64,000 nt of DNA, from positions 558,001 through 622,000 of the forward strand of contig NZ_JADKRW010000002.1 in the NCBI RefSeq assembly GCF_015350995.1, read 5' to 3'. Below, piece by piece: positions 1 to 64,000 of this stretch; position 1 is the stretch's first letter, and each line of letters opens with the position of its first letter. Source of the stretch: Curtobacterium sp. VKM Ac-1393 (GTDB taxonomy: Bacteria > Actinomycetota > Actinomycetes > Actinomycetales > Microbacteriaceae). The position numbers and the translations under genes were made by a program. The notes under the pieces are model-generated. The model had not been told where the DNA came from. It saw only the letters and a program-made list of their open reading frames with translations, and searched no databases.

Positions 1-1842
1 GCCGGCGAGGTCGACTGGAACTCGGTCGACACCAGCCACGGCCGTCGCATCGAGGCCGCGCTCAAGCCGGGCGACAAGGTGCTGGTGCAGGTCACGAAGG
101 ACCCCGTCGGCCACAAGGGCGCCCGCCTTACCAGCCAGGTCTCGCTGCCCGGCCGCTACCTCGTGTACGTGCCGAACGGCTCGATGAACGGGATCTCGCG
201 CAAGCTGCCCGACACCGAGCGCGCGCGCCTCAAGAAGATCCTGAAAGAGGTCCTGCCGGAGCACGCGGGCGTCATCGTGCGCACCGCGGCCGAGGGAGCG
301 ACCGAGGAGCAGCTCACCCGCGACGTGCAGCGCCTGACCAGCCAGTGGGAGGCCATCCAGAAGAAGGTCGCCGGTGGCCAGGCCCCGGTGATGCTGCACT
401 CGGAGCCCGACCTGCTCGTCAAGATCGTGCGCGACGTCTTCAACGAGGACTTCACCAAGCTCATCATCGACGGCGAGGCCGCCGGCGGCACCATCGACGA
501 GTACCTGTCGGCCGTCGCCCCCGACCTGAAGGACCGCGTCGTGCGGTACGAGGGCCCGGACTCCTTCGAGGAGTACCGCCTGAACGAGCAGATCGACAAG
601 GCGCTCGACCGCAAGGTCTGGCTGCCCTCCGGCGGCTCGCTCGTCATCGACCGCACCGAGGCCATGACGGTCGTCGACGTCAACACCGGCAAGTTCGTCG
701 GCTCCGGGGGCAACCTCGAGGAGACCGTCACGAAGAACAACCTCGAGGCCGCCGAGGAACTGGTCCGCCAGCTCCGCCTGCGCGACATCGGCGGCATCAT
801 CGTCGTCGACTTCATCGACATGGTGCTCGAGGAGAACCGCGACCTCGTGCTCCGTCGCCTGATCGAGTGCCTGAGCCGTGACCGCACGAAGCACCAGGTC
901 GCCGAGGTCACCTCGCTCGGCCTCGTGCAGATGACCCGCAAGAAGATCGGTGTCGGCCTGCGCGAGTCGCTCGACGAGGTCAACGCGAAGGTCAACGACA
1001 ACAACGCCGACCCGGGCCCGAGCAAGGGGCGTCGCAAGGCCCGGAGCGGTGCTGGCGGCAACGGTGGGAACGGCAACGGCGGCAACGGCGGCAACGGGCA
1101 CGGCAACGGCGGGGGCAACTCCGGCGGTGGCTCGGGTTCCGGCTCGTCGAACGGGCAGTCGACCTCGGCGCACCAGATCACCGACGACGTGAAGAACGCG
1201 CTGTCGCGGATCGCCGCCTCGACGATCCCGCACGACGACTCGCCCGCATCGCCGACCTCGGTCGAGGCTCCCGCTTCGGCCGACGTCCCCGTGGCGACCT
1301 CCGCGTCCGACGACTCCGGTGCGGGCGAACAGCCCACCGGGTCGAAGCGCCGCCGCCGTGGCGGCCGTGGTGGACGGGGCGGTGAGCAGCCGAACGCTGC
1401 CGCGACCGAGGCCACCGAGTCGTCACCCGTCGCGGTCGAGCCTGAGGTCGCTGTCGAGCCGAAGCAGGCCGAGCCGAAGCACGACGAGCCGAAGCAGGCT
1501 GCGCCGAAGCAGGCGCTCACCGAGGCGCCTGCCGCCGAACCGAAGGCCAAGGCCCCGGCGCGCCGCCGCGTCAGCTCGAGCGCGACGGTGACCCCGACCG
1601 AGAGCTCGGTCGCGATCCTGGACATCCCGATCACCGCAGCCCCGAAGCGCGAGCCCCGCCAGGTCGCCCCGGACGCCGAGTCGTTGTTGGACTCCGTGCT
1701 CCAGGCGCTGCCGGAGCCCAAGCAGCCGGGTCAGGGTCGTTCGCGGTCCCGCCGGGTGTCGTCGCCGAGCATCAGTGCCCCGGCCACGCCCGAGGGTGCG
1801 TCCGGCGAGGACACCGACGACTCCGTGATCCTGGGGAACTGA
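1..1842 (+). CDS. rne: Ribonuclease E/G, C-terminal part (5' end outside window)
   Basis: Endoribonuclease that starts mRNA decay and processes rRNA and tRNA in the cytoplasm. The reading frame is open from base 1, so the N-terminus lies upstream. Visible residues 1-75 are the end of the S1 RNA-binding domain. The DNase I-like catalytic part carries VVDVNTG (about 224-230) and VVDFIDM (about 267-273), which hold the metal-binding aspartates. After about residue 335 the protein becomes a disordered tail rich in Gly/Asn, then Ala/Pro/Glu, with an Arg/Gly stretch (RRRRGGRGG, near base 1350), as in other actinobacterial RNase E. The CxxC zinc-link that normally follows the catalytic domain is not visible. 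Located just upstream of rplU-rpmA-obgE, its usual actinobacterial neighbourhood. Confidence 0.95.
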   Translation, partial: AGEVDWNSVDTSHGRRIEAALKPGDKVLVQVTKDPVGHKGARLTSQVSLPGRYLVYVPNGSMNGISRKLPDTERARLKKILKEVLPEHAGVIVRTAAEGATEEQLTRDVQRLTSQWEAIQKKVAGGQAPVMLHSEPDLLVKIVRDVFNEDFTKLIIDGEAAGGTIDEYLSAVAPDLKDRVVRYEGPDSFEEYRLNEQIDKALDRKVWLPSGGSLVIDRTEAMTVVDVNTGKFVGSGGNLEETVTKNNLEAAEELVRQLRLRDIGGIIVVDFIDMVLEENRDLVLRRLIECLSRDRTKHQVAEVTSLGLVQMTRKKIGVGLRESLDEVNAKVNDNNADPGPSKGRRKARSGAGGNGGNGNGGNGGNGHGNGGGNSGGGSGSGSSNGQSTSAHQITDDVKNALSRIAASTIPHDDSPASPTSVEAPASADVPVATSASDDSGAGEQPTGSKRRRRGGRGGRGGEQPNAAATEATESSPVAVEPEVAVEPKQAEPKHDEPKQAAPKQALTEAPAAEPKAKAPARRRVSSSATVTPTESSVAILDIPITAAPKREPRQVAPDAESLLDSVLQALPEPKQPGQGRSRSRRVSSPSISAPATPEGASGEDTDDSVILGN

Positions 1843-1844
1843 GC

Positions 1845-2861
1845 GTGACGAACCCGGGTGACCCGCAGCGGGATCGTGGGTACTACGGTGCGGGCTGGCA
1901 ACAGCCCGCACCGCCCGGGTCCGGGGGAGCCAGCGGTCCCGTGCCGCCGTACGGCGCGCACCCCGGTGGACAGTCAGATGGGCAGCCTGGTGGGCACCTT
2001 GGTGGGCAGCCTGGTGGGCACCTTGGTGGGCAGCCTGGTGGGCAGCCTGGTGGGCAGCCGCCGTACGGCGTCCAACCCGCCGCCGGCGTGCCCTACGCGC
2101 CACCGCGACCTCCGCGTGCGCCCGCCGACCCACGCCGGGCCTTCGCGCCGGGTGCGTCCGTGAACAACACTGCCGGGGCGCTCATCGCCGTGGTGTCGCT
2201 CGTGCTCGTCGAGTTCGTGTCCGGCATCGTCGGGCTGATCGGGACGTCGCTGGTCGTCAGCCCGTTCGCGCACTACGGCACCGGCGCGAGCCTGGTCGGC
2301 AGCTTCATCGCCTCGGTGTTCCTCGCACCGTTCCCGTTCTACGCGGGAGCGTTCCTCGCGTTGGCGTTCCTGACGCCGATCGCCCGCCGCAGTCCGCTGC
2401 CGACCGTCTTGCTCCGTGCCGTGCTCGCCGGTGCAGCCGGCACGATCGCCCTGGCCCTCGTCGGGGTCTTCACGGGTGCGTTCGGCGCGATCACCTCCGG
2501 TGGGTCCCGCCTGGTCATCGACGTCGTCACGAACCCGCTCCGCAACGGCGTGCCGTTCACGGTGATGCTGCTGGCGAGTGCGACCGCTGCGTGGCTCTGG
2601 CTGGGGCGTCCTCGCCGGAACCGGAACGCGACGCCGGCGTCCGGCTTGCCGGGCACGGTGCGGCCCGCCGACGCCGTCCCGCCCGCAACCGTGCAGCCGG
2701 GGCCGCAGCAGCCGTCCCAGCAGCCGCAGCAGCGCCCGTACGGACAGGGTCTGGTCCAGCCGGACCCCCACGGGCAGTACGGCGGCCAGTACGGCGCACA
2801 GCCCCGTCCGGGCCAGCAGCAGCCGCCAGCCGCCCCCTGGGGTGGTCCAGCGCCCCGCTGA
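1845..2861 (+). CDS. Pro/Gly-rich membrane protein with N-terminal repeats
   Basis: No function is recognised. It starts 2 bp after the RNase E stop (GTG start), so co-transcription is likely. The N-terminal 100 residues are Gly/Pro/Gln-rich and include a tandem GGQPGGHL repeat encoded at 1979-2059. Four hydrophobic segments follow: around AGALIAVVSLVLVEF, SFIASVFLAPFPFY, VLLRAVLAGAAGTIA and VMLLASATAAWLWL. The C-terminus is again Gln/Pro-rich. This architecture, disordered ends around a small membrane core, is common in Actinobacteria and gives no enzymatic hint. A length-variable repeat makes the N-terminal length likely to differ between strains. Confidence 0.8.
   Translation: MTNPGDPQRDRGYYGAGWQQPAPPGSGGASGPVPPYGAHPGGQSDGQPGGHLGGQPGGHLGGQPGGQPGGQPPYGVQPAAGVPYAPPRPPRAPADPRRAFAPGASVNNTAGALIAVVSLVLVEFVSGIVGLIGTSLVVSPFAHYGTGASLVGSFIASVFLAPFPFYAGAFLALAFLTPIARRSPLPTVLLRAVLAGAAGTIALALVGVFTGAFGAITSGGSRLVIDVVTNPLRNGVPFTVMLLASATAAWLWLGRPRRNRNATPASGLPGTVRPADAVPPATVQPGPQQPSQQPQQRPYGQGLVQPDPHGQYGGQYGAQPRPGQQQPPAAPWGGPAPR
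1979..2059 (+). repeat. In-frame 12/24-bp tandem repeat
   Basis: The unit gggcagcctggt alternates with gggcaccttggt over about 80 bp inside the membrane protein gene, encoding GGQP and GGHL units. Multiples of 12 bp keep the frame, so copy number changes alter only the length of the N-terminal tail. Confidence 0.85.
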
Positions 2862-2888
2862 CCGCGGCTCGTCACTCGTGCGTTCGCC

Positions 2889-3205
2889 GCACGGTGCGAG
2901 GTTCCTCGGACGGTGCAGTCTTCGCGAGTCACTGCACCGTGCGAGGTTCTCCGACTGGTGCTGCGGCCGCGGCACGGTGCGAGCCTCTGGCGCCGCACCG
3001 TGCTGCCAACCTCGCACGCGGTGGGCGACCTCGCACGGTGCGCAGACGTCCCCGAGCCGGCGTCGCACCGTGCGACGGGACGAACGCGGCGGGCGTGCGC
3101 CGGGCCTCCCGTCAGCACCGTGCGAGGTCGCAGACATCGTGCGAGCCTTTGGCGCCGCACCGAGCCGTCAGCGCCGCATCGAGTCAGGAACCTCGCACCG
3201 TGCGC
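2889..3205. repeat. Intergenic array of GCACSGTGCGAGGTT units around a hairpin
   Basis: This 320-bp gap between convergent genes holds about nine copies, on both strands, of a unit with palindromic core GCACSGTGC followed by GAGGTT: starts near 2889, 2934, 2972, 3007(-), 3028(-), 3062, 3116, 3137 and 3189(-). In the middle sits a degenerate copy of the hairpin found elsewhere in the window: GACGGGA at 3074-3080 pairs with TCCCGTC at 3107-3113. No gene is visible in the gap. Confidence 0.8.
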
Positions 3206-3228
3206 GCCGGACGCACGCGGCCAGCACG

Positions 3229-3501
3229 TCAGTGCGGGCGCTTGTCGCGCTGCGCCACCCGAAGGCCGCTGCGGATCAGCCGCAGCACGAGCTCCCGACC
3301 GGTCACCGCGGAGGCCCCAGCGGCGACCAGTTCGTCGTACCGTGCGAGCGGCACGTCGTAGTGGTCGTGGTCGAACGCGCGACGCGGCACACCGGCACGT
3401 GCAGCGAACGCGTGGAGTTCCGCGTAGGATTCATCACTGACGAGGTGCGACCACAGTGTGTCGTGAGCGGGCCACGTCGGTGGGTCGATCAACACGGTCA
3501 C
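3229..3501 (-). CDS. DUF4031 domain protein
   Basis: Small protein of about 90 residues matching the DUF4031 pattern: VTVLIDPPTWPAHDTLWSHL at the start and FDHDHYDVP in the middle. Function is unknown. The likely start is the GTG at 3501: a TACGAT -10 box lies 6 nt upstream on the same strand (3513-3508), the leaderless arrangement common in this window. An upstream ATG at 3540 would add 13 residues that do not look like the family. It is divergent from rplU and shares the upstream region with its promoter. Confidence 0.75.
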   Translation of the reverse strand: MTVLIDPPTWPAHDTLWSHLVSDESYAELHAFAARAGVPRRAFDHDHYDVPLARYDELVAAGASAVTGRELVLRLIRSGLRVAQRDKRPH

Positions 3502-3507
3502 CGTGCA

Positions 3508-3513
3508 ATCGTA
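3508..3513 (-). promoter_or_regulatory. -10 box of the DUF4031 gene
   Basis: TACGAT on the minus strand ends 6 nt before the GTG start at 3501, which implies a leaderless transcript. No convincing -35 was seen. Confidence 0.45.
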
Positions 3514-3526
3514 CGCGTGTCGCCGT

Positions 3527-3556
3527 TTGACCGGACCCATGGGGATCGAGTATTCT
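3527..3556 (+). promoter_or_regulatory. rplU-rpmA promoter
   Basis: TTGACC (3527-3532) and TATTCT (3551-3556) are separated by 18 bp, a good vegetative sigma-factor promoter and the best match in the window. Transcription would start near 3563, leaving about 118 nt of untranslated leader before the L21 GTG. Confidence 0.7.
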
Positions 3557-3562
3557 CGACCC

Positions 3563-3680
3563 CTGGTGTCAGCGGGCCGTTCTGCCTGCGTCGCCGATCG
3601 GGCCCGGCCTTCCGGGAGCCGCTCGTGCAGAAGTGGGCACCCGAGACTTCCCTCAAGCAGAGTTACGTAAGGATTTCCAC
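3563..3680 (+). promoter_or_regulatory. rplU 5' leader
   Basis: Predicted untranslated leader of the L21-L27 operon, about 118 nt. It contains a GC-rich stem near 3596-3622 (gggcccggccttccgggagc region). Ribosomal protein leaders often bind their own product in other bacteria; whether this one does cannot be told from one sequence. Confidence 0.35.
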
Positions 3681-3989
3681 GTGGTTTACGCAGTAGTGCG
3701 CGCCGGCGGCCGTCAGGAAAAGGTCGAGGTCGGCACCATCCTGACCGTCGACCGTGTCAAGGCGGACGACAACGGCAACATCGACCTCGCCCCCGTGCTC
3801 CTCGTGGACGGTGACAAGATCACGTCGGCGGCTTCCGAGCTCGCCAACGTGACCGTCACCGCTGAGGTGCTCAACGACCTGCGCGGTCCGAAGGTCATCA
3901 TCCAGAAGTTCAAGAACAAGACCGGGTACAAGAAGCGCCAGGGTTTCCGCGCTGACCTGACCCGCGTCAAGATCACCAAGATCGCGTAA
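3681..3989 (+). CDS. rplU: 50S ribosomal protein L21
   Basis: Structural protein of the large ribosomal subunit that contacts 23S rRNA. The GTG at 3681 gives [18 protein letters not shown], the family's usual N-terminus, and 102 residues, the normal length. An in-frame ATG at 3633 would add 16 residues unlike any L21, so it is rejected. A short ribosome-binding sequence (taagga) lies about 9 nt upstream. The C-terminus [13 protein letters not shown] is typical. It is followed 12 bp later by rpmA, and both are served by the promoter at 3527-3556. Confidence 0.95.
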
Positions 3990-4001
3990 GGGAGTCAGCT
4001 C

Positions 4002-4253
4002 ATGGCACACAAGAAGGGTGCGAGTTCCACTCGCAACGGTCGTGACTCGAACGCTCAGCGCCTCGGCGTGAAGCGCTTCGGTGGCGAGGTCGTCAACGCA
4101 GGCGAGATCATCATCCGCCAGCGTGGGACCCACTTCCACCCGGGCGCGAACGTCGGTCGCGGTGGCGACGACACGCTGTTCGCCCTGTCGGCCGGTTCGG
4201 TCGAGTTCGGCACCAAGGGTGGCCGCAAGGTCATCAACATCGTCAACGCGTAG
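4002..4253 (+). CDS. rpmA: 50S ribosomal protein L27
   Basis: Large-subunit protein whose N-terminal tail reaches the peptidyl-transferase centre. The 83-residue product begins [16 protein letters not shown] and contains the conserved [15 protein letters not shown] and GRDDTLF-like (GGDDTLF) segments. It lacks the cleavable N-terminal extension found in Firmicutes. Start is ATG with a good ribosome-binding site (gggag, 3991-3995). It is the last gene of the rplU operon: a strong terminator follows at 4275-4312. Confidence 0.96.
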
Positions 4254-4274
4254 TCGCGACGATCAGCTTCAGCG

Positions 4275-4312
4275 GGAGGGGCGGGCCGAGTGCCCGCCCC
4301 TCCTTCGCTTTT
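4275..4312 (+). terminator. Terminator after rpmA
   Basis: Twelve-bp perfect stem (ggaggggcgggc / gcccgcccctcc) with a 5-nt loop, followed by ttcgctttt. It separates the rplU-rpmA operon from obgE. Confidence 0.85.
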
Positions 4313-4318
4313 CCCGCC

Positions 4319-4396
4319 GACGGATGCCGTCGGCACAACGCGCTGACGGATCCCGTCGGCACAACGCGCTGACGGATCCCGTCGGCACAACGATCT
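4319..4396 (+). repeat. Three 26-bp tandem repeats before obgE
   Basis: Three consecutive copies of a 26-bp unit (gacggatcccgtcggcacaa then cgcgct), starting at 4319, 4345 and 4371. Each copy contains a GACGGATCCCGTC-type palindrome. The last copy ends 4 nt before the obgE ribosome-binding site, so the array lies in the obgE leader or promoter region. Confidence 0.85.
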
Positions 4397-4411
4397 TCCA
4401 GGAGTGGAACC

Positions 4412-6010
4412 ATGGCGACCTTCGTCGACCGCGTGACCCTGCACCTCAGCGCGGGGAAGGGCGGCAACGGTTGCGTCTCGGTCCGCCGTGAGAAGTTCAA
4501 GCCCCTCGCCGGGCCCGACGGCGGCAACGGCGGTGACGGCGGCGACATCGTGCTCGTGGCCGACCCGCAGGTCACCACGCTGCTCGGCTACCACCGCTCG
4601 CCGCACCGTTCCTCGAAGAACGGCCAGCCCGGCATGGGCGACCACCGTAGCGGCGTCAGCGGCGAGGTCCAGGAACTGCCGCTGCCGATCGGCACCGTCG
4701 TGTACGACGAGGCCGGCGAGGTCATCGCCGACCTGACCGAGCCCGGCATGCGCGTCGTCGTGGCCCCGGGTGGGCAGGGCGGCCTCGGCAACGCGGCGCT
4801 GTCCACCACCAAGCGCAAGGCCCCTGGCTTCGCGCTCCTCGGCACCGAGGGCTGGGCCGGTGACATCAGCCTCGAGCTGAAGACCATCGCTGACGTCGCC
4901 CTCGTCGGGTTCCCGAGTGCCGGCAAGTCCTCGCTCATCGCCGCGATCTCGGCCGCGAAGCCGAAGATCGCCGACTACCCCTTCACCACGCTCACCCCGA
5001 ACCTCGGTGTCGTCGAGTCGGGCGAGAGCCGCTTCACCGTCGCCGACGTGCCCGGTCTGATCGAGGGCGCGTCCGAGGGCAAGGGCCTCGGCCTCGAGTT
5101 CCTGCGCCACGTCGAGCGCTGCGAGGCGCTGCTGCACGTCATCGACTGCGCGACCATGGACCCGGGCCGCGACCCGATCAGCGACCTCGACGTGATCCTC
5201 GGTGAGCTCGAGCGCTACCCGGTCCCCGAGGGCCAGGTGCCGCTGCTCGAGCGTCCGCAGCTCATCGCGCTCAACAAGATCGACGTGCCGGACGCCGCCG
5301 AGCTCGCCGAGTTCGTCACCGCCGAGCTCGTGGGGCGTGGCTACCGCGTCTTCCCGATCTCGACCGCGTCGCACAAGGGCCTGCGGGAACTCACGTTCGC
5401 CCTGGCCGAGGTCGTCGAGCAGGGTCGCGCGAAGCGTGCGGCCGAGCCCGTCGTCGAGCGCATCGTCATCCGTCCCCGCGCGGTCAACGACCAGGGCTTC
5501 ACGGTCCGTGCCGAGGGCGGCGAGGAGCACCGCTTCTACCGCGTCCGTGGTGCGAAGCCGGAGCGCTGGGTCCAGCAGACCGACTTCACGAACGAAGAGG
5601 CGATCGGCTTCCTGGCCGACCGACTCGCGAAGCTCGGCGTCGAGGACGGGCTGTTCAAGGCCGGAGCGGTCGCCGGCTCGACCGTCGTGATCGGTGGCGA
5701 CGGCGGCATGGTCTTCGACTGGGAGCCCACGCTCACCTCGACCGCGGAGCTCATCACGAGCGCCCGCGGCACCGACGCACGCATCGGTGCGACCTCGCGG
5801 CCGACCCGCAACGAGCGGCGCGAGGAGTACTTCGAGCGGATGGACGCCAAGGCCGCCGCCCGCGCGGAGCTCGAGCAGGAGCGTGTGTCCGGCCTCTGGG
5901 TGAACGACGAGGTCGTCACCAGCGACGACCTCGAGACCGGCGGCGTCGAGACCGGAGTCGAGGCCGGCGTCGAGACCGGCGACTTCGAGACCAGCGACCA
6001 GAAGGACTGA
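4412..6010 (+). CDS. obgE: Obg family GTPase
   Basis: Essential GTPase that binds the 50S subunit and takes part in ribosome maturation and stress control. At 532 residues it has the Gly-rich Obg fold (1-158, with GGNGGDGGD), a G domain with P-loop GFPSAGKSS (about 165-173), switch [11 protein letters not shown] (about 211-219) and NKID (about 288), and the OCT domain (about 350-430). The acidic C-terminal tail is actinobacterial and ends in short ETG/VETG repeats. Start is ATG with AGGAG at 4400-4404. It follows rpmA as in most bacteria but behind its own terminator and repeat array; proB follows 7 bp later. Confidence 0.96.
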
Positions 6011-6017
6011 CCGCGGC

Positions 6018-6836
6018 ATGACCGACACGACCGCCCGCACCGACCTCGGACCCGTCTCCCGACGCGAGGACATCCCGCGTGCGCGGCGGATCGTGGTCAA
6101 GGTCGGCTCGTCGTCGGTCAGCGGTGACGCGGCCGGACAGATCGGCCCGTTGGTGGACGCACTGTCCGCCGCGTACGGCCGTGGCACCGAGGTCGTGCTC
6201 GTGTCCTCCGGCGCGATCGCGACCGGCTTCCCGTTCCTCGGGCTCGAGGGTCGCCCCGACGACCTCGCCACGCAGCAGGCCGCTGCGGCCACCGGCCAGA
6301 ACGTCCTGATGTTCCGGTACCAGAAGGAACTCGACCGGCACCGGGTCGTCGCGGCGCAGATCCTGCTGACCGCCGGAGACCTGCAGAACCCCACGCACCG
6401 GGTCAACGCGCAGCGGGCCATCGACCGGCTGCTCGCCCTGCGGGTGCTGCCGATCGTGAACGAGAACGACACGGTCGCCACCCACGAGATCCGCTTCGGT
6501 GACAACGACCGGCTCGCTGCCCTGGTGGCACGGCTGCTCGGCGCCGACGCGCTCGTGCTGCTGTCCGACGTCGAGGCCCTGTACACGAAGCCACCGGAGC
6601 AGCCCGGTGCCGAGCGCATCGACGAGGTCCCGTTCGGCGACGAGCTCGCCGGCGTCACCTTCGGGTCGATCGGCAAGGCCGGCGTCGGCACCGGTGGCGC
6701 AGGCACCAAGGTCGCCGCCGCGCGGCTCGCGGCCGAGGCCGGCACGTCCGTGCTGGTGACCGCCACGGCGCTCGTCGACCGCGCGCTGTCGGGTGAGCAC
6801 GTGGGCACGTGGTTCCACGCCGCCCCGCGTTCCTGA
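6018..6836 (+). CDS. proB: Glutamate 5-kinase, short form
   Basis: First step of proline synthesis: ATP-dependent phosphorylation of glutamate to gamma-glutamyl phosphate. The 272 residues cover the amino-acid kinase domain: VVKVGSSSVSG (about 28-38), the SSGAIATGF loop, the INENDTV-type VNENDTV segment and GTGGAGTKV. The C-terminal PUA domain of the roughly 370-residue E. coli enzyme is absent, and the frame closes cleanly with TGA, so this is a short form and not a broken gene. Start 7 bp after obgE suggests co-transcription. proA follows after a repeat-filled gap and appears to have its own promoter. Confidence 0.95.
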   Translation: MTDTTARTDLGPVSRREDIPRARRIVVKVGSSSVSGDAAGQIGPLVDALSAAYGRGTEVVLVSSGAIATGFPFLGLEGRPDDLATQQAAAATGQNVLMFRYQKELDRHRVVAAQILLTAGDLQNPTHRVNAQRAIDRLLALRVLPIVNENDTVATHEIRFGDNDRLAALVARLLGADALVLLSDVEALYTKPPEQPGAERIDEVPFGDELAGVTFGSIGKAGVGTGGAGTKVAAARLAAEAGTSVLVTATALVDRALSGEHVGTWFHAAPRS

Positions 6837-6854
6837 CAGAGGTCGGACCGCGCC

Positions 6855-7162
6855 CGGAACGGTCACGACTCGCGGTCGGGACGGCGCCGACTGGTCAGGG
6901 ACCGTCGGCGCGGGAGCCGCGGAGCGACGGTCTGCGACCGCTCACGTGGCGCAGGACGACGTGTCGTGACCGGTCGGCGTGGTGAACGCGACCGCCTGGA
7001 GGCCCGGCGCGGGTCCCGGGGACCGGTGCCGGGCCTCCAAACGGTCACGAATCACCGACGGACTGCGTCGAACGGTCGGGACCAGTCGACGGGGTCCGCG
7101 CGAGGCGACGCGGCGCGACCGCTCGGCGGTCGTGGTGCGACGTGTCATGACCGGTCGGCCGG
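6855..7162. repeat. Intergenic direct-repeat / hairpin / direct-repeat element
   Basis: The 378-bp proB-proA gap has no gene. A hairpin with perfect 11-bp arms (ggaggcccggc 6998-7008, gccgggcctcc 7028-7038) is flanked by two diverged direct repeats of about 120 bp (6855-6980 and 7038-7162). Both begin with AACGGTCACGA, share GCGACCGCTC in the middle, and end with CGACGTGTCRTGACCGGTC. The same layout with different flanking repeats is seen near 36.0 and 43.5 kb. Confidence 0.8.
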
Positions 7163-7202
7163 CGAGACGCCGTCACGCCCGTCACGGGCCGACGAGCGGA
7201 CC

Positions 7203-7208
7203 TAGAAT
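7203..7208 (+). promoter_or_regulatory. -10 box of proA
   Basis: TAGAAT lies 6 nt before the proA ATG at 7215, which suggests a leaderless proA transcript separate from obgE-proB. No clear -35. Confidence 0.5.
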
Positions 7209-7214
7209 CGGTCC

Positions 7215-8480
7215 ATGTCGTCGATCGCGCCCGCCCCGACCCTGACCGACACGCTCGTGGCCGCGCGAGCCGCTTCGTCGGCGCTGGCGACCGCGACGAC
7301 GGCCGTCAAGGACGCGGCGCTGACGGCGATCGCCGCCGGGGTCCGCGCCGCGACCGACGAGATCGTCGCGGCGAACCACGGCGACCTGGTCGCGGGCGAG
7401 GAGAGCGGGCTGTCGTCCGGGCTCGTCGACCGCCTCCGACTCGACCCCGCACGCATCGAGTCGTTGGCCGCCGCGGTGGAGCACGTCGTCGGGCTCACCG
7501 ATCCGGTGGGGGAGCACATCCGGGGCTCGCTGCTGCCGAACGGCCTGCAGCTCACCCAGGTGCGCGTGCCGTTCGGCGTCGTCGGAGCCATCTACGAGGC
7601 ACGCCCGAACGTCACGGTCGACATCGCTTCGTTGGCGCTGAAGTCGGGCAACGCCGTGGTGCTCCGCGGTGGCTCGGCGGCGCAGCGCACCAACGCCGTG
7701 CTGGTCGCCCGCCTGCAGGACGCCGTCGAGTCGGTCGGCCTGCCGCGCGAGCTCGTGCAGACCATCGACGAGTTCGGCCGCGCCGGGGCCACCGAGCTGA
7801 TGCGCGCCCGCGGGCTGGTCGACGTGCTCATCCCGCGGGGGAGTGCCTCGCTCATCCAGACCGTGGTCACCGAGGCGCAGGTGCCCGTCATCGAGACCGG
7901 TGCCGGTGTCGTGCACGTGTTCCTCGACGCGTCCGCACCCGAGCAGCGCGCCGTCGACATCGTGCTGAACAGCAAGGTGCAGCGGCCGAGCGTCTGCAAC
8001 GCGCTCGAGACCCTGCTCGTGCACGAACAGGCGGCCGAGCGGCTCCTGCCCGTGCTCGCGGACCGGCTCCGCGCCTCCGGCGTCACGCTCCGCGGCGACG
8101 ACGCCACCCGGGCGATCGTGCCCGGCGTCCTCCGCGCCACCGACGAGGACTGGGCGACCGAGTCGATGGACCTCGACCTGTCGATCCGCGTCGTGCCGGA
8201 CGTCGACGCCGCGATGGCGCACATCGCGCGCTGGTCCACGCACCACACTGAGTCGATCGTGACCAACGACGTCGACACGGCCGAGCGGTTCCTGGCGACG
8301 GTCGACTCGGCGGTCGTGATGGTGAACGCGTCGACCCGCTTCACCGACGGCGGAGAGTTCGGGTTCGGTGCCGAGGTGGGCATCTCGACGCAGAAGCTGC
8401 ACGCACGCGGTCCGATGGGCCTGCCGGAGCTCACGAGCACCAAGTGGATCGTGCGCGGGAACGGCCAGATCCGCGGCTAG
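7215..8480 (+). CDS. proA: Gamma-glutamyl phosphate reductase
   Basis: Second step of proline synthesis: NADPH-dependent reduction of gamma-glutamyl phosphate to glutamate semialdehyde. It is a full-length (421 residues) aldehyde-dehydrogenase-fold enzyme. The catalytic cysteine lies in RPSVCNALETLLVH (about residue 261). Other family segments are FGVVGAIYEARPNVTVD, LRGGSAAQRTNA and the C-terminal FGFGAEVGISTQKLHARGP. A leaderless start is supported by the -10 box 6 nt upstream. Confidence 0.97.
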   Translation: MSSIAPAPTLTDTLVAARAASSALATATTAVKDAALTAIAAGVRAATDEIVAANHGDLVAGEESGLSSGLVDRLRLDPARIESLAAAVEHVVGLTDPVGEHIRGSLLPNGLQLTQVRVPFGVVGAIYEARPNVTVDIASLALKSGNAVVLRGGSAAQRTNAVLVARLQDAVESVGLPRELVQTIDEFGRAGATELMRARGLVDVLIPRGSASLIQTVVTEAQVPVIETGAGVVHVFLDASAPEQRAVDIVLNSKVQRPSVCNALETLLVHEQAAERLLPVLADRLRASGVTLRGDDATRAIVPGVLRATDEDWATESMDLDLSIRVVPDVDAAMAHIARWSTHHTESIVTNDVDTAERFLATVDSAVVMVNASTRFTDGGEFGFGAEVGISTQKLHARGPMGLPELTSTKWIVRGNGQIRG

Positions 8481-8483
8481 ACT
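8478..8483 (+). promoter_or_regulatory. Possible -10 box upstream of the 66-residue membrane protein
   Basis: TAGACT overlaps the proA stop codon (TAG). Transcription would start near 8490, about 32 nt before the ATG at 8522. The -35 is not clear. Confidence 0.35.
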
Positions 8484-8521
8484 GAACGGCGTCTTTCCCC
8501 CACCGAACGGAGCACCGAACG

Positions 8522-8722
8522 ATGACCTTCCTCGCAGAAGCTGCTGAGCACGCCTCCGGGGCCCCGGCGTTCGTGTTCCCGCTCGTCGGTGCGCTGTTCT
8601 TCATCTTCCTGGGCTTCGTCACCTGGAGCTTCCGCGACGTGGCGTACCGCCACTCCCAGAAGTTCGAGGCCACCCGCCACCACGAGACGGGTGTCGACGA
8701 GTTCGGTCACACCAAGATCTGA
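8522..8722 (+). CDS. Small single-pass membrane protein
   Basis: A 66-residue protein of unknown function with one clear membrane segment ([20 protein letters not shown], about 15-35). A basic/polar cytoplasmic tail follows, with [19 protein letters not shown]. It lies between proA and nadD, 11 bp before nadD, so it is probably co-transcribed with nadD. It is too short for a catalytic domain; small membrane proteins of this type commonly accompany nadD in Microbacteriaceae (recollection, not checked). Confidence 0.75.
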
Positions 8723-8733
8723 TCCGCCACTCG

Positions 8734-9333
8734 ATGCTCGAGAGCACCGGACGGCCGCGCATCGGGGTGATGGGCGGGACGTTCGACCCCATCCACCACG
8801 GTCACCTCGTCGCGGCGTCCGAGGTCGCCCGGGCGTTCGACCTGGACGAGGTCGTCTTCGTCCCCACCGGGCAGCCGTACATGAAGTCCGGCGTCACCGA
8901 TGCCGAGCACCGGTACCTGATGACGGTCATCGCGACCGCCTCGAACCCGATGTTCACGGTGAGCCGCGTCGACATCGACCGCCCCGGACCCACGTACACG
9001 GTCGACACGCTCCGCGACCTGCACGAACAGCGGCCCGACGCGCAGCTGGTCTTCATCTCCGGCGCAGACGCCGTTCAGCAGATTGTCGACTGGAAAGACC
9101 ATGATGGCCTCTGGGACCTCGCGCACTTCGTCGCCGTGACACGTCCGGGACACGACCTGAGCATCAGCGGACTCCCCGAGCGAGACGTAAGCTTGCTGGA
9201 AGTCCCCGCACTGGCCATCTCGTCGACCGACTGCCGTGACCGGGTGAGGCGTGGTTCCCCCGTCTGGTACCTGGTCCCCGACGGGGTCGTCCAGTACATC
9301 TCCAAGCACCACCTGTATCGGAGCGTTGCATGA
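8734..9333 (+). CDS. nadD: Nicotinate-nucleotide adenylyltransferase
   Basis: Transfers AMP from ATP to nicotinate mononucleotide, making deamido-NAD in NAD synthesis. At 199 residues it is of usual length. The nucleotidyltransferase motifs are [11 protein letters not shown] (14-24) near the N-terminus and ISSTDCR toward the C-terminus. The ATG at 8734 is 11 bp after the preceding gene. The 3' end overlaps the next gene by 4 bp (ATGA), so the two are translationally coupled. Confidence 0.96.
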
Positions 9334-10775
9334 GTTCGTCCGACGCGCAGCCGCCGCTGTCGCGGCGCCAGGCGCGCGAGCGGGAGCGTGCCGCCGCAGC
9401 CGGTTCGCAGCCCGTCACGCCGCCGCCGACCGTCGCCGCCCCTGACGAGCCGACCGACGAGCGTCGTCGGCCCGGCTCGCACGTGGCACCCGCCCCCGGG
9501 GGCCCGACGCAGACCAGTGCGCCCGCATCGGTGCCGTCCGTCCCGGTGTCCTCCGTCCCCGCCGCCGGCGTGTCGCCCTTCCCGCCGGCCTCGGCGACCG
9601 AGATCGTCCCCGGCAGCGGCGGACTGACCCGTCGGCAGATCCGTCAGCAGCGCGCAGCCCAGGACGGCGCGGTCCTGCCCGTCCCGCTCCAGAACCCCAC
9701 GCCCCAGTCGTCGGACCGCACCGTCGCGGACGTCCTCGGCTCGGTCGACGCGATCGAGCCCGCATCGGCCCCGCGTGCCGGAGACGACGACCGGCCCCGC
9801 GCCGAGATCCCGACCGTCCTCGACGATGCCGCGGTCGCCCAGGCGACGGAGGCCGACGGTTCCCCCGACGCTCTCGAGCCGCTCGACGAGGCCGCTGCGC
9901 ACGCCGAGGAGCCCCGCCGCCACCGTTCGACGTGGTCGCCGCCCGCCGAGGGCGAGTCCGCCGAGGGCGAGTCCGCCGAGGGCGAGTCCGCCGAGGGCGA
10001 GTCGGCCGACGTCGACCAGGCTGACGACGACGAGACGTCCGTCGACCACGCGGATCCCGCAGCCGCACCGACCGAGGTCGTCGACGTGCAGGCCCCTGTC
10101 GTCGCGCCGCTCCCGGTGGTCGCGGACCCCGCGGCGTCGACCCCGGCCGTGTTCCCGCTCTCGCTGGACCCCGAGGACGACCCCGAGGACGACGACACCA
10201 ACGAGGTCACGATCCCGGAGCCCGCCTCGGCTGCCGCGCCGACGGTCCCCGCGGCCTTCCAGCGGCCGTCCGAACCGAAGCCCCTGACCACGACCTTCGA
10301 GCCGCCCGTCGGACACTGGTCGCAGCAGGCGCACGACTCGAACGACGCCGAGGTGCACGACGACTCGACCGGCACCCGCCGGATCGCGGTCACCGACACG
10401 AACGCGATCATCCTGCCGAACTCAGCCCTGGCCGACCCGACGGGCGCCCTGAACGCGACGGGCGAGGTGATCCTCACCGGGTCCATCGACCTGCCCGCGT
10501 CGCTGTCGTCCACCGGGTCGCACCGACCGATCGACGGAGCCGAGGTCGACCGCCTGCTCGAGCAGCAGGACGAGCAGCCGGAGACCGACGCCAGCCCGGT
10601 CCGTGCCAGCCGCGCGGTGTCCAGTCACACCTCGACCCGCCAGGTCGTCCTCGCCGCCGCCAAGCCGAAGGAGTCGCGGACACCGCTCATCCTCGGTGTC
10701 ACGGTGGGTGCGGTCGGACTGGCAGCGGCAGGTGTCATCATCACCGCCCTCCTCACCACCCACATGGGCGGCTGA
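9330..10775 (+). CDS. Long disordered protein with one C-terminal membrane segment
   Basis: Function not recognised. Its 481 residues are mostly Pro/Ala/Ser/Asp-rich and probably disordered, with a short basic start ([16 protein letters not shown]) and a second basic motif ([13 protein letters not shown]). A single hydrophobic helix ([19 protein letters not shown]) lies about 20 residues from the C-terminus, leaving almost no outer domain. A perfect 15-bp repeat encodes AEGES four times. The gene sits between nadD and rsfS, a position often taken by a similar membrane-anchored protein in this family (recollection). Probably a tail-anchored envelope protein. Confidence 0.75.
9945..10004 (+). 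repeat. Four 15-bp in-frame repeats (AEGES)
   Basis: gccgagggcgagtcc is repeated four times with one substitution in the last copy. The near-perfect identity suggests recent expansion by slippage, and frame is preserved. Confidence 0.9.
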
Positions 10776-10822
10776 CCGCTGCCGTCCCCGACGTCCGTCC
10801 TGCACCACCCCGCCACCCCGGC

Positions 10823-10852
10823 CTGGCCGCTGTCGGCGCGGTGGCTTATGAT
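10823..10852 (+). promoter_or_regulatory. Possible rsfS promoter
   Basis: TATGAT at 10847-10852 is a strong -10; ctggcc at 10823-10828 is a weak -35 at 18-bp spacing. The start codon is 55 nt downstream. Confidence 0.5.
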
Positions 10853-10906
10853 CGTGACCCACCAAGCGATCCGGCTCCCTGCCGGGTCGACGACCGGAAG
10901 GAATCC

Positions 10907-11284
10907 GTGACCGCCTCCACTCGCGCACTGGAACTCGTGCAGGCCGCCGCTCTCGCGGCGGATGCCAAGCAGGCCGAGGACCTCGTCGCGCTCGATGTGA
11001 CCGGGCCGTTGCAGCTCACGGACGTGTTCCTGCTCGCAACCGGTCGGAACGAGCGCAACGTGCAGTCCATCGCCGATGCCGTCGAGGAACGCCTCCTCGA
11101 GCTCGGCGCCAAGACCCTCCGTCGTGAAGGCCGGAGCGAGGGCCGCTGGGTCCTCATCGACTTCGGCGACGTCATCGTCCACGTCTTCCACGACGAGGAC
11201 CGTCAGTACTACTCGCTCGAGCGACTCTGGGCCGACTGCCCGACCATCTCGCTCGAGCTCCCGGTGGACCACACCGCCGCCTGA
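10907..11284 (+). CDS. rsfS: Ribosome silencing factor RsfS
   Basis: Binds ribosomal protein L14 and blocks subunit joining during starvation. The GTG at 10907 has a good ribosome-binding site (ggaagga) and gives 125 residues, the normal family size; an ATG at 10841 would add an unrelated 22-residue N-terminus. Family segments are DVTGPLQLTDVFLLATGRNERNVQSI and GRWVLIDFGDVIVHVFHDEDRQYYSLERLW. It is downstream of nadD, its usual genomic partner. Confidence 0.95.
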   Translation: MTASTRALELVQAAALAADAKQAEDLVALDVTGPLQLTDVFLLATGRNERNVQSIADAVEERLLELGAKTLRREGRSEGRWVLIDFGDVIVHVFHDEDRQYYSLERLWADCPTISLELPVDHTAA

Positions 11285-11404
11285 TCAGCGACGCGCCCGG
11301 GTGACGGCTTCGATTTCGTTGCCCGGCGTTCGCATGGTGTACGCTTCTATGGTGCCTCCGGGGAACCGGTTGGTACAAGAACAAGTGTTGCAGCAACACG
11401 AAAT

Positions 11405-11480
11405 GGGTCTGTGGCGCAGCTGGTAGCGCACCTGCATGGCATGCAGGGGGTCAGGGGTTCGAGTCCCCTCAGATCCACCA
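11405..11480 (+). tRNA. tRNA-Ala (anticodon GGC)
   Basis: Cloverleaf folds by eye: acceptor arms GGGTCTG / CAGATCC, D-arm with AGCTGGTAGC, anticodon stem CCTGC / GCAGG around loop ATGGCAT, T-arm with GGTTCGAGTCC. The anticodon is GGC (alanine). The 3' CCA is encoded (11478-11480). Confidence 0.95.
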
Positions 11481-11482
11481 AC

Positions 11483-11516
11483 AACCCCCGTCGTTCCCCG
11501 GAACGGCGGGGGTTTT
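11483..11516 (+). terminator. Terminator after tRNA-Ala
   Basis: A 14-bp stem (aacccccgtcgttc / gaacggcgggggtt, one G-T pair) with a cccg loop and a TTTT tail, directly after the tRNA. Confidence 0.85.
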
Positions 11517-11546
11517 CTCGTGGTGCGGGTGGCTGCACGCGCCCGA

Positions 11547-11552
11547 TACGCT
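11547..11552 (+). promoter_or_regulatory. -10 box of the aldose epimerase gene
   Basis: TACGCT ends 6 nt before the ATG at 11559, giving a leaderless transcript for galM-pabB. Confidence 0.5.
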
Positions 11553-11558
11553 GAGCGC

Positions 11559-12482
11559 ATGAGCAACGACGCGCCGCTGTCCGGGACCCCGCTGACGATC
11601 TCCGCTGCCGGGTACACGGCAGACATCGCCACGGTCGGTGCGACGCTGCGGACGCTCCGTCACGAGGGCCGCGACCTCGTCGTGCCGTTCGACGCCGACG
11701 AGGTCCGTCCGGCGTTCCGCGGTGCCGTGCTCGCCCCGTGGCCGAACCGGGTCGTCGACGGCAAGTACACCTTCGGCGGCGTCGACCACGAACTCGCGCT
11801 CACCGAGCCCGCGCGCCACCACGCCCTGCACGGACTCGTCGCCTGGACCGACTTCGGCGTCCAGGCCCAGGAGCCCGACCGCGTGGTGCTCGCCACCACC
11901 GTGCAGGCCCAGGCGGGCTACCCGTACCGTGTCGAGGTCATGGTCGAGTACCGGCTGGACGACGCCGGCCTGCACACGACGATCACCGGCACGAACTCCA
12001 GCGCGGACGACGCCCCGTGGGGGACCGGCCCGCACCCGTACCTGGTCGCCGGCGCCGGCACGGTGGACGACTGGACGCTCACCCTGCCCGCGGCCGAGGT
12101 GCTCGAGGTCACGCCCGACCGGCTGATCCCGACCGACCTGGTGCCCGTGCACGACGAGTTCGACCTGCGCACCGCCACACGCATCGGCGACCGGTTCATC
12201 GACCACGCCTTCACCGGCTTCGACCGCGACGCCGACGGGGTCGCCACCATCACCCTGACCGCGGCGGACGGCCGCGGTGTCCGCGCGACCTTCGGTCCGG
12301 AGTGCCCGTGGGTGCAGGTGCACACGGCCGACCACGTGGTCCCCGAGTACCACCGCGCCGGGCTGGCGGTCGAGCCGATGACGTGCGCCCCCGACGCCTT
12401 CAACGACGGTGTCGACCGCGGTCTCGTAGTGCTCGCCCCGGGTGCCTCGCACGCCGCCGCATGGACGATCTCGGCGATCTGA
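11559..12482 (+). CDS. galM: Aldose 1-epimerase family protein
   Basis: Interconverts alpha and beta anomers of aldoses (galactose mutarotase family) in the cytoplasm. The 307-residue beta-sandwich protein shows the family's substrate-binding layout: PWPNRVVDGKY near 65-75, HHALHGLV with the catalytic-region histidines, GPHPYL in the middle and a C-terminal VEPMTCAPDAFND. This last segment is characteristic of the family branch that acts on diverse sugars, so the exact sugar is open. The start codon has a -10 box 6 nt upstream. The 3' end overlaps pabB by 22 bp. Confidence 0.9.
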   Translation: MSNDAPLSGTPLTISAAGYTADIATVGATLRTLRHEGRDLVVPFDADEVRPAFRGAVLAPWPNRVVDGKYTFGGVDHELALTEPARHHALHGLVAWTDFGVQAQEPDRVVLATTVQAQAGYPYRVEVMVEYRLDDAGLHTTITGTNSSADDAPWGTGPHPYLVAGAGTVDDWTLTLPAAEVLEVTPDRLIPTDLVPVHDEFDLRTATRIGDRFIDHAFTGFDRDADGVATITLTAADGRGVRATFGPECPWVQVHTADHVVPEYHRAGLAVEPMTCAPDAFNDGVDRGLVVLAPGASHAAAWTISAI

Positions 12483-14002
12483 CCGGTCCGTCGGCCGGCG
12501 CCCGCATCGAGGTCCGCCGGCTCGATCCGGTCCCCGACCTCGGCACGATGGCCGCACGGACCGGCGGCGACCTGGTCTGGCTCGACTCCGCGTTGCCGGA
12601 CGGCGCGCCGGACACCGCACGACCACGCGCTCGGTGGTCGGTCCTGGCGTGGACGGACGGCCCGTTCCGGGCACGGTTCCGCCACCAGGACCGGCGGGCG
12701 TCCGTCGACGTCGCCACGCCCGCCACCCGGTGGTTCGGTCCGTCGTCCACTGACGACCGTCCGGCCTTCGCCGTGCTGGCGGAGCTGCTGAACCGAACGC
12801 CGCAGCTGCCCGAGCCGATCGCCGGCTGTGGCTTCGCGCTCGGCTGGATCGGGTTCCTCGGGTACGAGCTCGGTCGCGAATCCGGCGGCCCGGACCGGAC
12901 CGCCGACGGTCACGCCGATGCCGACCTGCGGTTCGTGGACCGCGCCGTGGTCGTCGACCACACCGGCGGCGTCTGGGCGCTGACGCTCGTTGCCGACTCG
13001 GAACCGGCGGCCAGCGCGCAGAACCGGGTGTGGCTCGAGACGGTGACCGGGGCGCCGTCGCGGGCCGACGTGGCGGACGCGGCCAAGGGCCTCCCGGCCG
13101 GGGGGTCAGCGGCGACCGGACGCGAGTCGCGCGCGGACTACGAACGCGCGGTCGACGCGTGCCGCGCCGAGATCCGCGAGGGCAACGCGTTCCAGGTCTG
13201 CCTCACCACCTCGTTCTCCGTGCCCCGTGCGGACCGGGAGGCCCGGGCCGACCCCGGTGCGGATCCGCAACTGGATGACCCGCACCTGTCCGACTACTTG
13301 CGGATGCGGGCGTCGGACCCCGTCCCGTTCGGTGCGTACCTGCGGCTCGGCCCGCTGCGCGTGGCGAGCCGGTCGCCGGAGCGGTTCCTGCGGATCGACG
13401 CGGACGGGAGCGTGCTGGCGGAGCCGATCAAGGGCACGCGGCGGCGACTCGCCGACGCTGCCGCCGACGCGGCCGTGCGGGACGACCTCGCGGTGAGTGC
13501 CAAGGACCGTGCCGAGAACGTGATGATCGTCGACCTGCTGCGGAACGACCTGCTGCGGACGGCGATCCCGGGGTCGGTGCACGTCGAGCGGCTGTGCGAG
13601 GTCGAGACGTACGCGAGCGTGCACCAGATGGTCTCCACGATCGGTGCCGTGCTGCCGACGGGGACGTCACGGGCGGACGTGGTGCTGGCGGCGTTCCCTC
13701 CTGGGTCGATGACCGGGGCACCGAAGATCAGCGCGATGGTGATCGCCGACCGGCTCGAGGGGGCGCCGCGCGGGGTGTACTCGGGCGTGATCGGGTACTT
13801 CTCGGCGAGCGGGGCGGTCGACCTGTCGGTGGTGATCCGGACACTGGTGACGGTGGTGGACGCCTCGGGCCGGGTCCGGTCGCGGACCCTCGGGGCCGGG
13901 GGAGCGGTGACGTGGTCGTCGGTGGCGGCGGACGAGGCGGACGAGGTCGTGACGAAGACGCGGTCGGTGTTGGGGAGCGTGGGGGCAGCGGCGCACTGGT
14001 GA
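12461..14002 (+). CDS. pabB: Aminodeoxychorismate synthase component I (PabB-like)
   Basis: Chorismate-binding enzyme that makes 4-amino-4-deoxychorismate for folate synthesis. At 513 residues, the C-terminal half carries the family signature: FQVCLTTSF, EPIKGTRRR, DRAENVMIVDLLRNDL and PPGSMTGAPKISAM. The N-terminal part is more variable, as usual. No glutaminase subunit (PabA) is encoded nearby, so ammonia would be supplied by a partner elsewhere. Anthranilate synthase component I is the main alternative, but the DLLRNDL/TGAPK pattern and a PabC-like gene at 36-37 kb favour folate. It overlaps galM by 22 bp. Confidence 0.85.
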   Translation: MDDLGDLTGPSAGARIEVRRLDPVPDLGTMAARTGGDLVWLDSALPDGAPDTARPRARWSVLAWTDGPFRARFRHQDRRASVDVATPATRWFGPSSTDDRPAFAVLAELLNRTPQLPEPIAGCGFALGWIGFLGYELGRESGGPDRTADGHADADLRFVDRAVVVDHTGGVWALTLVADSEPAASAQNRVWLETVTGAPSRADVADAAKGLPAGGSAATGRESRADYERAVDACRAEIREGNAFQVCLTTSFSVPRADREARADPGADPQLDDPHLSDYLRMRASDPVPFGAYLRLGPLRVASRSPERFLRIDADGSVLAEPIKGTRRRLADAAADAAVRDDLAVSAKDRAENVMIVDLLRNDLLRTAIPGSVHVERLCEVETYASVHQMVSTIGAVLPTGTSRADVVLAAFPPGSMTGAPKISAMVIADRLEGAPRGVYSGVIGYFSASGAVDLSVVIRTLVTVVDASGRVRSRTLGAGGAVTWSSVAADEADEVVTKTRSVLGSVGAAAHW

Positions 14003-14051
14003 CCTGATCGAACAGGAGTTCGACTCGGTTGTCCACAGATGTCGGACGTGA

Positions 14052-14083
14052 TTGACATCATCGAACACATGTTCGAATATGAG
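14052..14083 (+). promoter_or_regulatory. LexA-controlled promoter of the mutasome operon
   Basis: A perfect SOS box of the mycobacterial/Bacillus type, TCGAAC-N4-GTTCGA, spans 14061-14076. It lies between TTGACA (14052-14057) and TATGAG (14078-14083), so bound LexA would block polymerase. The ATG at 14087 follows the -10 by 3 nt, so the first product is probably translated from a leaderless or near-leaderless transcript. Confidence 0.85.
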
Positions 14084-14086
14084 GGC

Positions 14087-14920
14087 ATGCAGACGGCGGC
14101 GACACTCCGGTCGCCCGGCCCGGATCGGGTCGGGCGGAGCGGTGCGGCGCGCGGGGGTGCCGGTGCAGCCCGCGGGGGTGTCGGTGCTGCGCGTGGGGGT
14201 GGCGCAGACCACCTCGGCGACGCCCGAGCGGCGCTCGACCGCATCACGTCCCTGCGGTCGCGGGTCACCGACATGGAGTCCACGCGTGTCGACACCGCGG
14301 GGCTGCCGACCGCCTCCGCGCTCGAACCCCTGCTGCCCGGCGGTGCGATCCGCGTCGGTGGGACCTACGCAGTCCCCGAGTCGGTGCTGCTCGCGATCAC
14401 CATGCTACAGGCGGCCTCGGCATCCGGTGCGTGGTGCGCGGTCGTCGGTGTGCCGTCGTTCGGGATCGAGGCCGCCGCCGCTGCGGGGATCGACCTCGAG
14501 CGGCTCGTGCTCGTCCCCGACCCGGGCGACCAGTGGCTCGCGGTGACCGCGGCGATGGCCGACGTCGCCCAGATCGTGCTCACCCGACCCCTCGGACGCA
14601 TCGTGCCGGGCGACATTGCACGGCTGTCGGCCCGGCTCCGGCAACGCGGCGGCGCCCTCGTCGCACTCGGCTCCTGGCCGGGTGCCGACGTCACGTTGCG
14701 GATCACGTCGTCGGTGTGGAGCGGGATCGGGCAGGGGCACGGGCACCTGACCGAGCGTCGTGCCACCGTGACGGCGACCGGCCGCGCGGGCGCTATGCGT
14801 CCCACGAGCACTGAGCTGCTCCTGCCTGCGGCCGACGGCTCGGTCCGGGCAGCCACCCCGGTGCCGACGGTCGGGTCGGGCGACACCCGGGTCCTGCGGC
14901 CCGTGGCGGTGGCGTCGTGA
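14087..14920 (+). CDS. imuA': ImuA'-like RecA-fold protein of the SOS mutasome
   Basis: Accessory protein of damage-induced mutagenesis. In mycobacteria ImuA' contacts ImuB and is required with DnaE2. Identification rests mainly on its place directly before imuB and dnaE2, plus a RecA-like segment (LLPGGAIRVGGTYAVPES, AWCAVVGVPSFGIEAAAAAGID). The Walker A lysine/threonine motif is missing, so ATP hydrolysis is doubtful. The start is set at 14087 because the LexA box and -10 lie over any earlier start (ATG 14039). Residues about 15-38 form a Gly/Ala/Arg-rich triplicated 21-bp repeat. The 3' end overlaps imuB by 4 bp (GTGA). Confidence 0.8.
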   Translation: MQTAATLRSPGPDRVGRSGAARGGAGAARGGVGAARGGGADHLGDARAALDRITSLRSRVTDMESTRVDTAGLPTASALEPLLPGGAIRVGGTYAVPESVLLAITMLQAASASGAWCAVVGVPSFGIEAAAAAGIDLERLVLVPDPGDQWLAVTAAMADVAQIVLTRPLGRIVPGDIARLSARLRQRGGALVALGSWPGADVTLRITSSVWSGIGQGHGHLTERRATVTATGRAGAMRPTSTELLLPAADGSVRAATPVPTVGSGDTRVLRPVAVAS

Positions 14921-16545
14921 TCGCCCCGGGGCGTGTGCGCGCCGACGCGCTCGCCCGCGGTGGTGCGCTGCCCGAGCCGCCGCCGACCCGCACCGTCGTG
15001 CTCTGGTGCCCGGACTGGCCGGTGATCGCGGCTGCCCGCGCGGCCGGTGTGCCACCGGAGCAGCCCATCGCCCTGGTCGCGAAGGGGCTGGTGTTCGCCA
15101 GCTCCGGGTCCGCCCGGCAGCACGGCGTCGTCCGCGGGCTGCGCGTGCGCGAGGCACAGGCGCGCTGTCCGGACCTCGTCGTGCAGCCCTACGACGACGC
15201 CCTCGACCACCGTGCGTTCGAACCCGTCATCCGCGCGGTCGAGGCGGCCGTCCCCGGGGTCGAGGTGCTCCGTCCCGGCACCCTCGCCCTGCGTGCCCGC
15301 GGTCCGGCGCGGTACTACGGCGGCGAGCGGGCGGCCGCGGCGACCCTGGCGGGGATCGCGGCCGACCACGGCGCGCCGGCGGTGCGGGCAGGAGTGGCGG
15401 ACACACCGTTCGCGGCGGAGCAGGCAGCACGGGCCCGGCCGGTGCGTCCCGGTGAACGGGTGCGGATCGTGCCGGTCGCCGGGTCGTCGGACTTCCTCGC
15501 CGCGCTGCCCCTGGGCGTGCTCGGCGACCCCGAGCTCGCGACCGTGCTCGACCGGCTCGGGATCACCACGCTGGGGGCGTTCGCGGCGCTCAGCGACGAG
15601 CAGGTCCGCGACCGGTTCGGGGTTCCCGGTGCGTTCCTGCACCGGTTGGCTGGTGGGCGGGACCCGCGGGAGATCTCGGCGCGCGCGATCCCGCCCGAGC
15701 TCCGGATCGAGGCCGCGTTCGAGCCCCCGCTCGACCGGGCTGACCAGATCGCGTTCGCGTTCCGGCGCTCCGCCGACGACTTCGCCGCCCGGCTCCGAGC
15801 CGCCGGTCTGGTCGCGACGACCATCCGGGTGGGGATCGTCGACGAGCGGGACATCCTGCTCGAGCGCACCTGGGCGCACCCGCGCTGGTTCGACGCCGCC
15901 GACGTCGTCGACCGGGTGCGCTGGCAGCTCGCCGGCGGGGTCGACCCGACCGGGCTCGAGGCCCCCGTCACCTCGGTCGTGCTCGAACCGGTCGCCGTCG
16001 ACGACATGGCGAACCACGAGCGCGGACTGTGGGGGTCCGGGCCGGACGAACGCGTGCACCACGGTCTCGCGCGGATCCAGGGCATGGTTGGGCACGACGG
16101 GGTGGTGAGCCCGCGCGTCGGTGGTGGCCGGACCCTGTCCGAGCGGGTGGTGCTCGTGCCCTGGGGCGACGCCCCACCCGGTGGTGAGCGTGCCCTGGCC
16201 GCCGTGCGCGACCGACCGTGGCCGGGCAAGCTGCCCGGCCCACCGCCCGCCACCGTCCTCGAGCGCCCCCGGCCGGTCGACGTGGTCTCCGGCGACGGCG
16301 AGAGTGTCGACGTCGACGACCGCGGTGCGCTGTCCGGTGTCCCCGAACTGTTCCGAGCCGAGGGCGATCGGGGCGGCGGGTTCGCACCCGTCACGGCCTG
16401 GGCCGGACCGTGGCCGCTCGTCGTGCGCTGGTGGGAGTCCGGTGGCCGACGACTGCACCGCCTGCAGCTCGTCGACGCCGAGGGGCGTGCCTGGTACCTC
16501 GTGCTGGCCGACCACCGCTGGTGGGCGGAGGCGATCGCCACGTGA
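14917..16545 (+). CDS. imuB: ImuB, Y-family polymerase-like mutasome hub
   Basis: Y-family DNA polymerase homologue that acts as a scaffold linking DnaE2 to the beta clamp. In its 542 residues the first catalytic motif reads LWCPDWPVIAAARA in place of the usual DxDxFFA, and the second acidic motif (normally SxDE) is replaced by RPGTLALR. It therefore should not polymerise, as known for mycobacterial ImuB. A helix-hairpin-helix region (LDRLGITTLGAFAALSDEQV) and the little-finger domain follow. GTG start overlaps imuA' by 4 bp; dnaE2 begins 22 bp after the stop. Confidence 0.9.
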   Translation: MIAPGRVRADALARGGALPEPPPTRTVVLWCPDWPVIAAARAAGVPPEQPIALVAKGLVFASSGSARQHGVVRGLRVREAQARCPDLVVQPYDDALDHRAFEPVIRAVEAAVPGVEVLRPGTLALRARGPARYYGGERAAAATLAGIAADHGAPAVRAGVADTPFAAEQAARARPVRPGERVRIVPVAGSSDFLAALPLGVLGDPELATVLDRLGITTLGAFAALSDEQVRDRFGVPGAFLHRLAGGRDPREISARAIPPELRIEAAFEPPLDRADQIAFAFRRSADDFAARLRAAGLVATTIRVGIVDERDILLERTWAHPRWFDAADVVDRVRWQLAGGVDPTGLEAPVTSVVLEPVAVDDMANHERGLWGSGPDERVHHGLARIQGMVGHDGVVSPRVGGGRTLSERVVLVPWGDAPPGGERALAAVRDRPWPGKLPGPPPATVLERPRPVDVVSGDGESVDVDDRGALSGVPELFRAEGDRGGGFAPVTAWAGPWPLVVRWWESGGRRLHRLQLVDAEGRAWYLVLADHRWWAEAIAT

Positions 16546-16567
16546 ACCGATCCGGAAGCAGGACCTG

Positions 16568-19500
16568 ATGGGCTACAGCAACCCACCCGTCCCGTGGTCG
16601 CAGTTCGAACGCGCCCTGTCGGACAAGCGGAGCCCCGGGTCGGGGAACGAGGGTGACGGCGGGGACAGCCCGGCGTGGTCGCGGAAGCGCGAGCCGTACG
16701 TCCCCACCGACCGGCCGTCGTCCGCGGACGACGGCGTTCCGGTGGTGCCGTACGCCGAACTGCACGCGCACTCGGCCTTCAGCTTCCTCGACGGTGCGAG
16801 CCAGCCCGAGCAGCTGTTCGAGGAAGCCGCACGGTTGCGTCTGCACGCGCTCGCCCTCACCGACCACGACGGCTTCTACGGTGCCGCCCGGATGGCCGAG
16901 GTGGCCGAGGCGTACCCGCAGGTCGGCACCGTCTACGGCACCGAGCTCTCCCTCGGTCTGACCGAACCGCAGAACGGTGTGCCCGATCCCGAGGGGTCGC
17001 ACCTGCTCCTGCTCGCCGACGGGCAGGACGGCTACCACCGGCTCGCGGGGGCGGTGACGAGCGCGCACCTCGCCGCCGGTTCCGAGAAGGGCAGCCCGCG
17101 CTACGACCTCGACGACCTCGCGGGCCGGGCCGACGGGCACTGGCGCGTGCTCACCGGGTGCCGGAAGGGCACCGTCCGACAGGCGCTCGAGCACGGCGGA
17201 GAGTCCGCGGCGGAGACCGCCCTGCGCGTGCTGCTCGACCGTTTCGGCAGCGGCAACGTCGTCGTGGAACTCCTCGACCACGGTGACCCGCTCGACAGCG
17301 CCCGGAACGACGCCCTGTCGACCCTCGCCGAGCGGTACGCGCTGCCCCTGGTCGCGACCGGCAACGTCCACTACGCGACCCCGGACCGGTTCCCGGTGGC
17401 GACGGCCCTGGCCGCGGTCCGCGCCCGGCGCAGCCTCGACGAGATCGACGGGTGGCTGCCGGCCGCCGACACCGCGCACCTGCGCTCCGGGGTCGAGATG
17501 ACCCGACGGTTCGGTCGCTACCCGGGCGCCATCGAGAACACCGTCACGCTCGCCGACGAGCTCGGGTTCCGGCTGCGCACGGTCACGCCCGGGCTCCCGG
17601 ACCTCGACGTCCCCGACGGGCACACCGCGATGTCCTGGTTGCGGGAGCTCACCTGGACGGGCGCCCGGCGGCTCTACCCCGGCGGTGCCGACGGAGTGGA
17701 CCCGCAGAAGCGCGAGCGCATCGAACGCGAACTCGCGGTGATCGAGGACAAGAACTTCCCCGGCTACTTCCTGATCGTGCGGGACATGGTGCAGTACGCC
17801 CGCGGCCGGGGGATCCTGTGCCAGGGGCGGGGTTCCGCCGCGAACTCGGCGGTCTGCTACCTGCTCGAGATCACCGCGGTGGACTCGATCCGCTACGGCC
17901 TGCCGTTCGAGCGGTTCCTGTCGGCGATGCGCGACGAGGAGCCCGACATCGACGTCGACTTCGACTCGGACCGCCGCGAAGAGGTGATCCAGTACGTCTA
18001 CGAGAAGTACGGCCGGTACAACGCCGCCCAGGTCGCGAACGTCATCACCTACCGGCCGAAGGGTGCCGTGCGTGACATGGCGAAGGCCCTCGGCCACAGC
18101 CCGGGGCAGCAGGACGCCTGGTCGAAGCAGGTCGAACGGTGGGGCTCGGTGACCGAGAGCCAGGACCACGACATCCCGCCGGCGGTCGTCGGGCTGGCGA
18201 GCGACGTCCTGGGGTTCCCGCGCCACCTCGGCATCCACTCGGGCGGCATGGTGCTCACCGACCGCCCGGTGGGCGAGGTCGTCCCGATCGAGCACGCCCG
18301 GATGGACGGCCGCACGGTGCTGCAGTGGGACAAGGACGACTGCGCCTTCATGGGGCTCGTGAAGTTCGACATGCTCGGCCTCGGCATGCTCGCAGCGCTG
18401 CAGTACTCGTTCGACCTGGCGGCGGAGCACTGCGGGGAACGCTGGGAGATGCACTCCATGCCGAAGGAGGAGCAGGGCGTCTACGACCAGCTCTGCCGAG
18501 CGGACACGATCGGGGTGTTCCAGGTGGAGTCCCGTGCGCAGATGGGCACGCTGCCCCGGCTGCTCCCACGTCGGTTCTACGACCTGGTGATCGAGGTCGC
18601 CCTCGTCCGCCCCGGTCCGATCCAGGGCGGTGCCGTGCACCCGTACATCCGCCGGCGGACCGGCGAAGAGCCGATCACCTACATCCACCCGTCGCTCGAG
18701 CCGGTGCTCGAACGGACCCTCGGGGTCCCGCTGTTCCAGGAGCAGCTCATGCAGATGGCGATCGCGGTCGGCAACTGCTCCGGCGACGACGCCGACCTGC
18801 TGCGGCGGGCGATGGGGTCGAAACGCGGGCACGAGAAGATCGACCGGCTCCGCGACAAGCTCTACGCGGGCATGTCGGACAACGGCATCCAAGGCGAGGA
18901 CGCCGACGCGATCTACGCGAAGATCCAGGCGTTCGCGAACTTCGGCTTCGCGGAGAGCCACTCGATCAGCTTCGCCCTCATCGTCTACGCAAGCGCCTGG
19001 ATGCGGCTGCACTACCCGGGGGCGTTCCTGGCCGCGCTGCTCCGGGCGCAGCCCATGGGGTTCTACTCGCCGCAGACCCTGGTCGCCGACGCCCGGCGGC
19101 ACGGCGTCCAGGTGCTCCGGCCGGACATCCTGCGGTCGGGCGTCGACGCGACGCTCGAGCCGCTCGGCGACGACGCAGTGGTGCCACCGTGCGGTGACGA
19201 CGCCTGCCTGCTCACCGAGCAGCCACCGGTGCTGCCCTTCGACAAGGCACTGCCGGACGACACCGCCCGACACCGCCGCGACGGCGCCTTCGCGGTCCGG
19301 CTCGGGCTCGCCGAGGTCGCCTCGCTCAGCCGGAAGAGCGCCGAGAAGATCGTCGCCGAGCGCGACGCGAACGGTCCGTTCACCGACATGTCCGACCTGG
19401 CCCGCCGGGTGGGACTGACGACGGCGCAGCTCGAGGCGCTCGCCGCGGCCGACGCCTTCGCCCCGTTCGCCATCGACCGCCGCGGTGCGATGTGGTCGGC

Positions 19501-19993
19501 GGCACAGGCTGCAGCGGAGCGTGCCGACCAGCTGCCGGACACGCAGGTCGTCGTGCAGCCACCGCTGTTCGGGCAGATGACGAGCGGTGACGTCCTGATC
19601 GCCGACATGTGGTCGACGGGACTGACGACCGACGACCACCCCGTGCGGCACGTGCGCGACCGGCTCGCCGCTCGTCGGGTCCTCAGCGTGCAGGACACCG
19701 CGACCGCCGAGACCGGGCGGCGGGTCGAGATCGGTGGGATCGTCACGCACCGGCAGCGTCCGGCGACGGCGTCGGGGATCACGTTCCTGAACGTCGAGGA
19801 CGAGACCGGGCTGGTCAACGTGATCTGCAGCGTCGGGGTCTGGGGGCGGTACCGCCGGGTGGCACGGGAATCCCCGGCGGTGATCGTCCGGGGGATCCTC
19901 GAGCGGTCGCCCGACGGGGTGGTCAACCTGGTGGCGGACCGGATCGAGCACCTGTCGCTGTCCGTCCGTACGCGGTCGCGGGACTTCCAGTGA
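16568..19993 (+). CDS. dnaE2: Error-prone DNA polymerase III alpha subunit (DnaE2)
   Basis: C-family polymerase that copies past DNA damage and causes induced mutation. Of its 1141 residues, the N-terminal PHP domain shows YAELHAHSAFSFLDGAS and LTDHDGFYGAARM. The catalytic core carries GRGSAANSAVCY and the aspartates in PDIDVDFDSDRREEV (about 459-473). A helix-hairpin-helix region and an OB fold (VEIGGIVTHRQRP, TFLNVEDETGLVNV) close the protein. The ATG at 16568 follows a ggaagcagga ribosome-binding site. Third gene of the LexA-controlled cassette. Confidence 0.95.
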   Translation: MGYSNPPVPWSQFERALSDKRSPGSGNEGDGGDSPAWSRKREPYVPTDRPSSADDGVPVVPYAELHAHSAFSFLDGASQPEQLFEEAARLRLHALALTDHDGFYGAARMAEVAEAYPQVGTVYGTELSLGLTEPQNGVPDPEGSHLLLLADGQDGYHRLAGAVTSAHLAAGSEKGSPRYDLDDLAGRADGHWRVLTGCRKGTVRQALEHGGESAAETALRVLLDRFGSGNVVVELLDHGDPLDSARNDALSTLAERYALPLVATGNVHYATPDRFPVATALAAVRARRSLDEIDGWLPAADTAHLRSGVEMTRRFGRYPGAIENTVTLADELGFRLRTVTPGLPDLDVPDGHTAMSWLRELTWTGARRLYPGGADGVDPQKRERIERELAVIEDKNFPGYFLIVRDMVQYARGRGILCQGRGSAANSAVCYLLEITAVDSIRYGLPFERFLSAMRDEEPDIDVDFDSDRREEVIQYVYEKYGRYNAAQVANVITYRPKGAVRDMAKALGHSPGQQDAWSKQVERWGSVTESQDHDIPPAVVGLASDVLGFPRHLGIHSGGMVLTDRPVGEVVPIEHARMDGRTVLQWDKDDCAFMGLVKFDMLGLGMLAALQYSFDLAAEHCGERWEMHSMPKEEQGVYDQLCRADTIGVFQVESRAQMGTLPRLLPRRFYDLVIEVALVRPGPIQGGAVHPYIRRRTGEEPITYIHPSLEPVLERTLGVPLFQEQLMQMAIAVGNCSGDDADLLRRAMGSKRGHEKIDRLRDKLYAGMSDNGIQGEDADAIYAKIQAFANFGFAESHSISFALIVYASAWMRLHYPGAFLAALLRAQPMGFYSPQTLVADARRHGVQVLRPDILRSGVDATLEPLGDDAVVPPCGDDACLLTEQPPVLPFDKALPDDTARHRRDGAFAVRLGLAEVASLSRKSAEKIVAERDANGPFTDMSDLARRVGLTTAQLEALAAADAFAPFAIDRRGAMWSAAQAAAERADQLPDTQVVVQPPLFGQMTSGDVLIADMWSTGLTTDDHPVRHVRDRLAARRVLSVQDTATAETGRRVEIGGIVTHRQRPATASGITFLNVEDETGLVNVICSVGVWGRYRRVARESPAVIVRGILERSPDGVVNLVADRIEHLSLSVRTRSRDFQ

Positions 19994-20062
19994 GCGGGAG
20001 CCAGCACAGTCGGGAGCCAACACAGCGCAGACGCGGGTGCACGCGCGGGTGCAGGCGTGCGG

Positions 20063-21574
20063 CTACCGGACCTCGGGCAGCCGCACCGTGACCTCGAGCC
20101 CGCCGGAGCGCACGTTCCGCAGCGACGCCGTCCCGCCGGCACGCTCGGCCACCGCACGCACGATGGCGAGCCCGAGGCCGGACCCACCCGGCAGGGCGAT
20201 CGCACCCGTTGCCGGATCGGGGTTCGGCCGCGACTTGCGGGCTTCGTCCGGTCGGGTGAACCGGTCGAACGCGACCGGGATGAACGACTCGGGTACGCCG
20301 GGCCCGTCGTCGGTGACCTGCAGGACGCCCTCGCCACCGGCGCTGCGCCACGAGACGAAGATGCCGCCGCCACGGGGGAGCGCCGACACCGCGTTGCCCG
20401 CGATGTTCGTGACCAGCTGGGCCATGCCGCCGGTGTCGAGCCGGTACCGGGGCTCCACGGTCCCACCACCGATGCCCGGTCCGGAACCGCCGACGGCCAC
20501 CGGGGCCTCGAGGTCGAAGTCGACGGTGACGTCCTTGGCCGACGCGATGAGCCGGACCCGGTCGACGGCGGCCATGACCTCGTCGCCGAGGTCGGACCAA
20601 CCGGTCTCCGGGCGCTGGTCGCCGTCCTGTTCCCGCCGCTCGGACTCCTCGATCCGCGAGAGCGCGAGCAGGTCGTTCGCCAGGCGCGAGAGCCGGGCGA
20701 CGCTGTGCTTGGCGCGCTCGATGTGGGCAGCCAGTGCGGCGGCGTCGTCACCGTCGAGCGACGCCAGGTCGAGTTGCGTGGTGAGGATCGCGAGCGGGGT
20801 GCGCAGCTCGTGGCTGGCGTCGGACACCATCTGCCGCTCCCGCTCGGTGGCCTGCCGCGTGCGGGCGAGGAACGCGTTGAGGGTCGTGGCGAGGGATGCC
20901 AGTTCGTCCTGCGCGGGACCGACCGGCAGTTCTGCACGCTCGGGGGCGACGGACAGCCGTTCGGCCTCGCGGCGCATCCGGTTCACGGGTCGGAGCGCCG
21001 CGGTCGCCAGGACCCAGGACGCGATGCCGAACGCGAGCAGGATCGCGACACCGGTGAGCGACAGGGTCGAGGTCAGGTCGTCGACCACGATCGCCTCGGC
21101 CTGCGCGTTCCGGGCAGCGACCACGGTCCAGCGACCCGCCTGGTTCACCGGGTGTTCGACGACGACCCGGTACTCGGACCCCGACACCCGGATCACCGAG
21201 GTGCCGGCGGCGGTCGACGTCAGGCTGCCGAGGGCGCGCTCGACGCGGGTCGGCATCGTCGACAGCACGATGTCGCCAGAAGGCGAGACCACGGCGACGA
21301 GCTGCGCGTTGCCCGGTGGGGACAGGTCGGGGTCGCTGTCGACCTCGAGCGTGGCGACGTACGGGTCTGCGTCGGCGTCGAGCAGCGTCCGGGTCGCACT
21401 CGCCACGACGCTCACGACCTGGAAGCGCATCACGAGCACGAGCAGCACGATGACGACCGCGGCGATGGCCGTCGAGCCGATCGTGATCCGCGCTCGGAGG
21501 GACAGCAGGCGCAGGGGGCGGACCGGACCACGTCGCGCGCGGTCCGGCTCCGGGCGAGCGGAGGCCCCGGTCAC
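20063..21574 (-). CDS. Sensor histidine kinase
   Basis: Membrane sensor that autophosphorylates and passes phosphate to the adjacent response regulator. Its 503 residues run in order: a first membrane helix (about 31-53, IGSTAIAAVVIVLLVLVM), an extracytoplasmic domain of about 120 residues, a second helix (SLTGVAILLAFGIASWVLA), HAMP, a HisKA domain with the phospho-accepting His in SDASHELRTPLAIL, and an ATPase domain with DDGPGVPESFIP and GGSGLGLAIVRAV. The sensed signal is unknown. The GTG start overlaps the regulator's stop by 4 bp. Confidence 0.93.
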   Translation of the reverse strand: MTGASARPEPDRARRGPVRPLRLLSLRARITIGSTAIAAVVIVLLVLVMRFQVVSVVASATRTLLDADADPYVATLEVDSDPDLSPPGNAQLVAVVSPSGDIVLSTMPTRVERALGSLTSTAAGTSVIRVSGSEYRVVVEHPVNQAGRWTVVAARNAQAEAIVVDDLTSTLSLTGVAILLAFGIASWVLATAALRPVNRMRREAERLSVAPERAELPVGPAQDELASLATTLNAFLARTRQATERERQMVSDASHELRTPLAILTTQLDLASLDGDDAAALAAHIERAKHSVARLSRLANDLLALSRIEESERREQDGDQRPETGWSDLGDEVMAAVDRVRLIASAKDVTVDFDLEAPVAVGGSGPGIGGGTVEPRYRLDTGGMAQLVTNIAGNAVSALPRGGGIFVSWRSAGGEGVLQVTDDGPGVPESFIPVAFDRFTRPDEARKSRPNPDPATGAIALPGGSGLGLAIVRAVAERAGGTASLRNVRSGGLEVTVRLPEVR

Positions 21575-22248
21575 GCCCCGATCAGATCCAGGCGGTACCC
21601 GCGGCCCCGGACGGTGGCGATCGCGACGGTCGCCTCGTGCGCGGTGAGCTTCTTGCGGAGGTACGAGATGTACTGCTCGACGACGTTCGGGTCGACGTGC
21701 TGCGAGCCGTCCCAGACCTCTTCGAGGATCTTCGGTCGGTCGACCACGCTGCCGGCGGAGCGCGCCAGCAGTCGGAGCAGTGCGAACTCGGTCGGGCTGA
21801 CGGCGACGCGCTGGCCCTTGATCGAGATGCGGCGGGCCTCGGAATCGATGGAGACGTCGCCGACCTCGATCGTCCGGGGAGCGCCTGCGGACTCACGACG
21901 ACCGAGGGCGCGGAGGCGAGCGGTGAGCTCGGCGAACGCGAACGGCTTCGTGAGGTAGTCGTCCGCACCGGCGTCGAGGCCGAACACGCGGTCGTCCACG
22001 CCGTCCCGTGCGGTGACGAGCAGGATCCGCACGGGGTCCTCGCGCTCACGGATCCGGCGCGCGAGCTCGAAGCCGGACATGCCGGGCATCATCACGTCCA
22101 CCACCGCGAGGTCGAATGCCTGCTCGCCGAGGGCGATGAGCGCCTCGACCCCGTTCTCGACCGCCGTCACGCGGTACCCCTCGGCAGCGAGACCGCGCTC
22201 CATCAGGGCACGCATCTCGTCGTCGTCCTCGACCACCAACAGCCGCAT
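21571..22248 (-). CDS. OmpR/PhoB-type response regulator
   Basis: DNA-binding partner of the histidine kinase. The 225 residues hold a receiver domain starting MRLLVVEDDDEMRALM (acidic pocket DDD), phospho-acceptor Asp in VVDVMMPG, Lys in DDYLTKPF, and a C-terminal winged helix ending RGRGYRLDLIG. The start at 22248 has a strong ribosome-binding site (gaggaggt); upstream in-frame starts lack one. First gene of a two-gene operon with the kinase. Confidence 0.94.
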   Translation of the reverse strand: MRLLVVEDDDEMRALMERGLAAEGYRVTAVENGVEALIALGEQAFDLAVVDVMMPGMSGFELARRIREREDPVRILLVTARDGVDDRVFGLDAGADDYLTKPFAFAELTARLRALGRRESAGAPRTIEVGDVSIDSEARRISIKGQRVAVSPTEFALLRLLARSAGSVVDRPKILEEVWDGSQHVDPNVVEQYISYLRKKLTAHEATVAIATVRGRGYRLDLIGA

Positions 22249-22462
22249 AGTGGACCTCCTCGGACCCATCGTGGCATCGAACCCGCGTCGAGGGCCGGTA
22301 CCCGGGCCGATCTCACTGAATCTCGTCACAGGAGCGGGCCACATCGACGGGCAGAACGGTCTGTCCCGCGTTCTAGGGACATGAGGACTTCTAGCGTCGT
22401 TGGTAGGCTCGCGCTGCGGACAGCGCTTACCCGAAGTGCCGACCGCTGCACCAGGGGGCACC
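22249..22462. promoter_or_regulatory. Divergent intergenic region, regulator / small protein
   Basis: A 214-bp gap between divergently transcribed genes that must hold both promoters. On the plus strand TAGGCT at 22404-22409 is a possible -10. Nothing else was recognised. Confidence 0.3.
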
Positions 22463-22816
22463 ATGAACGACTCGACCGACCACTCGGCCGTCGAACGCCT
22501 GACCGTCGACCACTCGACCGTCGACCACCCGGCCATCGTCCGTCTCCGCACGGAGCTCGACGCCGCCTGGAAGGGCATCGGCGCGCTCGGCCAGCTCGAG
22601 GACGTCCGCCGCGACCGCGTGGTCGCCGAGCTGCGGACGGCCGTCCCCGACGAAGCGAGCCGTGCCGCGCGCGAGGTCGGCACCGCAGCGGTGGTCGCGG
22701 AGATCAGCCGGTTCGCCGACGCCGGCGTCCCGCGCACCGATCCGGCCGTGCCTGCCGCCGTGATCTGGGACGACGTCGTCCACACGGCGGCGGAAGCAGC
22801 ACGAGCCACCTGCTGA
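22463..22816 (+). CDS. Hypothetical small acidic protein
   Basis: Unrecognised 117-residue protein. It has no signal peptide or membrane segment. The N-terminus contains a short repeated DHSTVDH-like motif, and the rest looks helical and soluble (LRTELDAAWKGIGALGQLEDVRRDRVVAELR). The ATG at 22463 is preceded by a weak GGGGG ribosome-binding sequence. It converges with the FUSC gene 22 bp downstream. Confidence 0.55.
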   Translation: MNDSTDHSAVERLTVDHSTVDHPAIVRLRTELDAAWKGIGALGQLEDVRRDRVVAELRTAVPDEASRAAREVGTAAVVAEISRFADAGVPRTDPAVPAAVIWDDVVHTAAEAARATC

Positions 22817-22838
22817 CGCACTGATGCACTGCGCTGCG

Positions 22839-23957
22839 TCAGTCGTCCTCGCCGAGCAGTTCCTCGCGAACGCGGCGGATGTCCTCGAGCAGGGCGCCGA
22901 TGAGCACCCAGTGCCGCGAGTTCGGCCGCACGATCCGCATGGGCGCCGTCAGCGCCGGTTCGTCGAACGTCGCCGCAGCCGGAGCGCCAGCGTCAGCGCC
23001 GGAACCCGAACCGGAGCCGAACCCGGTAGCGAACGACGGGTCGAGCCGCGTCGACTCGACCCGCGCGCTCAGCGCCCGCACGTCCGCGCCGATCCGGGCG
23101 ACCTCGGTCGCGATGCCGCCGACGACGGGGTCGGCCCGCAGGTCGGGAGCGGTGTTGTCGCGGATCGCACGCGTCATGCCGGTGACGCGCGTCACCAGGA
23201 CGCGCAGGTGCTCGGTGATGACGACGTCGCGGTCCAGGACCGTACGGTGCCGGCCGCTCCGCGGGTTCATGGTCAGGGATTCCCGGGCGGCGGTGAGCGA
23301 TGCCTCGGTCTTCGCGTGCTGCTGCCGGAGGGCGCGTGCCCGGACGAGGGCGTCCTGCCACCGATCGCGGTCCCATCCCTCGGTCAGGCCGATCGCGACG
23401 CGTTCGAACGCGACGGCGGTGTCGCGGGCGAGCCGGGCGACGGCCAGGTGTGCGGGTTCGAGCAGCACCGGCGGGATGATCAGGGCGTTGACCACGAGGG
23501 CGACGACGGCACCGATCACCGTCTCGAGGATCCGATCGGCCGAGTAGTTCGGCGTGACGACCCCCGCGGTGAGCACGAGCATCCCGCTGATGCTGACCTG
23601 GGTCGCCGAGGTCGGGGTCAGCCGGAGCGCCCACGCGATGAGGATCGCGAGCACGACGACGAGCAGCACGACCCACACCGAGTCGCCGAGCAGCAGGTGG
23701 AAGCCGGTGGCCAGCACGACGCCGAGCACGACGCCGGCGCTCCGCTCGAGGCCCTTGACGAACGACTGGTTGATGCTCGGCTGCACGACGAGCAGCGCGG
23801 CGATCGCGGCGAAGGTCGGGAACGGTCCCTGGATGAGCAGCCGGCACAGCAGCACCGCCGCCACGACCGCGACCGCGGTCTTCACGACCTGCAGGAACGG
23901 CGTGCGACTGGAGCTGCGGAGACGCGCGACCGGGTTCACGCCGACCACGCTAGCCAC
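22839..23957 (-). CDS. FUSC-family membrane protein
   Basis: Integral membrane protein of the fusaric-acid-resistance / aromatic acid exporter-like superfamily. About six N-terminal hydrophobic segments (QVVKTAVAVVAAVLLCRLL, PTFAAIAALLVVQPSI, SAGVVLGVVLATGFHLLL, VVLLVVVLAILIAWAL and others) precede a soluble helical C-terminal half. It has one FUSC unit, about half the length of the two-unit exporters. Substrate unknown. Several GTG codons (23957, 23948, 23939) could be the start; an earlier ATG at 24005 would run into the neighbouring divergent gene. Confidence 0.8.
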   Translation of the reverse strand: MASVVGVNPVARLRSSSRTPFLQVVKTAVAVVAAVLLCRLLIQGPFPTFAAIAALLVVQPSINQSFVKGLERSAGVVLGVVLATGFHLLLGDSVWVVLLVVVLAILIAWALRLTPTSATQVSISGMLVLTAGVVTPNYSADRILETVIGAVVALVVNALIIPPVLLEPAHLAVARLARDTAVAFERVAIGLTEGWDRDRWQDALVRARALRQQHAKTEASLTAARESLTMNPRSGRHRTVLDRDVVITEHLRVLVTRVTGMTRAIRDNTAPDLRADPVVGGIATEVARIGADVRALSARVESTRLDPSFATGFGSGSGSGADAGAPAAATFDEPALTAPMRIVRPNSRHWVLIGALLEDIRRVREELLGEDD

Positions 23958-24007
23958 CGCCCGCACGCCGAGCCGTGCACGAACGCGACGAAAACGCCGG
24001 GACACGG

Positions 24008-25264
24008 TTGACTGATGTCGTGTGGCCCAACCATGAGCGCGTCATCCCGCAGGCCTTCGCCGGCTCCGGGGCCTCCGTGGTGGCCGCGCGGGCGCACTCC
24101 GTCGAGCCCTCGGGCAACGGCTACCTGTACGGCTACGAGGTCGACACGGTGGACCGGAACGGCCAGCGCGCCACGGTCCTGACCTACGTCGACACGGGTG
24201 GCACGCACGACCAGAACAGTGCGATCGTCACCGACCCGGCGACGGGCGAGCCGGTCTCGGTGTGGGCCTACCCGAACGACCCCGGCCTGCCGGTGCTGCC
24301 GCAGGTGACCTACCGCGACGCCGTCGCCGAACTCCTGACCACACTCGGCATGCCCGTCACCGACCCCGTGCTCACGGTCGCCGCCTACCGGCCCGGCAAG
24401 CGCGCGGTCGTGCGGGTGGACGCCCCCGAGCGCACCCTGTTCCTCAAGGTCGTCCGCCCGCACCGGGTCGCGCCGATCGTGCAGTCGCACGAGCAGTTCG
24501 TGACCGCCGGGCTGCCGGTACCCCGCGTGTTGTCCAGCCGGGGCGACGGGCTCCTGGTGCTCGAACGCATCCGCGGTGTGCCGGCGGGCAGCCGCATCCT
24601 CGACATCGCCGACGACCCGCGGTTCGTGGCGTCGCTCGCGGCCCTGAGCGGGCGGGTCGCCACCGTGCCGATGACCCAGCAGGCCCGTGCCGACGCGATG
24701 GACCACGCCGACTGGCACCGCCGCACCCTCATCACCGCGCTGCCGCAGGACGCCGCGGAGATCGACCGTCTGTACGACGCCATCGGCCGCCGGTCGATCG
24801 GTTGGACGAGTGCGACGAAGCAGGTCGTGCACGGGGACCTGCACCTCGAGCAGGTGTTCGTCGACGAGGACGAACCCTGGCGCATCTCCGGACTCCTGGA
24901 CATCGACACCGCCGGCTGGGGCTTCCCGGTGCGCGACATCGGTGCGGTCGTCGCCCACCTGGTCGTGACGGGTCTGTGGCACCGATCGCGCGGCGACGCC
25001 GACCGTGGAGCGGCCGCCGAGCGCCTCGCCGACGCGATCGCCCGCGACTGGGTCGCCCGCAACCCACGGGAGTCCGACCGCATCGGGCCGGCGATCGGCG
25101 CGCAGTTGCTGGCCCACGCCGGTGGCCAGGCGACCACCGGTTCCGCCAACGGCATCCAGACCGCGGAGCAGCTCCTCGCCGCCACGCGCGCTGCCCTGGC
25201 CGAGGCCGCACCGGTCCTCCCGTCGGCCGGCCTGGTCCGCCCGCGGTCCGCACCCCGCGTCTGA
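24008..25264 (+). CDS. APH-type phosphotransferase family protein
   Basis: Kinase-fold protein of the aminoglycoside/choline phosphotransferase superfamily; the true substrate is unknown. The catalytic Brenner motif is HGDLHLEQVF (about residue 276) and the metal-binding segment is LLDIDTAGWGF. The nucleotide-binding N-lobe includes TLFLKVVRPHRV. About 100 residues before the kinase fold do not match the family core. The start is uncertain: TTG 24008, GTG 24020 and an upstream ATG at 23975 are in frame. It need not confer antibiotic resistance; the family also includes maltokinase-, choline- and homoserine-type kinases. Confidence 0.75.
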   Translation: MTDVVWPNHERVIPQAFAGSGASVVAARAHSVEPSGNGYLYGYEVDTVDRNGQRATVLTYVDTGGTHDQNSAIVTDPATGEPVSVWAYPNDPGLPVLPQVTYRDAVAELLTTLGMPVTDPVLTVAAYRPGKRAVVRVDAPERTLFLKVVRPHRVAPIVQSHEQFVTAGLPVPRVLSSRGDGLLVLERIRGVPAGSRILDIADDPRFVASLAALSGRVATVPMTQQARADAMDHADWHRRTLITALPQDAAEIDRLYDAIGRRSIGWTSATKQVVHGDLHLEQVFVDEDEPWRISGLLDIDTAGWGFPVRDIGAVVAHLVVTGLWHRSRGDADRGAAAERLADAIARDWVARNPRESDRIGPAIGAQLLAHAGGQATTGSANGIQTAEQLLAATRAALAEAAPVLPSAGLVRPRSAPRV

Positions 25265-25310
25265 CGGCTCCGATGCTCCGTCGCGTTCGCGGGGTGGACG
25301 CGACGGGCGT

Positions 25311-25354
25311 CGGACGGGAGGCGCGGGGCGGGCCCGCACCGCGCCTCCCGTCCG
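25311..25354. repeat. Dispersed hairpin, best-preserved copy
   Basis: Perfect 16-bp arms: cggacgggaggcgcgg (25311-25326) and ccgcgcctcccgtccg (25339-25354), with a loop containing GGGCCC. It is the longest-armed copy of the hairpin seen at several other intergenic places. Flanking direct repeats are not obvious at this locus. Confidence 0.85.
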
Positions 25355-25425
25355 TCACACACGACGGTCCAGGGCACGCGACGCGCGCGGGCGACGCAGA
25401 CTCGCCTCTGTCGGTGGTCAGGGAC

Positions 25426-25431
25426 TAAACT
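25426..25431 (+). promoter_or_regulatory. Possible -10 box of the helicase gene
   Basis: TAAACT is a good -10. If used, the helicase mRNA would have a leader of about 330 nt. No clear -35. Confidence 0.4.
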
Positions 25432-25437
25432 GAGCGC

Positions 25438-25764
25438 GCACGCACCGCGTTCCCGCGTGCCGCGTCGATTCCGGACGCAGCCGTCGATCACTTGATCGAC
25501 GCGGGAACCGGGCCGTGACCGTCCCGCGGGGGCGTCACGTGCGTGTGACGACGCCGGATCCCGGCGCGGACCGTCGCACCCGGCGCCGAGCAGGCGCTCG
25601 TGGTGGAACGGTCCGCGGGACTCCACCGGACGTCCCGAAGCGGGGACCGGCGATGCGGTGGGCCACGGTGGCCCGCAGCCGAGCCGGAGCCGTTTCAGGC
25701 ACCGGTGCAGGACTTCCGCCCCACGGGCGGCTCGCCCCGATGCGTGGGCGGAACAGGAGGAGCG
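25438..25764 (+). other. Long untranslated stretch before the helicase
   Basis: About 330 bp without a convincing gene. It contains a near-perfect palindrome cgtcgatcacttgatcgacg (25482-25501). Frames are open because of high GC, but codon content looks random. Confidence 0.4.
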
Positions 25765-27891
25765 TTGGCTCGATCAGGCACCCGGCGAGCAGCCGGCGGG
25801 ACGCGGACCGCGTCACGTCGGACGAGGCCGCTGGACAACGACGGCGTGATCCCCGTCCTCGCCCGCGCGGTGCGCGAGGTCGAGGCGGCGGCGCAGCGCG
25901 GACCGCTCAAGGCGACGAACCGGACGAAGTTCCAGGCCGTCGCACTGCTCATGCGCGAAGAACGCGCACGGGTGAAGGGCGACACGGAGCTCACCGACTC
26001 GCAGCGCGCCGAGCAGCTCAAGCGGCTCGACGGCGTCGCGACGATCCTGGCGAAGACCGCAGCGCGCGACACGAGTGTGATCCAGCTGCTGGCCGAAGAG
26101 GTGCAGGTCTCCGAGGCGACCCGCGCCGTCAAGCGCGACATGATGATCGCCGGTGGCATGGAACTGCAGCCGGAGGACCTCGTCATCGCGACCGAGCCTG
26201 CCCCGGTCGCCGAGACCCCGGTGCGCGCGGTCACCCCGCAGGCGGTCGTGCAGCGCCAGCTCGCGAACCCGTTCCTGCCGCCGGACTTCGCCCTCGCGGA
26301 CCAGCCCGTCGCGCACCCGCGTCGCCTGGCGAACTGGGAGCTCTTCGGCCCGCTGTTCAAGTCGTTCGAGTACGGCGCAGGCGGGGGAGCGGCGACGATG
26401 CCGCTGCCCGAGCCCGCGACGCTGCACTCCCGCTCGGGCACCACGCTCATGAAGCACCAGGCCGAACTGGTCGCCGCCGCATCGCAGGGGCACCGCACGT
26501 TCCTGCTCGCCGACGAGCCGGGCCTCGGCAAGACGGCACAGTCGCTGCTCGCCGCCGACGCCGCGAACGCGTTCCCGCTGCTCGTGGTCGTGCCGAACGT
26601 CGTCAAGACGAACTGGGCGCGCGAGGCCGAGCGCTGGGTGCCGAACCACCGCGCCACGGTCATCCACGGCGACGGCAACGACCTCGACGGGTTCGCCGAC
26701 ATCATCATCGTGAACTACGAGATCCTCGACCGGCACGCCGGCTGGCTCGGGAGCTTCGGCTTCAAGGGCATGGTCGTCGACGAGGCGCACTTCATCAAGA
26801 ACAAGGACTCGCAGCGCGCCCGCTTCGTGCTGCAGATCGCCGACCGCATCCGGCAGCGCACCGCGGCACCGCTGCTCATGGCGCTGACGGGCACCCCGCT
26901 GATCAACTCGGTCGAGGACTTCCGGACCATCTGGGAGTACCTCGGCTGGATCGACGACAAGAAGCCCCGCGCGAAGCTCATGAACGAGCTCGAGGAGATC
27001 GGGCTGACCCCGGCCGACCCGGGCTTCTTCGTCGAGGCCCGTCGTGCCGTGATCGACCAGGGCATCGTCCGACGCCGCAAGGTCGACGTCGCCGCGGACA
27101 TCCCGGCCCGCCGGATCGCCGACATCCCCGTCGAGCTCGACGGCGACGAGGGCCGCTCCATCCGCGACGCCGAGCGCGAGCTCACCGCGAAGCTCGTCCG
27201 TCGGTACCACCAGGCGCTCGACGCCCGCACCGGGCAGGACCCGGTCGTCGGCATCGACCACAAGCTCGTGCGGCAGGTCGCGCGCTGGGAACTCGAGGAC
27301 CAGGACTCCTCGTCGACCGGCGAGAACGTGTTCTCGATGGTCCGCCGCATCGGCCGCGCCAAGGCCCAGCTCGCGGCGGACTACGGCGCGCAGCTCGCCT
27401 CGAACGTCGGCAAGGTGGTCTTCTTCGCCAAGCACCTCGACGTGATGGACCAGGCCGAAGAGGTCTTCGCTCGCCGAGGCCTGCGCACCGCCACGATCCG
27501 GGGCGACCAGACGGCCACGCAGCGTACGGCGCAGATCGACTCGTTCGTCAACGACCCCGACGTCGCGGTGATCGTCTGCTCGCTCACCGCGGCCGGCGTG
27601 GGCCTGAACCTGCAGGTGGCGTCCAACGTCGTGCTCGCCGAGCTGTCGTGGACGAGCGCCGAGCAGACCCAGGCGATCGACCGCGTGCACCGCATCGGCC
27701 AGGAAGAGCCCGTCACCGCGTGGCGCATCATCGCCGCGCAGACGATCGACACCAAGATCGCCGAGCTCATCGACTCGAAGGCGTCCCTGGCCGCCCGCGC
27801 GCTCGACGGCTCGGACGAGGAACTGGTCGACTCCGGGGACATCCAGCTCGACGCCATGGCTGCGCTGCTGACCGAGGCGCTCGGGGGCTAG
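25765..27891 (+). CDS. SNF2-type DEAD/DEAH-box helicase
   Basis: Superfamily 2 ATPase that probably translocates on DNA. The TTG at 25765 is preferred because it follows a perfect AGGAGGA ribosome-binding site; it yields a 708-residue protein starting MARSGTRRAAGG. An ATG at 25600 would add 55 residues of low-quality sequence. Motifs: Walker A DEPGLGKTAQS (about 250), DEAH box (about 338), LTGTPLINSVEDF, and motif VI QAIDRVHRIGQ (about 636), which is typical of SNF2 proteins. An N-terminal 200-residue region is unassigned. Role (repair, remodelling or defence) is not shown by context. Confidence 0.85.
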   Translation: MARSGTRRAAGGTRTASRRTRPLDNDGVIPVLARAVREVEAAAQRGPLKATNRTKFQAVALLMREERARVKGDTELTDSQRAEQLKRLDGVATILAKTAARDTSVIQLLAEEVQVSEATRAVKRDMMIAGGMELQPEDLVIATEPAPVAETPVRAVTPQAVVQRQLANPFLPPDFALADQPVAHPRRLANWELFGPLFKSFEYGAGGGAATMPLPEPATLHSRSGTTLMKHQAELVAAASQGHRTFLLADEPGLGKTAQSLLAADAANAFPLLVVVPNVVKTNWAREAERWVPNHRATVIHGDGNDLDGFADIIIVNYEILDRHAGWLGSFGFKGMVVDEAHFIKNKDSQRARFVLQIADRIRQRTAAPLLMALTGTPLINSVEDFRTIWEYLGWIDDKKPRAKLMNELEEIGLTPADPGFFVEARRAVIDQGIVRRRKVDVAADIPARRIADIPVELDGDEGRSIRDAERELTAKLVRRYHQALDARTGQDPVVGIDHKLVRQVARWELEDQDSSSTGENVFSMVRRIGRAKAQLAADYGAQLASNVGKVVFFAKHLDVMDQAEEVFARRGLRTATIRGDQTATQRTAQIDSFVNDPDVAVIVCSLTAAGVGLNLQVASNVVLAELSWTSAEQTQAIDRVHRIGQEEPVTAWRIIAAQTIDTKIAELIDSKASLAARALDGSDEELVDSGDIQLDAMAALLTEALGG

Positions 27892-27911
27892 CGAGCGCGT
27901 CGCGCATCCGT

Positions 27912-27977
27912 CTCGCACAACCAAAGTCCGTCCGAACCACGCGATCACGTGGTTCGGACGGACTTTGGTTGTGCGAG
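27912..27977. terminator. Perfect 30-bp inverted repeat between convergent genes
   Basis: Arms 27912-27941 and 27948-27977 are perfectly complementary over 30 bp with a 6-nt loop (cgatca). The position between the helicase and mycoredoxin stops suggests a two-way terminator, but no T-tract follows on either strand. The arms contain GTGCGAGGTT-like sequence shared with the array at 2.9-3.2 kb. Confidence 0.7.
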
Positions 27978-27999
27978 GTTCGCGTCAGGGCGCCGCGGC

Positions 28000-28272
28000 T
28001 CAGATGCGGGACTGCACCTCGGCCAGCGAGGGGTTCGTCGCCGTGCTGCCGTCTGGGAACACCAGCGTCGGAACGGTCTGGTTGCCGCCGTTGACCTCGG
28101 CGACGAGCTCAGCCGTGCCCGGGGTCTGCTCGATGTCGACCTCGATGAAGGGCACGCCGGCCTTCGTCATCTGGTTCTTCAGGCGGGCGCAGTAGCCGCA
28201 CCAGGTGGTCGTGAACATCGTGACGCCGCCGGCTTCGGGGGTGAACTGCTCGCGGGTGATCGTGTCGCTCAT
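28000..28272 (-). CDS. mrx1: Mycoredoxin
   Basis: Glutaredoxin-like enzyme that uses mycothiol to reduce mixed disulfides; the actinobacterial counterpart of glutaredoxin. Its 90 residues show FTTTWCGYCARLKNQM with the CxxC active site (about residues 25-28), the cis-proline segment QTVPTLVF and VNGGN, all close to mycobacterial Mrx1. The ATG at 28272 has a TAGCCT -10 box 6 nt upstream, implying a leaderless transcript. Divergent from the padR gene. Confidence 0.92.
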   Translation of the reverse strand: MSDTITREQFTPEAGGVTMFTTTWCGYCARLKNQMTKAGVPFIEVDIEQTPGTAELVAEVNGGNQTVPTLVFPDGSTATNPSLAEVQSRI

Positions 28273-28278
28273 ACGGTC

Positions 28279-28284
28279 AGGCTA
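28279..28284 (-). promoter_or_regulatory. -10 box of mycoredoxin gene
   Basis: TAGCCT on the minus strand, 6 nt before the ATG at 28272; leaderless. Confidence 0.45.
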
Positions 28285-28304
28285 ACCCCGCTTTCTGGAC
28301 GCCC

Positions 28305-28333
28305 TTGACGTGCTTATCCGATATAGCTAGGTT
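28305..28333 (+). promoter_or_regulatory. padR promoter and possible operator
   Basis: TTGACG (28305-28310) and TAGGTT (28328-28333) with 17-bp spacing, 7 nt before the ATG at 28341. The stretch CTTA...TATAGCTA...TAAG (28313-28337) is roughly symmetric about TAGCTA and covers the -10, as expected of an autoregulator operator. Confidence 0.65.
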
Positions 28334-28340
28334 AAGCCGC

Positions 28341-28670
28341 ATGGAACCGATCCGACGCGTCACCGCCCCGACGCTCGACGTGCTCGACGCGCTGCTGACC
28401 GCCGACGGCCCGGCGTGGGGGCTGCTCGTCATCAAGGCCACCGGGCGTCAGGCCGGCACCGTCTACCCGATCCTCGAGCGACTCGAGCGGCAGGGGTGGA
28501 TCACCTCGTCGTGGGACGACGAGACCGATCGGCCCGGGCCGCGTCGTCGCCTCTACGAGTTCACCGGCGACGGGGCCGAGGCTGCACGCACCCTGGTCGC
28601 CGGCCGACCCGCCGGTGCTGCCCCGTCCGGTCGACCGGCCCGTCCGACCCACCGGCCGGTGACCTCGTGA
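28341..28670 (+). CDS. PadR-family transcriptional regulator
   Basis: Winged-helix repressor of 109 residues. The family pattern is clear: LDVLDALLTADGPAWGLLVIKATGRQAGTVYPILERLERQGWI (helix-turn-helix, with TVYPILERLE as the recognition helix) and RRRLYEFTGDGAEAA as the wing. The C-terminus is short, as in subfamily 2. Leaderless start at 28341. It overlaps the next membrane protein by 4 bp (GTGA); a PadR with a co-transcribed membrane protein is a recurring actinobacterial arrangement in which the pair is co-controlled. Confidence 0.88.
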   Translation: MEPIRRVTAPTLDVLDALLTADGPAWGLLVIKATGRQAGTVYPILERLERQGWITSSWDDETDRPGPRRRLYEFTGDGAEAARTLVAGRPAGAAPSGRPARPTHRPVTS

Positions 28671-29479
28671 TCGCGCTCGACCGCGTGCTCGTCGGCGCGG
28701 CCGTCGCCGTCTCACCCGCAGCGCACCGGGCAGCTCGCCGCGAGCAGTGGCTCGCCGACGTCCGGGACGCACCGGAGCTCGACCTCTCGCCGACCGCACT
28801 CGCGTTCGGCGCACTGACCACGGCGCTCTTCCACCGACGCGCCGGCCACCGATCCACCTGGGGGGACACCATGACCGCACTGCCGACACCCATCCGTTCT
28901 GCACCGCACACCATCCGGACCGTGCCGGTGCTGGTCGCCCTCGCGGTCGTGTCCTTGCTCGCGGACGGCGCCTGGTTGATCCTGCAGCCGAACTACGGTT
29001 ACGAGAGCGCCTCCGACCGCGTCCTCGGCGTCACCGGGGCGTGGTGTCTGGTGTTCTTCGTGCCGGGTGCGGCCATCGCCCTGGCGGCGCTCGCGCTCCG
29101 GACGAGTGTGCGCCGCCGTCGCCTCGGCGCCAGCATGATCGTCGCGGCGGCCGTCGGCGGTGCACTGCAGCCGATCATCACACCGCCCACGGCTCTGCCG
29201 ATCGCCCTCGTCCCGGTCGTCCTCGCCCTGGCCGGGTGGCTGGTCGCGGCGCGGACTGCGCGGTGGACCTGGACGCTCCTGATCCTCCCGGTGGCGGTCT
29301 TCTGCCTGCAGTGGGCCGGCGTGCTCTACCCGCTCGTCCCGGTGCGGTGGAGCCCGTTCCTCGTCGCCCTGCCGCACCTGGCGATCGTCCTCGCCGGAGC
29401 GGTGGCGTCTCGGTTCTCCACAGATGCGCCCGCAGTGGTCGAGGCGCACGGCGAAGCCCTGGTAGACAAGACCGTGTGA
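28667..29479 (+). CDS. Membrane protein co-transcribed with PadR
   Basis: Function unknown; 270 residues. A helical N-terminal soluble part (RAARREQWLADVRDAPELDLS) resembles the start of PadR-linked membrane proteins, and is followed by about six hydrophobic segments (VLVALAVVSLLADGAWLI, CLVFFVPGAAIALAALAL, GASMIVAAAVGGALQPII, LVPVVLALAGWLVAA, LLILPVAVFCLQWAGVL, LPHLAIVLAGAVAS). The GTG start overlaps padR by 4 bp, and the 3' end overlaps the CYTH-CHAD gene by 4 bp, so the three genes form one translationally coupled unit. Confidence 0.8.
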   Translation: MIALDRVLVGAAVAVSPAAHRAARREQWLADVRDAPELDLSPTALAFGALTTALFHRRAGHRSTWGDTMTALPTPIRSAPHTIRTVPVLVALAVVSLLADGAWLILQPNYGYESASDRVLGVTGAWCLVFFVPGAAIALAALALRTSVRRRRLGASMIVAAAVGGALQPIITPPTALPIALVPVVLALAGWLVAARTARWTWTLLILPVAVFCLQWAGVLYPLVPVRWSPFLVALPHLAIVLAGAVASRFSTDAPAVVEAHGEALVDKTV

Positions 29480-31005
29480 GCGACACCCACCTCGAGATCG
29501 AGCGCACCTACGACCTGCCAGAGGGCGGTGCCCTGCCCGACCTCGTCGGTGCCGGTGGCATCCTCCGGACCGAGCACCAGGAGCCGTTCTCGCTCGATGC
29601 GACGTACTGGGACACCGAGCGGTACGACCTGGTGGCCGCGCGGGTCACGGTGCGCCGACGCACCGGGGGATCGGACGCCGGGTGGCACATCAAGCGTGCC
29701 GAGTCCGACACCGTCCGCCACGAGCAGCACTTCGCCCTGACCGACGACGCCGACACCGTGCCCGACGAGGTCCTCGCAGCACTCTTCACCGAGCGCCGCG
29801 GCCGTGGTCTGCGCCCCGTCGTCCGGATCACGACCACCCGCACCGTCACCCGCCTGCTCGACGAGGACGGTGACCAGGTGGCCGAGCTCGCCGACGACCA
29901 GGTCTCCGCGCAGCGCCTCGACGACGAGGCGCCGGAGACACCGCGTACCTGGCGCGAGGTCGAGGTCGAGGCCGTCGCGGGCGTCGACCCGCAGGTCGCC
30001 CACGAACTCTTCGCAGCCCTCGACGGGCGCTTCGCGGCCGTCGGGGCCGGCCCCGCCGCCGTCGCATCCAAGCTGGCACGTGGGCTGGCAGGAGCACCGG
30101 CACCGCGCCTCCAGACCGAGGAGAAGCCGGCCAAGGGCACGACCGCACGCGTCCTGGCGAAGCGGCTGCGGAAGCTGCGCGCAGCGCTGCTCGGTCAGGA
30201 GGCACGTCTGCGCTCCGGCGATGCGGCCGACCTCCGGCAGACGGCTGAGACCGCGCTCGAGATCGCCTCGATCCTCGGTGCGTACCGTCCGGCGTTCCCC
30301 GCAGGCGACGCCGTCGACCGCGCCGCCGAAGCAGCCGACGGCCTGGCTGCCGTCACCGCGCGCGCCGCCCTGAACGAGTACCTGATCGACCGGCTGCCGC
30401 GGGCGTCCACCCCGGCGCAGGACGACCTGGTCGACTCGCTCACCCGCGAGCGCATCCTCGCTTCGACCCGCGAACGCCGCGACCAGTCCGTGCGCGACGT
30501 CGTCACGTTCGTGCACGGCGAACCGTTCCTCGAACTGCTGGACGCCCTCGATGACGCAGTCGAGCGGCCGACCCCGACCGAGTGGTCGCTGCGCTCGCCG
30601 AAGAAGGTCGCGCAGGATGTCAGCGCCGTCGTGAAGCCGCACATCCGCGAACTCGTCCGGGCCGCGGTCGCCGACGACACCTCGGACACCGCCGCCGAGC
30701 GCGAGGCCGCCGACCGTGCCACCACCGAGGCTGCGTGGCAGGGCACGATGCGGGCGAGGATGGCGATGGACGTGCTCGGCGACGACGCGTTCCCGCACGC
30801 GCTGTGGAAGCGGATCGGCAGCGCGGCCGACGTGTTGACCGAGCGGATCCGCTCCCTGCACGCCCTCGATGCGCTGCGCACCAACGCCGCGATCGCCGAG
30901 CGTGGTGGCGAGGGGACGTTCGGGTACGGCGTGCTCGCGGGAGACCGCGTGCGCCTGGCCGAAGAGTCCTACGACGAGGCGGTGCACGCGCTCAACCGGG
31001 TGTGA
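29476..31005 (+). CDS. CYTH and CHAD domain protein
   Basis: A 509-residue protein with an N-terminal CYTH triphosphate tunnel domain (LEIERTYD at 5-12; the family motif is ExExK, here with a Thr at the last place) and a C-terminal CHAD helical domain rich in conserved His/Arg (about 230-509, with VRDVVTFVHGEPFLELLDALDDA). CYTH proteins act on triphosphates and CHAD domains bind polyphosphate; the fusion is common in bacteria and is thought to work on inorganic tri- or polyphosphate. GTG start overlaps the upstream gene by 4 bp. Confidence 0.88.
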   Translation: MSDTHLEIERTYDLPEGGALPDLVGAGGILRTEHQEPFSLDATYWDTERYDLVAARVTVRRRTGGSDAGWHIKRAESDTVRHEQHFALTDDADTVPDEVLAALFTERRGRGLRPVVRITTTRTVTRLLDEDGDQVAELADDQVSAQRLDDEAPETPRTWREVEVEAVAGVDPQVAHELFAALDGRFAAVGAGPAAVASKLARGLAGAPAPRLQTEEKPAKGTTARVLAKRLRKLRAALLGQEARLRSGDAADLRQTAETALEIASILGAYRPAFPAGDAVDRAAEAADGLAAVTARAALNEYLIDRLPRASTPAQDDLVDSLTRERILASTRERRDQSVRDVVTFVHGEPFLELLDALDDAVERPTPTEWSLRSPKKVAQDVSAVVKPHIRELVRAAVADDTSDTAAEREAADRATTEAAWQGTMRARMAMDVLGDDAFPHALWKRIGSAADVLTERIRSLHALDALRTNAAIAERGGEGTFGYGVLAGDRVRLAEESYDEAVHALNRV

Positions 31006-31032
31006 GGCGCATCGGCGCCGCGCCTCGAGTGT

Positions 31033-31075
31033 GCAGAAGAAGGCGGGTGCCCGTGGGCGACCCGCCTTCTTCTGC
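31033..31075. terminator. Two-way terminator
   Basis: Perfect 16-bp stem (gcagaagaaggcgggt / acccgccttcttctgc) with an 11-nt loop, between the convergent CYTH-CHAD and oligopeptidase genes. Confidence 0.8.
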
Positions 31076-31093
31076 TCACTCAGTGCTCAGTGC

Positions 31094-33247
31094 TCAGACC
31101 TCGGACGACTCGGGCGCCTCGTCGGCCAGCCCCAGGACGTCGAGCAGCCAGGCGAGCTCGAACGCCCGCTCCTTCCACGAGGCGTACCGACCGCTCACGC
31201 CACCGTGGCCCGCGGACATCTCGGTCTTCAACAGCACCGGCGCCCCGACCTCCCGCAGCTTCGCCGTCCACTTCGCCGGCTCGACGTAGAGCACGCGGGT
31301 GTCGTTGAGCGAGGTCACGGCCAGGATGCGGGGGTACTGCACGTCGTCGCGGACGTTCTCGTAGGGGGTGTACTCGCTCATGTAGCGGTAGACCTCGGCG
31401 TCGTGCAGCGGGTCGCCCCATTCGTCCCACTCGATGACCGTCAGGGGCAGGTCGGGGTCGAGGATGCTCGTGAGCGCGTCGACGAAGGGCACCGCTGCGA
31501 CGATCCCGGCGAACCGGTCCGGCGCGATGTTCGCCACGGCGCCCATGAGCAGGCCGCCGGCGCTGCCGCCCTCGGCCACGAGCCGGTCGGCGCTGGTGCG
31601 GCCGGACTCGATCAGGTGGTCGGCGACCGCGACGAAGTCGGTGAAGGTGTTCTTCTTCGTCAGGGTCTTGCCGTTCTCGTACCAGTGTCGGCCCATCTCA
31701 CCGCCGCCGCGCACGTGGGCGACCGCGAAGACGACGCCACGGTCGAGCATCGACAGGCGCATGACGCTGAAGCCCGGGTCGATGGAGTGCTCGTACGAGC
31801 CGTAGCCGTACAGGTGGAGCGGCGACGGCCTGTCCGCGTCGACGGCGTCACGGCGCCAGACGAGCGAGATCGGCACCCGGGTGCCGTCGGCAGCGGTGGC
31901 CCAGTCGCGCTCCTGCGCGTAGTCGGCGGGGTCGTAGCCACCGAGCACCGGCTGGCGCTTCAGGACGGTCACCTCGCCGGTCGCCAGGTCGAGGTCGCTG
32001 ACCTCGGACGGGGTGACGAACGAGGTGAACCCGATGCGGAGCGTCGGCTGGTCCCACTCGGGGTTGCCGCCGAGTCCGGCGGAGAACAGCGCCTCGTCGA
32101 ACGGGACTTCGTGCGCGTCGCCGTACCCATCGCCTTCGATCGGGATGATCGCGATGCGGGGGAGTGCCTCGGAGCGGTACTCGAGCGCGATGTGCCCGGC
32201 GAAGGCGTCGACGGACTCGATGCGGCGCTCGGTGTGGTGCGCCACGACGACCCGACGGTCGCGCTCGGACGTGGGGTCGTCAGCGGGGACGTCGACGAGC
32301 TCGAAGTTCTCGGCGCCGTCGTTGTGCAGGACCAGGAACCGGTCGCTGCCGCCGACGATGGCGTGCTCGATCTCGTACTCGACTCCATCGCGCCGCGGCC
32401 ACACGACCTGGAACTCTCCGGTCGGGTCGGCTGCGTCGAGCACCAGCGCCTCTGAGGTGATCTTCGACCCGAGCTCGATGACGATGTACTGCGACGACCG
32501 GGTCACGCCGACGCCGACCCAGTAGCGGTCGTCGGGCTCCTCGAAGACCAGGACGTCGTCGGCAGCGGCGGTGCCGACCGCGTGCCGCCAGATCTTGTCC
32601 GGGCGCCACGACTCGTCGACGGTGGGGTAGAAGACGTAGCGGCCGGCCGGGTCGAAGGTGGCGCCCGCACCGGTGTTCGGGATCGCGTCGCCGAGGTCCG
32701 TACCGGTCGCCAGGTCGCGCACGTGCAGGGTGTAGCGCTCGTCGCCCTCGACGTCGATGCCGTACACGAGACGGGTGCCGTCGTCGCTGATGTCGTAGGA
32801 ACCGAGCGAGAAGAACTCGTGGCCGTCGGCCAGTGCGTTGCCGTCGAGGACGACCTGCTCGCCGGGGAGTGTGGCCTCGCCCTCGGTGACGGCGGGCGGC
32901 GTCCAGTCGTCGGGTCCGCTGATCGGCGCGCGGCAGTGCACGCCGTACTGGCTGCCCTCGGCCGTCCGGGTGAAGTACCACCAGTCGCCCATGCGCACCG
33001 GCACGGACAGGTCGGTCTCCTGCACGCGGTTCTTGACCTCGGTGAAGACGCGGTCACGGAGCGCGGCCAGGTGTTCGGTCGCGGCGTCGGTGTGGACGTT
33101 CTCGGCCTCGAGGTACGCCAGCGTGTCCGGCGACTCCTTGTCACGCAGCCACTCGTAGTCGTCGACGAAGTCGATGCCGTGGTGGGTCCGCGTGACGGGC
33201 CGCTTGGCGGCGGTGGGCGGGGTGGCCTGGGAGTGCTCGGTGCTCAC
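31094..33247 (-). CDS. ptrB: S9 family peptidase (oligopeptidase B-like)
   Basis: Serine peptidase that cuts short peptides, usually after basic residues, in the cytoplasm. The 717-residue protein has an N-terminal beta-propeller and a C-terminal alpha/beta-hydrolase domain. The nucleophile is in AEGGSAGGLLMG (Ser about 560), the Asp in VTSLNDTRV (about 647) and the His in MSAGHGGVSGR (about 681). PTAAKRPVTRTHHG at the start and FVDALTSILDPDLPLT before the Asp favour PtrB over prolyl oligopeptidase. GTG start. Transcribed alone; a shared terminator follows. Confidence 0.93.
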   Translation of the reverse strand: MSTEHSQATPPTAAKRPVTRTHHGIDFVDDYEWLRDKESPDTLAYLEAENVHTDAATEHLAALRDRVFTEVKNRVQETDLSVPVRMGDWWYFTRTAEGSQYGVHCRAPISGPDDWTPPAVTEGEATLPGEQVVLDGNALADGHEFFSLGSYDISDDGTRLVYGIDVEGDERYTLHVRDLATGTDLGDAIPNTGAGATFDPAGRYVFYPTVDESWRPDKIWRHAVGTAAADDVLVFEEPDDRYWVGVGVTRSSQYIVIELGSKITSEALVLDAADPTGEFQVVWPRRDGVEYEIEHAIVGGSDRFLVLHNDGAENFELVDVPADDPTSERDRRVVVAHHTERRIESVDAFAGHIALEYRSEALPRIAIIPIEGDGYGDAHEVPFDEALFSAGLGGNPEWDQPTLRIGFTSFVTPSEVSDLDLATGEVTVLKRQPVLGGYDPADYAQERDWATAADGTRVPISLVWRRDAVDADRPSPLHLYGYGSYEHSIDPGFSVMRLSMLDRGVVFAVAHVRGGGEMGRHWYENGKTLTKKNTFTDFVAVADHLIESGRTSADRLVAEGGSAGGLLMGAVANIAPDRFAGIVAAVPFVDALTSILDPDLPLTVIEWDEWGDPLHDAEVYRYMSEYTPYENVRDDVQYPRILAVTSLNDTRVLYVEPAKWTAKLREVGAPVLLKTEMSAGHGGVSGRYASWKERAFELAWLLDVLGLADEAPESSEV

Positions 33248-33287
33248 CGTCCCACCCTATGCGCACGGCACCGGGGCGAGCCGGGCG

Positions 33288-34574
33288 TCACGCCGCCGCG
33301 CGGAGCAGGTCCGACTGCGTCCGGCCGACCGCTGCGGCCTGCACGCGCTGCTCGAAGGCCTCGAGCTCGGCCGCGACCGCCGGTGCCACCCAGGCCCGGT
33401 CGCGTCGACGCTCGGTGACCGGACGCAGTACCCCCGCTCGGACGAGGTCCGAGGCCACGGCATCGGCGGCCCCGGCCGGGACCATCTCGTGCAGGTGGTC
33501 CTCGGTCAGGACCGGATCGTCGGAGAGCGCCCGGCCGACGACGGCGTGCGGGCCGACTGCGCAGGGCCCCGCTGCCCGGTCGGCCGCGTGTTCGTCGAGC
33601 AGCAGGGCGGTCACGGTCGCTTCGTCACACACCGTGCCGATCGCGATGGCGACGTCCGCCACGAGGGCGTCCACGACTCCGTCGCGGTACCGCTCGAGGC
33701 ACCGGAAGTACCGGTCCCGATCCGCTGCGAGCGCGGTGGCGATCGGCGCGGTCACCGTCGTCGTGACAGCCCGGCGACGCAGGACGGCACTGATCAGGGC
33801 ACGCCCGATGCGGCCGTTGCCGTCGGTGAACGGGTGGATGGACTCGAACTGGGCGTGACCGATCGCGGCCTGGGCGATCGGGTGCAGGTCGGTGCGGTGC
33901 AGGAAGGCGAACAGGTCGGCCATCAGCGGTGCGACGAGTTCCGGCGGCGGCGGGACGTAGGTCGCCAGCCGCGGGGTGTCACCGCCACCGATCCAGTTCT
34001 GCACGTCGCGGTACCGGCCGGCGTACCGCCCGTCGATCGGGTCGTCGCACATGAGTCGTCGGTGCGCCGTGAGCAGTGCGGCCTCGGTGATGGTGCCGGT
34101 GTCCGCGGCGGTGACCAGGCCCTCGACCGCGCCGGCCGCGCGGACCACCGCGGTCGCACTCGACTTCGCACGGATGCCGACCAGCGCACGGGCGCAGTCG
34201 TCGATCGACGCGGACTCGTCCTCGATCCGTGAGGACGCGACCGCCTCGGTCCGGCCGATCACCGAGCCGAGCGGCGCGAGCCGTGAACCGTGGTGGACGT
34301 CGAGCGACCGGAGCGCTGCCGCGGCGCGATCGAGGAGCGCCTCGGTGGCGTCGCCGGGCACCCACCGGGCGCGGGCGATCCGTGGCGGTAGCGACACCCG
34401 CACGGACGTCGTCATGCGGTCGTCGCGGGACCCCCGGTGGTTGCTCCGCCACGGACGTTCCACGACGTCGTGGACGGGCCAGTCGACGTCGGCGGGCCAG
34501 TCGACGTCGACGGGCCAGCCGACGTCGACGGACCCGCCGTCGTGGGTGGGCGGGGTCTCGCTCCGATGCACCAT
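33288..34574 (-). CDS. Fic family protein
   Basis: Fic enzymes usually transfer AMP to hydroxyl groups of target proteins. The catalytic motif HPFTDGNGRIGR is complete (about 247-258). An N-terminal inhibitory-helix candidate, SSRIEDESAS, places a Glu where class II Fic proteins have SxxxE(G/N), but the next residue is Asp. A FicN domain precedes, and a C-terminal winged-helix-like region follows. The ATG at 34574 is preferred over 34601. The first 40 residues contain a DVDWP repeat encoded by 15-18-bp repeats (about 34480-34545). No antitoxin gene is adjacent, fitting an in-cis inhibited protein. Confidence 0.88.
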   Translation of the reverse strand: MVHRSETPPTHDGGSVDVGWPVDVDWPADVDWPVHDVVERPWRSNHRGSRDDRMTTSVRVSLPPRIARARWVPGDATEALLDRAAAALRSLDVHHGSRLAPLGSVIGRTEAVASSRIEDESASIDDCARALVGIRAKSSATAVVRAAGAVEGLVTAADTGTITEAALLTAHRRLMCDDPIDGRYAGRYRDVQNWIGGGDTPRLATYVPPPPELVAPLMADLFAFLHRTDLHPIAQAAIGHAQFESIHPFTDGNGRIGRALISAVLRRRAVTTTVTAPIATALAADRDRYFRCLERYRDGVVDALVADVAIAIGTVCDEATVTALLLDEHAADRAAGPCAVGPHAVVGRALSDDPVLTEDHLHEMVPAGAADAVASDLVRAGVLRPVTERRRDRAWVAPAVAAELEAFEQRVQAAAVGRTQSDLLRAAA

Positions 34575-34635
34575 CCCGCGAGCGTAAGCACCCCCGGACA
34601 CCCGACGCCAAGAATCCGTATTTCGCCGGCCCGCG

Positions 34636-34641
34636 TAGCGT
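34636..34641 (+). promoter_or_regulatory. -10 box of the amidohydrolase gene
   Basis: TAGCGT ends 7 nt before the ATG at 34649; leaderless. Confidence 0.45.
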
Positions 34642-34648
34642 TGGTGGC

Positions 34649-35848
34649 ATGAGCAACTCCTTCGCGATCACCGGTGCCCACGTCGTCCCCGTCTCCGCTC
34701 CGGCCTTCGACGGCGGTGCGGTCGTCGTCGAGGACGGCCGCATCACCGCGATCGGCCCGGACGTTACACCGCCCCCGGGGATGACCGTCGTGGACGCTGC
34801 CGGTGCGTGGCTCGTGCCCGGGTTCGTCGAGTCGCACGGCCACGTCGGCATCCACGAGGAGGCGAACGGCGAGGCCGGCAACGACACGAACGAGATGACC
34901 GGCCCGAACATGGCCGGGGTCCGCGCGATCGACGCGATCGACATCGACGACGAGGGCTTCCGCGACGCGCTCGCCGGGGGCATCACGAGCATCGTCGTGA
35001 AGCCCGGGTCCGGCAACCCGATCGGCGGCCAGACCGTCGCCATCAAGACCTGGGGCGGGCGCACCGTCGACGAACAGCTCATCTCCGACGCGGTGAGCAT
35101 CAAGAGCGCGCTCGGTGAGAACCCCAAGCGCGTGTACGGCGGCAAGGGCCAGACGCCGTCGACGCGCCTCGGCGTCGCGAAGATCATCCGTGACGCCTTC
35201 GTCGAGGCCCAGAACTACCGTGCCGCCCGCGACGCCGCCGCCTCGAAGGGGGAGCCGTTCGCGCGCGACCTGACGAAGGAGGCCCTGGTCCGCGTCCTCG
35301 ACGGCGAGCTCGTCTGGGATCAGCACACCCACCGCCACGACGACATCGCCACCGCGATCCGGCTGTCCGAGGAGTTCGGCTACCGACTCGTCGTGAACCA
35401 CGGCACCGAGGCGCACAAGATCGCGAGCCTGTTGGCCGAGAAGGACATCCCGGTCATCTACGGCCCGCTGTTCACCAGCCGCTCGAAGGTCGAGCTCCGT
35501 GACCGCGGCATCCCGAACCTCGCGACCATCGCCGCCGCCGGCGTCCGGGTCGCGATCACCACGGACGCACCGGTCGTGCCGATCGGCATGCTCGTCGACC
35601 AGGCCACCGCCGCGGTGAAGGAGGGCCTGCCCGCCCAGACCGCGCTCGAAGCGCTGACGGTCAACCCGGCCGGGTTCCTGGGCTTCGGCGACCGCGTCGG
35701 ACGGCTCGCCGAGGGCTACGACGCCGACCTCGTGCTCTGGGACGGCGACCCACTCGACGCCACCAGTCGCGCGACGCGCGTCTGGATCGACGGCCGGCAG
35801 GTCTTCGAGTGGGCGGACGGCGTCGGCGTCACCACCCCGCGCTGGTAG
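34649..35848 (+). CDS. Imidazolonepropionase-like amidohydrolase
   Basis: Metal-dependent hydrolase of the amidohydrolase superfamily, 399 residues. The metal ligands are in VESHGHVG (HxH), DQHTHR, VNHGTEAH and TTDAPVVP (Asp). The C-terminal composite barrel (GRLAEGYDADLVLWDGDPL) is typical. It lacks a signal peptide, so it should be cytoplasmic. Substrate is unknown: relatives act on cyclic amides, dipeptides or N-acetylated sugars, and no histidine-degradation genes are nearby. Single-gene unit with its own -10 box. Confidence 0.88.
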   Translation: MSNSFAITGAHVVPVSAPAFDGGAVVVEDGRITAIGPDVTPPPGMTVVDAAGAWLVPGFVESHGHVGIHEEANGEAGNDTNEMTGPNMAGVRAIDAIDIDDEGFRDALAGGITSIVVKPGSGNPIGGQTVAIKTWGGRTVDEQLISDAVSIKSALGENPKRVYGGKGQTPSTRLGVAKIIRDAFVEAQNYRAARDAAASKGEPFARDLTKEALVRVLDGELVWDQHTHRHDDIATAIRLSEEFGYRLVVNHGTEAHKIASLLAEKDIPVIYGPLFTSRSKVELRDRGIPNLATIAAAGVRVAITTDAPVVPIGMLVDQATAAVKEGLPAQTALEALTVNPAGFLGFGDRVGRLAEGYDADLVLWDGDPLDATSRATRVWIDGRQVFEWADGVGVTTPRW

Positions 35849-35860
35849 CTCCCCGCCCCC

Positions 35861-36119
35861 AGACGCCGGTGTCTCCGTCAGACGCCGCCGAACGGGCGAG
35901 ACGCCGCCGAGTCCGGCGGCGCTTTGCAAACACGACGGCGTCTTGCGTCCGCAGTGGGCGCAGTCGACGACGGACGGGAGGCACGGGGCGACGCCGCCAC
36001 GGGCCTCCCGTCCGCCGCGTGGCCGGCCACAAGACGCCGGCGTCTCCGCCGCACGCCCTCACGTCCGCGAGACGCCGCCGAATTCGGCGGCGTCGAACCG
36101 ACACGACGGCGTCTTGCGG
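35861..36119. repeat. Intergenic direct-repeat / hairpin / direct-repeat element
   Basis: The 304-bp gap between convergent genes holds a hairpin with perfect 12-bp arms (cggacgggaggc 35971-35982, gcctcccgtccg 36003-36014), flanked by two similar stretches of about 90 bp (35861-35947 and 36031-36119). Both stretches start with AGACGCCGGYGTCTCCG, continue with GACGCCGCCGA then a TCGGCGGCG half-palindrome, and end with ACGACGGCGTCTTGCG. No gene is visible. Confidence 0.85.
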
Positions 36120-36152
36120 AGTCGACCAGTCGGCCCAGCGGACGCGGCGGGA

Positions 36153-37043
36153 TCAGCCCTCGCGCGCCAGCAGGAACTCGTTGATGCGCTCCGTCAGGTC
36201 CGCGTCGATCGCCCGGGTCGCACCGTTCACCGACCGGATCGGCGCTGCCTGCCGCACGCTCGACACGAGCCAGAGCGCGTCCGCGGCCTGCAGGTCGGCG
36301 AGGGTGACGAGCTCGTAGGCGGTCTCGATGCCCTCCTGCTCGGCGAACCGGAAGACGTCCGCCTGGGTCGTGCCGGCGAGGATCCCGATGTCGGTGCGGG
36401 GCGTGACGAGCCGGTCGCCGACCTTCATGACGAGGTTCGCGCGCGTGCCCTCGAGCACGTAGCCGTCGCTGGACACGAACAGGGCGTCGTCGGCGCCACG
36501 GCGGACGGCCTCGCGCAGCGCTGCCATGTTGACCGCGTACGACAGCGTCTTCGCGCCCTGCAGCAGCCACGGCGAGGTCCGCTCGACGTCGTGCCGGTAC
36601 CCGCGGTCGAGGACCACGACGGAGATGCCCTCGGTGCGCGCCGCGGTGGAGTCCCCGGACGGTGCGGCGTAGGCCCACCCCGTCGGCCGGTCGCTGCCCT
36701 CGACGCCGCGGGTCAGCACGGTCTTGACGAAGGCCTCACGCACCGGGTCGAGCTCGGCGCAGACAGCCTCGACGGCACGGCGCCACGCGTCGACATCGGG
36801 CTCCGGCAGGTCGAGCATCGCGGCTGACCGCACGAAGCGCGCCAGGTGCGGTTCGACGGCCTGCGGGTGTCCGTCGACCACCGTGATCGTCTCGAAGACG
36901 CCGTCGCCGCGGATGATGCCGAGGTCCTGCACCTGGAGGTGTTCCTCGAGCGGCGCAGCGAACGTGAAGGCATCGGCGGCGGGGTCGTGCGGCGCGGCGT
37001 CGCGGGAGGGCTGGTTGAGGATCGCGAGCACGGTTTCGGTCAT
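36153..37043 (-). CDS. pabC: Aminodeoxychorismate lyase / class IV aminotransferase
   Basis: PLP enzyme of fold type IV, 296 residues. PabC members release pyruvate from aminodeoxychorismate to give 4-aminobenzoate. The catalytic lysine is in LQGAKTLSYAVNMAALREA (about 165). The segments GDGVFETITVVDGHP at the start and EGTRANLVMKVGDRLVTP, GILAGTTQADV later are class signatures. Branched-chain or D-amino-acid aminotransferase is the alternative, but the GVFET pattern and the PabB-like gene at 12.5-14 kb favour folate. Start at MTETVLAILN (37043). It is not in an operon with pabB. Confidence 0.8.
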   Translation of the reverse strand: MTETVLAILNQPSRDAAPHDPAADAFTFAAPLEEHLQVQDLGIIRGDGVFETITVVDGHPQAVEPHLARFVRSAAMLDLPEPDVDAWRRAVEAVCAELDPVREAFVKTVLTRGVEGSDRPTGWAYAAPSGDSTAARTEGISVVVLDRGYRHDVERTSPWLLQGAKTLSYAVNMAALREAVRRGADDALFVSSDGYVLEGTRANLVMKVGDRLVTPRTDIGILAGTTQADVFRFAEQEGIETAYELVTLADLQAADALWLVSSVRQAAPIRSVNGATRAIDADLTERINEFLLAREG

Positions 37044-37089
37044 GCATCCATCCAACCGCACACGCGTCCACGCACCCCGTGCGCGGACG

Positions 37090-37440
37090 TCAGCTCGCGT
37101 CGGGCAGGGCGCCCATGAGCTTCCAGACCGCGGAGGTCAGCTCCGGGTGCTGCAGCGCGATCCGTCGCAGTCGGTGGTACTCCTCGCCGAGCGCGGTGCC
37201 CTGGCCGGACGCCGGGTGCATCGACCACTGGGCGTTCCGCTTGCCGATGGCCGCGTCGAGGTCCACCGCGTCGGCCCGCAGGATCAGCACGACCTGCTCG
37301 TCCACCGTGGGGAGCGTCGGCATGAACTCCCACGGGTCCTCGCCCTGACGGCTCCGGTGTTCGACGAGCATCGAGATCTCCTCGGCCGCCTCGGCGCGCA
37401 GCACTTCGAGGCTGCGCCCGGTCCTGCGGGGCTCAGCCAT
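37090..37440 (-). CDS. Hypothetical protein
   Basis: Not recognised; 116 residues, soluble, mostly helical (LEVLRAEAAEEISMLVEHRSRQ, DLDAAIGKRNAQWSMHP, GEEYHRLRRIALQHPEL). No signal peptide or membrane segment. The chosen start MAEPRRTGR at 37440 avoids a long upstream extension that would overlap the divergent Nudix gene. It lies 46 bp upstream of the PabC-like gene on the same strand and may be co-transcribed. Confidence 0.65.
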   Translation of the reverse strand: MAEPRRTGRSLEVLRAEAAEEISMLVEHRSRQGEDPWEFMPTLPTVDEQVVLILRADAVDLDAAIGKRNAQWSMHPASGQGTALGEEYHRLRRIALQHPELTSAVWKLMGALPDAS

Positions 37441-37504
37441 GGTGCCCCCGCAGCACGCCTGCCATGGGAAAAGCGTACGACACAACTTCGGCCACACTGG
37501 ACGG

Positions 37505-38020
37505 GTGACCCCGCGCGAGAGCAAGTCCCAGCACCCCCGAGTGGTCGTCGTCTACCTGCTGCGCGACGGTGAGACCGGGCCGGAGGTCCTGCTCGGTGAG
37601 AAGCGTCGCGGCCTCGGCACCGGCCGCCTGGTCGGCCCCGGCGGCAAGCGCGAGCCCGGCGAGACGGCGGTCGCGACCGCCGTGCGCGAGGTGCGTGAAG
37701 AGGTCGGCCTGCGTCTCGAGACGGCCGACCTGGAGGCCCGTGGCACGTTGGACTACCGGTTTCCGTACCGGCCGTCCTGGTCCCAGGTCTCGGACGTCTT
37801 CGTCTGCCGCCGCTGGCAGGGCAGCCCGTCGGGGTCGGACGAACTCGAACCCCGGTGGATCCCGGTCGCCGACGTGCCCTTCGACGCCATGTGGGACGAC
37901 GCGAGGTACTGGCTGCCGGGGGTGCTCGACGGGGGCAGCGTGCGGGCCCGGTTCACCTTCGCAGAGGACGACGCCACCGTCGCCGGCTTCACCGGGACGG
38001 GCGTCGCGACACCCGCGTAG
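37505..38020 (+). CDS. Nudix hydrolase (MutT-like)
   Basis: Pyrophosphohydrolase of 171 residues that may clean oxidised nucleotides. The Nudix box is complete: GPGGKREPGETAVATAVREV continuing into REEVGL (about 44-70). Residues before it (VVVVYLLRDG, LLGEKRRGLGTGRLVGPGG) resemble the MTH1/8-oxo-dGTPase branch. GTG start at 37505 with a possible CACACT -10 8 nt upstream. Substrate is inferred only from family resemblance. Confidence 0.85.
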   Translation: MTPRESKSQHPRVVVVYLLRDGETGPEVLLGEKRRGLGTGRLVGPGGKREPGETAVATAVREVREEVGLRLETADLEARGTLDYRFPYRPSWSQVSDVFVCRRWQGSPSGSDELEPRWIPVADVPFDAMWDDARYWLPGVLDGGSVRARFTFAEDDATVAGFTGTGVATPA

Positions 38021-38042
38021 AGCCGGTCAGCGGGTCAGCGGG

Positions 38043-38330
38043 TCAGCGGGTCTGCTGCGTGCGGGTGCTGCCGGTGCGCGCCTCTTCGGCGGCGGCGATG
38101 ACCTCGGCGTCCCCGCTGCGACCACCGAGGGGCCGGACGAAGAAGTCGATGATCCCGAACACGATCGCGCCGACCATGGCGAACATCGCCCAGCCCACGA
38201 AGAGCCCGGCGGTGTTCCGGCCGTCGGCGGGTGCGAGCACGATGCTCGCGACGTAGAAGCCGACCGTCAGCACGAGGAGCACGACGACGACGGTGACGAG
38301 GACGCGGTGCCAGGTGATGCGGGGGTTCAT
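38043..38330 (-). CDS. Small two-helix membrane protein
   Basis: A 95-residue protein of unknown function with two hydrophobic helices (VLVTVVVVLLVLTVGFYVAS and LFVGWAMFAMVGAIVFGIID). The C-terminal cytoplasmic tail is Glu/Ala/Arg-rich. Start at MNPRITWHR (38330). The stop codon region overlaps a short tandem gtcagcgg repeat (38025-38049). The upstream gene (38359-39927) is on the same strand only 28 bp away, so they may form an operon. Confidence 0.7.
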   Translation of the reverse strand: MNPRITWHRVLVTVVVVLLVLTVGFYVASIVLAPADGRNTAGLFVGWAMFAMVGAIVFGIIDFFVRPLGGRSGDAEVIAAAEEARTGSTRTQQTR

Positions 38331-38358
38331 GCCGCCCAGGATACCCGCCGCCGACACT

Positions 38359-39927
38359 TCACCGGTCCGCGTGCCGGCCGTGCGGGTGCTCGTCCGTGGC
38401 GTCGACGCGAGCCGACCTGTCGGACCGGACCGGGGCCCTGGAGCCCTCGGTGCGTGGGACGGGACGTGTGCGCGGTCCGGGCCCCGCGCCTCCCGTGCGG
38501 TTCTCGGTGCGCACCACGGCGATGCGGCCGGTGGGGGTGGTCTCGGTCTCGAGGCCGTCGCGTCCGCCGGTGAAGACGTCGCCGCCGGCGCGGGCGTCCT
38601 CCCAGTCGTCGTCGCTCAGCACGCTCAGGGTGCCGGTCTCGGTGGACTCGAGGCCGTGGCGTTCGAGCTCGGCGTCGCGCTGCTTGCCGAGGAACTCACG
38701 GTTCGCGGTGTTGGCGTCCTGGAACATCGTGGTCCGCCCCGTGACGATGGCGCGGATGCGTCGGCGCTCCCACCACTGCTTGCCGAAGTACATGAGGACG
38801 AGGCCGGCCGCGGCGTAGCAGCCCATCGTGATGAGCCCACGAGCCGGTCCGGGGCCGACGCCGTAGATCTGGTGCTTGATCATGTCGACCATGCTCGATC
38901 CGACCACGACGTTGTTGAGCCACGCGAACGGCTCCGGCATGAACCACTTCGGGTACGCACCACCCGACGACGGCATCGACAGGAAGACGAAGCAGATCAT
39001 CGCGGGCGCGGCGATGAACCGGCCGACGAAGTAGCTCAGCCCGTTGACGGCGAGGCCGATCGCGACGATCCAGCCCCACGCGATGAGCACGAGCTGGATC
39101 CAGTGCCCGTGGATCGCACCGACGACCGGTCCGGCGAGCGTGTTCGTGATGAGGGAGATGACGAGACCGCCGACGACGATCACCGTCATGCGGGTGCGGT
39201 GCCGGAGCGGGCCGCCCATGATCCCGATGAACATCGCGACCATGTAGCCGCCGATGCACCACGCGAGCATCACGTACATCGGGACGGTGCCGTACTCGTC
39301 CCACGCGGGCAGCGCGGCGAGCTCCGTGACCTTCGGACTCGCGACGCCGATGCCGGTCAGCACCGCGGTCAGCGTCGCCGGCACCAGGTTCGCGACCTGG
39401 AACTGGTGGGCGCTCGCCTTGAAGAACTCGTTCGTGGCGGGGTCGTACGCCACAGCCATCGACCCGGCGAGGACGTCGCGCTTCGCCGCGGTCAGGGAGT
39501 CGTAGGTGTGGAACACGAACTCGCCCGGCAACGCCTTCTGCACCGCCGCGACGAGCGTCGGGTCGCTGCCGATCAGGGCGATCGGGACGTCGTGCGGGTG
39601 TGGAGCGTGGAACGCGAAGACGTAGCAGAGGCAGAAGCCGACGATGAAGAACAGCGGCATCCAGAGCTGCAGCCCGATCAGCTGGAGCGACGGGTGCAGC
39701 GTCGAGTACCAGCGGCGGTATGCACCGTGCTGCTGCGGCTCGGGGACGGGCGCCTGGCGACGCGGTGCGGGCCGACTCGACCCGGCGACCTTGGCACCGC
39801 GGCGGGGCTTCGTGCCACGGGCCGACGGCCTGGTGCTGCGCGGCTTCGGGGCCGACGTCGGCCGGGACGCTCCGGGACGGTCCGGGGTGTCGTCGTGCTT
39901 CGGGACGTCGTTCCGCGGCGTGCTCAC
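38359..39927 (-). CDS. YhgE/ABC-2-like multi-pass membrane protein
   Basis: A 522-residue integral membrane protein. A basic, Pro-rich cytoplasmic N-terminus (1-75) leads to one membrane helix (LWMPLFFIVGFCLCYVFAFH), then an outer domain of about 120 residues (ALIGSDPTLVAAVQKAL, YDSLTAAKRDVLAGSMAVA), then about five helices and a long polar C-terminus. The helix / periplasmic loop / helices layout with the ALIGSD...A..D segment resembles YhgE/Pip and DUF3533 proteins related to ABC-2 permeases. No ATPase subunit is adjacent. Function not known. Confidence 0.65.
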   Translation of the reverse strand: MSTPRNDVPKHDDTPDRPGASRPTSAPKPRSTRPSARGTKPRRGAKVAGSSRPAPRRQAPVPEPQQHGAYRRWYSTLHPSLQLIGLQLWMPLFFIVGFCLCYVFAFHAPHPHDVPIALIGSDPTLVAAVQKALPGEFVFHTYDSLTAAKRDVLAGSMAVAYDPATNEFFKASAHQFQVANLVPATLTAVLTGIGVASPKVTELAALPAWDEYGTVPMYVMLAWCIGGYMVAMFIGIMGGPLRHRTRMTVIVVGGLVISLITNTLAGPVVGAIHGHWIQLVLIAWGWIVAIGLAVNGLSYFVGRFIAAPAMICFVFLSMPSSGGAYPKWFMPEPFAWLNNVVVGSSMVDMIKHQIYGVGPGPARGLITMGCYAAAGLVLMYFGKQWWERRRIRAIVTGRTTMFQDANTANREFLGKQRDAELERHGLESTETGTLSVLSDDDWEDARAGGDVFTGGRDGLETETTPTGRIAVVRTENRTGGAGPGPRTRPVPRTEGSRAPVRSDRSARVDATDEHPHGRHADR

Positions 39928-39979
39928 TCGGCCTGGTGCTCCTGTTCTCGGTCGGAGCGCCAGGATACGCCCGTGCCCC

Positions 39980-41677
39980 TCAGGAGCGGCTGCGTGAGGC
40001 CTGCGCCGAGTCCATCGCGAGTTCTTCGGCGTCGAGGGTCACGAGCACGCGGCGCATGACCTCTTCGTCGAGGTTGCCCTTCTCGCGCTCCTCGAGCACG
40101 ATCTCGCGGCGACGGTCGAGCAGCTCGCGACGGATGTCCTGGATCTGCTGGCCACGCAGCCGCATCGGGGCGTTGCGCTCCTCGTCCTCTTCTTCGAGGG
40201 CGTCCTGCCGGAAGGTCTCGACCTGCCGCTCGAGCCGGGCCTTCAAGCGGGGCACGACGGAGTCGACCGCCTCGGCCCCGTACTGCCTCGACCAGTCGGG
40301 GCGGCGCTTCTCGAGCAGCTCGATCGCCGCCTCGGTCGTGCGCTGGTTCAGGCGCATCTCGCTGCGGACGTCCTCTTCGCCCTCGGCCGGGTCCTGCACC
40401 TTGAGCGCACGGATGACGAAGGGCAGCGTCAGGCCCTGCAGCAGCAGGGTGCCGACGGTGACGAAGAACGCGATGATGAAGATCGTGTCCTGTGCGGGGA
40501 TCTGGGTCGGGCTCGCGACGACGGACACCGCGGCGGCGAGGGTGACCACGCCGCGCATGCCGGTCCACGAGATGACGGTGAGCTCGCGCCAGTTGAGCTT
40601 CGGCTCGGCCGTGCCGCGCATCCACCGCAGGGACGGGTGGCCGCGCGAGAGCTTGATGCGCAGCGGTCGGAACCACCGGCCGTTGAACCGGTTGCGCACG
40701 TACGACTCGAAGATGAAGAGCGGTCGCACGAGGATCACGACCGCGAGCACGACCGCTGCCGCGGTGAGGGTCTGGCCGAGACTCCGCTCGCTCTCGACCA
40801 GGTCCTGCACGACGGTGTTGAGCTGCAGGCCGATCAGGGCGAAGACGAAGCCCTCGAGGATGACGTCGATGCTCGTCCAGAGCGGGCGCTCCTGCAGGCG
40901 GGTGGCGTAGCCCTCCTTCGGCGAGTTGTAGCCGATGTACAGGCCGGCCGTGACGACCGCGATCACGCCGGAGCCAGAGAGGTGCTCCGCCAGGATGTAC
41001 GCGACGAACGGCAGCAGGATGCTCATGATCGTCTCGACGACGGGGTCGTTGAGACGCATCCGGATCCAGTGCACGACGACACCGAGCACGATGCCGACCG
41101 CCAGGCCGACGCCGATTGCCAAACCGAAGATCCCCAGGTCCTGCCAGACGGTCAGCGACGTCCCCGCGATGATGAGCGTGAACACGCGGACCAGGGTCAG
41201 CGAGGCCGCGTCGTTGATCAGGCTCTCGCCCGACAGCACCGTCATCACCCGGCGGGGGAGTCCGAGCTTGCGGCCGATCGCCGCAGCCGACACGGCGTCC
41301 GGCGGTGCCACGATCGCGCCGAGCAGGATCGCCGCAGGCAGGGTCATGTCGGGGATCAGGAAGTAGGCGACCGCGCCGACCACGAGTGCCGTCACGATGA
41401 CCAGGAAGATGCCGAGCCGTCGGATCTGCTTGATCGACGTCCGGAAGCTCTGCCACGACACGTCGAGCGCCGCCGAGTAGAGCAGCGGCGGCAGGATCAC
41501 CGTCAGGATCACCTCGGAGTCGATCTCCATCGCGGGGAGCCCCGGCAGGAACGAGGCCGCGAGGGCGACGGCCGTGACGAGCAGCGGAGCGGGCAGCCCC
41601 TTCGCCCGTGCGAACCCGGTCACCGCGAGCGATCCGACCAACAGGATGAGGAGCTCGACGGTGTCCATGGGACTCAT
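39980..41677 (-). CDS. Na+/H+ antiporter, CPA1 family
   Basis: Proton-driven cation exporter of the plasma membrane, 565 residues. About twelve membrane segments fill residues 1-410. The ion-binding region includes GAIVAPPDAVSAAAIGRKLG (Pro-Asp as in CPA1) and SGESLINDAASLTLVRV (Asn-Asp pair). A cytoplasmic, charged, helical tail of about 150 residues follows. Starts at 41677 or 41668 are equally possible. Divergent from the Pit phosphate transporter with about 107 bp between starts. Confidence 0.9.
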   Translation of the reverse strand: MSPMDTVELLILLVGSLAVTGFARAKGLPAPLLVTAVALAASFLPGLPAMEIDSEVILTVILPPLLYSAALDVSWQSFRTSIKQIRRLGIFLVIVTALVVGAVAYFLIPDMTLPAAILLGAIVAPPDAVSAAAIGRKLGLPRRVMTVLSGESLINDAASLTLVRVFTLIIAGTSLTVWQDLGIFGLAIGVGLAVGIVLGVVVHWIRMRLNDPVVETIMSILLPFVAYILAEHLSGSGVIAVVTAGLYIGYNSPKEGYATRLQERPLWTSIDVILEGFVFALIGLQLNTVVQDLVESERSLGQTLTAAAVVLAVVILVRPLFIFESYVRNRFNGRWFRPLRIKLSRGHPSLRWMRGTAEPKLNWRELTVISWTGMRGVVTLAAAVSVVASPTQIPAQDTIFIIAFFVTVGTLLLQGLTLPFVIRALKVQDPAEGEEDVRSEMRLNQRTTEAAIELLEKRRPDWSRQYGAEAVDSVVPRLKARLERQVETFRQDALEEEDEERNAPMRLRGQQIQDIRRELLDRRREIVLEEREKGNLDEEVMRRVLVTLDAEELAMDSAQASRSRS

Positions 41678-41700
41678 TCTCGCATCGGCATGGTTCCAAT

Positions 41701-41727
41701 CTGAACGAGTCTGAAGCTCCGGTGAAC
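41701..41727. promoter_or_regulatory. Possible PHO-box-like direct repeats
   Basis: Three ctgaac/ctgaag/gtgaac units at 10- and 11-bp spacing (on the other strand TTCACC, TTCAGA, TTCAGA). Streptomyces PhoP boxes are 11-bp direct repeats around GTTCACC, and this lies between the antiporter and phosphate transporter genes. Only the first unit matches well. Confidence 0.3.
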
Positions 41728-41784
41728 AGCAGGTTGCCGATCAGGTTTGCTCCGGAGGCCGTCGATGGGGAACACTGGCCCGCG

Positions 41785-43041
41785 GTGGACATCACACTCA
41801 TAGTCGTCCTGGTCATCGCGTTGGCCCTCTTCTTCGACTTCACAAACGGTTTTCACGACACCGCCAACGCGATGGCGACTCCGATCGCGACCGGGGCCAT
41901 GAAGCCCAAGGTCGCGGTGACGGTCGCCGCGGTGCTCAACCTCGTCGGTGCGTTCCTCAGCACCGCGGTGGCGACCTCGATCTCGCACGGCCTCATCAAC
42001 GAGGGCCCCGGCGGCGTCGCGATCTCACCGGAGATGATCTTCGCGGGGCTCATCGGAGCGGTCGTGTGGAACATGATCACGTGGCTCCGGGGGCTGCCCT
42101 CGTCGTCGTCGCACGCGCTGTTCGGCGGGCTCATCGGCGCGGCGATCGTCGGCGCCGGGTTCCAGTCCGTGAACTACGTCGCGCTGCTGACGGTGGTCAT
42201 CATCCCGGCCTTCGCGTCCCCGGTGATCGCGTCGCTCGTGTCGTTCCTGTCGACCCGCATCGCGTACCGGATCACGAAGCGTCCGGTGTTCCCGAACGAG
42301 CGCGGGGGCTTCCGGGTCGGGCAGATCTTCACCTCGTCGATGGTGTCGCTCGCCCACGGCACGAACGACGCGCAGAAGACGATGGGCGTCATCACGCTCA
42401 CCCTGATCGCCTCGGGCGCACAGTCGACGAACCAGGGCGTGCAGTTCTGGGTCGTCGTGGCCTGCGCCCTGGCGATCGCGCTCGGCACCTACACCGGCGG
42501 CTGGCGCATCATCCGCACCCTCGGGTCCGGCATCACCGAGATCCGTGCAACGCAGGGCTTCGCGGCCGAGGCCTCGACCGCCGCGACGATCCTGGCGTCC
42601 AGCCACCTCGGCTTCGCGCTCTCCACCACCCAGGTGTCCTCCGGCTCGATCATCGGTGCCGGGCTCGGTCGCCGCGGTTCGAAGATCCAGTGGTCCACCG
42701 CCGGCAAGATCGTCATCGCGTGGTTCATCACGCTGCCGGCTGCCGCCGCGGTGGGGGCCGTCGCCTCGGGCATCGCCCGTCTCGGCGTCATCGGACTCGT
42801 CATCGACGCGATCGTCGGTGCCGCGGTGATCCTCGGCCTGTACCTCTGGTCGCTCCGGAAGCCGCACGAGGCTGCCTCCGCGATCGAGGTCGACGTCGCC
42901 GCGAACGCTGTGTACACCCGCAAGGAGCTGCGTGACCTGCAGCGGAAGAAGCGTGCCGACGCCGTCGCCGATCGTCGCGCGGAGCTGAGCCGCGAACGCA
43001 CGCTGCGCCGCATGGCCGCACGCAAGGGAGGCCGTCGCTGA
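41785..43041 (+). CDS. pitA: Low-affinity inorganic phosphate transporter
   Basis: Secondary phosphate transporter, 418 residues from GTG 41785 (MDITLIVVLVIALALFFDF). The duplicated Pit signature is clear: GFHDTANAMATPIATG near the N-terminus and SLAHGTNDAQKTMGVI in the middle. About ten membrane segments; the C-terminus is basic and cytoplasmic. An ATG at 41722 would add 21 residues that fit the family poorly. The stop overlaps a tiny 18-codon frame that in turn overlaps the next gene (TGATG at both junctions), so downstream translation is probably coupled. Confidence 0.92.
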   Translation: MDITLIVVLVIALALFFDFTNGFHDTANAMATPIATGAMKPKVAVTVAAVLNLVGAFLSTAVATSISHGLINEGPGGVAISPEMIFAGLIGAVVWNMITWLRGLPSSSSHALFGGLIGAAIVGAGFQSVNYVALLTVVIIPAFASPVIASLVSFLSTRIAYRITKRPVFPNERGGFRVGQIFTSSMVSLAHGTNDAQKTMGVITLTLIASGAQSTNQGVQFWVVVACALAIALGTYTGGWRIIRTLGSGITEIRATQGFAAEASTAATILASSHLGFALSTTQVSSGSIIGAGLGRRGSKIQWSTAGKIVIAWFITLPAAAAVGAVASGIARLGVIGLVIDAIVGAAVILGLYLWSLRKPHEAASAIEVDVAANAVYTRKELRDLQRKKRADAVADRRAELSRERTLRRMAARKGGRR

Positions 43042-43097
43042 TGGGCATCGCGCTTGACGGACGCCGTTTCGCATTCCGCACGGTGGGAGATCGCTGA
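43041..43097 (+). CDS. 18-codon linker frame between pitA and the next gene
   Basis: ATG at 43041 overlaps the pitA stop (TGATG); its own stop (TGA 43095-43097) overlaps the next ATG at 43097 in the same way. Its first codons (MGIA...RRFAF) copy the start of the downstream gene (MGIDWFAF): the segment cgctgatgggcatcg and ttcgcattcc occur in both places. It looks like a partial duplication of the initiation region that now keeps ribosomes on the message. A stable peptide is unlikely. Confidence 0.45.
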   Translation: MGIALDGRRFAFRTVGDR

Positions 43098-43393
43098 TGG
43101 GCATCGACTGGTTCGCATTCCTCACCGTGGCGCTCGTCGCCGTGGTCTCGTCGTGCTTCGTCGTCGCGGTGTACTCGGTCGGCCTCCGCTTCTGGAGCGC
43201 CGCGGACACCCGCGCGGGCAAGTTCACCGTGAAGGAAGACGGAACGATCGGCCCGGCGACCGCCGGGTTCCCGAACCCCGCTGGCGCGACGACCGCGGTG
43301 CGCGGGTTCCGTGCGCTCGCGATCCTTTGCTACGTCATCTGCGCGGCCGTCGTGCTGTACGGCATCTACCTCATCGTCCCGCAGTTCCACTGA
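43097..43393 (+). CDS. Small membrane protein linked to pitA
   Basis: A 98-residue protein of unknown function with two hydrophobic helices (FLTVALVAVVSSCFVVAVYS and ALAILCYVICAAVVLYGIYLIV) and a polar loop between. It directly follows pitA through an overlapping 18-codon frame and is probably made with it. It could be an accessory of the transporter, but nothing in the sequence proves this. Confidence 0.75.
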   Translation: MGIDWFAFLTVALVAVVSSCFVVAVYSVGLRFWSAADTRAGKFTVKEDGTIGPATAGFPNPAGATTAVRGFRALAILCYVICAAVVLYGIYLIVPQFH

Positions 43394-43431
43394 CGCGCGG
43401 CGCGCGGCGCGCGCGTCCTCGCCTCGGCTGT

Positions 43432-43608
43432 GGCGAGCGGGCGAAATGCCGGGGTGCGTGGCGGACGCAGGGCGCGTATTCGCCCGTTCGCGTGCGTGGA
43501 CCGGGAGGCGCGTGGCGGCCTGGCACCGAGCCTCCCGTCCGCCCCGTGGTGAGTGGGCGAAATGCCGGGGTGCGTGGCGGACGGAGGGCGCGTTTTCGCC
43601 CGTTCGCG
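43432..43608. repeat. Intergenic direct-repeat / hairpin / direct-repeat element, clearest copy
   Basis: Two 60-bp direct repeats (43432-43491 and 43549-43608; about four differences, core gggcgaaatgccggggtgcg) flank a hairpin with arms GGGAGGC (43503-43509) and GCCTCCC (43530-43536). Each direct repeat ends in cgcccgttcgcg and contains a gggcgaaa/ttcgccc inverted pair. The gap has no gene. Confidence 0.9.
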
Positions 43609-43667
43609 GACAGAGCCCAGCCCACGACAGCCCGCGCGCGGCTCCGGACCGGCCGGACGGACTGGGT

Positions 43668-43673
43668 TAGCCT
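43668..43673 (+). promoter_or_regulatory. -10 box of aspA
   Basis: TAGCCT ends 6 nt before the GTG at 43680; leaderless. Confidence 0.45.
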
Positions 43674-43679
43674 CGACGT

Positions 43680-45170
43680 GTGACCGGCAACGAAGCAGCA
43701 CAGGCCCCATCTGGGGCGCAGACCCGTACCGAGAGCGACTCGCTGGGGTCGCGGGAGGTCCCACGCGACGCCTACTGGGGGATCAACACCCTGCGGGCGC
43801 TGGAGAACTTCCCGATCACGAGCGTCCCGATCTCGGTGTACCCGGACTTGATCGAGGCCCTCGCCACCGTGAAGCAGGCCGCTGCACGGGCGAACCGTGC
43901 GATCGGGGTGCTCGACGACGAGCGTGCCGACGCCATCGACCGTGCCGCGCAAGAGGTGCGCGACGGGGCGCTCCGCGAGCAGTTCGTCGTCGACATCGTG
44001 CAGGGCGGCGCCGGCACGAGCACGAACATGAACACGAACGAGGTCCTGGCGAACCGTGCGCTCGAGATGCTCGGGCGGGAGCGCGGCGACTACGCCTACC
44101 TGCACCCGATCGACCACGTGAACCGCAGCCAGTCGACGAACGACACGTACCCGACGAGCATCAAGATCGCGATGATCTTCTCCGCCCGACGGCTCATCGA
44201 GCAGCTCGAACAGCTCTCCGCCGCGTTCGCCGAGCGGGGGCGTGCCTTCGCCGACGTGTTGAAGGTCGGTCGGACGCAGCTGCAGGACGCCGTGCCGATG
44301 ACGCTCGGGCAGGAGTTCACCGGGTTCTCGCACACGATCCAGGAGGACGCCGACCTGCTCCGCAAGGTCCTGCCGCTGTTGGCCGAGATGAACCTCGGCG
44401 CGACGGCGATAGGCACCGGGATCACCGCGGACCCGCTGTACCGCGACGAGGTCCGCCGCCAGCTGCAGGAGGCCAGTGGCATCGACGTCGTCACGGCACC
44501 CGACCTGATCGAGGCGACGAGCGACGCCGGCGCCTTCATGACCCTGTCCGGCACGGTGAAGCGCAGTGCCGCGAAGCTGTCGAAGATCTGCAACGACCTG
44601 CGGCTCCTCGCGTCCGGGCCGCAGGCTGGGCTCGGTGAGATCACCCTGCCGGCCCGTCAGGCCGGGTCGTCGATCATGCCCGGCAAGGTGAACCCGGTGA
44701 TCCCCGAGGTCGTGAACCAGATCGCGTTCGCAGTCGTCGGGGCGGACACCACGGTGACGATGGCGGCCGAGGGCGGTCAGCTCCAGCTCAACGCCTTCGA
44801 GCCGATCATCGCGCACTCGATCCTGCAGTCGCTGCAGTGGATGGCACGGGGCTGTGCGACGTTGCGCGAACACTGCGTGACGGGCATCGAGGCGAACGAG
44901 GCGAAGCTCGCGGCGCAGGTCGACACGAACGTCGGCGTGGTCACAGCCCTGACCCCGTACATCGGTTATGCGGCGGCGGCGTCGATCGCACACACGGCAC
45001 TGACCACGTCGACGCCGATCTCGACGCTCGTCGTCGCGGCCGGTCTGATGGACGAGGACCAGGTGCAGCGCGTGCTGAGCCCGGCGCGGTTGTCCGGCAT
45101 CGAGCTCGCGACCGGTGCGATCCCTGTGGTCACCGAGGAGATGCTGGACCGAGCGGCACGCGAGCGCTGA
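43680..45170 (+). CDS. aspA: Aspartate ammonia-lyase
   Basis: Reversible deamination of aspartate to fumarate. The 496-residue protein belongs to the aspartase/fumarase superfamily; the signature loop is GSSIMPGKVNPVIPE (about 328-342). The segments DAYWGINTLRALENFPI, GAGTSTNMNTNEVLANRALE and NRSQSTNDTYPTS fit aspartase. Class II fumarase is the alternative; the N-terminal YWGINTLRALENF pattern (fumarase has YGAQTQRSLENF) favours aspartase. GTG start with a -10 box 6 nt upstream. Single-gene unit. Confidence 0.9.
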   Translation: MTGNEAAQAPSGAQTRTESDSLGSREVPRDAYWGINTLRALENFPITSVPISVYPDLIEALATVKQAAARANRAIGVLDDERADAIDRAAQEVRDGALREQFVVDIVQGGAGTSTNMNTNEVLANRALEMLGRERGDYAYLHPIDHVNRSQSTNDTYPTSIKIAMIFSARRLIEQLEQLSAAFAERGRAFADVLKVGRTQLQDAVPMTLGQEFTGFSHTIQEDADLLRKVLPLLAEMNLGATAIGTGITADPLYRDEVRRQLQEASGIDVVTAPDLIEATSDAGAFMTLSGTVKRSAAKLSKICNDLRLLASGPQAGLGEITLPARQAGSSIMPGKVNPVIPEVVNQIAFAVVGADTTVTMAAEGGQLQLNAFEPIIAHSILQSLQWMARGCATLREHCVTGIEANEAKLAAQVDTNVGVVTALTPYIGYAAAASIAHTALTTSTPISTLVVAAGLMDEDQVQRVLSPARLSGIELATGAIPVVTEEMLDRAARER

Positions 45171-45218
45171 CGCGCAAGCAGCGCACGACGCGCACGACGC
45201 GCAAGCAGCGCAAGCCCG

Positions 45219-46304
45219 TCAGGGCATCGGCGCTTCACCGACGCGCACCTGCTGGGCAACGTCCCGCAGGTGTTCCTGCGCCGGGCTCGGCTCGGCGTCC
45301 TCGTCGGCGGCGACCTGCGCGGCGGCGTGCCGGACGTTCCGCGCCGCGGCGATGTCGGCGTCCCGCCACCGTGCCAGCGTGAAGTTGCGCGTGACGTCGC
45401 GCAGCGGCAGTCGGATCGACTCGTCGGCCTCGATGCCGGCCAGCAGCTGCCGCATCCGGATCACCTCGGAGTCGAGCTCACCGCCGACGACGAGCACGAA
45501 GTTCGAGATGTACAGGTAGACGAGCAGCAGGATCCCGCCACCGAGCCACCCGTACGCGCGGTTGCCGCCGCCGATCGTCTCGACGTAGATCGCGAAGCCG
45601 AGGGTCGCGATCGCCCAGGTCACGATGGCGAACGCTGCACCGGCGGACACCCACCGCAGCTGCGGCGTCTTCACGTTCGGGGTCGCGTAGTACAGCACGG
45701 CGACCATCACCACGAGGTCGGCCGCGAGCACGGGCCACTTCACGATGTTCCAGACGTCGTCGATCCACGGGGCCCAGCCGAACGAGGCGACGATCGCCGC
45801 CGAGATCGTCGGGGTGCCGAGCAGGATGACGATCGCGATCGCGCCGCCCGCCATCACGAGCAGGGTGACGAGGAGCATCATGCTGCGGAACTTCCAGATC
45901 CGCCGGCCCTCCTCGACCTCGTACGAGGTGTTCATCGCCCGCCCGAAGGCCGTCGCGTACCCGGACAGCGACCAGAGCGTCAGCACGACGCCGATCGCGA
46001 ACCCGAGCCAGGGGTTGTCGAGGGTCAGCAGTTGGCGCAGCGGGGTCTCGAGGTGCTCCGCCGTCTCCGGCCGCAGGATGAACCCGAGCACGCCGATGAT
46101 GTCCGAAAGGCTGTCGCCCTCGCGGTCGACGATCGACAGTGCGGACACCACGGTCAACGCGGTCGGGAACACCGTCAGCAGCGCGAAGAACGTCAGCGAC
46201 GCGGCCGCGTCGACGACGCGGTGCCGGATCACCGAGTGGTAGGTGCGCCGGACGACGGCGCGGACTCCCGTCCGCTGGAGATCGCGCGATGCGCTGTCCG
46301 GCAT
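45219..46304 (-). CDS. YihY/BrkB-family membrane protein
   Basis: A 361-residue inner-membrane protein of the YihY (formerly RNase BN) / BrkB family. Six hydrophobic segments are seen, beginning AASLTFFALLTVFPTALTVV (the family motif AxxxxxxxxLxxFP) and including WLGFAIGVVLTLWSLSGY, MMLLVTLLVMAGGAIAIVIL and GGGILLLVYLYISNFVLVVG. The C-terminal tail is charged and cytoplasmic. Molecular function remains unproven. Start MPDSASRDLQ at 46304, with a minus-strand TACCGT -10 7 nt upstream. Confidence 0.9.
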   Translation of the reverse strand: MPDSASRDLQRTGVRAVVRRTYHSVIRHRVVDAAASLTFFALLTVFPTALTVVSALSIVDREGDSLSDIIGVLGFILRPETAEHLETPLRQLLTLDNPWLGFAIGVVLTLWSLSGYATAFGRAMNTSYEVEEGRRIWKFRSMMLLVTLLVMAGGAIAIVILLGTPTISAAIVASFGWAPWIDDVWNIVKWPVLAADLVVMVAVLYYATPNVKTPQLRWVSAGAAFAIVTWAIATLGFAIYVETIGGGNRAYGWLGGGILLLVYLYISNFVLVVGGELDSEVIRMRQLLAGIEADESIRLPLRDVTRNFTLARWRDADIAAARNVRHAAAQVAADEDAEPSPAQEHLRDVAQQVRVGEAPMP

Positions 46305-46311
46305 GCGTTGT

Positions 46312-46317
46312 ACGGTA
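46312..46317 (-). promoter_or_regulatory. -10 box of the YihY gene
   Basis: TACCGT on the minus strand, 7 nt before the ATG at 46304; leaderless. Confidence 0.4.
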
Positions 46318-46360
46318 CCCGACACGTGACGTCGCGCCGTGCTGTGGTCGTGCTGCGGTG

Positions 46361-46520
46361 CGGACGGGAGGCCCGTGGCGGGCCCGCCCGGCGCCTCCCG
46401 TCCGCCGCTTGGTCGCGTCGACCCCGTCAGAGCGACACAAGCCCGCTCCGGTCCGCCGTCCGTCTCGCGAAAGCGACAGACGTCTGCGGAAGGTTCGCGC
46501 GCATCTGTCGCTTTGGCGGG
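46361..46520. repeat. Dispersed hairpin with one-sided AAAGCGACAGA repeats
   Basis: Arms cggacgggaggc (46361-46372) and gcctcccgtccg (46393-46404) form the shared hairpin. To the right are locus-specific units gagcgacacaag, gaaagcgacagacgtctg and the inverted atctgtcgctttg (about 46431-46515). No matching repeat is visible on the left, where the YihY promoter begins. Confidence 0.75.
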
Positions 46521-46542
46521 AGGGCCGGCGGCCGCTCGTCGG

Positions 46543-47862
46543 TCAGTTGGCGTGCGGGTGCAGGGCGTCGTAGCGGCGGAAGGAGGGGACCAGGCGGAGC
46601 AGCAGCGCAACGAGCGCCACGATGAGCACGCCGCCGATGATCGGCGGGTACGCGATGCCGGCCGCGACCACCAGGCCCGCGTACAGGTCACCGAGCCGTG
46701 GGCCGCCGGTCACCACGACGATGAAGATGCCCTGCAGCCGGCCGCGCATACCGTCCGGCGACGCCGCCTGCAGGATGGTGTTCCGGAACACCGAGCTGAC
46801 GTTGTCGGCGCCTCCGGCCGCGGCGAGGAACAGCGCTGCGAGGCCGAGCGCCGGCAGGATCCCGACCGAGAACGACTCGCCCGCACGACCACCGAGCACG
46901 TGCGCCAGCGCGATCACCACGCCGAACGCCGCGATCGCGCCGCCGTACGCGGTGATGGCCCAGCCGACCGCCTCGCCCTGCCGGCGGACGTGCCCGAGCG
47001 GACCGGAGAACACGCTCGACAGCAGCGCACCGATCGCGTACGCCGCCGTCAGCGTGCCGACCGTGATCGATCCGCCACCGATCACCAGGGCGCCGATCGC
47101 GGGGAACAGCACGCGGGGCTGGCCGAACGTCATCGCGACGATGTCGAGCACGAACGTCATCGTGATGTTCTTCGACTTCCGCAGGAACCGGGCGCCTTCG
47201 ACGAGCGAGCCGAGCCCGGGCCGGAGCGCTCCGTGGTCGGCGGCCATCCGCGGCAGCGTGAAGACCCCGAGGAACGCGAACGTGAACAGGACGACGTCGA
47301 TCGTGTACGTCGGCGCGAACCCGACGGTCGCGATGAGCACACCGGCGACCGCCGGGCCGACGGTGACCTGGAACCCGGACGCGATGCCGCCCAGGGCGCT
47401 CGCCGCGGGGAGCATGTCGGTGCCGACCAGCCGGGGCACGATCGCCGAGCGCGAGGCGTTGCTGACGGTCGCGGCGACGGCGTTCACGGTGGCCAGGACG
47501 TAGAGCAGCAGGACGCTGTGCAGTCCGAGCCAGGCATGGGTCGCGATCAGGGCGACCGCGACCCAGGCGATGATCGACGAGACGAGTGCGACCAGGCGCC
47601 GGTCGAAGGCGTCCGCGAGCATCCCGCCGTACAGGCCGGCGACGATCATCGGCAGCAGCGCGATGACGCCGACCAGGGCCACGGCGAAGGTCGAGTGCGT
47701 GATCTCGTACACCTCGAGCCCGACCGCCACGTTGGTCATCTGGGTGCCGATGCCGGCGATCGCCGTGCCCGCCCAGAGGCGTGCGAACGCGGGGGAGCGG
47801 CGGAGCGGGGTGAGGTCGGCGAGCAGGCGGCGGCGCGGCGGTGCGGGAGTGGGTCGTGTCAC
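46543..47862 (-). CDS. MFS transporter
   Basis: Major facilitator superfamily exporter, 439 residues from GTG 47862. It has about twelve membrane segments in two halves. The loop after helix 2, GGMLADAFDRRLVALVS, is the MFS motif A region (GxLaDrxgrrxxl-like), and FARLWAGTAIAGIGTQMTNVAVGLEVY at the N-terminus resembles the MFS group of multidrug/enterobactin exporters. Substrate unknown. Divergent from the FKBP gene. Confidence 0.88.
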   Translation of the reverse strand: MTRPTPAPPRRRLLADLTPLRRSPAFARLWAGTAIAGIGTQMTNVAVGLEVYEITHSTFAVALVGVIALLPMIVAGLYGGMLADAFDRRLVALVSSIIAWVAVALIATHAWLGLHSVLLLYVLATVNAVAATVSNASRSAIVPRLVGTDMLPAASALGGIASGFQVTVGPAVAGVLIATVGFAPTYTIDVVLFTFAFLGVFTLPRMAADHGALRPGLGSLVEGARFLRKSKNITMTFVLDIVAMTFGQPRVLFPAIGALVIGGGSITVGTLTAAYAIGALLSSVFSGPLGHVRRQGEAVGWAITAYGGAIAAFGVVIALAHVLGGRAGESFSVGILPALGLAALFLAAAGGADNVSSVFRNTILQAASPDGMRGRLQGIFIVVVTGGPRLGDLYAGLVVAAGIAYPPIIGGVLIVALVALLLRLVPSFRRYDALHPHAN

Positions 47863-47931
47863 GGTGGAACCATTCTGCGGCCTGGGTGGCCGGTGCGCCT
47901 GCCGTTGCCGCGCTCTGGTTGACTGGAACGC

Positions 47932-48303
47932 ATGACTGACCTCAACAGCAAGCCCGAGTTCGACGCTCCCGAGGGCCCCGCCCCCACCGAACTCGTCATC
48001 ACCGACATCGTCGAGGGTGACGGCGACGTCGCGAGCGCCGGGTCGACCGTCAAGGTCCACTACGCCGGCGTCGAGTACGAGACCGGCGAGGAGTTCGACA
48101 GCTCGTGGAACCGCGGCGAGCCCATCGACTTCCCGCTCGCGGCGCTCGTGCGCGGCTGGCAGGAGGGCATCCCCGGCATGGAGGTCGGCGGTCGCCGCAA
48201 GCTCGTCGTCCCGCCGGAGCTCGCCTACGGCCCCGCCGGCGGCGGCCACTTCCTGTCCGGCAAGACCCTGATCTTCGTGATCGACCTGCTCGGAGTGCGC
48301 TGA
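47932..48303 (+). CDS. FKBP-type peptidyl-prolyl isomerase
   Basis: Speeds cis-trans isomerisation at proline bonds; 123 residues, cytoplasmic (no signal peptide). FKBP active-site residues are visible: VKVHYAGV, FDSSWNRGEPIDFPL, VRGWQEGIPGMEVGGRRKLVVPPELAYG and TLIFVIDLLGV. ATG start 47932 with TTGACT 7 nt upstream, which may serve as a -10 for a leaderless message. The stop overlaps the next start (TGATG), coupling it to the aldo/keto reductase. Confidence 0.95.
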   Translation: MTDLNSKPEFDAPEGPAPTELVITDIVEGDGDVASAGSTVKVHYAGVEYETGEEFDSSWNRGEPIDFPLAALVRGWQEGIPGMEVGGRRKLVVPPELAYGPAGGGHFLSGKTLIFVIDLLGVR

Positions 48304-49139
48304 TGCAGGTCGGCGCGCCGACCATCGAACTCAACGACGGCCACCGGTTCCCGGAACTCGGCCTCGGCACCTACGGCCTGAACGGCGACGAGGGCGCGGC
48401 CGCCGTCGGCACCGCGATCAGCAGCGGCTACCGGCTGCTGGACACGGCGCTGAACTACGGCAACGAGGACGCGGTCGGCCGAGCCGTCCGCGAGTCCGAC
48501 GTGGCCCGCGAGGACCTCGTCGTCACCTCGAAGCTCCCCGGCCGGCACCACGGCTACGACGAGGCGCACCGCTCGATCGACGAGACCCTGGGCAACCTCG
48601 GACTCGACCACGTCGACCTGTACCTGATCCACTGGCCGAACCCGTCGGTGGACAAGTTCGTCGACACCTGGAAGGCGTTCGTCGACCTCCGCGACAGCGG
48701 CAAGGTCCGTTCGATCGGCGTCTCGAACTTCACCCCGGAGCACCTGCGCCGCATCATCGACGCGACCGGTGTCGCCCCGGCCGTGAACCAGGTCGAGCTG
48801 CACCCGTACTTCCCCCAGGCAGAACTGCGGAAGGTGCACCAGGAGCTCGGCATCGTGACCGAGAGCTGGAGCCCGCTCGCGGTCCGGTCGGAGCTCCTCA
48901 CCGAGCAGCCGATCACCGACGCCGCAGCTGCCCACGGTGTGACCCCGGGCCAGGTCGTGCTGCGGTGGCACGTCCAGCTCGGCGCGGTGCCGGTGCCGAA
49001 GTCGGCCGACGCCACGCGGCAGCGCGAGAACCTCGACGTGTTCGGCTTCGAGCTCACCGACGCCGAGGTGCAGGCGATCTCCGGCCTCGAGCGCGGCCGG
49101 CTCTGGGACGCGGACCCGGACACGCACGAAGAGATGTGA
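48303..49139 (+). CDS. Aldo/keto reductase
   Basis: NADPH-dependent carbonyl reductase, 278 residues. The catalytic tetrad is visible: Asp and Tyr in LLDTALNYGNE, Lys in VVTSKLPG and His in YLIHWPNP. The C-terminal cofactor segment VPVPKSADATRQRENLDVFGF is typical. Closest to the 2,5-diketo-D-gluconate reductase (AKR5) group; the natural substrate is unknown. It overlaps the FKBP stop (TGATG). Confidence 0.92.
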   Translation: MQVGAPTIELNDGHRFPELGLGTYGLNGDEGAAAVGTAISSGYRLLDTALNYGNEDAVGRAVRESDVAREDLVVTSKLPGRHHGYDEAHRSIDETLGNLGLDHVDLYLIHWPNPSVDKFVDTWKAFVDLRDSGKVRSIGVSNFTPEHLRRIIDATGVAPAVNQVELHPYFPQAELRKVHQELGIVTESWSPLAVRSELLTEQPITDAAAAHGVTPGQVVLRWHVQLGAVPVPKSADATRQRENLDVFGFELTDAEVQAISGLERGRLWDADPDTHEEM

Positions 49140-49170
49140 CGCACGGCGCGGCGACGTGCCGCGCAGCACG

Positions 49171-49232
49171 ACCCTTCGGGAACGGCGGGGCTCCAGCGGG
49201 CAGTACACTGGATTCCCCTCTTCCCGAAGGGT
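49171..49232 (+). promoter_or_regulatory. helD/helR promoter inside an inverted repeat
   Basis: A TACACT -10 box at 49204-49209 lies between perfect 11-bp inverted arms ACCCTTCGGGA (49171-49181) and TCCCGAAGGGT (49222-49232). The right arm also supplies the purine-rich sequence before the GTG start. No -35 consensus; no copy of the rifamycin-associated element was recognised. Confidence 0.5.
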
Positions 49233-49237
49233 TGTGT

Positions 49238-51481
49238 GTGTCAGAACCGACCGAGATCGACCGCGAGCGCGGCTACGTCGACGGGCTCTTCCGCCGTCTG
49301 GACGAGTTGACCGCCGAGGCCGAGCAGCGTCTCGCCGAGACCCGTCGTCAGACGGTCGGCGGGAACCACCAGAGCCGCAGCGAGCGTGACGCGTACGCCC
49401 GGCTCTACGAGGACACCGTGGCGACGCTCGAGCGCGTCGGGGACCGGCTGGTCTTCGGCCGGCTCGAGGTCTCCGAGCCCGACACCGCCGAGGACACCTT
49501 CCGCTACATCGGCCGCGTGGGGCTCCGCGACGCCGACCACCGACCGCTGCTGCTCGACTGGCGTGTGCCGGGAGCCAGCGCGTTCTACCAGGCCACCGCG
49601 GCGCACCCGATGGGCATGCGGTCACGTCGTCACCTGTCGCTCGAGGGCCGGCGGGTCGTCGGTGTCGAGGACGAGGTCTTCGACGCGTCGCTGTACGACG
49701 ACGACCGCACCCACCTGCAGGGCGAGGGGGCACTGCTGGCCGCGGTGACCGCCGAGCGCACCGGCCGGATGACCGACATCGTCGCGACCATCCAGGGCGA
49801 GCAGGACCGGATCATCCGCTCACCCCTCGAGGGTGTCCTCATCGTGCAGGGCGGCCCCGGCACCGGCAAGACCGCCGTGGCGCTGCACCGTGCCGCGTAC
49901 CTGCTGTACTCGTATCGCGAGCGGCTGCGCGGCTCCGGGGTCCTCATGGTCGGTCCGTCGTCGGCGTTCCTGACCTACATCGAGCAGGTGCTGCCGTCGC
50001 TCGGCGAGACCGGGGTCGTGATGGCCTCGCTCGGCTCGCTGTACCCGGGTGTGCACGCGACGACGCACGACCAGCGCGACGTCGCCGCCGTGAAGGGCTC
50101 GGCGCAGACGGCGTCGCTGCTGCGTCGCGCCGTCCGGTCGCGGCAGGTGGTGCCGACCGAGTCGGTCGTCCTCGACGTCGAGGGCGAGCGGCTCGTCGTG
50201 ACGCCGCAGCTCGTGGCTGACGCCATGAAGCGAGCGCAGGACCGCGGCAAGCCCCACAACGCCGCGCGCGTCACGTTCAACAAGATCGCCCTCGACTCGA
50301 TGACCCGCTTGCTCGCCGAACAGCTCCGCGAGCGCGGCACGACGGTGGACGAGGCCGACGAGAAGGTCCTGCGCGAGGACATCCGGAGCTCGTACGACGC
50401 CCGGGTACTGCTCAACACCGCTTGGTTGCCGCTGCCGCCGGAGAAGTTCCTCGAGGACCTGTACGCCCGCCCGAACTGGCTCGCCTCGCTGACCCCGGAC
50501 TGGACCCCGGAGCGCCGCGCACTGCTGCAGCGTGCCCGCGGGGCTGCCTGGACGGTCGAGGACGTCCCCCTGCTCGACGAGGCCGCCGAACTGCTCGGCC
50601 CGTTCGACCCGACCGGCGGTGCCGCCAAGCGCGCGGCGAAGGCCAGCCGGAACCGTGACATCGAGAACGCCCGTCAGGCCATCGAGAACATGGGCGTCGA
50701 GGGGATCGTCACCGCCGAACAGGTCGCCGGTTCGTTCGCCGAGGGCGGGGACCCCCGCTCGACGGCCGAGCGAGCCGCCGACGACCGCGAGTGGACCTAC
50801 GGACACATCGTGGTCGACGAGGCGCAGGAGCTCTCGCCGATGCAGTGGCGGGTGCTCGCCCGCCGCAACCCGCTGCGGTCCTTCACGATCGTGGGCGACA
50901 TGGCCCAGGGCTCCTCGCCGGGAGCCGCCCGTACCTGGGACGACGTGCTCGGTGCGCTGGCCCGCCGGCGTCGGGGCCGTGCGCCCCTCGTGCCCCTCGA
51001 CCACCGCATCGCGCAGCTCACCGTGAACTACCGCACCCCGCGGTCGATCGTCGAGGCCGCCGGGGTGTTCGCCGACCGTGCCGGCCTGACCGTCACCCGG
51101 AACGAGGCCGTGCGCGACGGCGACCCCGTCGAGCGCGTCCGTGTCGCCCGTGCCGACCTGCTCGACACGGTCGTGTCCGTCGCCGACGCCGAACGGTCGC
51201 GGATCGGTGCCGGCACCATCGGCGTGATCGTCCCCGAGTCCGAGGTGGACGCCGTCCGGCAGCGCCTCGCCCGCACCGAGGCCGACGTGCGCGGGCTCAC
51301 CTCGCCGCACGCCGGATCGCTCACGGTGCTGACCGGGGCGGACGCCAAGGGCCTCGAGTTCGACGGCGTGCTGCTCGTCGACCCCGACCGGGTCGGTGCC
51401 GACGCGGCACGAGCGGCCGCTGCGGTCTACGTCGCGATGACCCGTCCGACGCGCCGCCTGACGGTCATCGACGTCGCCTGA
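49238..51481 (+). CDS. HelD/HelR-like RNA polymerase recycling ATPase
   Basis: UvrD-like superfamily 1 protein of 747 residues. HelD proteins pull stalled RNA polymerase off DNA; the actinobacterial HelR branch also protects it from rifamycins. An N-terminal coiled-coil arm (EIDRERGYVDGLFRRLDELTAEAEQRLAETR) precedes the family-specific YIGRVGLRD..LLLDWRVPGASAFYQAT. Motifs: Walker A GGPGTGKTAVALHR (about 205-218), VDEAQELSPMQWR, VNYRTPRSI and the C-terminal GADAKGLEFDGVLLVDP, VAMTRPTRRL. GTG start. Transcribed alone, convergent with the emfourin gene. Confidence 0.9.
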   Translation: MSEPTEIDRERGYVDGLFRRLDELTAEAEQRLAETRRQTVGGNHQSRSERDAYARLYEDTVATLERVGDRLVFGRLEVSEPDTAEDTFRYIGRVGLRDADHRPLLLDWRVPGASAFYQATAAHPMGMRSRRHLSLEGRRVVGVEDEVFDASLYDDDRTHLQGEGALLAAVTAERTGRMTDIVATIQGEQDRIIRSPLEGVLIVQGGPGTGKTAVALHRAAYLLYSYRERLRGSGVLMVGPSSAFLTYIEQVLPSLGETGVVMASLGSLYPGVHATTHDQRDVAAVKGSAQTASLLRRAVRSRQVVPTESVVLDVEGERLVVTPQLVADAMKRAQDRGKPHNAARVTFNKIALDSMTRLLAEQLRERGTTVDEADEKVLREDIRSSYDARVLLNTAWLPLPPEKFLEDLYARPNWLASLTPDWTPERRALLQRARGAAWTVEDVPLLDEAAELLGPFDPTGGAAKRAAKASRNRDIENARQAIENMGVEGIVTAEQVAGSFAEGGDPRSTAERAADDREWTYGHIVVDEAQELSPMQWRVLARRNPLRSFTIVGDMAQGSSPGAARTWDDVLGALARRRRGRAPLVPLDHRIAQLTVNYRTPRSIVEAAGVFADRAGLTVTRNEAVRDGDPVERVRVARADLLDTVVSVADAERSRIGAGTIGVIVPESEVDAVRQRLARTEADVRGLTSPHAGSLTVLTGADAKGLEFDGVLLVDPDRVGADAARAAAAVYVAMTRPTRRLTVIDVA

Positions 51482-51506
51482 GGCGCGGGCCGCGCCACTC
51501 GGTGGC

Positions 51507-51535
51507 GGCCGGGAGGCCCGTGGCGGGCCCGCCAC
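51507..51535. repeat. Truncated copy of the dispersed hairpin
   Basis: gggaggcccgtggcgggccc (from 51511) is identical to the left arm and loop of the copy at 46368, but the right arm is absent. It lies between convergent genes. Confidence 0.6.
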
Positions 51536-51547
51536 ACCCCCGCCGTC

Positions 51548-51826
51548 TCAGGACGGGTCGCCTGCAGAGCGGACGCGCGCGACCAGGTCGGCCCACGCAC
51601 CGTCGAGGCGGCGGCCCGGGATCGTCACGGTCGTGCGCTCGACGGTGATCGTCCACGTGAAGTCGTCGGGGACCGGCGGTCCGGCGTGCACCGCCGCCGC
51701 GGGGGACCGGGGCAGCGCGTCGACCACTTCGGACCACGCGGTGGGGTCGTCGGTCGTGTCGGTGTCGACCCGCCAGCGCCGCGTGGTGCCGGCGAAGCCT
51801 CCGGTGCGGCGGACGTCGATGTGCAT
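51548..51826 (-). CDS. Emfourin-like protealysin inhibitor
   Basis: Small cytoplasmic protein of 92 residues. The sequence MHIDVRRTGGFAGTTRRWRVDT at the start and DDFTWTITVERTTVTIPG later match the emfourin pattern; emfourins are tight-binding inhibitors of protealysin-like M4 proteases. The gene lies 37 bp downstream of an M4 protease on the same strand, the typical arrangement, so both are probably co-transcribed and the inhibitor guards against premature activity. Start at 51826; a longer version from 51859 lacks family resemblance. Confidence 0.8.
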   Translation of the reverse strand: MHIDVRRTGGFAGTTRRWRVDTDTTDDPTAWSEVVDALPRSPAAAVHAGPPVPDDFTWTITVERTTVTIPGRRLDGAWADLVARVRSAGDPS

Positions 51827-51863
51827 GCCCCGACCGTACGCCGGTGCGCGGCGGACCACCGGC

Positions 51864-52943
51864 TCAGCCCAGGACGCCCACCGTCCGCCAGGCGTCCTGC
51901 ACCGCGGTGTGCTCTGCGGAACCGGCGCCGAACCGGGACCCAGCGGCCGTGATCGTCACGGCGGCGAACCCCGCGAAGTCGATCGACGCGGTGACGGCGT
52001 CCGAGGTCAGGGCGTCCCACCACACGGCACCGGCGCCCTGCCAGGCGTGCCCGCCGATGCTCGTCGCCGCCAGGAAGAACGCGTGGTTCGGGATGCCGGA
52101 GTTGGTGTGCACCCCGCCGGCGTCGTCGGTCGTCACCACGAAGTCGGCCATGGTCGCCGGCTGCGGGTCCTTGCCGAGCACCGGGTCGTCGTAGGCGGTG
52201 CCCGGGGCCCGCATCGAGCGCAGGGCGTCGCCGTGCACCGCATCGGTGAAGAGGCCCTCGCCGATGAGCCAGCTCGCCTGGTCGGCGGTCTGCCCGGCGG
52301 CGTACTGGGCGACGAGCGAGCCGAAGACGTCGCTGATCGACTCGTTGAGCGCCCCGGACTGCCCCTGGTACGTCAGGTCGGCGGTGTACTGCGTGACGCC
52401 GTGCGCCAGTTCGTGCCCGATGACGTCGAGCGCGATCGTGAAGCGCCGGAAGACCTCGTCGTCGCCGTCGCCGAACACCATCCGGCTGCCGTCCCAGTAG
52501 GCGTTGTCGTAGTCCTGCCCGAAGTGGACGGTGGCGTCGAGGGGGAGCCCGGCGCCGTCGATCGACACCCGGCCGAACACGTCGAGCCAGAACGCGTGGG
52601 TCGCACCGAGGCCCGCGTACGCCTCGTCGACGGCCGCGTCACCGGTGTCCGCGTCTCCTTCGCGACGGACCACGGCGCCGGGCAGCGTCGTCGTGCCGCG
52701 TGCATCGGCGATCGTGCGCTGCGGCGATCGGTCGACGGTGCCGGTGCCGGTGCCGGTGCCGGTGCCGGTGCTGCTGAGGCTGCGCGGCGCGACCAGGTGC
52801 CGGTGCTTCGGGGCCTGCACGGCCTCGAGCGACGCCAGTGCGGTGCGGGCCGCCGATGCCGCCCGGGGGAACTCGGCCGCCTGGGCCACGGCGTGGAGCA
52901 GGTAGGGCGGGACGACGGAGCGCCGGCTGTCGGTCGGGGTCAT
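51864..52943 (-). CDS. Protealysin-like M4 metalloprotease
   Basis: Zinc metalloprotease of the thermolysin family, 359 residues. No signal peptide; the short propeptide begins MTPTDSRRSVVPPYLLHAVA, and the PPYLL segment is typical of protealysin-like precursors. The zinc site is HELAHG (about 174-179) with the third ligand Glu in ALNESISDVFG, and the catalytic-region GGVHTNSGIPNHAFF is present. A 6-bp repeat (52737-52770) encodes GTGTGTGTGT near the propeptide/mature junction. Followed by an emfourin-like inhibitor gene. Confidence 0.92.
   Translation of the reverse strand: MTPTDSRRSVVPPYLLHAVAQAAEFPRAASAARTALASLEAVQAPKHRHLVAPRSLSSTGTGTGTGTGTVDRSPQRTIADARGTTTLPGAVVRREGDADTGDAAVDEAYAGLGATHAFWLDVFGRVSIDGAGLPLDATVHFGQDYDNAYWDGSRMVFGDGDDEVFRRFTIALDVIGHELAHGVTQYTADLTYQGQSGALNESISDVFGSLVAQYAAGQTADQASWLIGEGLFTDAVHGDALRSMRAPGTAYDDPVLGKDPQPATMADFVVTTDDAGGVHTNSGIPNHAFFLAATSIGGHAWQGAGAVWWDALTSDAVTASIDFAGFAAVTITAAGSRFGAGSAEHTAVQDAWRTVGVLG
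52737..52770 (-). repeat. Hexanucleotide repeat in the M4 protease gene
   Basis: Five to six tandem ggtgcc units encode a Gly-Thr stretch. Copy changes keep the frame and would only change linker length between propeptide and mature enzyme. Confidence 0.85.
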
Positions 52944-52984
52944 GGGCTCATGCAACCACCGGATACCGACACACCGGCACCGGC

Positions 52985-54046
52985 TCAGTCGCGCTTGCGG
53001 TTCTCGACCAGCGCGAGCGCGTACGACTCCCACCACTGTCCGGCGGCCGGCCCGCCGTTGCACGTGCCGTCGCTGAGCCCCGGGGTCTTCACCCACAGCA
53101 GGGCGTCGAGCCGGCTCGACCCGCCGGTCACGTGCGGAGCCTGGCCGAGCCCGGCGCCCTCGGGGTTGCACCAGGTGCCGCGCCACCCCTGGCCGTTGCG
53201 GGAGACGTCGATGACGAAGTGCGGATCGCCCCCGATTGCGTCGGCGAGCTCGTCGGCGTAGGCACGCTCCTGGTCGACCCGGTAGAAGTTCGACACGTTC
53301 GTGAAGAAGCCCTGGACCTCGTCCACCCCGGCCTGCCGCAGCCAGTCGGCCATCGTCGCCGTCGGGACCCGGTTCTCGTTGCCGCCGTCCAGGTACACCG
53401 TCAGCCCGTGCCCGGTCAGCGCGTCCACCGCCTTGCGGAGCAGGGGGAGCCGGGAGTCGCGGATCCGCTCGCAGTTCTGGATCTGCGCGATCGCATCCGG
53501 CTCGACGAGCACGACCGCCCCGGACCCGGCCATCGCGCGGACGGCGGAGCGGACCCACGGCAGGTACGCGTCGTCGGTCGTGCCGCCCTTCGAGTAGCTG
53601 CCGCAGTCACGATCCGGCACGGTGTACAGGACGAAGACCGGGGTGGCCTGCTGGCGTTCGGCGTTCCGGACGACGGCGCGGATGGTCGAGCGGGTCTCGG
53701 ACCGCGAGGTGTTCGTGAGCCAGGTGGCGATCGGCTGGTCGGCGATCCGGGCGATCTGCGCCGCGGTGTCCTCGTGCCCCGCCGCACGGGCCTGGCGTTC
53801 GCGGAGGCCCGGTTGGTTCTCGTCCACCGGCTGGTGCGCGAGCCCACCGGGGAACGCCTGCTCCGCCGTCTTCCGGGCGACGACGTCGCGTCCGCTCGCC
53901 GTGGGGTCGGCGTCCGGCCCGGTGCCCCCGTGCGGCGCGACGACCACGATCGTCGTGACCACCGCGGCGACGGCGACCACCGCGGCGGCGATCCACGCCC
54001 ACTGGCGTCGGGCCGACCTGCGCGTCCCCTGGTGCTCCTCCGGCAT
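52985..54046 (-). CDS. Glycoside hydrolase family 6 (endoglucanase/cellobiohydrolase)
   Basis: Cellulose-degrading enzyme, 353 residues. One N-terminal membrane helix (WAWIAAAVVAVAAVVTTIVVV) exports or anchors it. GH6 marks: VLYTVPDRDCGSYSKGG (catalytic acid Asp region), VVLVEPDAIAQI, VIDVSRNGQGWRGTWCNPEG and LLWVKTPGLSDGTC, with Cys pairs for disulfides. No cellulose-binding module. The start at 54046 has a strong GGGAGGA ribosome-binding site; ATG 54073 does not. Cellulases of this type fit a plant-litter Curtobacterium. Confidence 0.92.
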   Translation of the reverse strand: MPEEHQGTRRSARRQWAWIAAAVVAVAAVVTTIVVVAPHGGTGPDADPTASGRDVVARKTAEQAFPGGLAHQPVDENQPGLRERQARAAGHEDTAAQIARIADQPIATWLTNTSRSETRSTIRAVVRNAERQQATPVFVLYTVPDRDCGSYSKGGTTDDAYLPWVRSAVRAMAGSGAVVLVEPDAIAQIQNCERIRDSRLPLLRKAVDALTGHGLTVYLDGGNENRVPTATMADWLRQAGVDEVQGFFTNVSNFYRVDQERAYADELADAIGGDPHFVIDVSRNGQGWRGTWCNPEGAGLGQAPHVTGGSSRLDALLWVKTPGLSDGTCNGGPAAGQWWESYALALVENRKRD

Positions 54047-54189
54047 CCGGCGGTCCTCCCTGCTCGCCCCCATGCTGGCAGGTGCGGGGGAGTCCTGACC
54101 AGGCCGCCGGGGTGTTCGTCCAGCTCGACCGGCGGCTTCTGCCAGGAGCGCTCCAGCGGGCGTGCAGGGCGGTGCCGCAGACTGTCGGG

Positions 54190-54636
54190 ATGTTCCGTCG
54201 ACTCCTCCTCCTCGCCGTGACCGCGGCGTACGCCTGGGTGATCTGGCGGATGACGCTGACGCCGCAGGTGTTCACGTCGGCGCAGAACTCGTTCGTGCTG
54301 CACGCGATCGCCTGGGTGCAGCAGCTGCCGCACGGCACCTGGTTCACCTACGAGCGCACCGAGTTCCTCGCCAACATCGCGATGTTCGTGCCGGTCGGCA
54401 TGCTCGCCGCGCTCTGGTTGCCGCGCCGCTGGTGGATCCTCGGCGCCGTGGTCGCCGTCGTCCTGTCGACCGGCATCGAGTTCGCGCAGGCCACGTACCT
54501 GCCCTACCGCGTGGCCGATCCCCGCGACGTCCTGTCGAACGGCCTCGGCGGCCTGCTCGGCGCGACGCTCGTCGGGCTCGTGCGCAGCCTGCTGCCCGCC
54601 CCACGTCGTCGTCGCCTGCGCGCCAGGACCGCCTAG
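54190..54636 (+). CDS. VanZ-family membrane protein
   Basis: A 148-residue protein with about four hydrophobic helices (LLLLAVTAAYAWVIWRM, FLANIAMFVPVGMLAALWL, ILGAVVAVVLSTGIEFAQAT, LSNGLGGLLGATLVGLV). The VanZ pattern is the conserved NIAMFVPVG and ST.IEFAQ...R..D..D...N..G segments, seen here as STGIEFAQATYLPYRVADPRD. The family is linked to low-level teicoplanin resistance in some Gram-positives, but most members have no known role. Divergent from the GH6 gene. Confidence 0.88.
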   Translation: MFRRLLLLAVTAAYAWVIWRMTLTPQVFTSAQNSFVLHAIAWVQQLPHGTWFTYERTEFLANIAMFVPVGMLAALWLPRRWWILGAVVAVVLSTGIEFAQATYLPYRVADPRDVLSNGLGGLLGATLVGLVRSLLPAPRRRRLRARTA

Positions 54637-54644
54637 GACTCTGG

Positions 54645-54650
54645 TAGTCT
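54645..54650 (+). promoter_or_regulatory. -10 box of rpsO
   Basis: TAGTCT is a good -10 directly after the VanZ stop. Transcription from about 54657 leaves an 82-nt leader with two short hairpins (gccgtcgaacggc, gcgctcgtgcatcaggcacg region). S15 controls its own leader in several phyla; this is untested here. Confidence 0.45.
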
Positions 54651-54738
54651 TGCGCGGTTGCCGTCGAACGGCCGCGGACAAAGAGCGCTCGTGCATCAGG
54701 CACGGGCACCGCGCAACGGACTGAAAGGGGATCTACGC

Positions 54739-55008
54739 ATGGCACTTGACGCGAAGGTCAAGCAGGAGATCATCGAAGAGTACGCGACCCACCCGGGCGA
54801 CACCGGTTCCCCCGAGGTCCAGGTCGCCGTTCTGACGCGTCGTATCAACGACCTGAACGAGCACCTCAAGGAGCACAAGCACGACCACCACTCGCGTCGT
54901 GGTCTGCTGCTCATGGTCGGTCAGCGTCGCCGTCTCCTCGGTTACCTCTCCGACGTCGACATCGCCCGCTACCGCACGCTCATCGAGCGTCTCGGCCTGC
55001 GCCGCTAG
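54739..55008 (+). CDS. rpsO: 30S ribosomal protein S15
   Basis: Small-subunit protein that binds 16S rRNA early in assembly. Its 89 residues include the conserved [38 protein letters not shown] and [16 protein letters not shown] 54739 follows an aaagggg ribosome-binding site. Monocistronic with its own promoter and a strong terminator. pnp is 6 kb downstream, whereas in many bacteria it follows rpsO directly. Confidence 0.97.
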
Positions 55009-55030
55009 TCGACGCCTCACGGCTTGACTG

Positions 55031-55068
55031 AACGCCCCGGTCCTCTTCGAGAGGGCCGGGGCGTTCTC
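55031..55068 (+). terminator. Terminator after rpsO
   Basis: A 16-bp stem (aacgccccggtcctct / agagggccggggcgtt, one G-T pair) with a 3-nt loop, followed by a T/C-rich stretch. Confidence 0.85.
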
Positions 55069-55085
55069 CGTTCCCCCGGGAATGG

Positions 55086-55113
55086 TTGCGTCGCGCGCAG
55101 GGTTCACTACGAT
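55086..55113 (+). promoter_or_regulatory. Promoter of the FMN reductase gene
   Basis: TTGCGT (55086-55091) and TACGAT (55108-55113) at 16-bp spacing. Just after it, ATGCaaacGCAT (55118-55129) forms a small inverted repeat that could be an operator. Confidence 0.5.
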
Positions 55114-55147
55114 GTTCATGCAAACGCATCGAAAGTCGGGAAGCACC

Positions 55148-55783
55148 ATGACCACCATCGCCGTCGTCTCCGCCGGGCTCTCCGAGCCCAGCTCCACCCG
55201 CCTGCTCGCCGACCGCCTCGGTGACGCCACGGTCGCGGCGCTCGCCGCACCGGATGCCACGGGCCGACCGGGAGGCCCGTCCCGCGTCGTGCACGTCGAC
55301 CTGCGTCCGCTGGCCCACGAGATCACGGACGCCATGCTCACCGGGTTCGCGGCGCCGGCACTGTCCGCCGCGATGGCCACCGTGGTCGAGGCCGACGCCG
55401 TCGTGTTCGTCACGCCGATCTTCACGGCGGGCGTGAGCGGGCTGGCGAAGTCGTTCCTCGACGTCCTCGACAAGGACTCGTTCGCCGACATGCCCGTGCT
55501 CCTCGGTGCGACCGGGGGGACCTCGCGGCACTCGCTCGCGATCGACCACGCGCTCCGCCCGGTCTTCGCGTACCTCCGCGCTGCGGTCGTGCCGACCGGT
55601 GTCTTCGCGGCGACGGACGACTGGGGGAGCGACGGCGACGCCGCGGCCCTGGACGGACGCATCCGCCGGGCGGGAGCCGACCTGGCCTGGGCGACCCGGG
55701 CCTCCCGGCGGACCTCGCAGGAAGCCGACGCGCTCCCCGCGACCCCGGACTTCGCGAGCCTGCTCGGTGGCCTCGGCCACTGA
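55148..55783 (+). CDS. NAD(P)H-dependent FMN reductase (CE1759 type)
   Basis: Flavodoxin-fold reductase of 211 residues that supplies reduced FMN. The N-terminal phosphate loop is SAGLSEPSSTRLLADRL, and the later segments VVFVTPIFTAGVSGLAKSFLDVLD and PVLLGATGGTSRHSLAIDHALRP are the family's flavin-binding loops. Start ATG 55148 with gggaag upstream. It precedes the ApbE electron-transfer operon by 290 bp of repeats, so a functional link through flavin is possible but not shown. Confidence 0.88.
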   Translation: MTTIAVVSAGLSEPSSTRLLADRLGDATVAALAAPDATGRPGGPSRVVHVDLRPLAHEITDAMLTGFAAPALSAAMATVVEADAVVFVTPIFTAGVSGLAKSFLDVLDKDSFADMPVLLGATGGTSRHSLAIDHALRPVFAYLRAAVVPTGVFAATDDWGSDGDAAALDGRIRRAGADLAWATRASRRTSQEADALPATPDFASLLGGLGH

Positions 55784-55872
55784 CCCCGTGTCCCGTCCCG
55801 GAAGACGCCGTCGTCGTGCTGAGACGCCGCCGGATCTGGAGGCGTCTCGCTGACTCGGGGGCGTCGGGTGAA

Positions 55873-55965
55873 CACGCCGGCGTCTTCTCAGCACGCCGGC
55901 GTCCTGCGAGCACGCCGGCGTCTTGTGAGCACGCCGGCGTCTTGTGAGCACGCCGGCGTCTTGCG
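55873..55965. repeat. Five-copy 19-bp tandem array
   Basis: Units start exactly every 19 bp (55873, 55892, 55911, 55930, 55949): CACGCCGGCGTCTTGTGAG with small changes, last copy incomplete. Core CGCCGGCG is palindromic. Just upstream (55803-55846) are related AGACGCCG units shared with the 36-kb element. There are no spacers, so it is not CRISPR. The rest of the 289-bp gap (55784-56072) shows no gene. Confidence 0.9.
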
Positions 55966-56046
55966 GACGGGCTCTTAGGTGCGCCACAGGGTTCGTGGGG
56001 GTGGAGTCCGGCCGGCTGGCGGCTGGCTCATCGGTGGGCTCGGGAA

Positions 56047-56068
56047 CCTCGTCATGACGACGAGGAGG
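56047..56068 (+). promoter_or_regulatory. Ribosome-binding site within a small hairpin
   Basis: cctcgtc (56047-56053) can pair with gacgagg (56059-56065), which overlaps the AGGAGG ribosome-binding site (56063-56068) of the electron-transfer operon. This could dampen translation; a 7-bp stem is only weak evidence. Confidence 0.3.
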
Positions 56069-56072
56069 ACCG

Positions 56073-56420
56073 ATGGACACCAGAGGCAAGGGCAGGCGAT
56101 CCGCACGGGTCACGAGTGCGCTCGTGAGCCTGGGCGGGCTCGCGGTCGCGGCGGTCACGGGTGCCGGGCTGTGGTTCGGGCACGAGCAGGCCGGCACGAT
56201 GACGACCGACACGTCGACGAGCACCAGCACTTCGACGGACTCCGGTTCGGGTACCGGGACGTCGAGCGACGCCACCACGGACTCCGGGTCCTCGTCCTCG
56301 TCGTCGAGTGGCACGTCGAGCGGCACATCGAGCGACACGTCGACCGACACGTCGAGCGACACCGGGGTCTCGCAGGGCACCACAGGTGGTTCGTCCGACA
56401 CGACGACGACGGGATCGTGA
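56073..56420 (+). CDS. Membrane-anchored Ser/Thr-rich protein of the ApbE operon
   Basis: A 115-residue protein with a basic start, one membrane helix (VTSALVSLGGLAVAAVTGAGLWF, about 13-35) and an 80-residue outer tail built almost only of Ser, Thr, Gly and Asp. No FMN-binding domain and no clear flavinylation motif (DxxSGAT-like) is seen; the nearest is SSDATTDSGS. It is the first gene of the operon, overlapping apbE by 4 bp (GTGA), the place where a flavinylated acceptor would be expected. Role unknown: carrier, spacer or degenerate acceptor are all open. Confidence 0.75.
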   Translation: MDTRGKGRRSARVTSALVSLGGLAVAAVTGAGLWFGHEQAGTMTTDTSTSTSTSTDSGSGTGTSSDATTDSGSSSSSSSGTSSGTSSDTSTDTSSDTGVSQGTTGGSSDTTTTGS

Positions 56421-57394
56421 CCGTGCGCGCCGCCGCCGAGTGGGACCTCTGGACCACCACCGCCCGCGTCGTCCTCGACCACCGGGACCGCCGCCACCTC
56501 GCCGCCGCCGAGGCCTGCGTCCGCGAGGTCACCGCAGCCGTCGACGCGGCGTGCAGCCGCTTCCGTGACGACTCCGAACTCCTCGCCCGGGCCGATGACC
56601 TGGTGCGCGGCACCGAGGTCTCGCCCCTGCTCGCGACGCTCGTGCACCAGGCCGTCGACGCCGCACGGCTGTCGGACGGGGACGTCGACCCGACGCTCGG
56701 TCGCCGGATGGTGTCGCTCGGGTACGACGCCGCGTTCGCGGACGCCCCGCCGCAGCCGTCGCCGGAGACCCTGGCCCGATCGTTCGACGACCGCCCGGCA
56801 TGGCAGCGGATCCTGCTCTCCGGCACCTTCCTGCGGGTCCCCGAGGGCGTGACCCTCGACCTCGGTGCCACGGCGAAGGCCGCCGCCGCGGACATGGCGG
56901 CCGCGAGCATCACCGCCCGACTCGGCGTCGGCGCACTCGTCTCCCTCGGCGGGGACGTCGCCACCGCCGGCCCGGACCCGGCCGGCGGCTGGCAGGTGCG
57001 CGTGCAGGACCGGGAGTTCGACCCCGTCGACCACGTCCGCATCGCCTCGGGGTGGTCCGTCGCGACCTCGAGCACGCAGAAGCGTCGCTGGGAGCAGGAC
57101 GGCACCGCGCGACACCACATCCTCGACCCGCGGTGGGGCCTGCCCGCCGACCCGGTGTGGCGGTCGGTGACCGTCGTCGCCCCGTCGTGCGTCACCGCGA
57201 ACACGATGACCACGGCCGCCGTGGTCCGCGGGCACGGCGCCGTCGATTGGCTCCGGCAGAGCGGTCGGGCCGCGCGCCTCGTCGCCGCCGACGGCTCCGT
57301 GGTGCGGCTCGGCGGCTGGCCCGACGAGCAGGCTGCCGACCGGGCCGATGACCTCGACCGGGCCGACCACCTCGGCGGAGCGGACGCCGCCTGA
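56417..57394 (+). CDS. apbE: ApbE, FAD:protein FMN transferase
   Basis: Attaches FMN to threonine or serine of target proteins. Its 325 residues show DVDPTLGRRMVSLGYD, LDLGATAKAAAADMAA (FAD-binding/catalytic region), LVSLGGDVAT, HHILDPRWGLPA and SVTVVAPSCVTANTMTTAAVV (the metal-site region with the TMTTA segment). There is no signal peptide or lipobox, so it would act in the cytoplasm unless exported another way. GTG start overlaps the previous gene by 4 bp; the stop overlaps the next start (TGATG). Confidence 0.92.
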   Translation: MTVRAAAEWDLWTTTARVVLDHRDRRHLAAAEACVREVTAAVDAACSRFRDDSELLARADDLVRGTEVSPLLATLVHQAVDAARLSDGDVDPTLGRRMVSLGYDAAFADAPPQPSPETLARSFDDRPAWQRILLSGTFLRVPEGVTLDLGATAKAAAADMAAASITARLGVGALVSLGGDVATAGPDPAGGWQVRVQDREFDPVDHVRIASGWSVATSSTQKRRWEQDGTARHHILDPRWGLPADPVWRSVTVVAPSCVTANTMTTAAVVRGHGAVDWLRQSGRAARLVAADGSVVRLGGWPDEQAADRADDLDRADHLGGADAA

Positions 57395-57999
57395 TGGACA
57401 CCGCGCTCTGGGTGATCGGCCGCGGGATGGGCGTCGCCGCCGTCGTGCTCCTGACCCTGACGGTCCTGCTCGGCATCGTGACGCGCGGCGGACGACCGCT
57501 CCCCGGCCTGCCGCGGTTCGCCGTGCAGCTCGTGCACCGCGACGTCGCCCTGGCGTCCACCGTGCTCGTGGTCGTGCACGTCGTGACGCTCCTGCTGGAC
57601 ACCGAGGCCGAACTCCGGCTCGTCGACACGATCGTGCCGTTCGTCGGTGCCTACCGCTGGTTCTGGCTCGGCCTCGGCACGCTCGCGGTCGACCTGCTCG
57701 TGGTGCTCGTCGTCACGGGCATGCTCCGCCGGGTGATCGGGCCGCGGGTGTTCCGCGCCGTGCACTGGGCGGCGTACGCGATGTGGCCGATCGCCCTGGC
57801 GCACGCGATCGGCACCGGGACCGACGGTACGTCCGCCTGGTTCCTGGTCGTCGCCGGGGTGTGCGCCGCCGCGGTCGTCGGTGCCGTCGCCTGGCGCTGC
57901 ACCGCCCGCGTCACCGAGTTCCGTTCCCCGCCGACGGGACGCCCGCACCCGGCCGGCCCGCACCCGATCGACCCGCAGCCGATGGAGGCCCTCCGATGA
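57394..57999 (+). CDS. Ferric-reductase-like membrane protein
   Basis: A 201-residue protein with five to six membrane helices. Pairs of histidines suited to bind haem lie in VQLVHRDVALASTVLVVVHVV and in FRAVHWAAYAMWPIALAHAIG, as in ferric reductase-like / YedZ-type membrane domains. The C-terminal tail is short, Pro-rich and cytoplasmic. Third gene of the operon: it would carry electrons across the membrane between the NuoF-like/ferredoxin pair and an outer acceptor. Overlaps apbE by 1 bp and the next gene by 4 bp. Confidence 0.8.
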   Translation: MDTALWVIGRGMGVAAVVLLTLTVLLGIVTRGGRPLPGLPRFAVQLVHRDVALASTVLVVVHVVTLLLDTEAELRLVDTIVPFVGAYRWFWLGLGTLAVDLLVVLVVTGMLRRVIGPRVFRAVHWAAYAMWPIALAHAIGTGTDGTSAWFLVVAGVCAAAVVGAVAWRCTARVTEFRSPPTGRPHPAGPHPIDPQPMEALR

Positions 58000-59261
58000 C
58001 CGTGACCCACCCGCTCACCGTCCAGCCGCCGACCGGCACGCAGCGACTCCTCGCCGCAGCCGGCCCCGGGCTCGACGACCACGAACGCACCCACGGCCCG
58101 CTCCCGCACGTCGGGCCGGGGGTCATCGACGAGATCGCCCTGGCCGGGGTCGACGGCCGTGGGGGAGCCGGGTTCCCGCTCGCCCGCAAGCTCGACGCCG
58201 TGGCGGGACGGAGCCGGCGCGGCAGCCGTGGCGCTCCGACCGTCATCGCGAACGGTGCCGAGGGTGAACCGGCCAGCCGCAAGGACGCCGTCCTGCTCGA
58301 GCGAGCACCGCACCTGGTGCTCGACGGCATCGTCGTCGCGGCACAGGCGATCGGCGCGACCGAGGCCGTCGTCGCCACCAGCGAGCGGCTCGCCGACCGG
58401 GTCGGACGCGCACTGGCGGAACGCACCGACCCGGTCGCCATCGCGGTCCGGGTCCTGCCGCACAGCTCGTTCGTCGCCGGGCAGGCCACGGCACTCGCCT
58501 CGGCCGTCGCCGGTGGACGAGGACTGCCGGAGGACCGTGTCGTCCGGCTCGCCGAGCGTGGCCCGAGCGGCCGCCCGACCCTCGTGTCGAACGTCGAGAC
58601 CCTCGCCCAGGCGGCACTCGTCGCACGGTACGGGGCCGTGTGGGCGCGCAGCGTCGGCAGCGCGAGTGCTCCCGGCACCCGACTCGTGACGGTCAGCGAC
58701 GTGACGGACCCGGCCGGGGCCGTGGTGCTGGAGACCGCCGGGGGTGCGCCGCTCGGGCAGCTGCTGGAGGCCTCCCGGCTGACGGCCGCCGACCCGCGAC
58801 GGACGCGAGCCGTCCTGGTCGGTGGGTGGGGCGGCACCTGGGTGCCGGCCGCGGCGCTCGATGCGACGTTCGACGTCGACGGGCTCGCGCCGTGGGGTGC
58901 GGCGCCCGGAGCCGGCGTGCTGGCCGTGCTCGACGACCGGACCTGTCCGATCGGGGTGACGGCACGGCTCGCCGCGGCACTCGCCGGCGCCTCCGCCGGA
59001 CGCTGCGGGCCGTGCGTGAACGGCCTGCCGCGGATCGCCGACGTGGTCGCCGCGCTGGCGGCGGGCCGGCACGGGGCACGGCTCGCCGGACCGTCAGACC
59101 TGGCCGCCGAGGTGCGCCGGGTCGCCGCGCTCGTCGACGGACGCGGCGCCTGTCATCACCCGGACGGCGTCGCGCGGATGGTGCGCAGCGCACTCGACGT
59201 GTTCCACGACGACGTGCAGGCCCACCTCGGTGGCCGGTGTCTGGTCGGGGGTGCACGATGA
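57996..59261 (+). CDS. NuoF/RnfC-like NADH-binding electron-transfer protein
   Basis: A 421-residue protein related to the NADH-binding subunit of complex I. NADH/FMN segments: GRGGAGFPLARKLDAV (about 50-65), ANGAEGEPASRKD and LVSNVETLAQAALV. The iron-sulfur region reads SAGRCGPCVNG, followed about 45 residues later by GACHHPDG. NuoF has S-C-G-x-C-x-P-C there, so the first cysteine is alanine in this protein. It probably oxidises NAD(P)H and passes electrons to the ferredoxin encoded next or to the haem protein before it. Overlaps both neighbours by 4 bp. Confidence 0.82.
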   Translation: MTVTHPLTVQPPTGTQRLLAAAGPGLDDHERTHGPLPHVGPGVIDEIALAGVDGRGGAGFPLARKLDAVAGRSRRGSRGAPTVIANGAEGEPASRKDAVLLERAPHLVLDGIVVAAQAIGATEAVVATSERLADRVGRALAERTDPVAIAVRVLPHSSFVAGQATALASAVAGGRGLPEDRVVRLAERGPSGRPTLVSNVETLAQAALVARYGAVWARSVGSASAPGTRLVTVSDVTDPAGAVVLETAGGAPLGQLLEASRLTAADPRRTRAVLVGGWGGTWVPAAALDATFDVDGLAPWGAAPGAGVLAVLDDRTCPIGVTARLAAALAGASAGRCGPCVNGLPRIADVVAALAAGRHGARLAGPSDLAAEVRRVAALVDGRGACHHPDGVARMVRSALDVFHDDVQAHLGGRCLVGGAR

Positions 59262-59500
59262 CCGGTGGCCGGGCGGCTGCCGGCGACGCGGCGCTGCACG
59301 TGGACTGGACCCGCTGCCGGGGCCGCGGGCTGTGCACGGAGCTGTTCGCCGAACGCTTGGCGCGGGACGAGTGGGGCTACCCGATCGCGCGGGACGGCGG
59401 GGGGACGCGGGACGTGCCGGTGCGACCGGACGAACGTGCCGCCGCTGCGGACGCTGTGGCGATGTGCCCGCTGCAGGCGCTCCGGCTGGTCGAGCGGTGA
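59258..59500 (+). CDS. Ferredoxin, probably [3Fe-4S]
   Basis: An 80-residue electron carrier. The cluster ligands are in RCRGRGLCTELF (C-x5-C, lacking the middle cysteine of 4Fe-4S types) and MCPLQAL near the end, the pattern of single [3Fe-4S] actinobacterial ferredoxins. Such ferredoxins often serve P450s, but here it is the last gene of the ApbE operon (4-bp overlap with the NuoF-like gene), so it most likely works with that protein. It ends 10 bp before a convergent gene. Confidence 0.88.
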   Translation: MTGGRAAAGDAALHVDWTRCRGRGLCTELFAERLARDEWGYPIARDGGGTRDVPVRPDERAAAADAVAMCPLQALRLVER

Positions 59501-59510
59501 ATCGGGGCGC

Positions 59511-60719
59511 TCAGTACCAGTGCGGGTTGACGCTCATCTCGTGGCCCCATGCACCACAGGGCGACCCGTAGGCGCTCTTGATGTAGGCGAGCCCCCAGTT
59601 GATCTGCGTGTTCGCGTTCGTCCGCCAATCCGCCCCGGCCGCCGACATCTTGTCGGCCGGCAGCGACTGCGGGATGCCGTAGGCGCCGCTCGAGGCGTTC
59701 AGCGCGTTGGCCCGCCAGCCGGACTCCTGCGTCCACAGCGACACCAGGCACGAGAACTGGTCGTCGCCCCAGCCGTAGGACCCGAGGGCGCTCCTGGCGT
59801 AGCCCTGCGCCGCTGCCGGGTCGACGACGACGCCGCCGGTGCTCGGGTAGCTCGTGCCCGAGCCGCCGCTGGCGCCCGTGCTCCCGCCAGTGTCGGCGCT
59901 CGCCGAGGCTGCTGCGGCCGCCTGTGCTGCCGCAGCCGCCGCGCGCTTCCGCTGCTGCTCGGCCTTCTGTGCCGCGACCTTCTGCCCGAGCTCGTACCCG
60001 GCTGCCTGCTTCGCGGTGGTGTCCCGAAGCGAGGCCAGCTGCGCGTACAGCTGGTCGCTGTGCTGTTCGGTCGACTCGACCGCGGCGTTCGCCACAGCCT
60101 CGGCCGACTCCGCCGCGGCCGAGCGCTCCTCGGCTGCCTGCGCGCGCGTCGCGCGCTCGCGTTCGGCCCGTTCGGCCTGCTCGTGCAGTGACGACGCCGT
60201 GCCGGCGGCGACCGATGCCTCGTCCATCACGCCGGACCAGGTCGACGACAGCTGGCCGAGGGCGCCGAGCTGGTAGAGCAGTTGGTCGGGGTTCTTCGCC
60301 GTCGCGATCCGGGTGGTCATCTGGTTCGTGCTGCCGTCGCGGTACAGGTTCGCGGCGAGCTGTCCGGCGCGCGTCTGCGCGCGCTCGGCCGTCTCCGACG
60401 CCTGCTGCGCCTGGGCCTGGAGGCTCGTGGCGGCCTGGGTGGCGCTCGCCAGCTCCGCCTCGGCGGCGTCCGCCTTCGACGATGCCGTCAGCGCTGCCTG
60501 CGACTTCGCGGCGGCCTCGTCCTGCGCAGACTGCAGTGCCGCCTGGACCTTCGAGACCTCGGCACGCTTCGACTGCTCGTTGCCCTTCGCCCGCTGGACG
60601 TCCTGCCACGTCGGGTACTCCGTCGCGGTCGCCGGGACAGCGGTGAGGACCGGGGCGACGAGCGCGCCGACGACCACGGCGGCCGCGACGAGCACGCCCC
60701 GCGAAGGGGTGAGACGCAT
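59511..60719 (-). CDS. Secreted coiled-coil protein with lytic transglycosylase-like domain
   Basis: Cell-wall protein of 402 residues. A signal peptide (VLVAAAVVVGALVAPVLTAVPATA, about 9-32) is followed by a long Ala/Gln/Glu-rich coiled coil (about 35-290), a Gly/Ser linker, and a C-terminal domain of about 85 residues. That domain holds SLWTQESGWRANALNASSGA with the catalytic-type Glu, AYGIPQSLPADKM and INWGLAYIKSAYGSPCGAW: a small lysozyme-like fold seen in many Actinobacteria. It probably cuts peptidoglycan. ATG at 60719 with TAGCCT 7 nt upstream. Divergent from pnp. Confidence 0.88.
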   Translation of the reverse strand: MRLTPSRGVLVAAAVVVGALVAPVLTAVPATATEYPTWQDVQRAKGNEQSKRAEVSKVQAALQSAQDEAAAKSQAALTASSKADAAEAELASATQAATSLQAQAQQASETAERAQTRAGQLAANLYRDGSTNQMTTRIATAKNPDQLLYQLGALGQLSSTWSGVMDEASVAAGTASSLHEQAERAERERATRAQAAEERSAAAESAEAVANAAVESTEQHSDQLYAQLASLRDTTAKQAAGYELGQKVAAQKAEQQRKRAAAAAAQAAAAASASADTGGSTGASGGSGTSYPSTGGVVVDPAAAQGYARSALGSYGWGDDQFSCLVSLWTQESGWRANALNASSGAYGIPQSLPADKMSAAGADWRTNANTQINWGLAYIKSAYGSPCGAWGHEMSVNPHWY

Positions 60720-60726
60720 GTTCGGC

Positions 60727-60732
60727 AGGCTA
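60727..60732 (-). promoter_or_regulatory. -10 box of the transglycosylase gene
   Basis: TAGCCT on the minus strand, 7 nt before the ATG at 60719; leaderless. Confidence 0.45.
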
Positions 60733-60785
60733 CCGATGTTCACCACGAGTCCAGCGAGCCGCGCCGCCGACAGCCTGAGGACTGG

Positions 60786-61001
60786 TAAAGTCCACCGTGT
60801 CCGAGGACTCATTCCCCGGACGTCACACACAACACTGCGCAGGCCGGGCACGGAGCTGGTCATCGGTGGTGGCTCGCGGGCCGGAACGGTTTCCCGAGTG
60901 CTTCTACTGCTGGCCAGACATGCGTCCGGAACGATCGGCGCGCACGCACCATCGAGTGCCGTCGCCAAGGCCTGCCGGAAACACATCAAGGAGGCGCCCT
61001 T
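60786..61001 (+). promoter_or_regulatory. pnp promoter (-10) and long leader
   Basis: TAAAGT at 60786-60791 is a likely -10; the start codon is 210 nt downstream, so pnp has a long leader. In E. coli PNPase controls its own leader after RNase III cleavage. A gtccg...cggac stem lies near 60800-60824; no larger structure was resolved by eye. Confidence 0.4.
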
Positions 61002-63269
61002 TTGGAGGGTCCCGAGATCAAGTTCGCCGAAGCCGTCATCGACAACGGCAAGTACGGCAAGCGCACCGTCCGGTTCGAGACCGGTCGGCTCGCACAGCAG
61101 GCACAGGGCGCGGTCGCCGCGTACCTCGACGAGGAAACGATGCTCCTCTCGGCCACCAGTGCCGGCAAGCACCCGCGTGAAGGCTTCGACTTCTTCCCGC
61201 TGACCGTCGACGTCGAGGAGCGCTCGTACGCCGCCGGCAAGATCCCCGGTTCGTTCTTCCGCCGCGAAGGCCGTCCGTCGACCGAGGCCATCCTGGTCTG
61301 CCGTCTCATCGACCGGCCGCTGCGCCCGTCGTTCGTCGACGGCCTGCGCAACGAGGTCCAGATCGTCATCACCGTCCTGAGCATCGCTCCGGACGAGTTC
61401 TACGACGCGCTGGCCATCAACGCCGCGTCCGCGTCGACGCAGATCTCCGGTCTGCCGTTCTCCGGCCCGATCGCCGGTGTGCGCCTCGCGCTGATCGGCG
61501 ACCAGTGGGTCGCGTTCCCGAAGGCATCGCAGCTCGCCGAGGCCGTGTTCGACCTCACCGTCGCCGGCCGTGTCGTCACGGACGACGCGGGCAACGAGGA
61601 CGTCGCGATCATGATGGTCGAGGCTGAGGCCACCGAGCACGCCTGGGACCTCATCCAGGGCGGCGCCACCAAGCCCGACGAGGCCATCGTCGCGCAGGGT
61701 CTCGAGGCGGCCAAGCCGTTCCTCAAGTCCCTCGTCGACGCCCAGGCCAAGCTCGCCGCGCAGTCGGCCAAGGAGATCCAGGACTACCCGGTCTTCCCGC
61801 CGTACGCGCCCGAGGTCTACTCCGCTGTCGAGGCCCTCGCGCTCTCCGAGCTCGGTGACGTCTACAAGATCGCCGCGAAGACCGAGCGCCAGGACGCCGA
61901 CGACGCACTCAAGTCGCGCGTCAAGTCGGCCATCGCGGAGCAGGTCACCGCGGGCTCGCTGCCCGAGGTCGCCAACTCGCAGGTCAGCGCCGCGTACAAG
62001 TCGGTCACGAAGAAGGTCGTCCGCGGCCGCATCCTGACCGAGCAGATCCGCATGGACGGCCGTGGCCTCGCCGACATCCGTCCGCTCGACGCCGAGGTCG
62101 CCGTGATCCCGCGCGTCCACGGTTCGGCGATCTTCCAGCGCGGCGAGACGCAGATCCTCGGCGTCACCACGCTGAACATGCTCAAGATGGAGCAGCAGAT
62201 CGACTCGCTGTCGCCCGTCACGAAGAAGCGCTACCTGCACCACTACAACTTCCCGCCCTACTCGACCGGTGAGACCGGCCGCGTGGGTTCGCCGAAGCGT
62301 CGCGAGATCGGGCACGGCTTCCTCGCCGAGCGCGCCCTCGTGCCGGTGCTGCCGTCGCGTGAAGAGTTCCCGTACGCCATCCGTCAGGTCTCCGAGGCGC
62401 TCAGCTCCAACGGCTCGACCTCGATGGGTTCCGTCTGCGCCTCGACCCTCTCGCTGCTCAACGCCGGTGTGCCCCTCAAGGCCCCGGTCGCCGGCATCGC
62501 GATGGGCCTGGTGTCCGACACCGTCGACGGTCAGACCCGCTACGCGGCGCTGACCGACATCCTCGGTGCGGAAGACGCCCTCGGCGACATGGACTTCAAG
62601 GTCGCCGGTACCTCGGAGTTCGTCACCGCGATCCAGCTCGACACCAAGCTCGACGGCATCCCGTCGACGGTCCTCGACGCCGCGCTCAAGCAGGCCAAGG
62701 AGGCCCGCTCGGCCATCCTCGGTGTGCTGAACGAGGCGATCGACGCCCCCGACGAGATGGCGGACACCGCTCCTCGTGTCATCTCGGTGCAGATCCCCGT
62801 CGACAAGATCGGCGAGCTGATCGGCCCGAAGGGCAAGACGATCAACGGCATCCAGGACGAGACCGGAGCCGACATCTCGATCGAGGACAACGGCACCGTC
62901 TACATCGGTGCCGTCGACGGACCGTCGGCCGAGGCTGCTCGTGCCCAGGTCAACGCGATCGCGAACCCGACCAACCCGGAGATCGGGGACCAGTTCCTCG
63001 GCACCGTCGTGAAGATCGCCACCTTCGGCGCCTTCGTGTCGCTCCTGCCGGGCCGTGACGGTCTGCTCCACGTCTCCGAGGTGCGCAAGCTCGCCGGTGG
63101 CAAGCGGGTCGAGAACGTCGAGGACGTCCTGGGCGTCGGCCAGAAGGTCCTGGTCGAGGTCACCAAGGTGGACGACCGCGGCAAGCTGTCGCTCGCGCCG
63201 GTCGTCGCCGAGGAGTCGGACACCGACTCCAGCGGTGCCCGCGAGGAGTCGACGGACGCCACCGTCTGA
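61002..63269 (+). CDS. pnp: Polynucleotide phosphorylase
   Basis: 3'-5' phosphorolytic exoribonuclease of mRNA decay, active as a trimer. 755 residues: two RNase PH domains (first about 10-150, second about 340-560, with [20 protein letters not shown] and [19 protein letters not shown]), an alpha-helical linker, a KH domain ([20 protein letters not shown]) and an S1 domain ([21 protein letters not shown]). The TTG start at 61002 is fixed by the perfect AAGGAGG 7 nt upstream and the usual N-terminus [16 protein letters not shown]. With RNase E at the start of the window it forms the core decay machinery. Confidence 0.97.
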
Positions 63270-63284
63270 TCCACCCCTGGCACA

Positions 63285-63322
63285 CGAACGGCCGTCGTCC
63301 CTCGCGGGGCGGCGGCCGTTCG
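63285..63322. terminator. Terminator between pnp and the PEBP gene
   Basis: A 17-bp imperfect stem (cgaacggccgtcgtccc / ggggcggcggccgttcg) with a 4-nt loop, placed between convergent genes. Confidence 0.75.
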
Positions 63323-63345
63323 CTGTTGCGGTGGGGCGGGCGGCG

Positions 63346-63873
63346 TCAGGCGGCGGGGGTCTCCTGCGTGCCGACGAGCTGCGCGCGGCCGAGCAGGTGC
63401 TCGCGGAGCACGAAGCCGACGACCGCGGGGGTCGCGTCGGCGGGGGCCTCGAGCAGCGGCACGTCGAGGGCGCTCAGCGTGAAGAAGTAGCGGTGCACGC
63501 CGTGGCCGGCGGGCGGTGCCGCGCCGAGGAACGTGTCGGTGCCGAACTCGTTGCGCCGGCGGAGTGCCTCGGCCGGCAGCAGGGCGTCGTCCGTGCCGGC
63601 ACCCGTTGGCAGTGACGTCGCGGACGCCGGGATGTCGGTCAGGCTCCAGTGCCAGAAGCCCGAGCCGGTCGGGGCGTCGGGGTCGTACACGGTGAGCACG
63701 AAGCTCTTCGTGCCCTCGGGAGCGCCGGACCACTCGAGTGCGGGGGAGCGGTCCTCGCCACCGGCGTCGGTGCCGCGCGCCCAGGTCGGCAGCGCACCGC
63801 CGTCGGTGAAGTCGGGGCTGGTCAGGGTGAACGTGGGGACCTCGGGGAGGTTCCAGTTGGGGTCGTTGGCCAT
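63346..63873 (-). CDS. YbhB/YbcL-type PEBP family protein
   Basis: Phosphatidylethanolamine-binding / Raf-kinase-inhibitor-like protein, 175 residues, no signal peptide. Family marks: SPALEWSGAPEGTKSFVLTVYDPDAPTGSGFWHWSLTDIP (the DPDAP and HW ligand-binding motif), GVHRYFFTLSALDVPL near the C-terminus. Bacterial members have no agreed function. Start MANDPNWNLP at 63873; a longer frame from 63984 adds low-quality sequence. Confidence 0.9.
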   Translation of the reverse strand: MANDPNWNLPEVPTFTLTSPDFTDGGALPTWARGTDAGGEDRSPALEWSGAPEGTKSFVLTVYDPDAPTGSGFWHWSLTDIPASATSLPTGAGTDDALLPAEALRRRNEFGTDTFLGAAPPAGHGVHRYFFTLSALDVPLLEAPADATPAVVGFVLREHLLGRAQLVGTQETPAA

Positions 63874-64000
63874 GCCTCCAGCCAACACCCGTGGCCTCGG
63901 TGGGCGCCCGAAGCCCGACACACGGTGCTCGTTTCGTCGGGCGGTGCGGCGTTGGGGGCTGGGTGCGGCGTTGTAGGCGCGCACGGAGCGCGGAAGCTCG
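63874..64000. other. End of window, no gene seen
   Basis: 127 bp upstream of the PEBP gene; it should hold that gene's promoter. No convincing -10/-35 pair or coding frame was recognised. Confidence 0.4.

Follow-up and report, generated by a model that had tools for sequence, protein, structure and literature searches.

Genus-wide palindromes behind the stop codons of Curtobacterium as likely U-poor bidirectional terminators

Curtobacterium genomes carry a family of palindromes of 40–48 bp, here called H, that lie just behind stop codons and are likely to act as bidirectional intrinsic terminators without a strong U-tract; the repeats beside the copy before aspA are two members of a second palindrome family, probably multiplied by local tandem duplication. 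The family was traced from a stretch of 64,000 nt (the window) of Curtobacterium sp. VKM Ac-1393, the source genome (contig NZ_JADKRW010000002.1, positions 558,001 to 622,000). At the level of sequence, its repetition throughout the genus, its position at gene 3′ ends, its scarcity in divergent gaps and the covariation of its inner stem are plain, as are the replacement of arms or families at orthologous gaps and the change in copy number of flank-plus-hairpin (X-H) blocks between near relatives. As a mechanism, the nascent RNA would fold into the H hairpin and release RNA polymerase, both directions of an H would be used where genes converge, and duplication would proceed via slippage or unequal crossing-over between repeats; terminators would have been turned into repeat families.

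Whether GC-rich actinobacteria can terminate at hairpins that lack a U-tract is disputed, and a review of the subject (PMC12288462) cites one paper whose title holds the U-tract to be required and another whose title holds it to be dispensable. A single U-poor palindrome that occurs in 59 of 60 genomes, with natural variants in arm, centre and orientation, would represent thousands of ready-made test constructs, and convergent gaps would provide built-in, two-way controls for termination tests. It appears, moreover, that repeat families can develop out of terminators, which carries the warning that intergenic direct repeats of this kind are not necessarily mobile elements.

The aspA gap and other palindromes of the window

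In the gap before aspA, a GGGAGGC-N20-GCCTCCC hairpin stands between two A-type direct repeats of 63 nt each (Table 1), much as an earlier note on this DNA had described it. That note had also proposed that the hairpin belongs to a family of scattered copies whose centre is constant, and this is borne out by exact copies at 25316, 35976 and 46366, together with a variant at 7.0 kb, a degenerate copy at 3.1 kb and half a copy at 51.5 kb. With the copy at 43503, the window holds four exact GGGAGGC..GCCTCCC pairs; of 100 sequences generated from it with a first-order Markov model, 94 contained no such pair. The A repeats are palindromic themselves, and relatives of A were found in 15 of 21 genomes of the genus. 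Since the two copies beside this H are 94% identical to each other and the best other full-length A of the source genome reaches 80% or less, they are local duplicates. The RNA fold predicted for the aspA-gap H is -31.2 kcal/mol, and Rfam covariance models gave no match at E values up to 1 over positions 42500-52500 of the window.

Table 1. Features of the window discussed in the text, with their coordinates
Feature	Position	Strand	Remarks
Degenerate H copy, 3.1 kb	3071..3113		right arm alone intact; surrounded by palindromes of C type (motif TGCGAGGT; 2904-3145)
Left 21-nt flanking repeat of 7.0-kb H	6958..6978	+	
Long H variant, 7.0 kb	6990..7046		GCCTGGAGGC arms
Right 21-nt flanking repeat of 7.0-kb H	7139..7159	+	1 difference from left repeat
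H copy, 25.3 kb	25310..25355		tandem gap
S-type palindrome	31027..31081		GAGTGTGCAGAAGA...TCTTCTGCTCACTC; convergent gap
Left B element of 36.0-kb H	35896..35947		
H copy, 36.0 kb	35970..36015		convergent gap
Right B element of 36.0-kb H	36067..36118		9/52 differences from left B
Small gene upstream of element	43097..43393	+	no Pfam or NCBIfam match at 1e-5
Left A element	43430..43492		arms GCGAGCGGGCGAAAT / ATTCGCCCGTTCGC form an inverted repeat; the earlier note's left direct repeat
H element	43496..43543		palindrome of 40-48 bp, imperfect, with GGGAGGC/GCCTCCC arms (43503-43536); lies after the 43097-43393 gene and before aspA as a predicted terminator
Right A element	43546..43608		4 differences from left A
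aspA-type aspartate ammonia-lyase gene	43680..45170	+	downstream of element; NCBIfam NF008909, 695 bits (cut-off 510); Pfam Lyase_1
H copy, 46.4 kb	46360..46405		tandem gap, two minus-strand genes
D-type palindrome	46453..46531		AAGCGACAGA...TCTGTCGCTT; gap shared with 46.4-kb H
Half H copy, 51.5 kb	51505..51547		left half kept, right arm decayed

Other repeats of the window include a tandem array at 55841-55973, whose 19-bp unit (ACGCCGGCGTCTTGTGAGC) is the motif of the 36.0-kb B palindromes and which is mostly missing from the orthologous gap of two relatives (G005 and G011). There is also a near-perfect palindrome with 33-bp arms in a convergent gap (27912-27977), where relatives hold a palindrome of the same size and much changed sequence, as well as a 12-bp tandem repeat (GGTGGGCAGCCT) at 1953-2060, in the gap after the window's first gene.

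Genomic position and distribution of H

Genes were called with a codon-usage script of our own, no annotation being used, and gaps of at least 40 bp were considered in 1.264 Mb of the source genome, the stretches of which are unbiased with respect to H. There, H in the form GGAGGC-N20-GCCTCC was found in 22 of the 119 convergent gaps and 28 of the 384 tandem gaps, but in none of the 179 divergent ones (Fisher 5e-10 for convergent versus divergent gaps; p 8e-4 for enrichment in convergent over tandem gaps). When the centre is allowed to vary (N10-40), the same sequence yields 29 of 119 convergent, 36 of 384 tandem and 1 of 179 divergent gaps. Such copies were found in 1 of 124 divergent gaps of relatives and in 4 of 103 of the named set (the 80 listed of 115 stretches). 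The named loci, like the stretches of a second genome (G018), had been picked for holding H, so that their gap fractions are not free of bias. Over all stretches, 122 H copies comprise 55 convergent, 62 tandem, 1 divergent, 3 coding and 1 edge copy, two copies of the source genome being placed in predicted coding sequence. The start of GGAGGC lies no more than 60 nt from a stop codon in 38 of the 62 tandem and in 48 of the 55 convergent copies, the nearer stop being taken for the latter.

Hairpins of any sequence number 266 in the 1.264 Mb and occur in 89 of 119 convergent, 113 of 384 tandem and 15 of 179 divergent gaps; the first 864 kb contains 171, as opposed to a mean of 6.6 in shuffled gaps. 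H accounts for 60 of the 266, the B, C, P and S palindromes (assigned by motif) for 52, none of them divergent, and D for 11, one of them divergent. To be counted, a hairpin had to have seven exact seed pairs and reach a score of 11, which weaker elements fail to do, the aspA-gap H and the A copies among them; the A family does not enter the tally by motif because its copies fall mostly below this threshold.

Since H is located behind stop codons and almost never between two gene starts, a two-way stop of transcription is predicted. A family of structured terminators, which the earlier note had put forward as one possibility, is the best-supported function, and the enrichment in gaps, whose lack that note had named as telling against its reading, is evident in the counts above. 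Position, two-way symmetry, scarcity in divergent gaps and exchange with unrelated hairpins fit a U-poor, I-shaped terminator, as H provides a hairpin of predicted stability shortly behind the stop codon and avoids divergent (promoter-only) gaps. A U-tract directly behind the stem, the mark of canonical L-shaped intrinsic terminators, was not found behind H in tandem gaps, where the first two bases are T in 38% and 26% of cases, a slight enrichment, and the next two in 16% and 18%.

The nearest rival to a terminator is a 3′ stabiliser of mRNA or an exonuclease stop, with H and its sister palindromes acting like the REP sequences of E. coli and termination taking place downstream by Rho. An RNA-stabilising 3′ hairpin predicts an almost identical genomic pattern, with the same location behind stop codons, strong predicted hairpins (a mean of -40.6 kcal/mol over 60 H copies, the first ones of 225) and little U-tract, and Rho has been reported as the dominant terminator in mycobacteria (PMC12288462). 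Such a role is nevertheless unlikely, as the enrichment in convergent over tandem gaps is more readily reconciled with a stop that works in both directions than with a stabiliser that works in one, and the better palindromes of convergent gaps (described below) point in the same direction.

Strict copies of H number 136 in the source genome (reversed control, 0). The 40-bp form was found in 59 of 60 Curtobacterium genomes, each of the 59 carrying 6-176 strict copies (0 in controls); a search of 147 Microbacteriaceae genomes that represent 84 other genera gave none. With a looser 32-bp core, three Curtobacterium genomes gave 174-206 copies, and 8 of 127 others had 1-4. A search with a variable centre retrieved 65 copies from one genome of another genus (G093, genus g35), with GGAGGCnCGG arms and a length above 32 bp in most of those listed; 9 of the 97 remaining genomes of other genera had 1-2 copies, G093 being the sole one outside the genus with more than 2 in the sample. 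Five G093 copies in its first 140 kb are situated behind stop codons in three cases and in predicted coding sequence in two (with a borrowed gene model). Among the matches listed from the named collection, 79 of 80 stretches bear the title Curtobacterium, the remaining one coming from a metagenome bin of Cellulosimicrobium (3.2-kb contig). As far as sampled, strict H thus appears to be confined to one genus, within which two genomes with 0 and 6 strict copies (G040 and G051) may represent the base of the H expansion.

A phage or plasmid origin was rejected, since a 40-mer query matched 0 of 50,697 phage records and 2 of 72,556 plasmid records, one from Microbacterium sediminis and one from Curtobacterium citreum; the H-like 40-mer on the M. 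sediminis plasmid (NZ_CP038257.1:112643-112682) is 92.5% identical. Homogenisation of H across the genome was likewise set aside, as the probability of identical cores is 1.5% and 5.6% within genomes and 1.3% between them, so that a clear recent burst is evident in the second genome (G018) only. In a genome of another genus (G103), 17 of 38 intergenic hairpins belong to repeat families of other sequence, for example GGGCGTATCGAGATCCACC and CCGCGAGATGCCACTTGTG, and palindromic repeat families may therefore be common in Microbacteriaceae.

The constancy of the arms also brings to mind the uptake signals of Neisseria, which serve as terminators as well, and one short constant sequence does form both arms of many terminator hairpins here, with GACGGGAGGC occurring unpaired 42 times as compared with about 12 expected in all. 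However, uptake signals number ~1000 or more per genome (PMC1852404), the 146 half-sites in 1.26 Mb include 104 in pairs and leave too few unpaired, and several unrelated hairpin families share the same role. The idea was accordingly dropped as extremely improbable.

Pairing, flanking repeats and orthologous gaps

Counts of H that require GGAGGC...GCCTCC hold those six positions constant by construction, and the test of covariation concerned the inner stem. At half-site pairs 11, 14, 15, 16, 18, 19 and 20, 65-80% of 115 distinct copies are matched (one edge copy was dropped and identical copies were collapsed, from 121 to 115), versus 38-61% for shuffled halves, and the observed pairing at these seven variable pairs was reached in 0 of 1000 shuffles. 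Positions 12, 13 and 17, which are outside the search pattern, are near-invariant (0.99 C, 0.98 G and 0.97 C). Pairing that is kept where letters vary, beside letters that hardly vary at all, argues that the latter are maintained on other grounds; the constant outer arms and the few fixed inner bases call for more than pairing. It is conceivable, if rather doubtful, that one ancestral terminator hairpin was copied genome-wide and that its arms owe their constant letters to a dedicated factor that reads sequence (a partner of RNA polymerase that binds RNA or DNA), such that U-less termination in the genus would be addressed by sequence and stacks of rival hairpin families would expand and contract around it through tandem duplication.

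Of 20 pairs, a mean of 1.27 are mismatched in convergent copies versus 3.42 in tandem copies (p 2e-6), and among tandem copies the values are 2.26 near a stop codon versus 5.25 far from one; a second set, consisting of loci chosen for a perfect outer arm, gave a weak difference in the same comparison (1.20 convergent versus 1.69 tandem, p 0.09). G.U pairs provide a further signal, as a G.U pair holds in the RNA of one strand and corresponds to A.C on the other. When the tandem-gap hairpins of every sequence are taken together, their sense strand has 57 G.U versus 24 A.C pairs (p 3e-4), with 50:53 in convergent gaps; the 80 named loci gave 14:14, and pooling with the first set gave 71:38 (p 0.002). 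For H alone, the counts are 8:2 in the arms only and 26:23 in the full register. These ratios argue moderately for selection at the RNA level in the hairpin class and give no sign of it in H itself. A strand-oriented polarity of H half-sites was rejected by eye, as they run both ways.

The lack of a G.U excess for H in the full register would suit a site read in DNA (a cruciform, or a palindrome to which a dimeric protein binds) that marks where transcription units end or acts as a block there, as would near-invariant letters in the arms and at positions 12, 13 and 17 beside freely covarying pairs. A bound palindrome, however, need not keep seven variable pairs complementary. Moreover, H follows stop codons and is nearly missing from divergent gaps, and hairpins of unrelated sequence replace it at orthologous gaps, which together make a DNA-level site quite improbable.

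The repeats that flank H in the window differ by locus, being of C type at 3.1 kb, 21 nt long at 7.0 kb, of B type (52 nt, 9 differences) at 36.0 kb and of A type at 43.5 kb. No flanking direct repeat was found at 25.3 and 46.4 kb, where the best local scores are 8.5 and 6.5, versus 53 at 43.5 kb and 38.5 at 36.0 kb; the locus-specific, paired flanks that the earlier note had ascribed to each copy are therefore real at the former four loci and missing at the latter two. Copies were testable if the gap extended 40 bp or more to either side (84 of 122 were dropped as coding, at an edge or with less than 40 bp on a side), and a direct repeat around H with a score of at least 30 was found in 9 of 38 testable copies, from six gaps, versus 1% of permuted pairs. 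Direct repeats are thus not part of the H element. The remaining 29 of 38 copies contradict the notion that they are a property of the hairpin family, and the earlier note had itself named their absence at most copies as telling against it. Nor are the flanks unique to one locus, as had been supposed, since they belong to palindrome families (A, B, C, D and S) found elsewhere in the genome and the genus.

The arrangement in which H is enclosed by two like palindromes (X-H-X) is a minority one, and it is probably accounted for by blocks of flank plus hairpin that are duplicated in tandem and lost again. The 7.0-kb gap of one relative (G032) contains a single hairpin with two flank motifs, and that of another, 95.6% identical (G001), four hairpins set between five motifs; G011 has none, and the source genome is like G032. 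The suggestion that the hairpin is surrounded by duplicated local DNA survives for tandem block duplication at some loci, and fails as a mechanism tied to each copy.

Stretches of ten relatives, aligned to the window at 82.5-91.2%, contain H in 34 of 50 comparisons at gaps with an H in the source genome, as against 7 of 202 at gaps that lack one there, and a hairpin of any kind was seen in 0 of 89 comparisons of divergent gaps. At the aspA gap, H is present in 6 of 10 relatives, and the layouts range from A-H-A in the source genome to S-H (G002), H-C (G013), S only (G005), a stack of S, A and H (G032) and a lone H (G055). Arms may also change in concert, as in the 36.0-kb gap, where ACGGGAGGC...GCCTCCCGT of the source genome is ACTGGAGGC...GCCTCCAGT in G002, and the palindrome family in the 31006-31093 gap differs by species (S types, one unassigned palindrome, a D type). 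Orthologous gaps thus retain a hairpin while its arms or its whole family switch.

Spread by a transposase, with H and the X palindromes as non-autonomous mobile elements (REPIN or MITE), would account for sharp edges, since similarity between H copies is lost ~8 bp outside GGAGGC, and for a 44-bp D palindrome of G011 that is missing with clean edges from G005, which is 93.7% identical (orthologue of window positions 25265-25845; L283-L286 versus L096). It is very unlikely, however, given that H is mostly kept at orthologous gaps and that the differences listed for five close pairs include no clean presence or absence of H only. Furthermore, the Y1 domain of REP-type transposases (PF01797) occurs in 0 of 21 genomes of the genus, the same search matching 5 of 14 control genomes, and a REPIN/RAYT identity of H was rejected on this ground.

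Relation to known systems

No paper on H was found in the open-access literature on palindromes of Curtobacterium or Microbacteriaceae and on terminators that form repeat families, and the arm sequence matched only human or unrelated (primer) entries, which does not imply absence from print. To our knowledge, mycobacterial I-shaped terminators have no genus-wide constant arm, the bidirectional terminators of Bacillus cereus have no common repeat sequence, and H has no link to DNA uptake.

The I-shaped intrinsic terminators of mycobacteria, as a review describes them, consist of a hairpin within ~50 bp behind the stop codon and no strong U-tail (PMC12288462), and H is like them in its near-stop hairpin, its weak U-tail and its actinobacterial host. 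Whereas that review portrays them as scarce, H is one sequence present more than 100 times per genome, and there are several such families. Neisseria and Pasteurellaceae are reported to form terminators from inverted DNA uptake signals, and ~55% of such Neisseria terminators hold the signal (PMC1852404). In H, too, a genus-wide constant sequence makes up both arms and accounts for a large share of hairpins, but its copies are far fewer than those described there, mostly paired and U-poor, with a compensating variable centre. The bidirectional terminators of B. cereus resemble H in stems maintained by paired changes, and are AT-flanked and classical, unlike H, in the account given of them (PMC5381666).

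Repeated palindromes at gene 3′ ends that are rare in divergent gaps have been described as REP/BIME, Ype, Efa and Bor (PMC1590033). H shares both traits with these and differs from the families of that paper in its near-perfect 40-bp dyad, strong convergent enrichment, gene-proximal spacing and the absence of a Y1 transposase from 21 genomes. The program RepRanger is reported to separate REPs from terminators by a T-rich tail (PMC12306157), a rule under which H would probably be classed as REP. Repeated palindromes at 3′ ends (PMC1590033) and terminators built from a genus-wide sequence (PMC1852404) are accordingly already known, as far as these sources describe them; the H family is distinct in being a U-poor, nearly perfect palindrome with a covarying centre, in genomes free of a REP-type transposase (21 genomes), and in a strict form that belongs, as far as sampled, to one genus.
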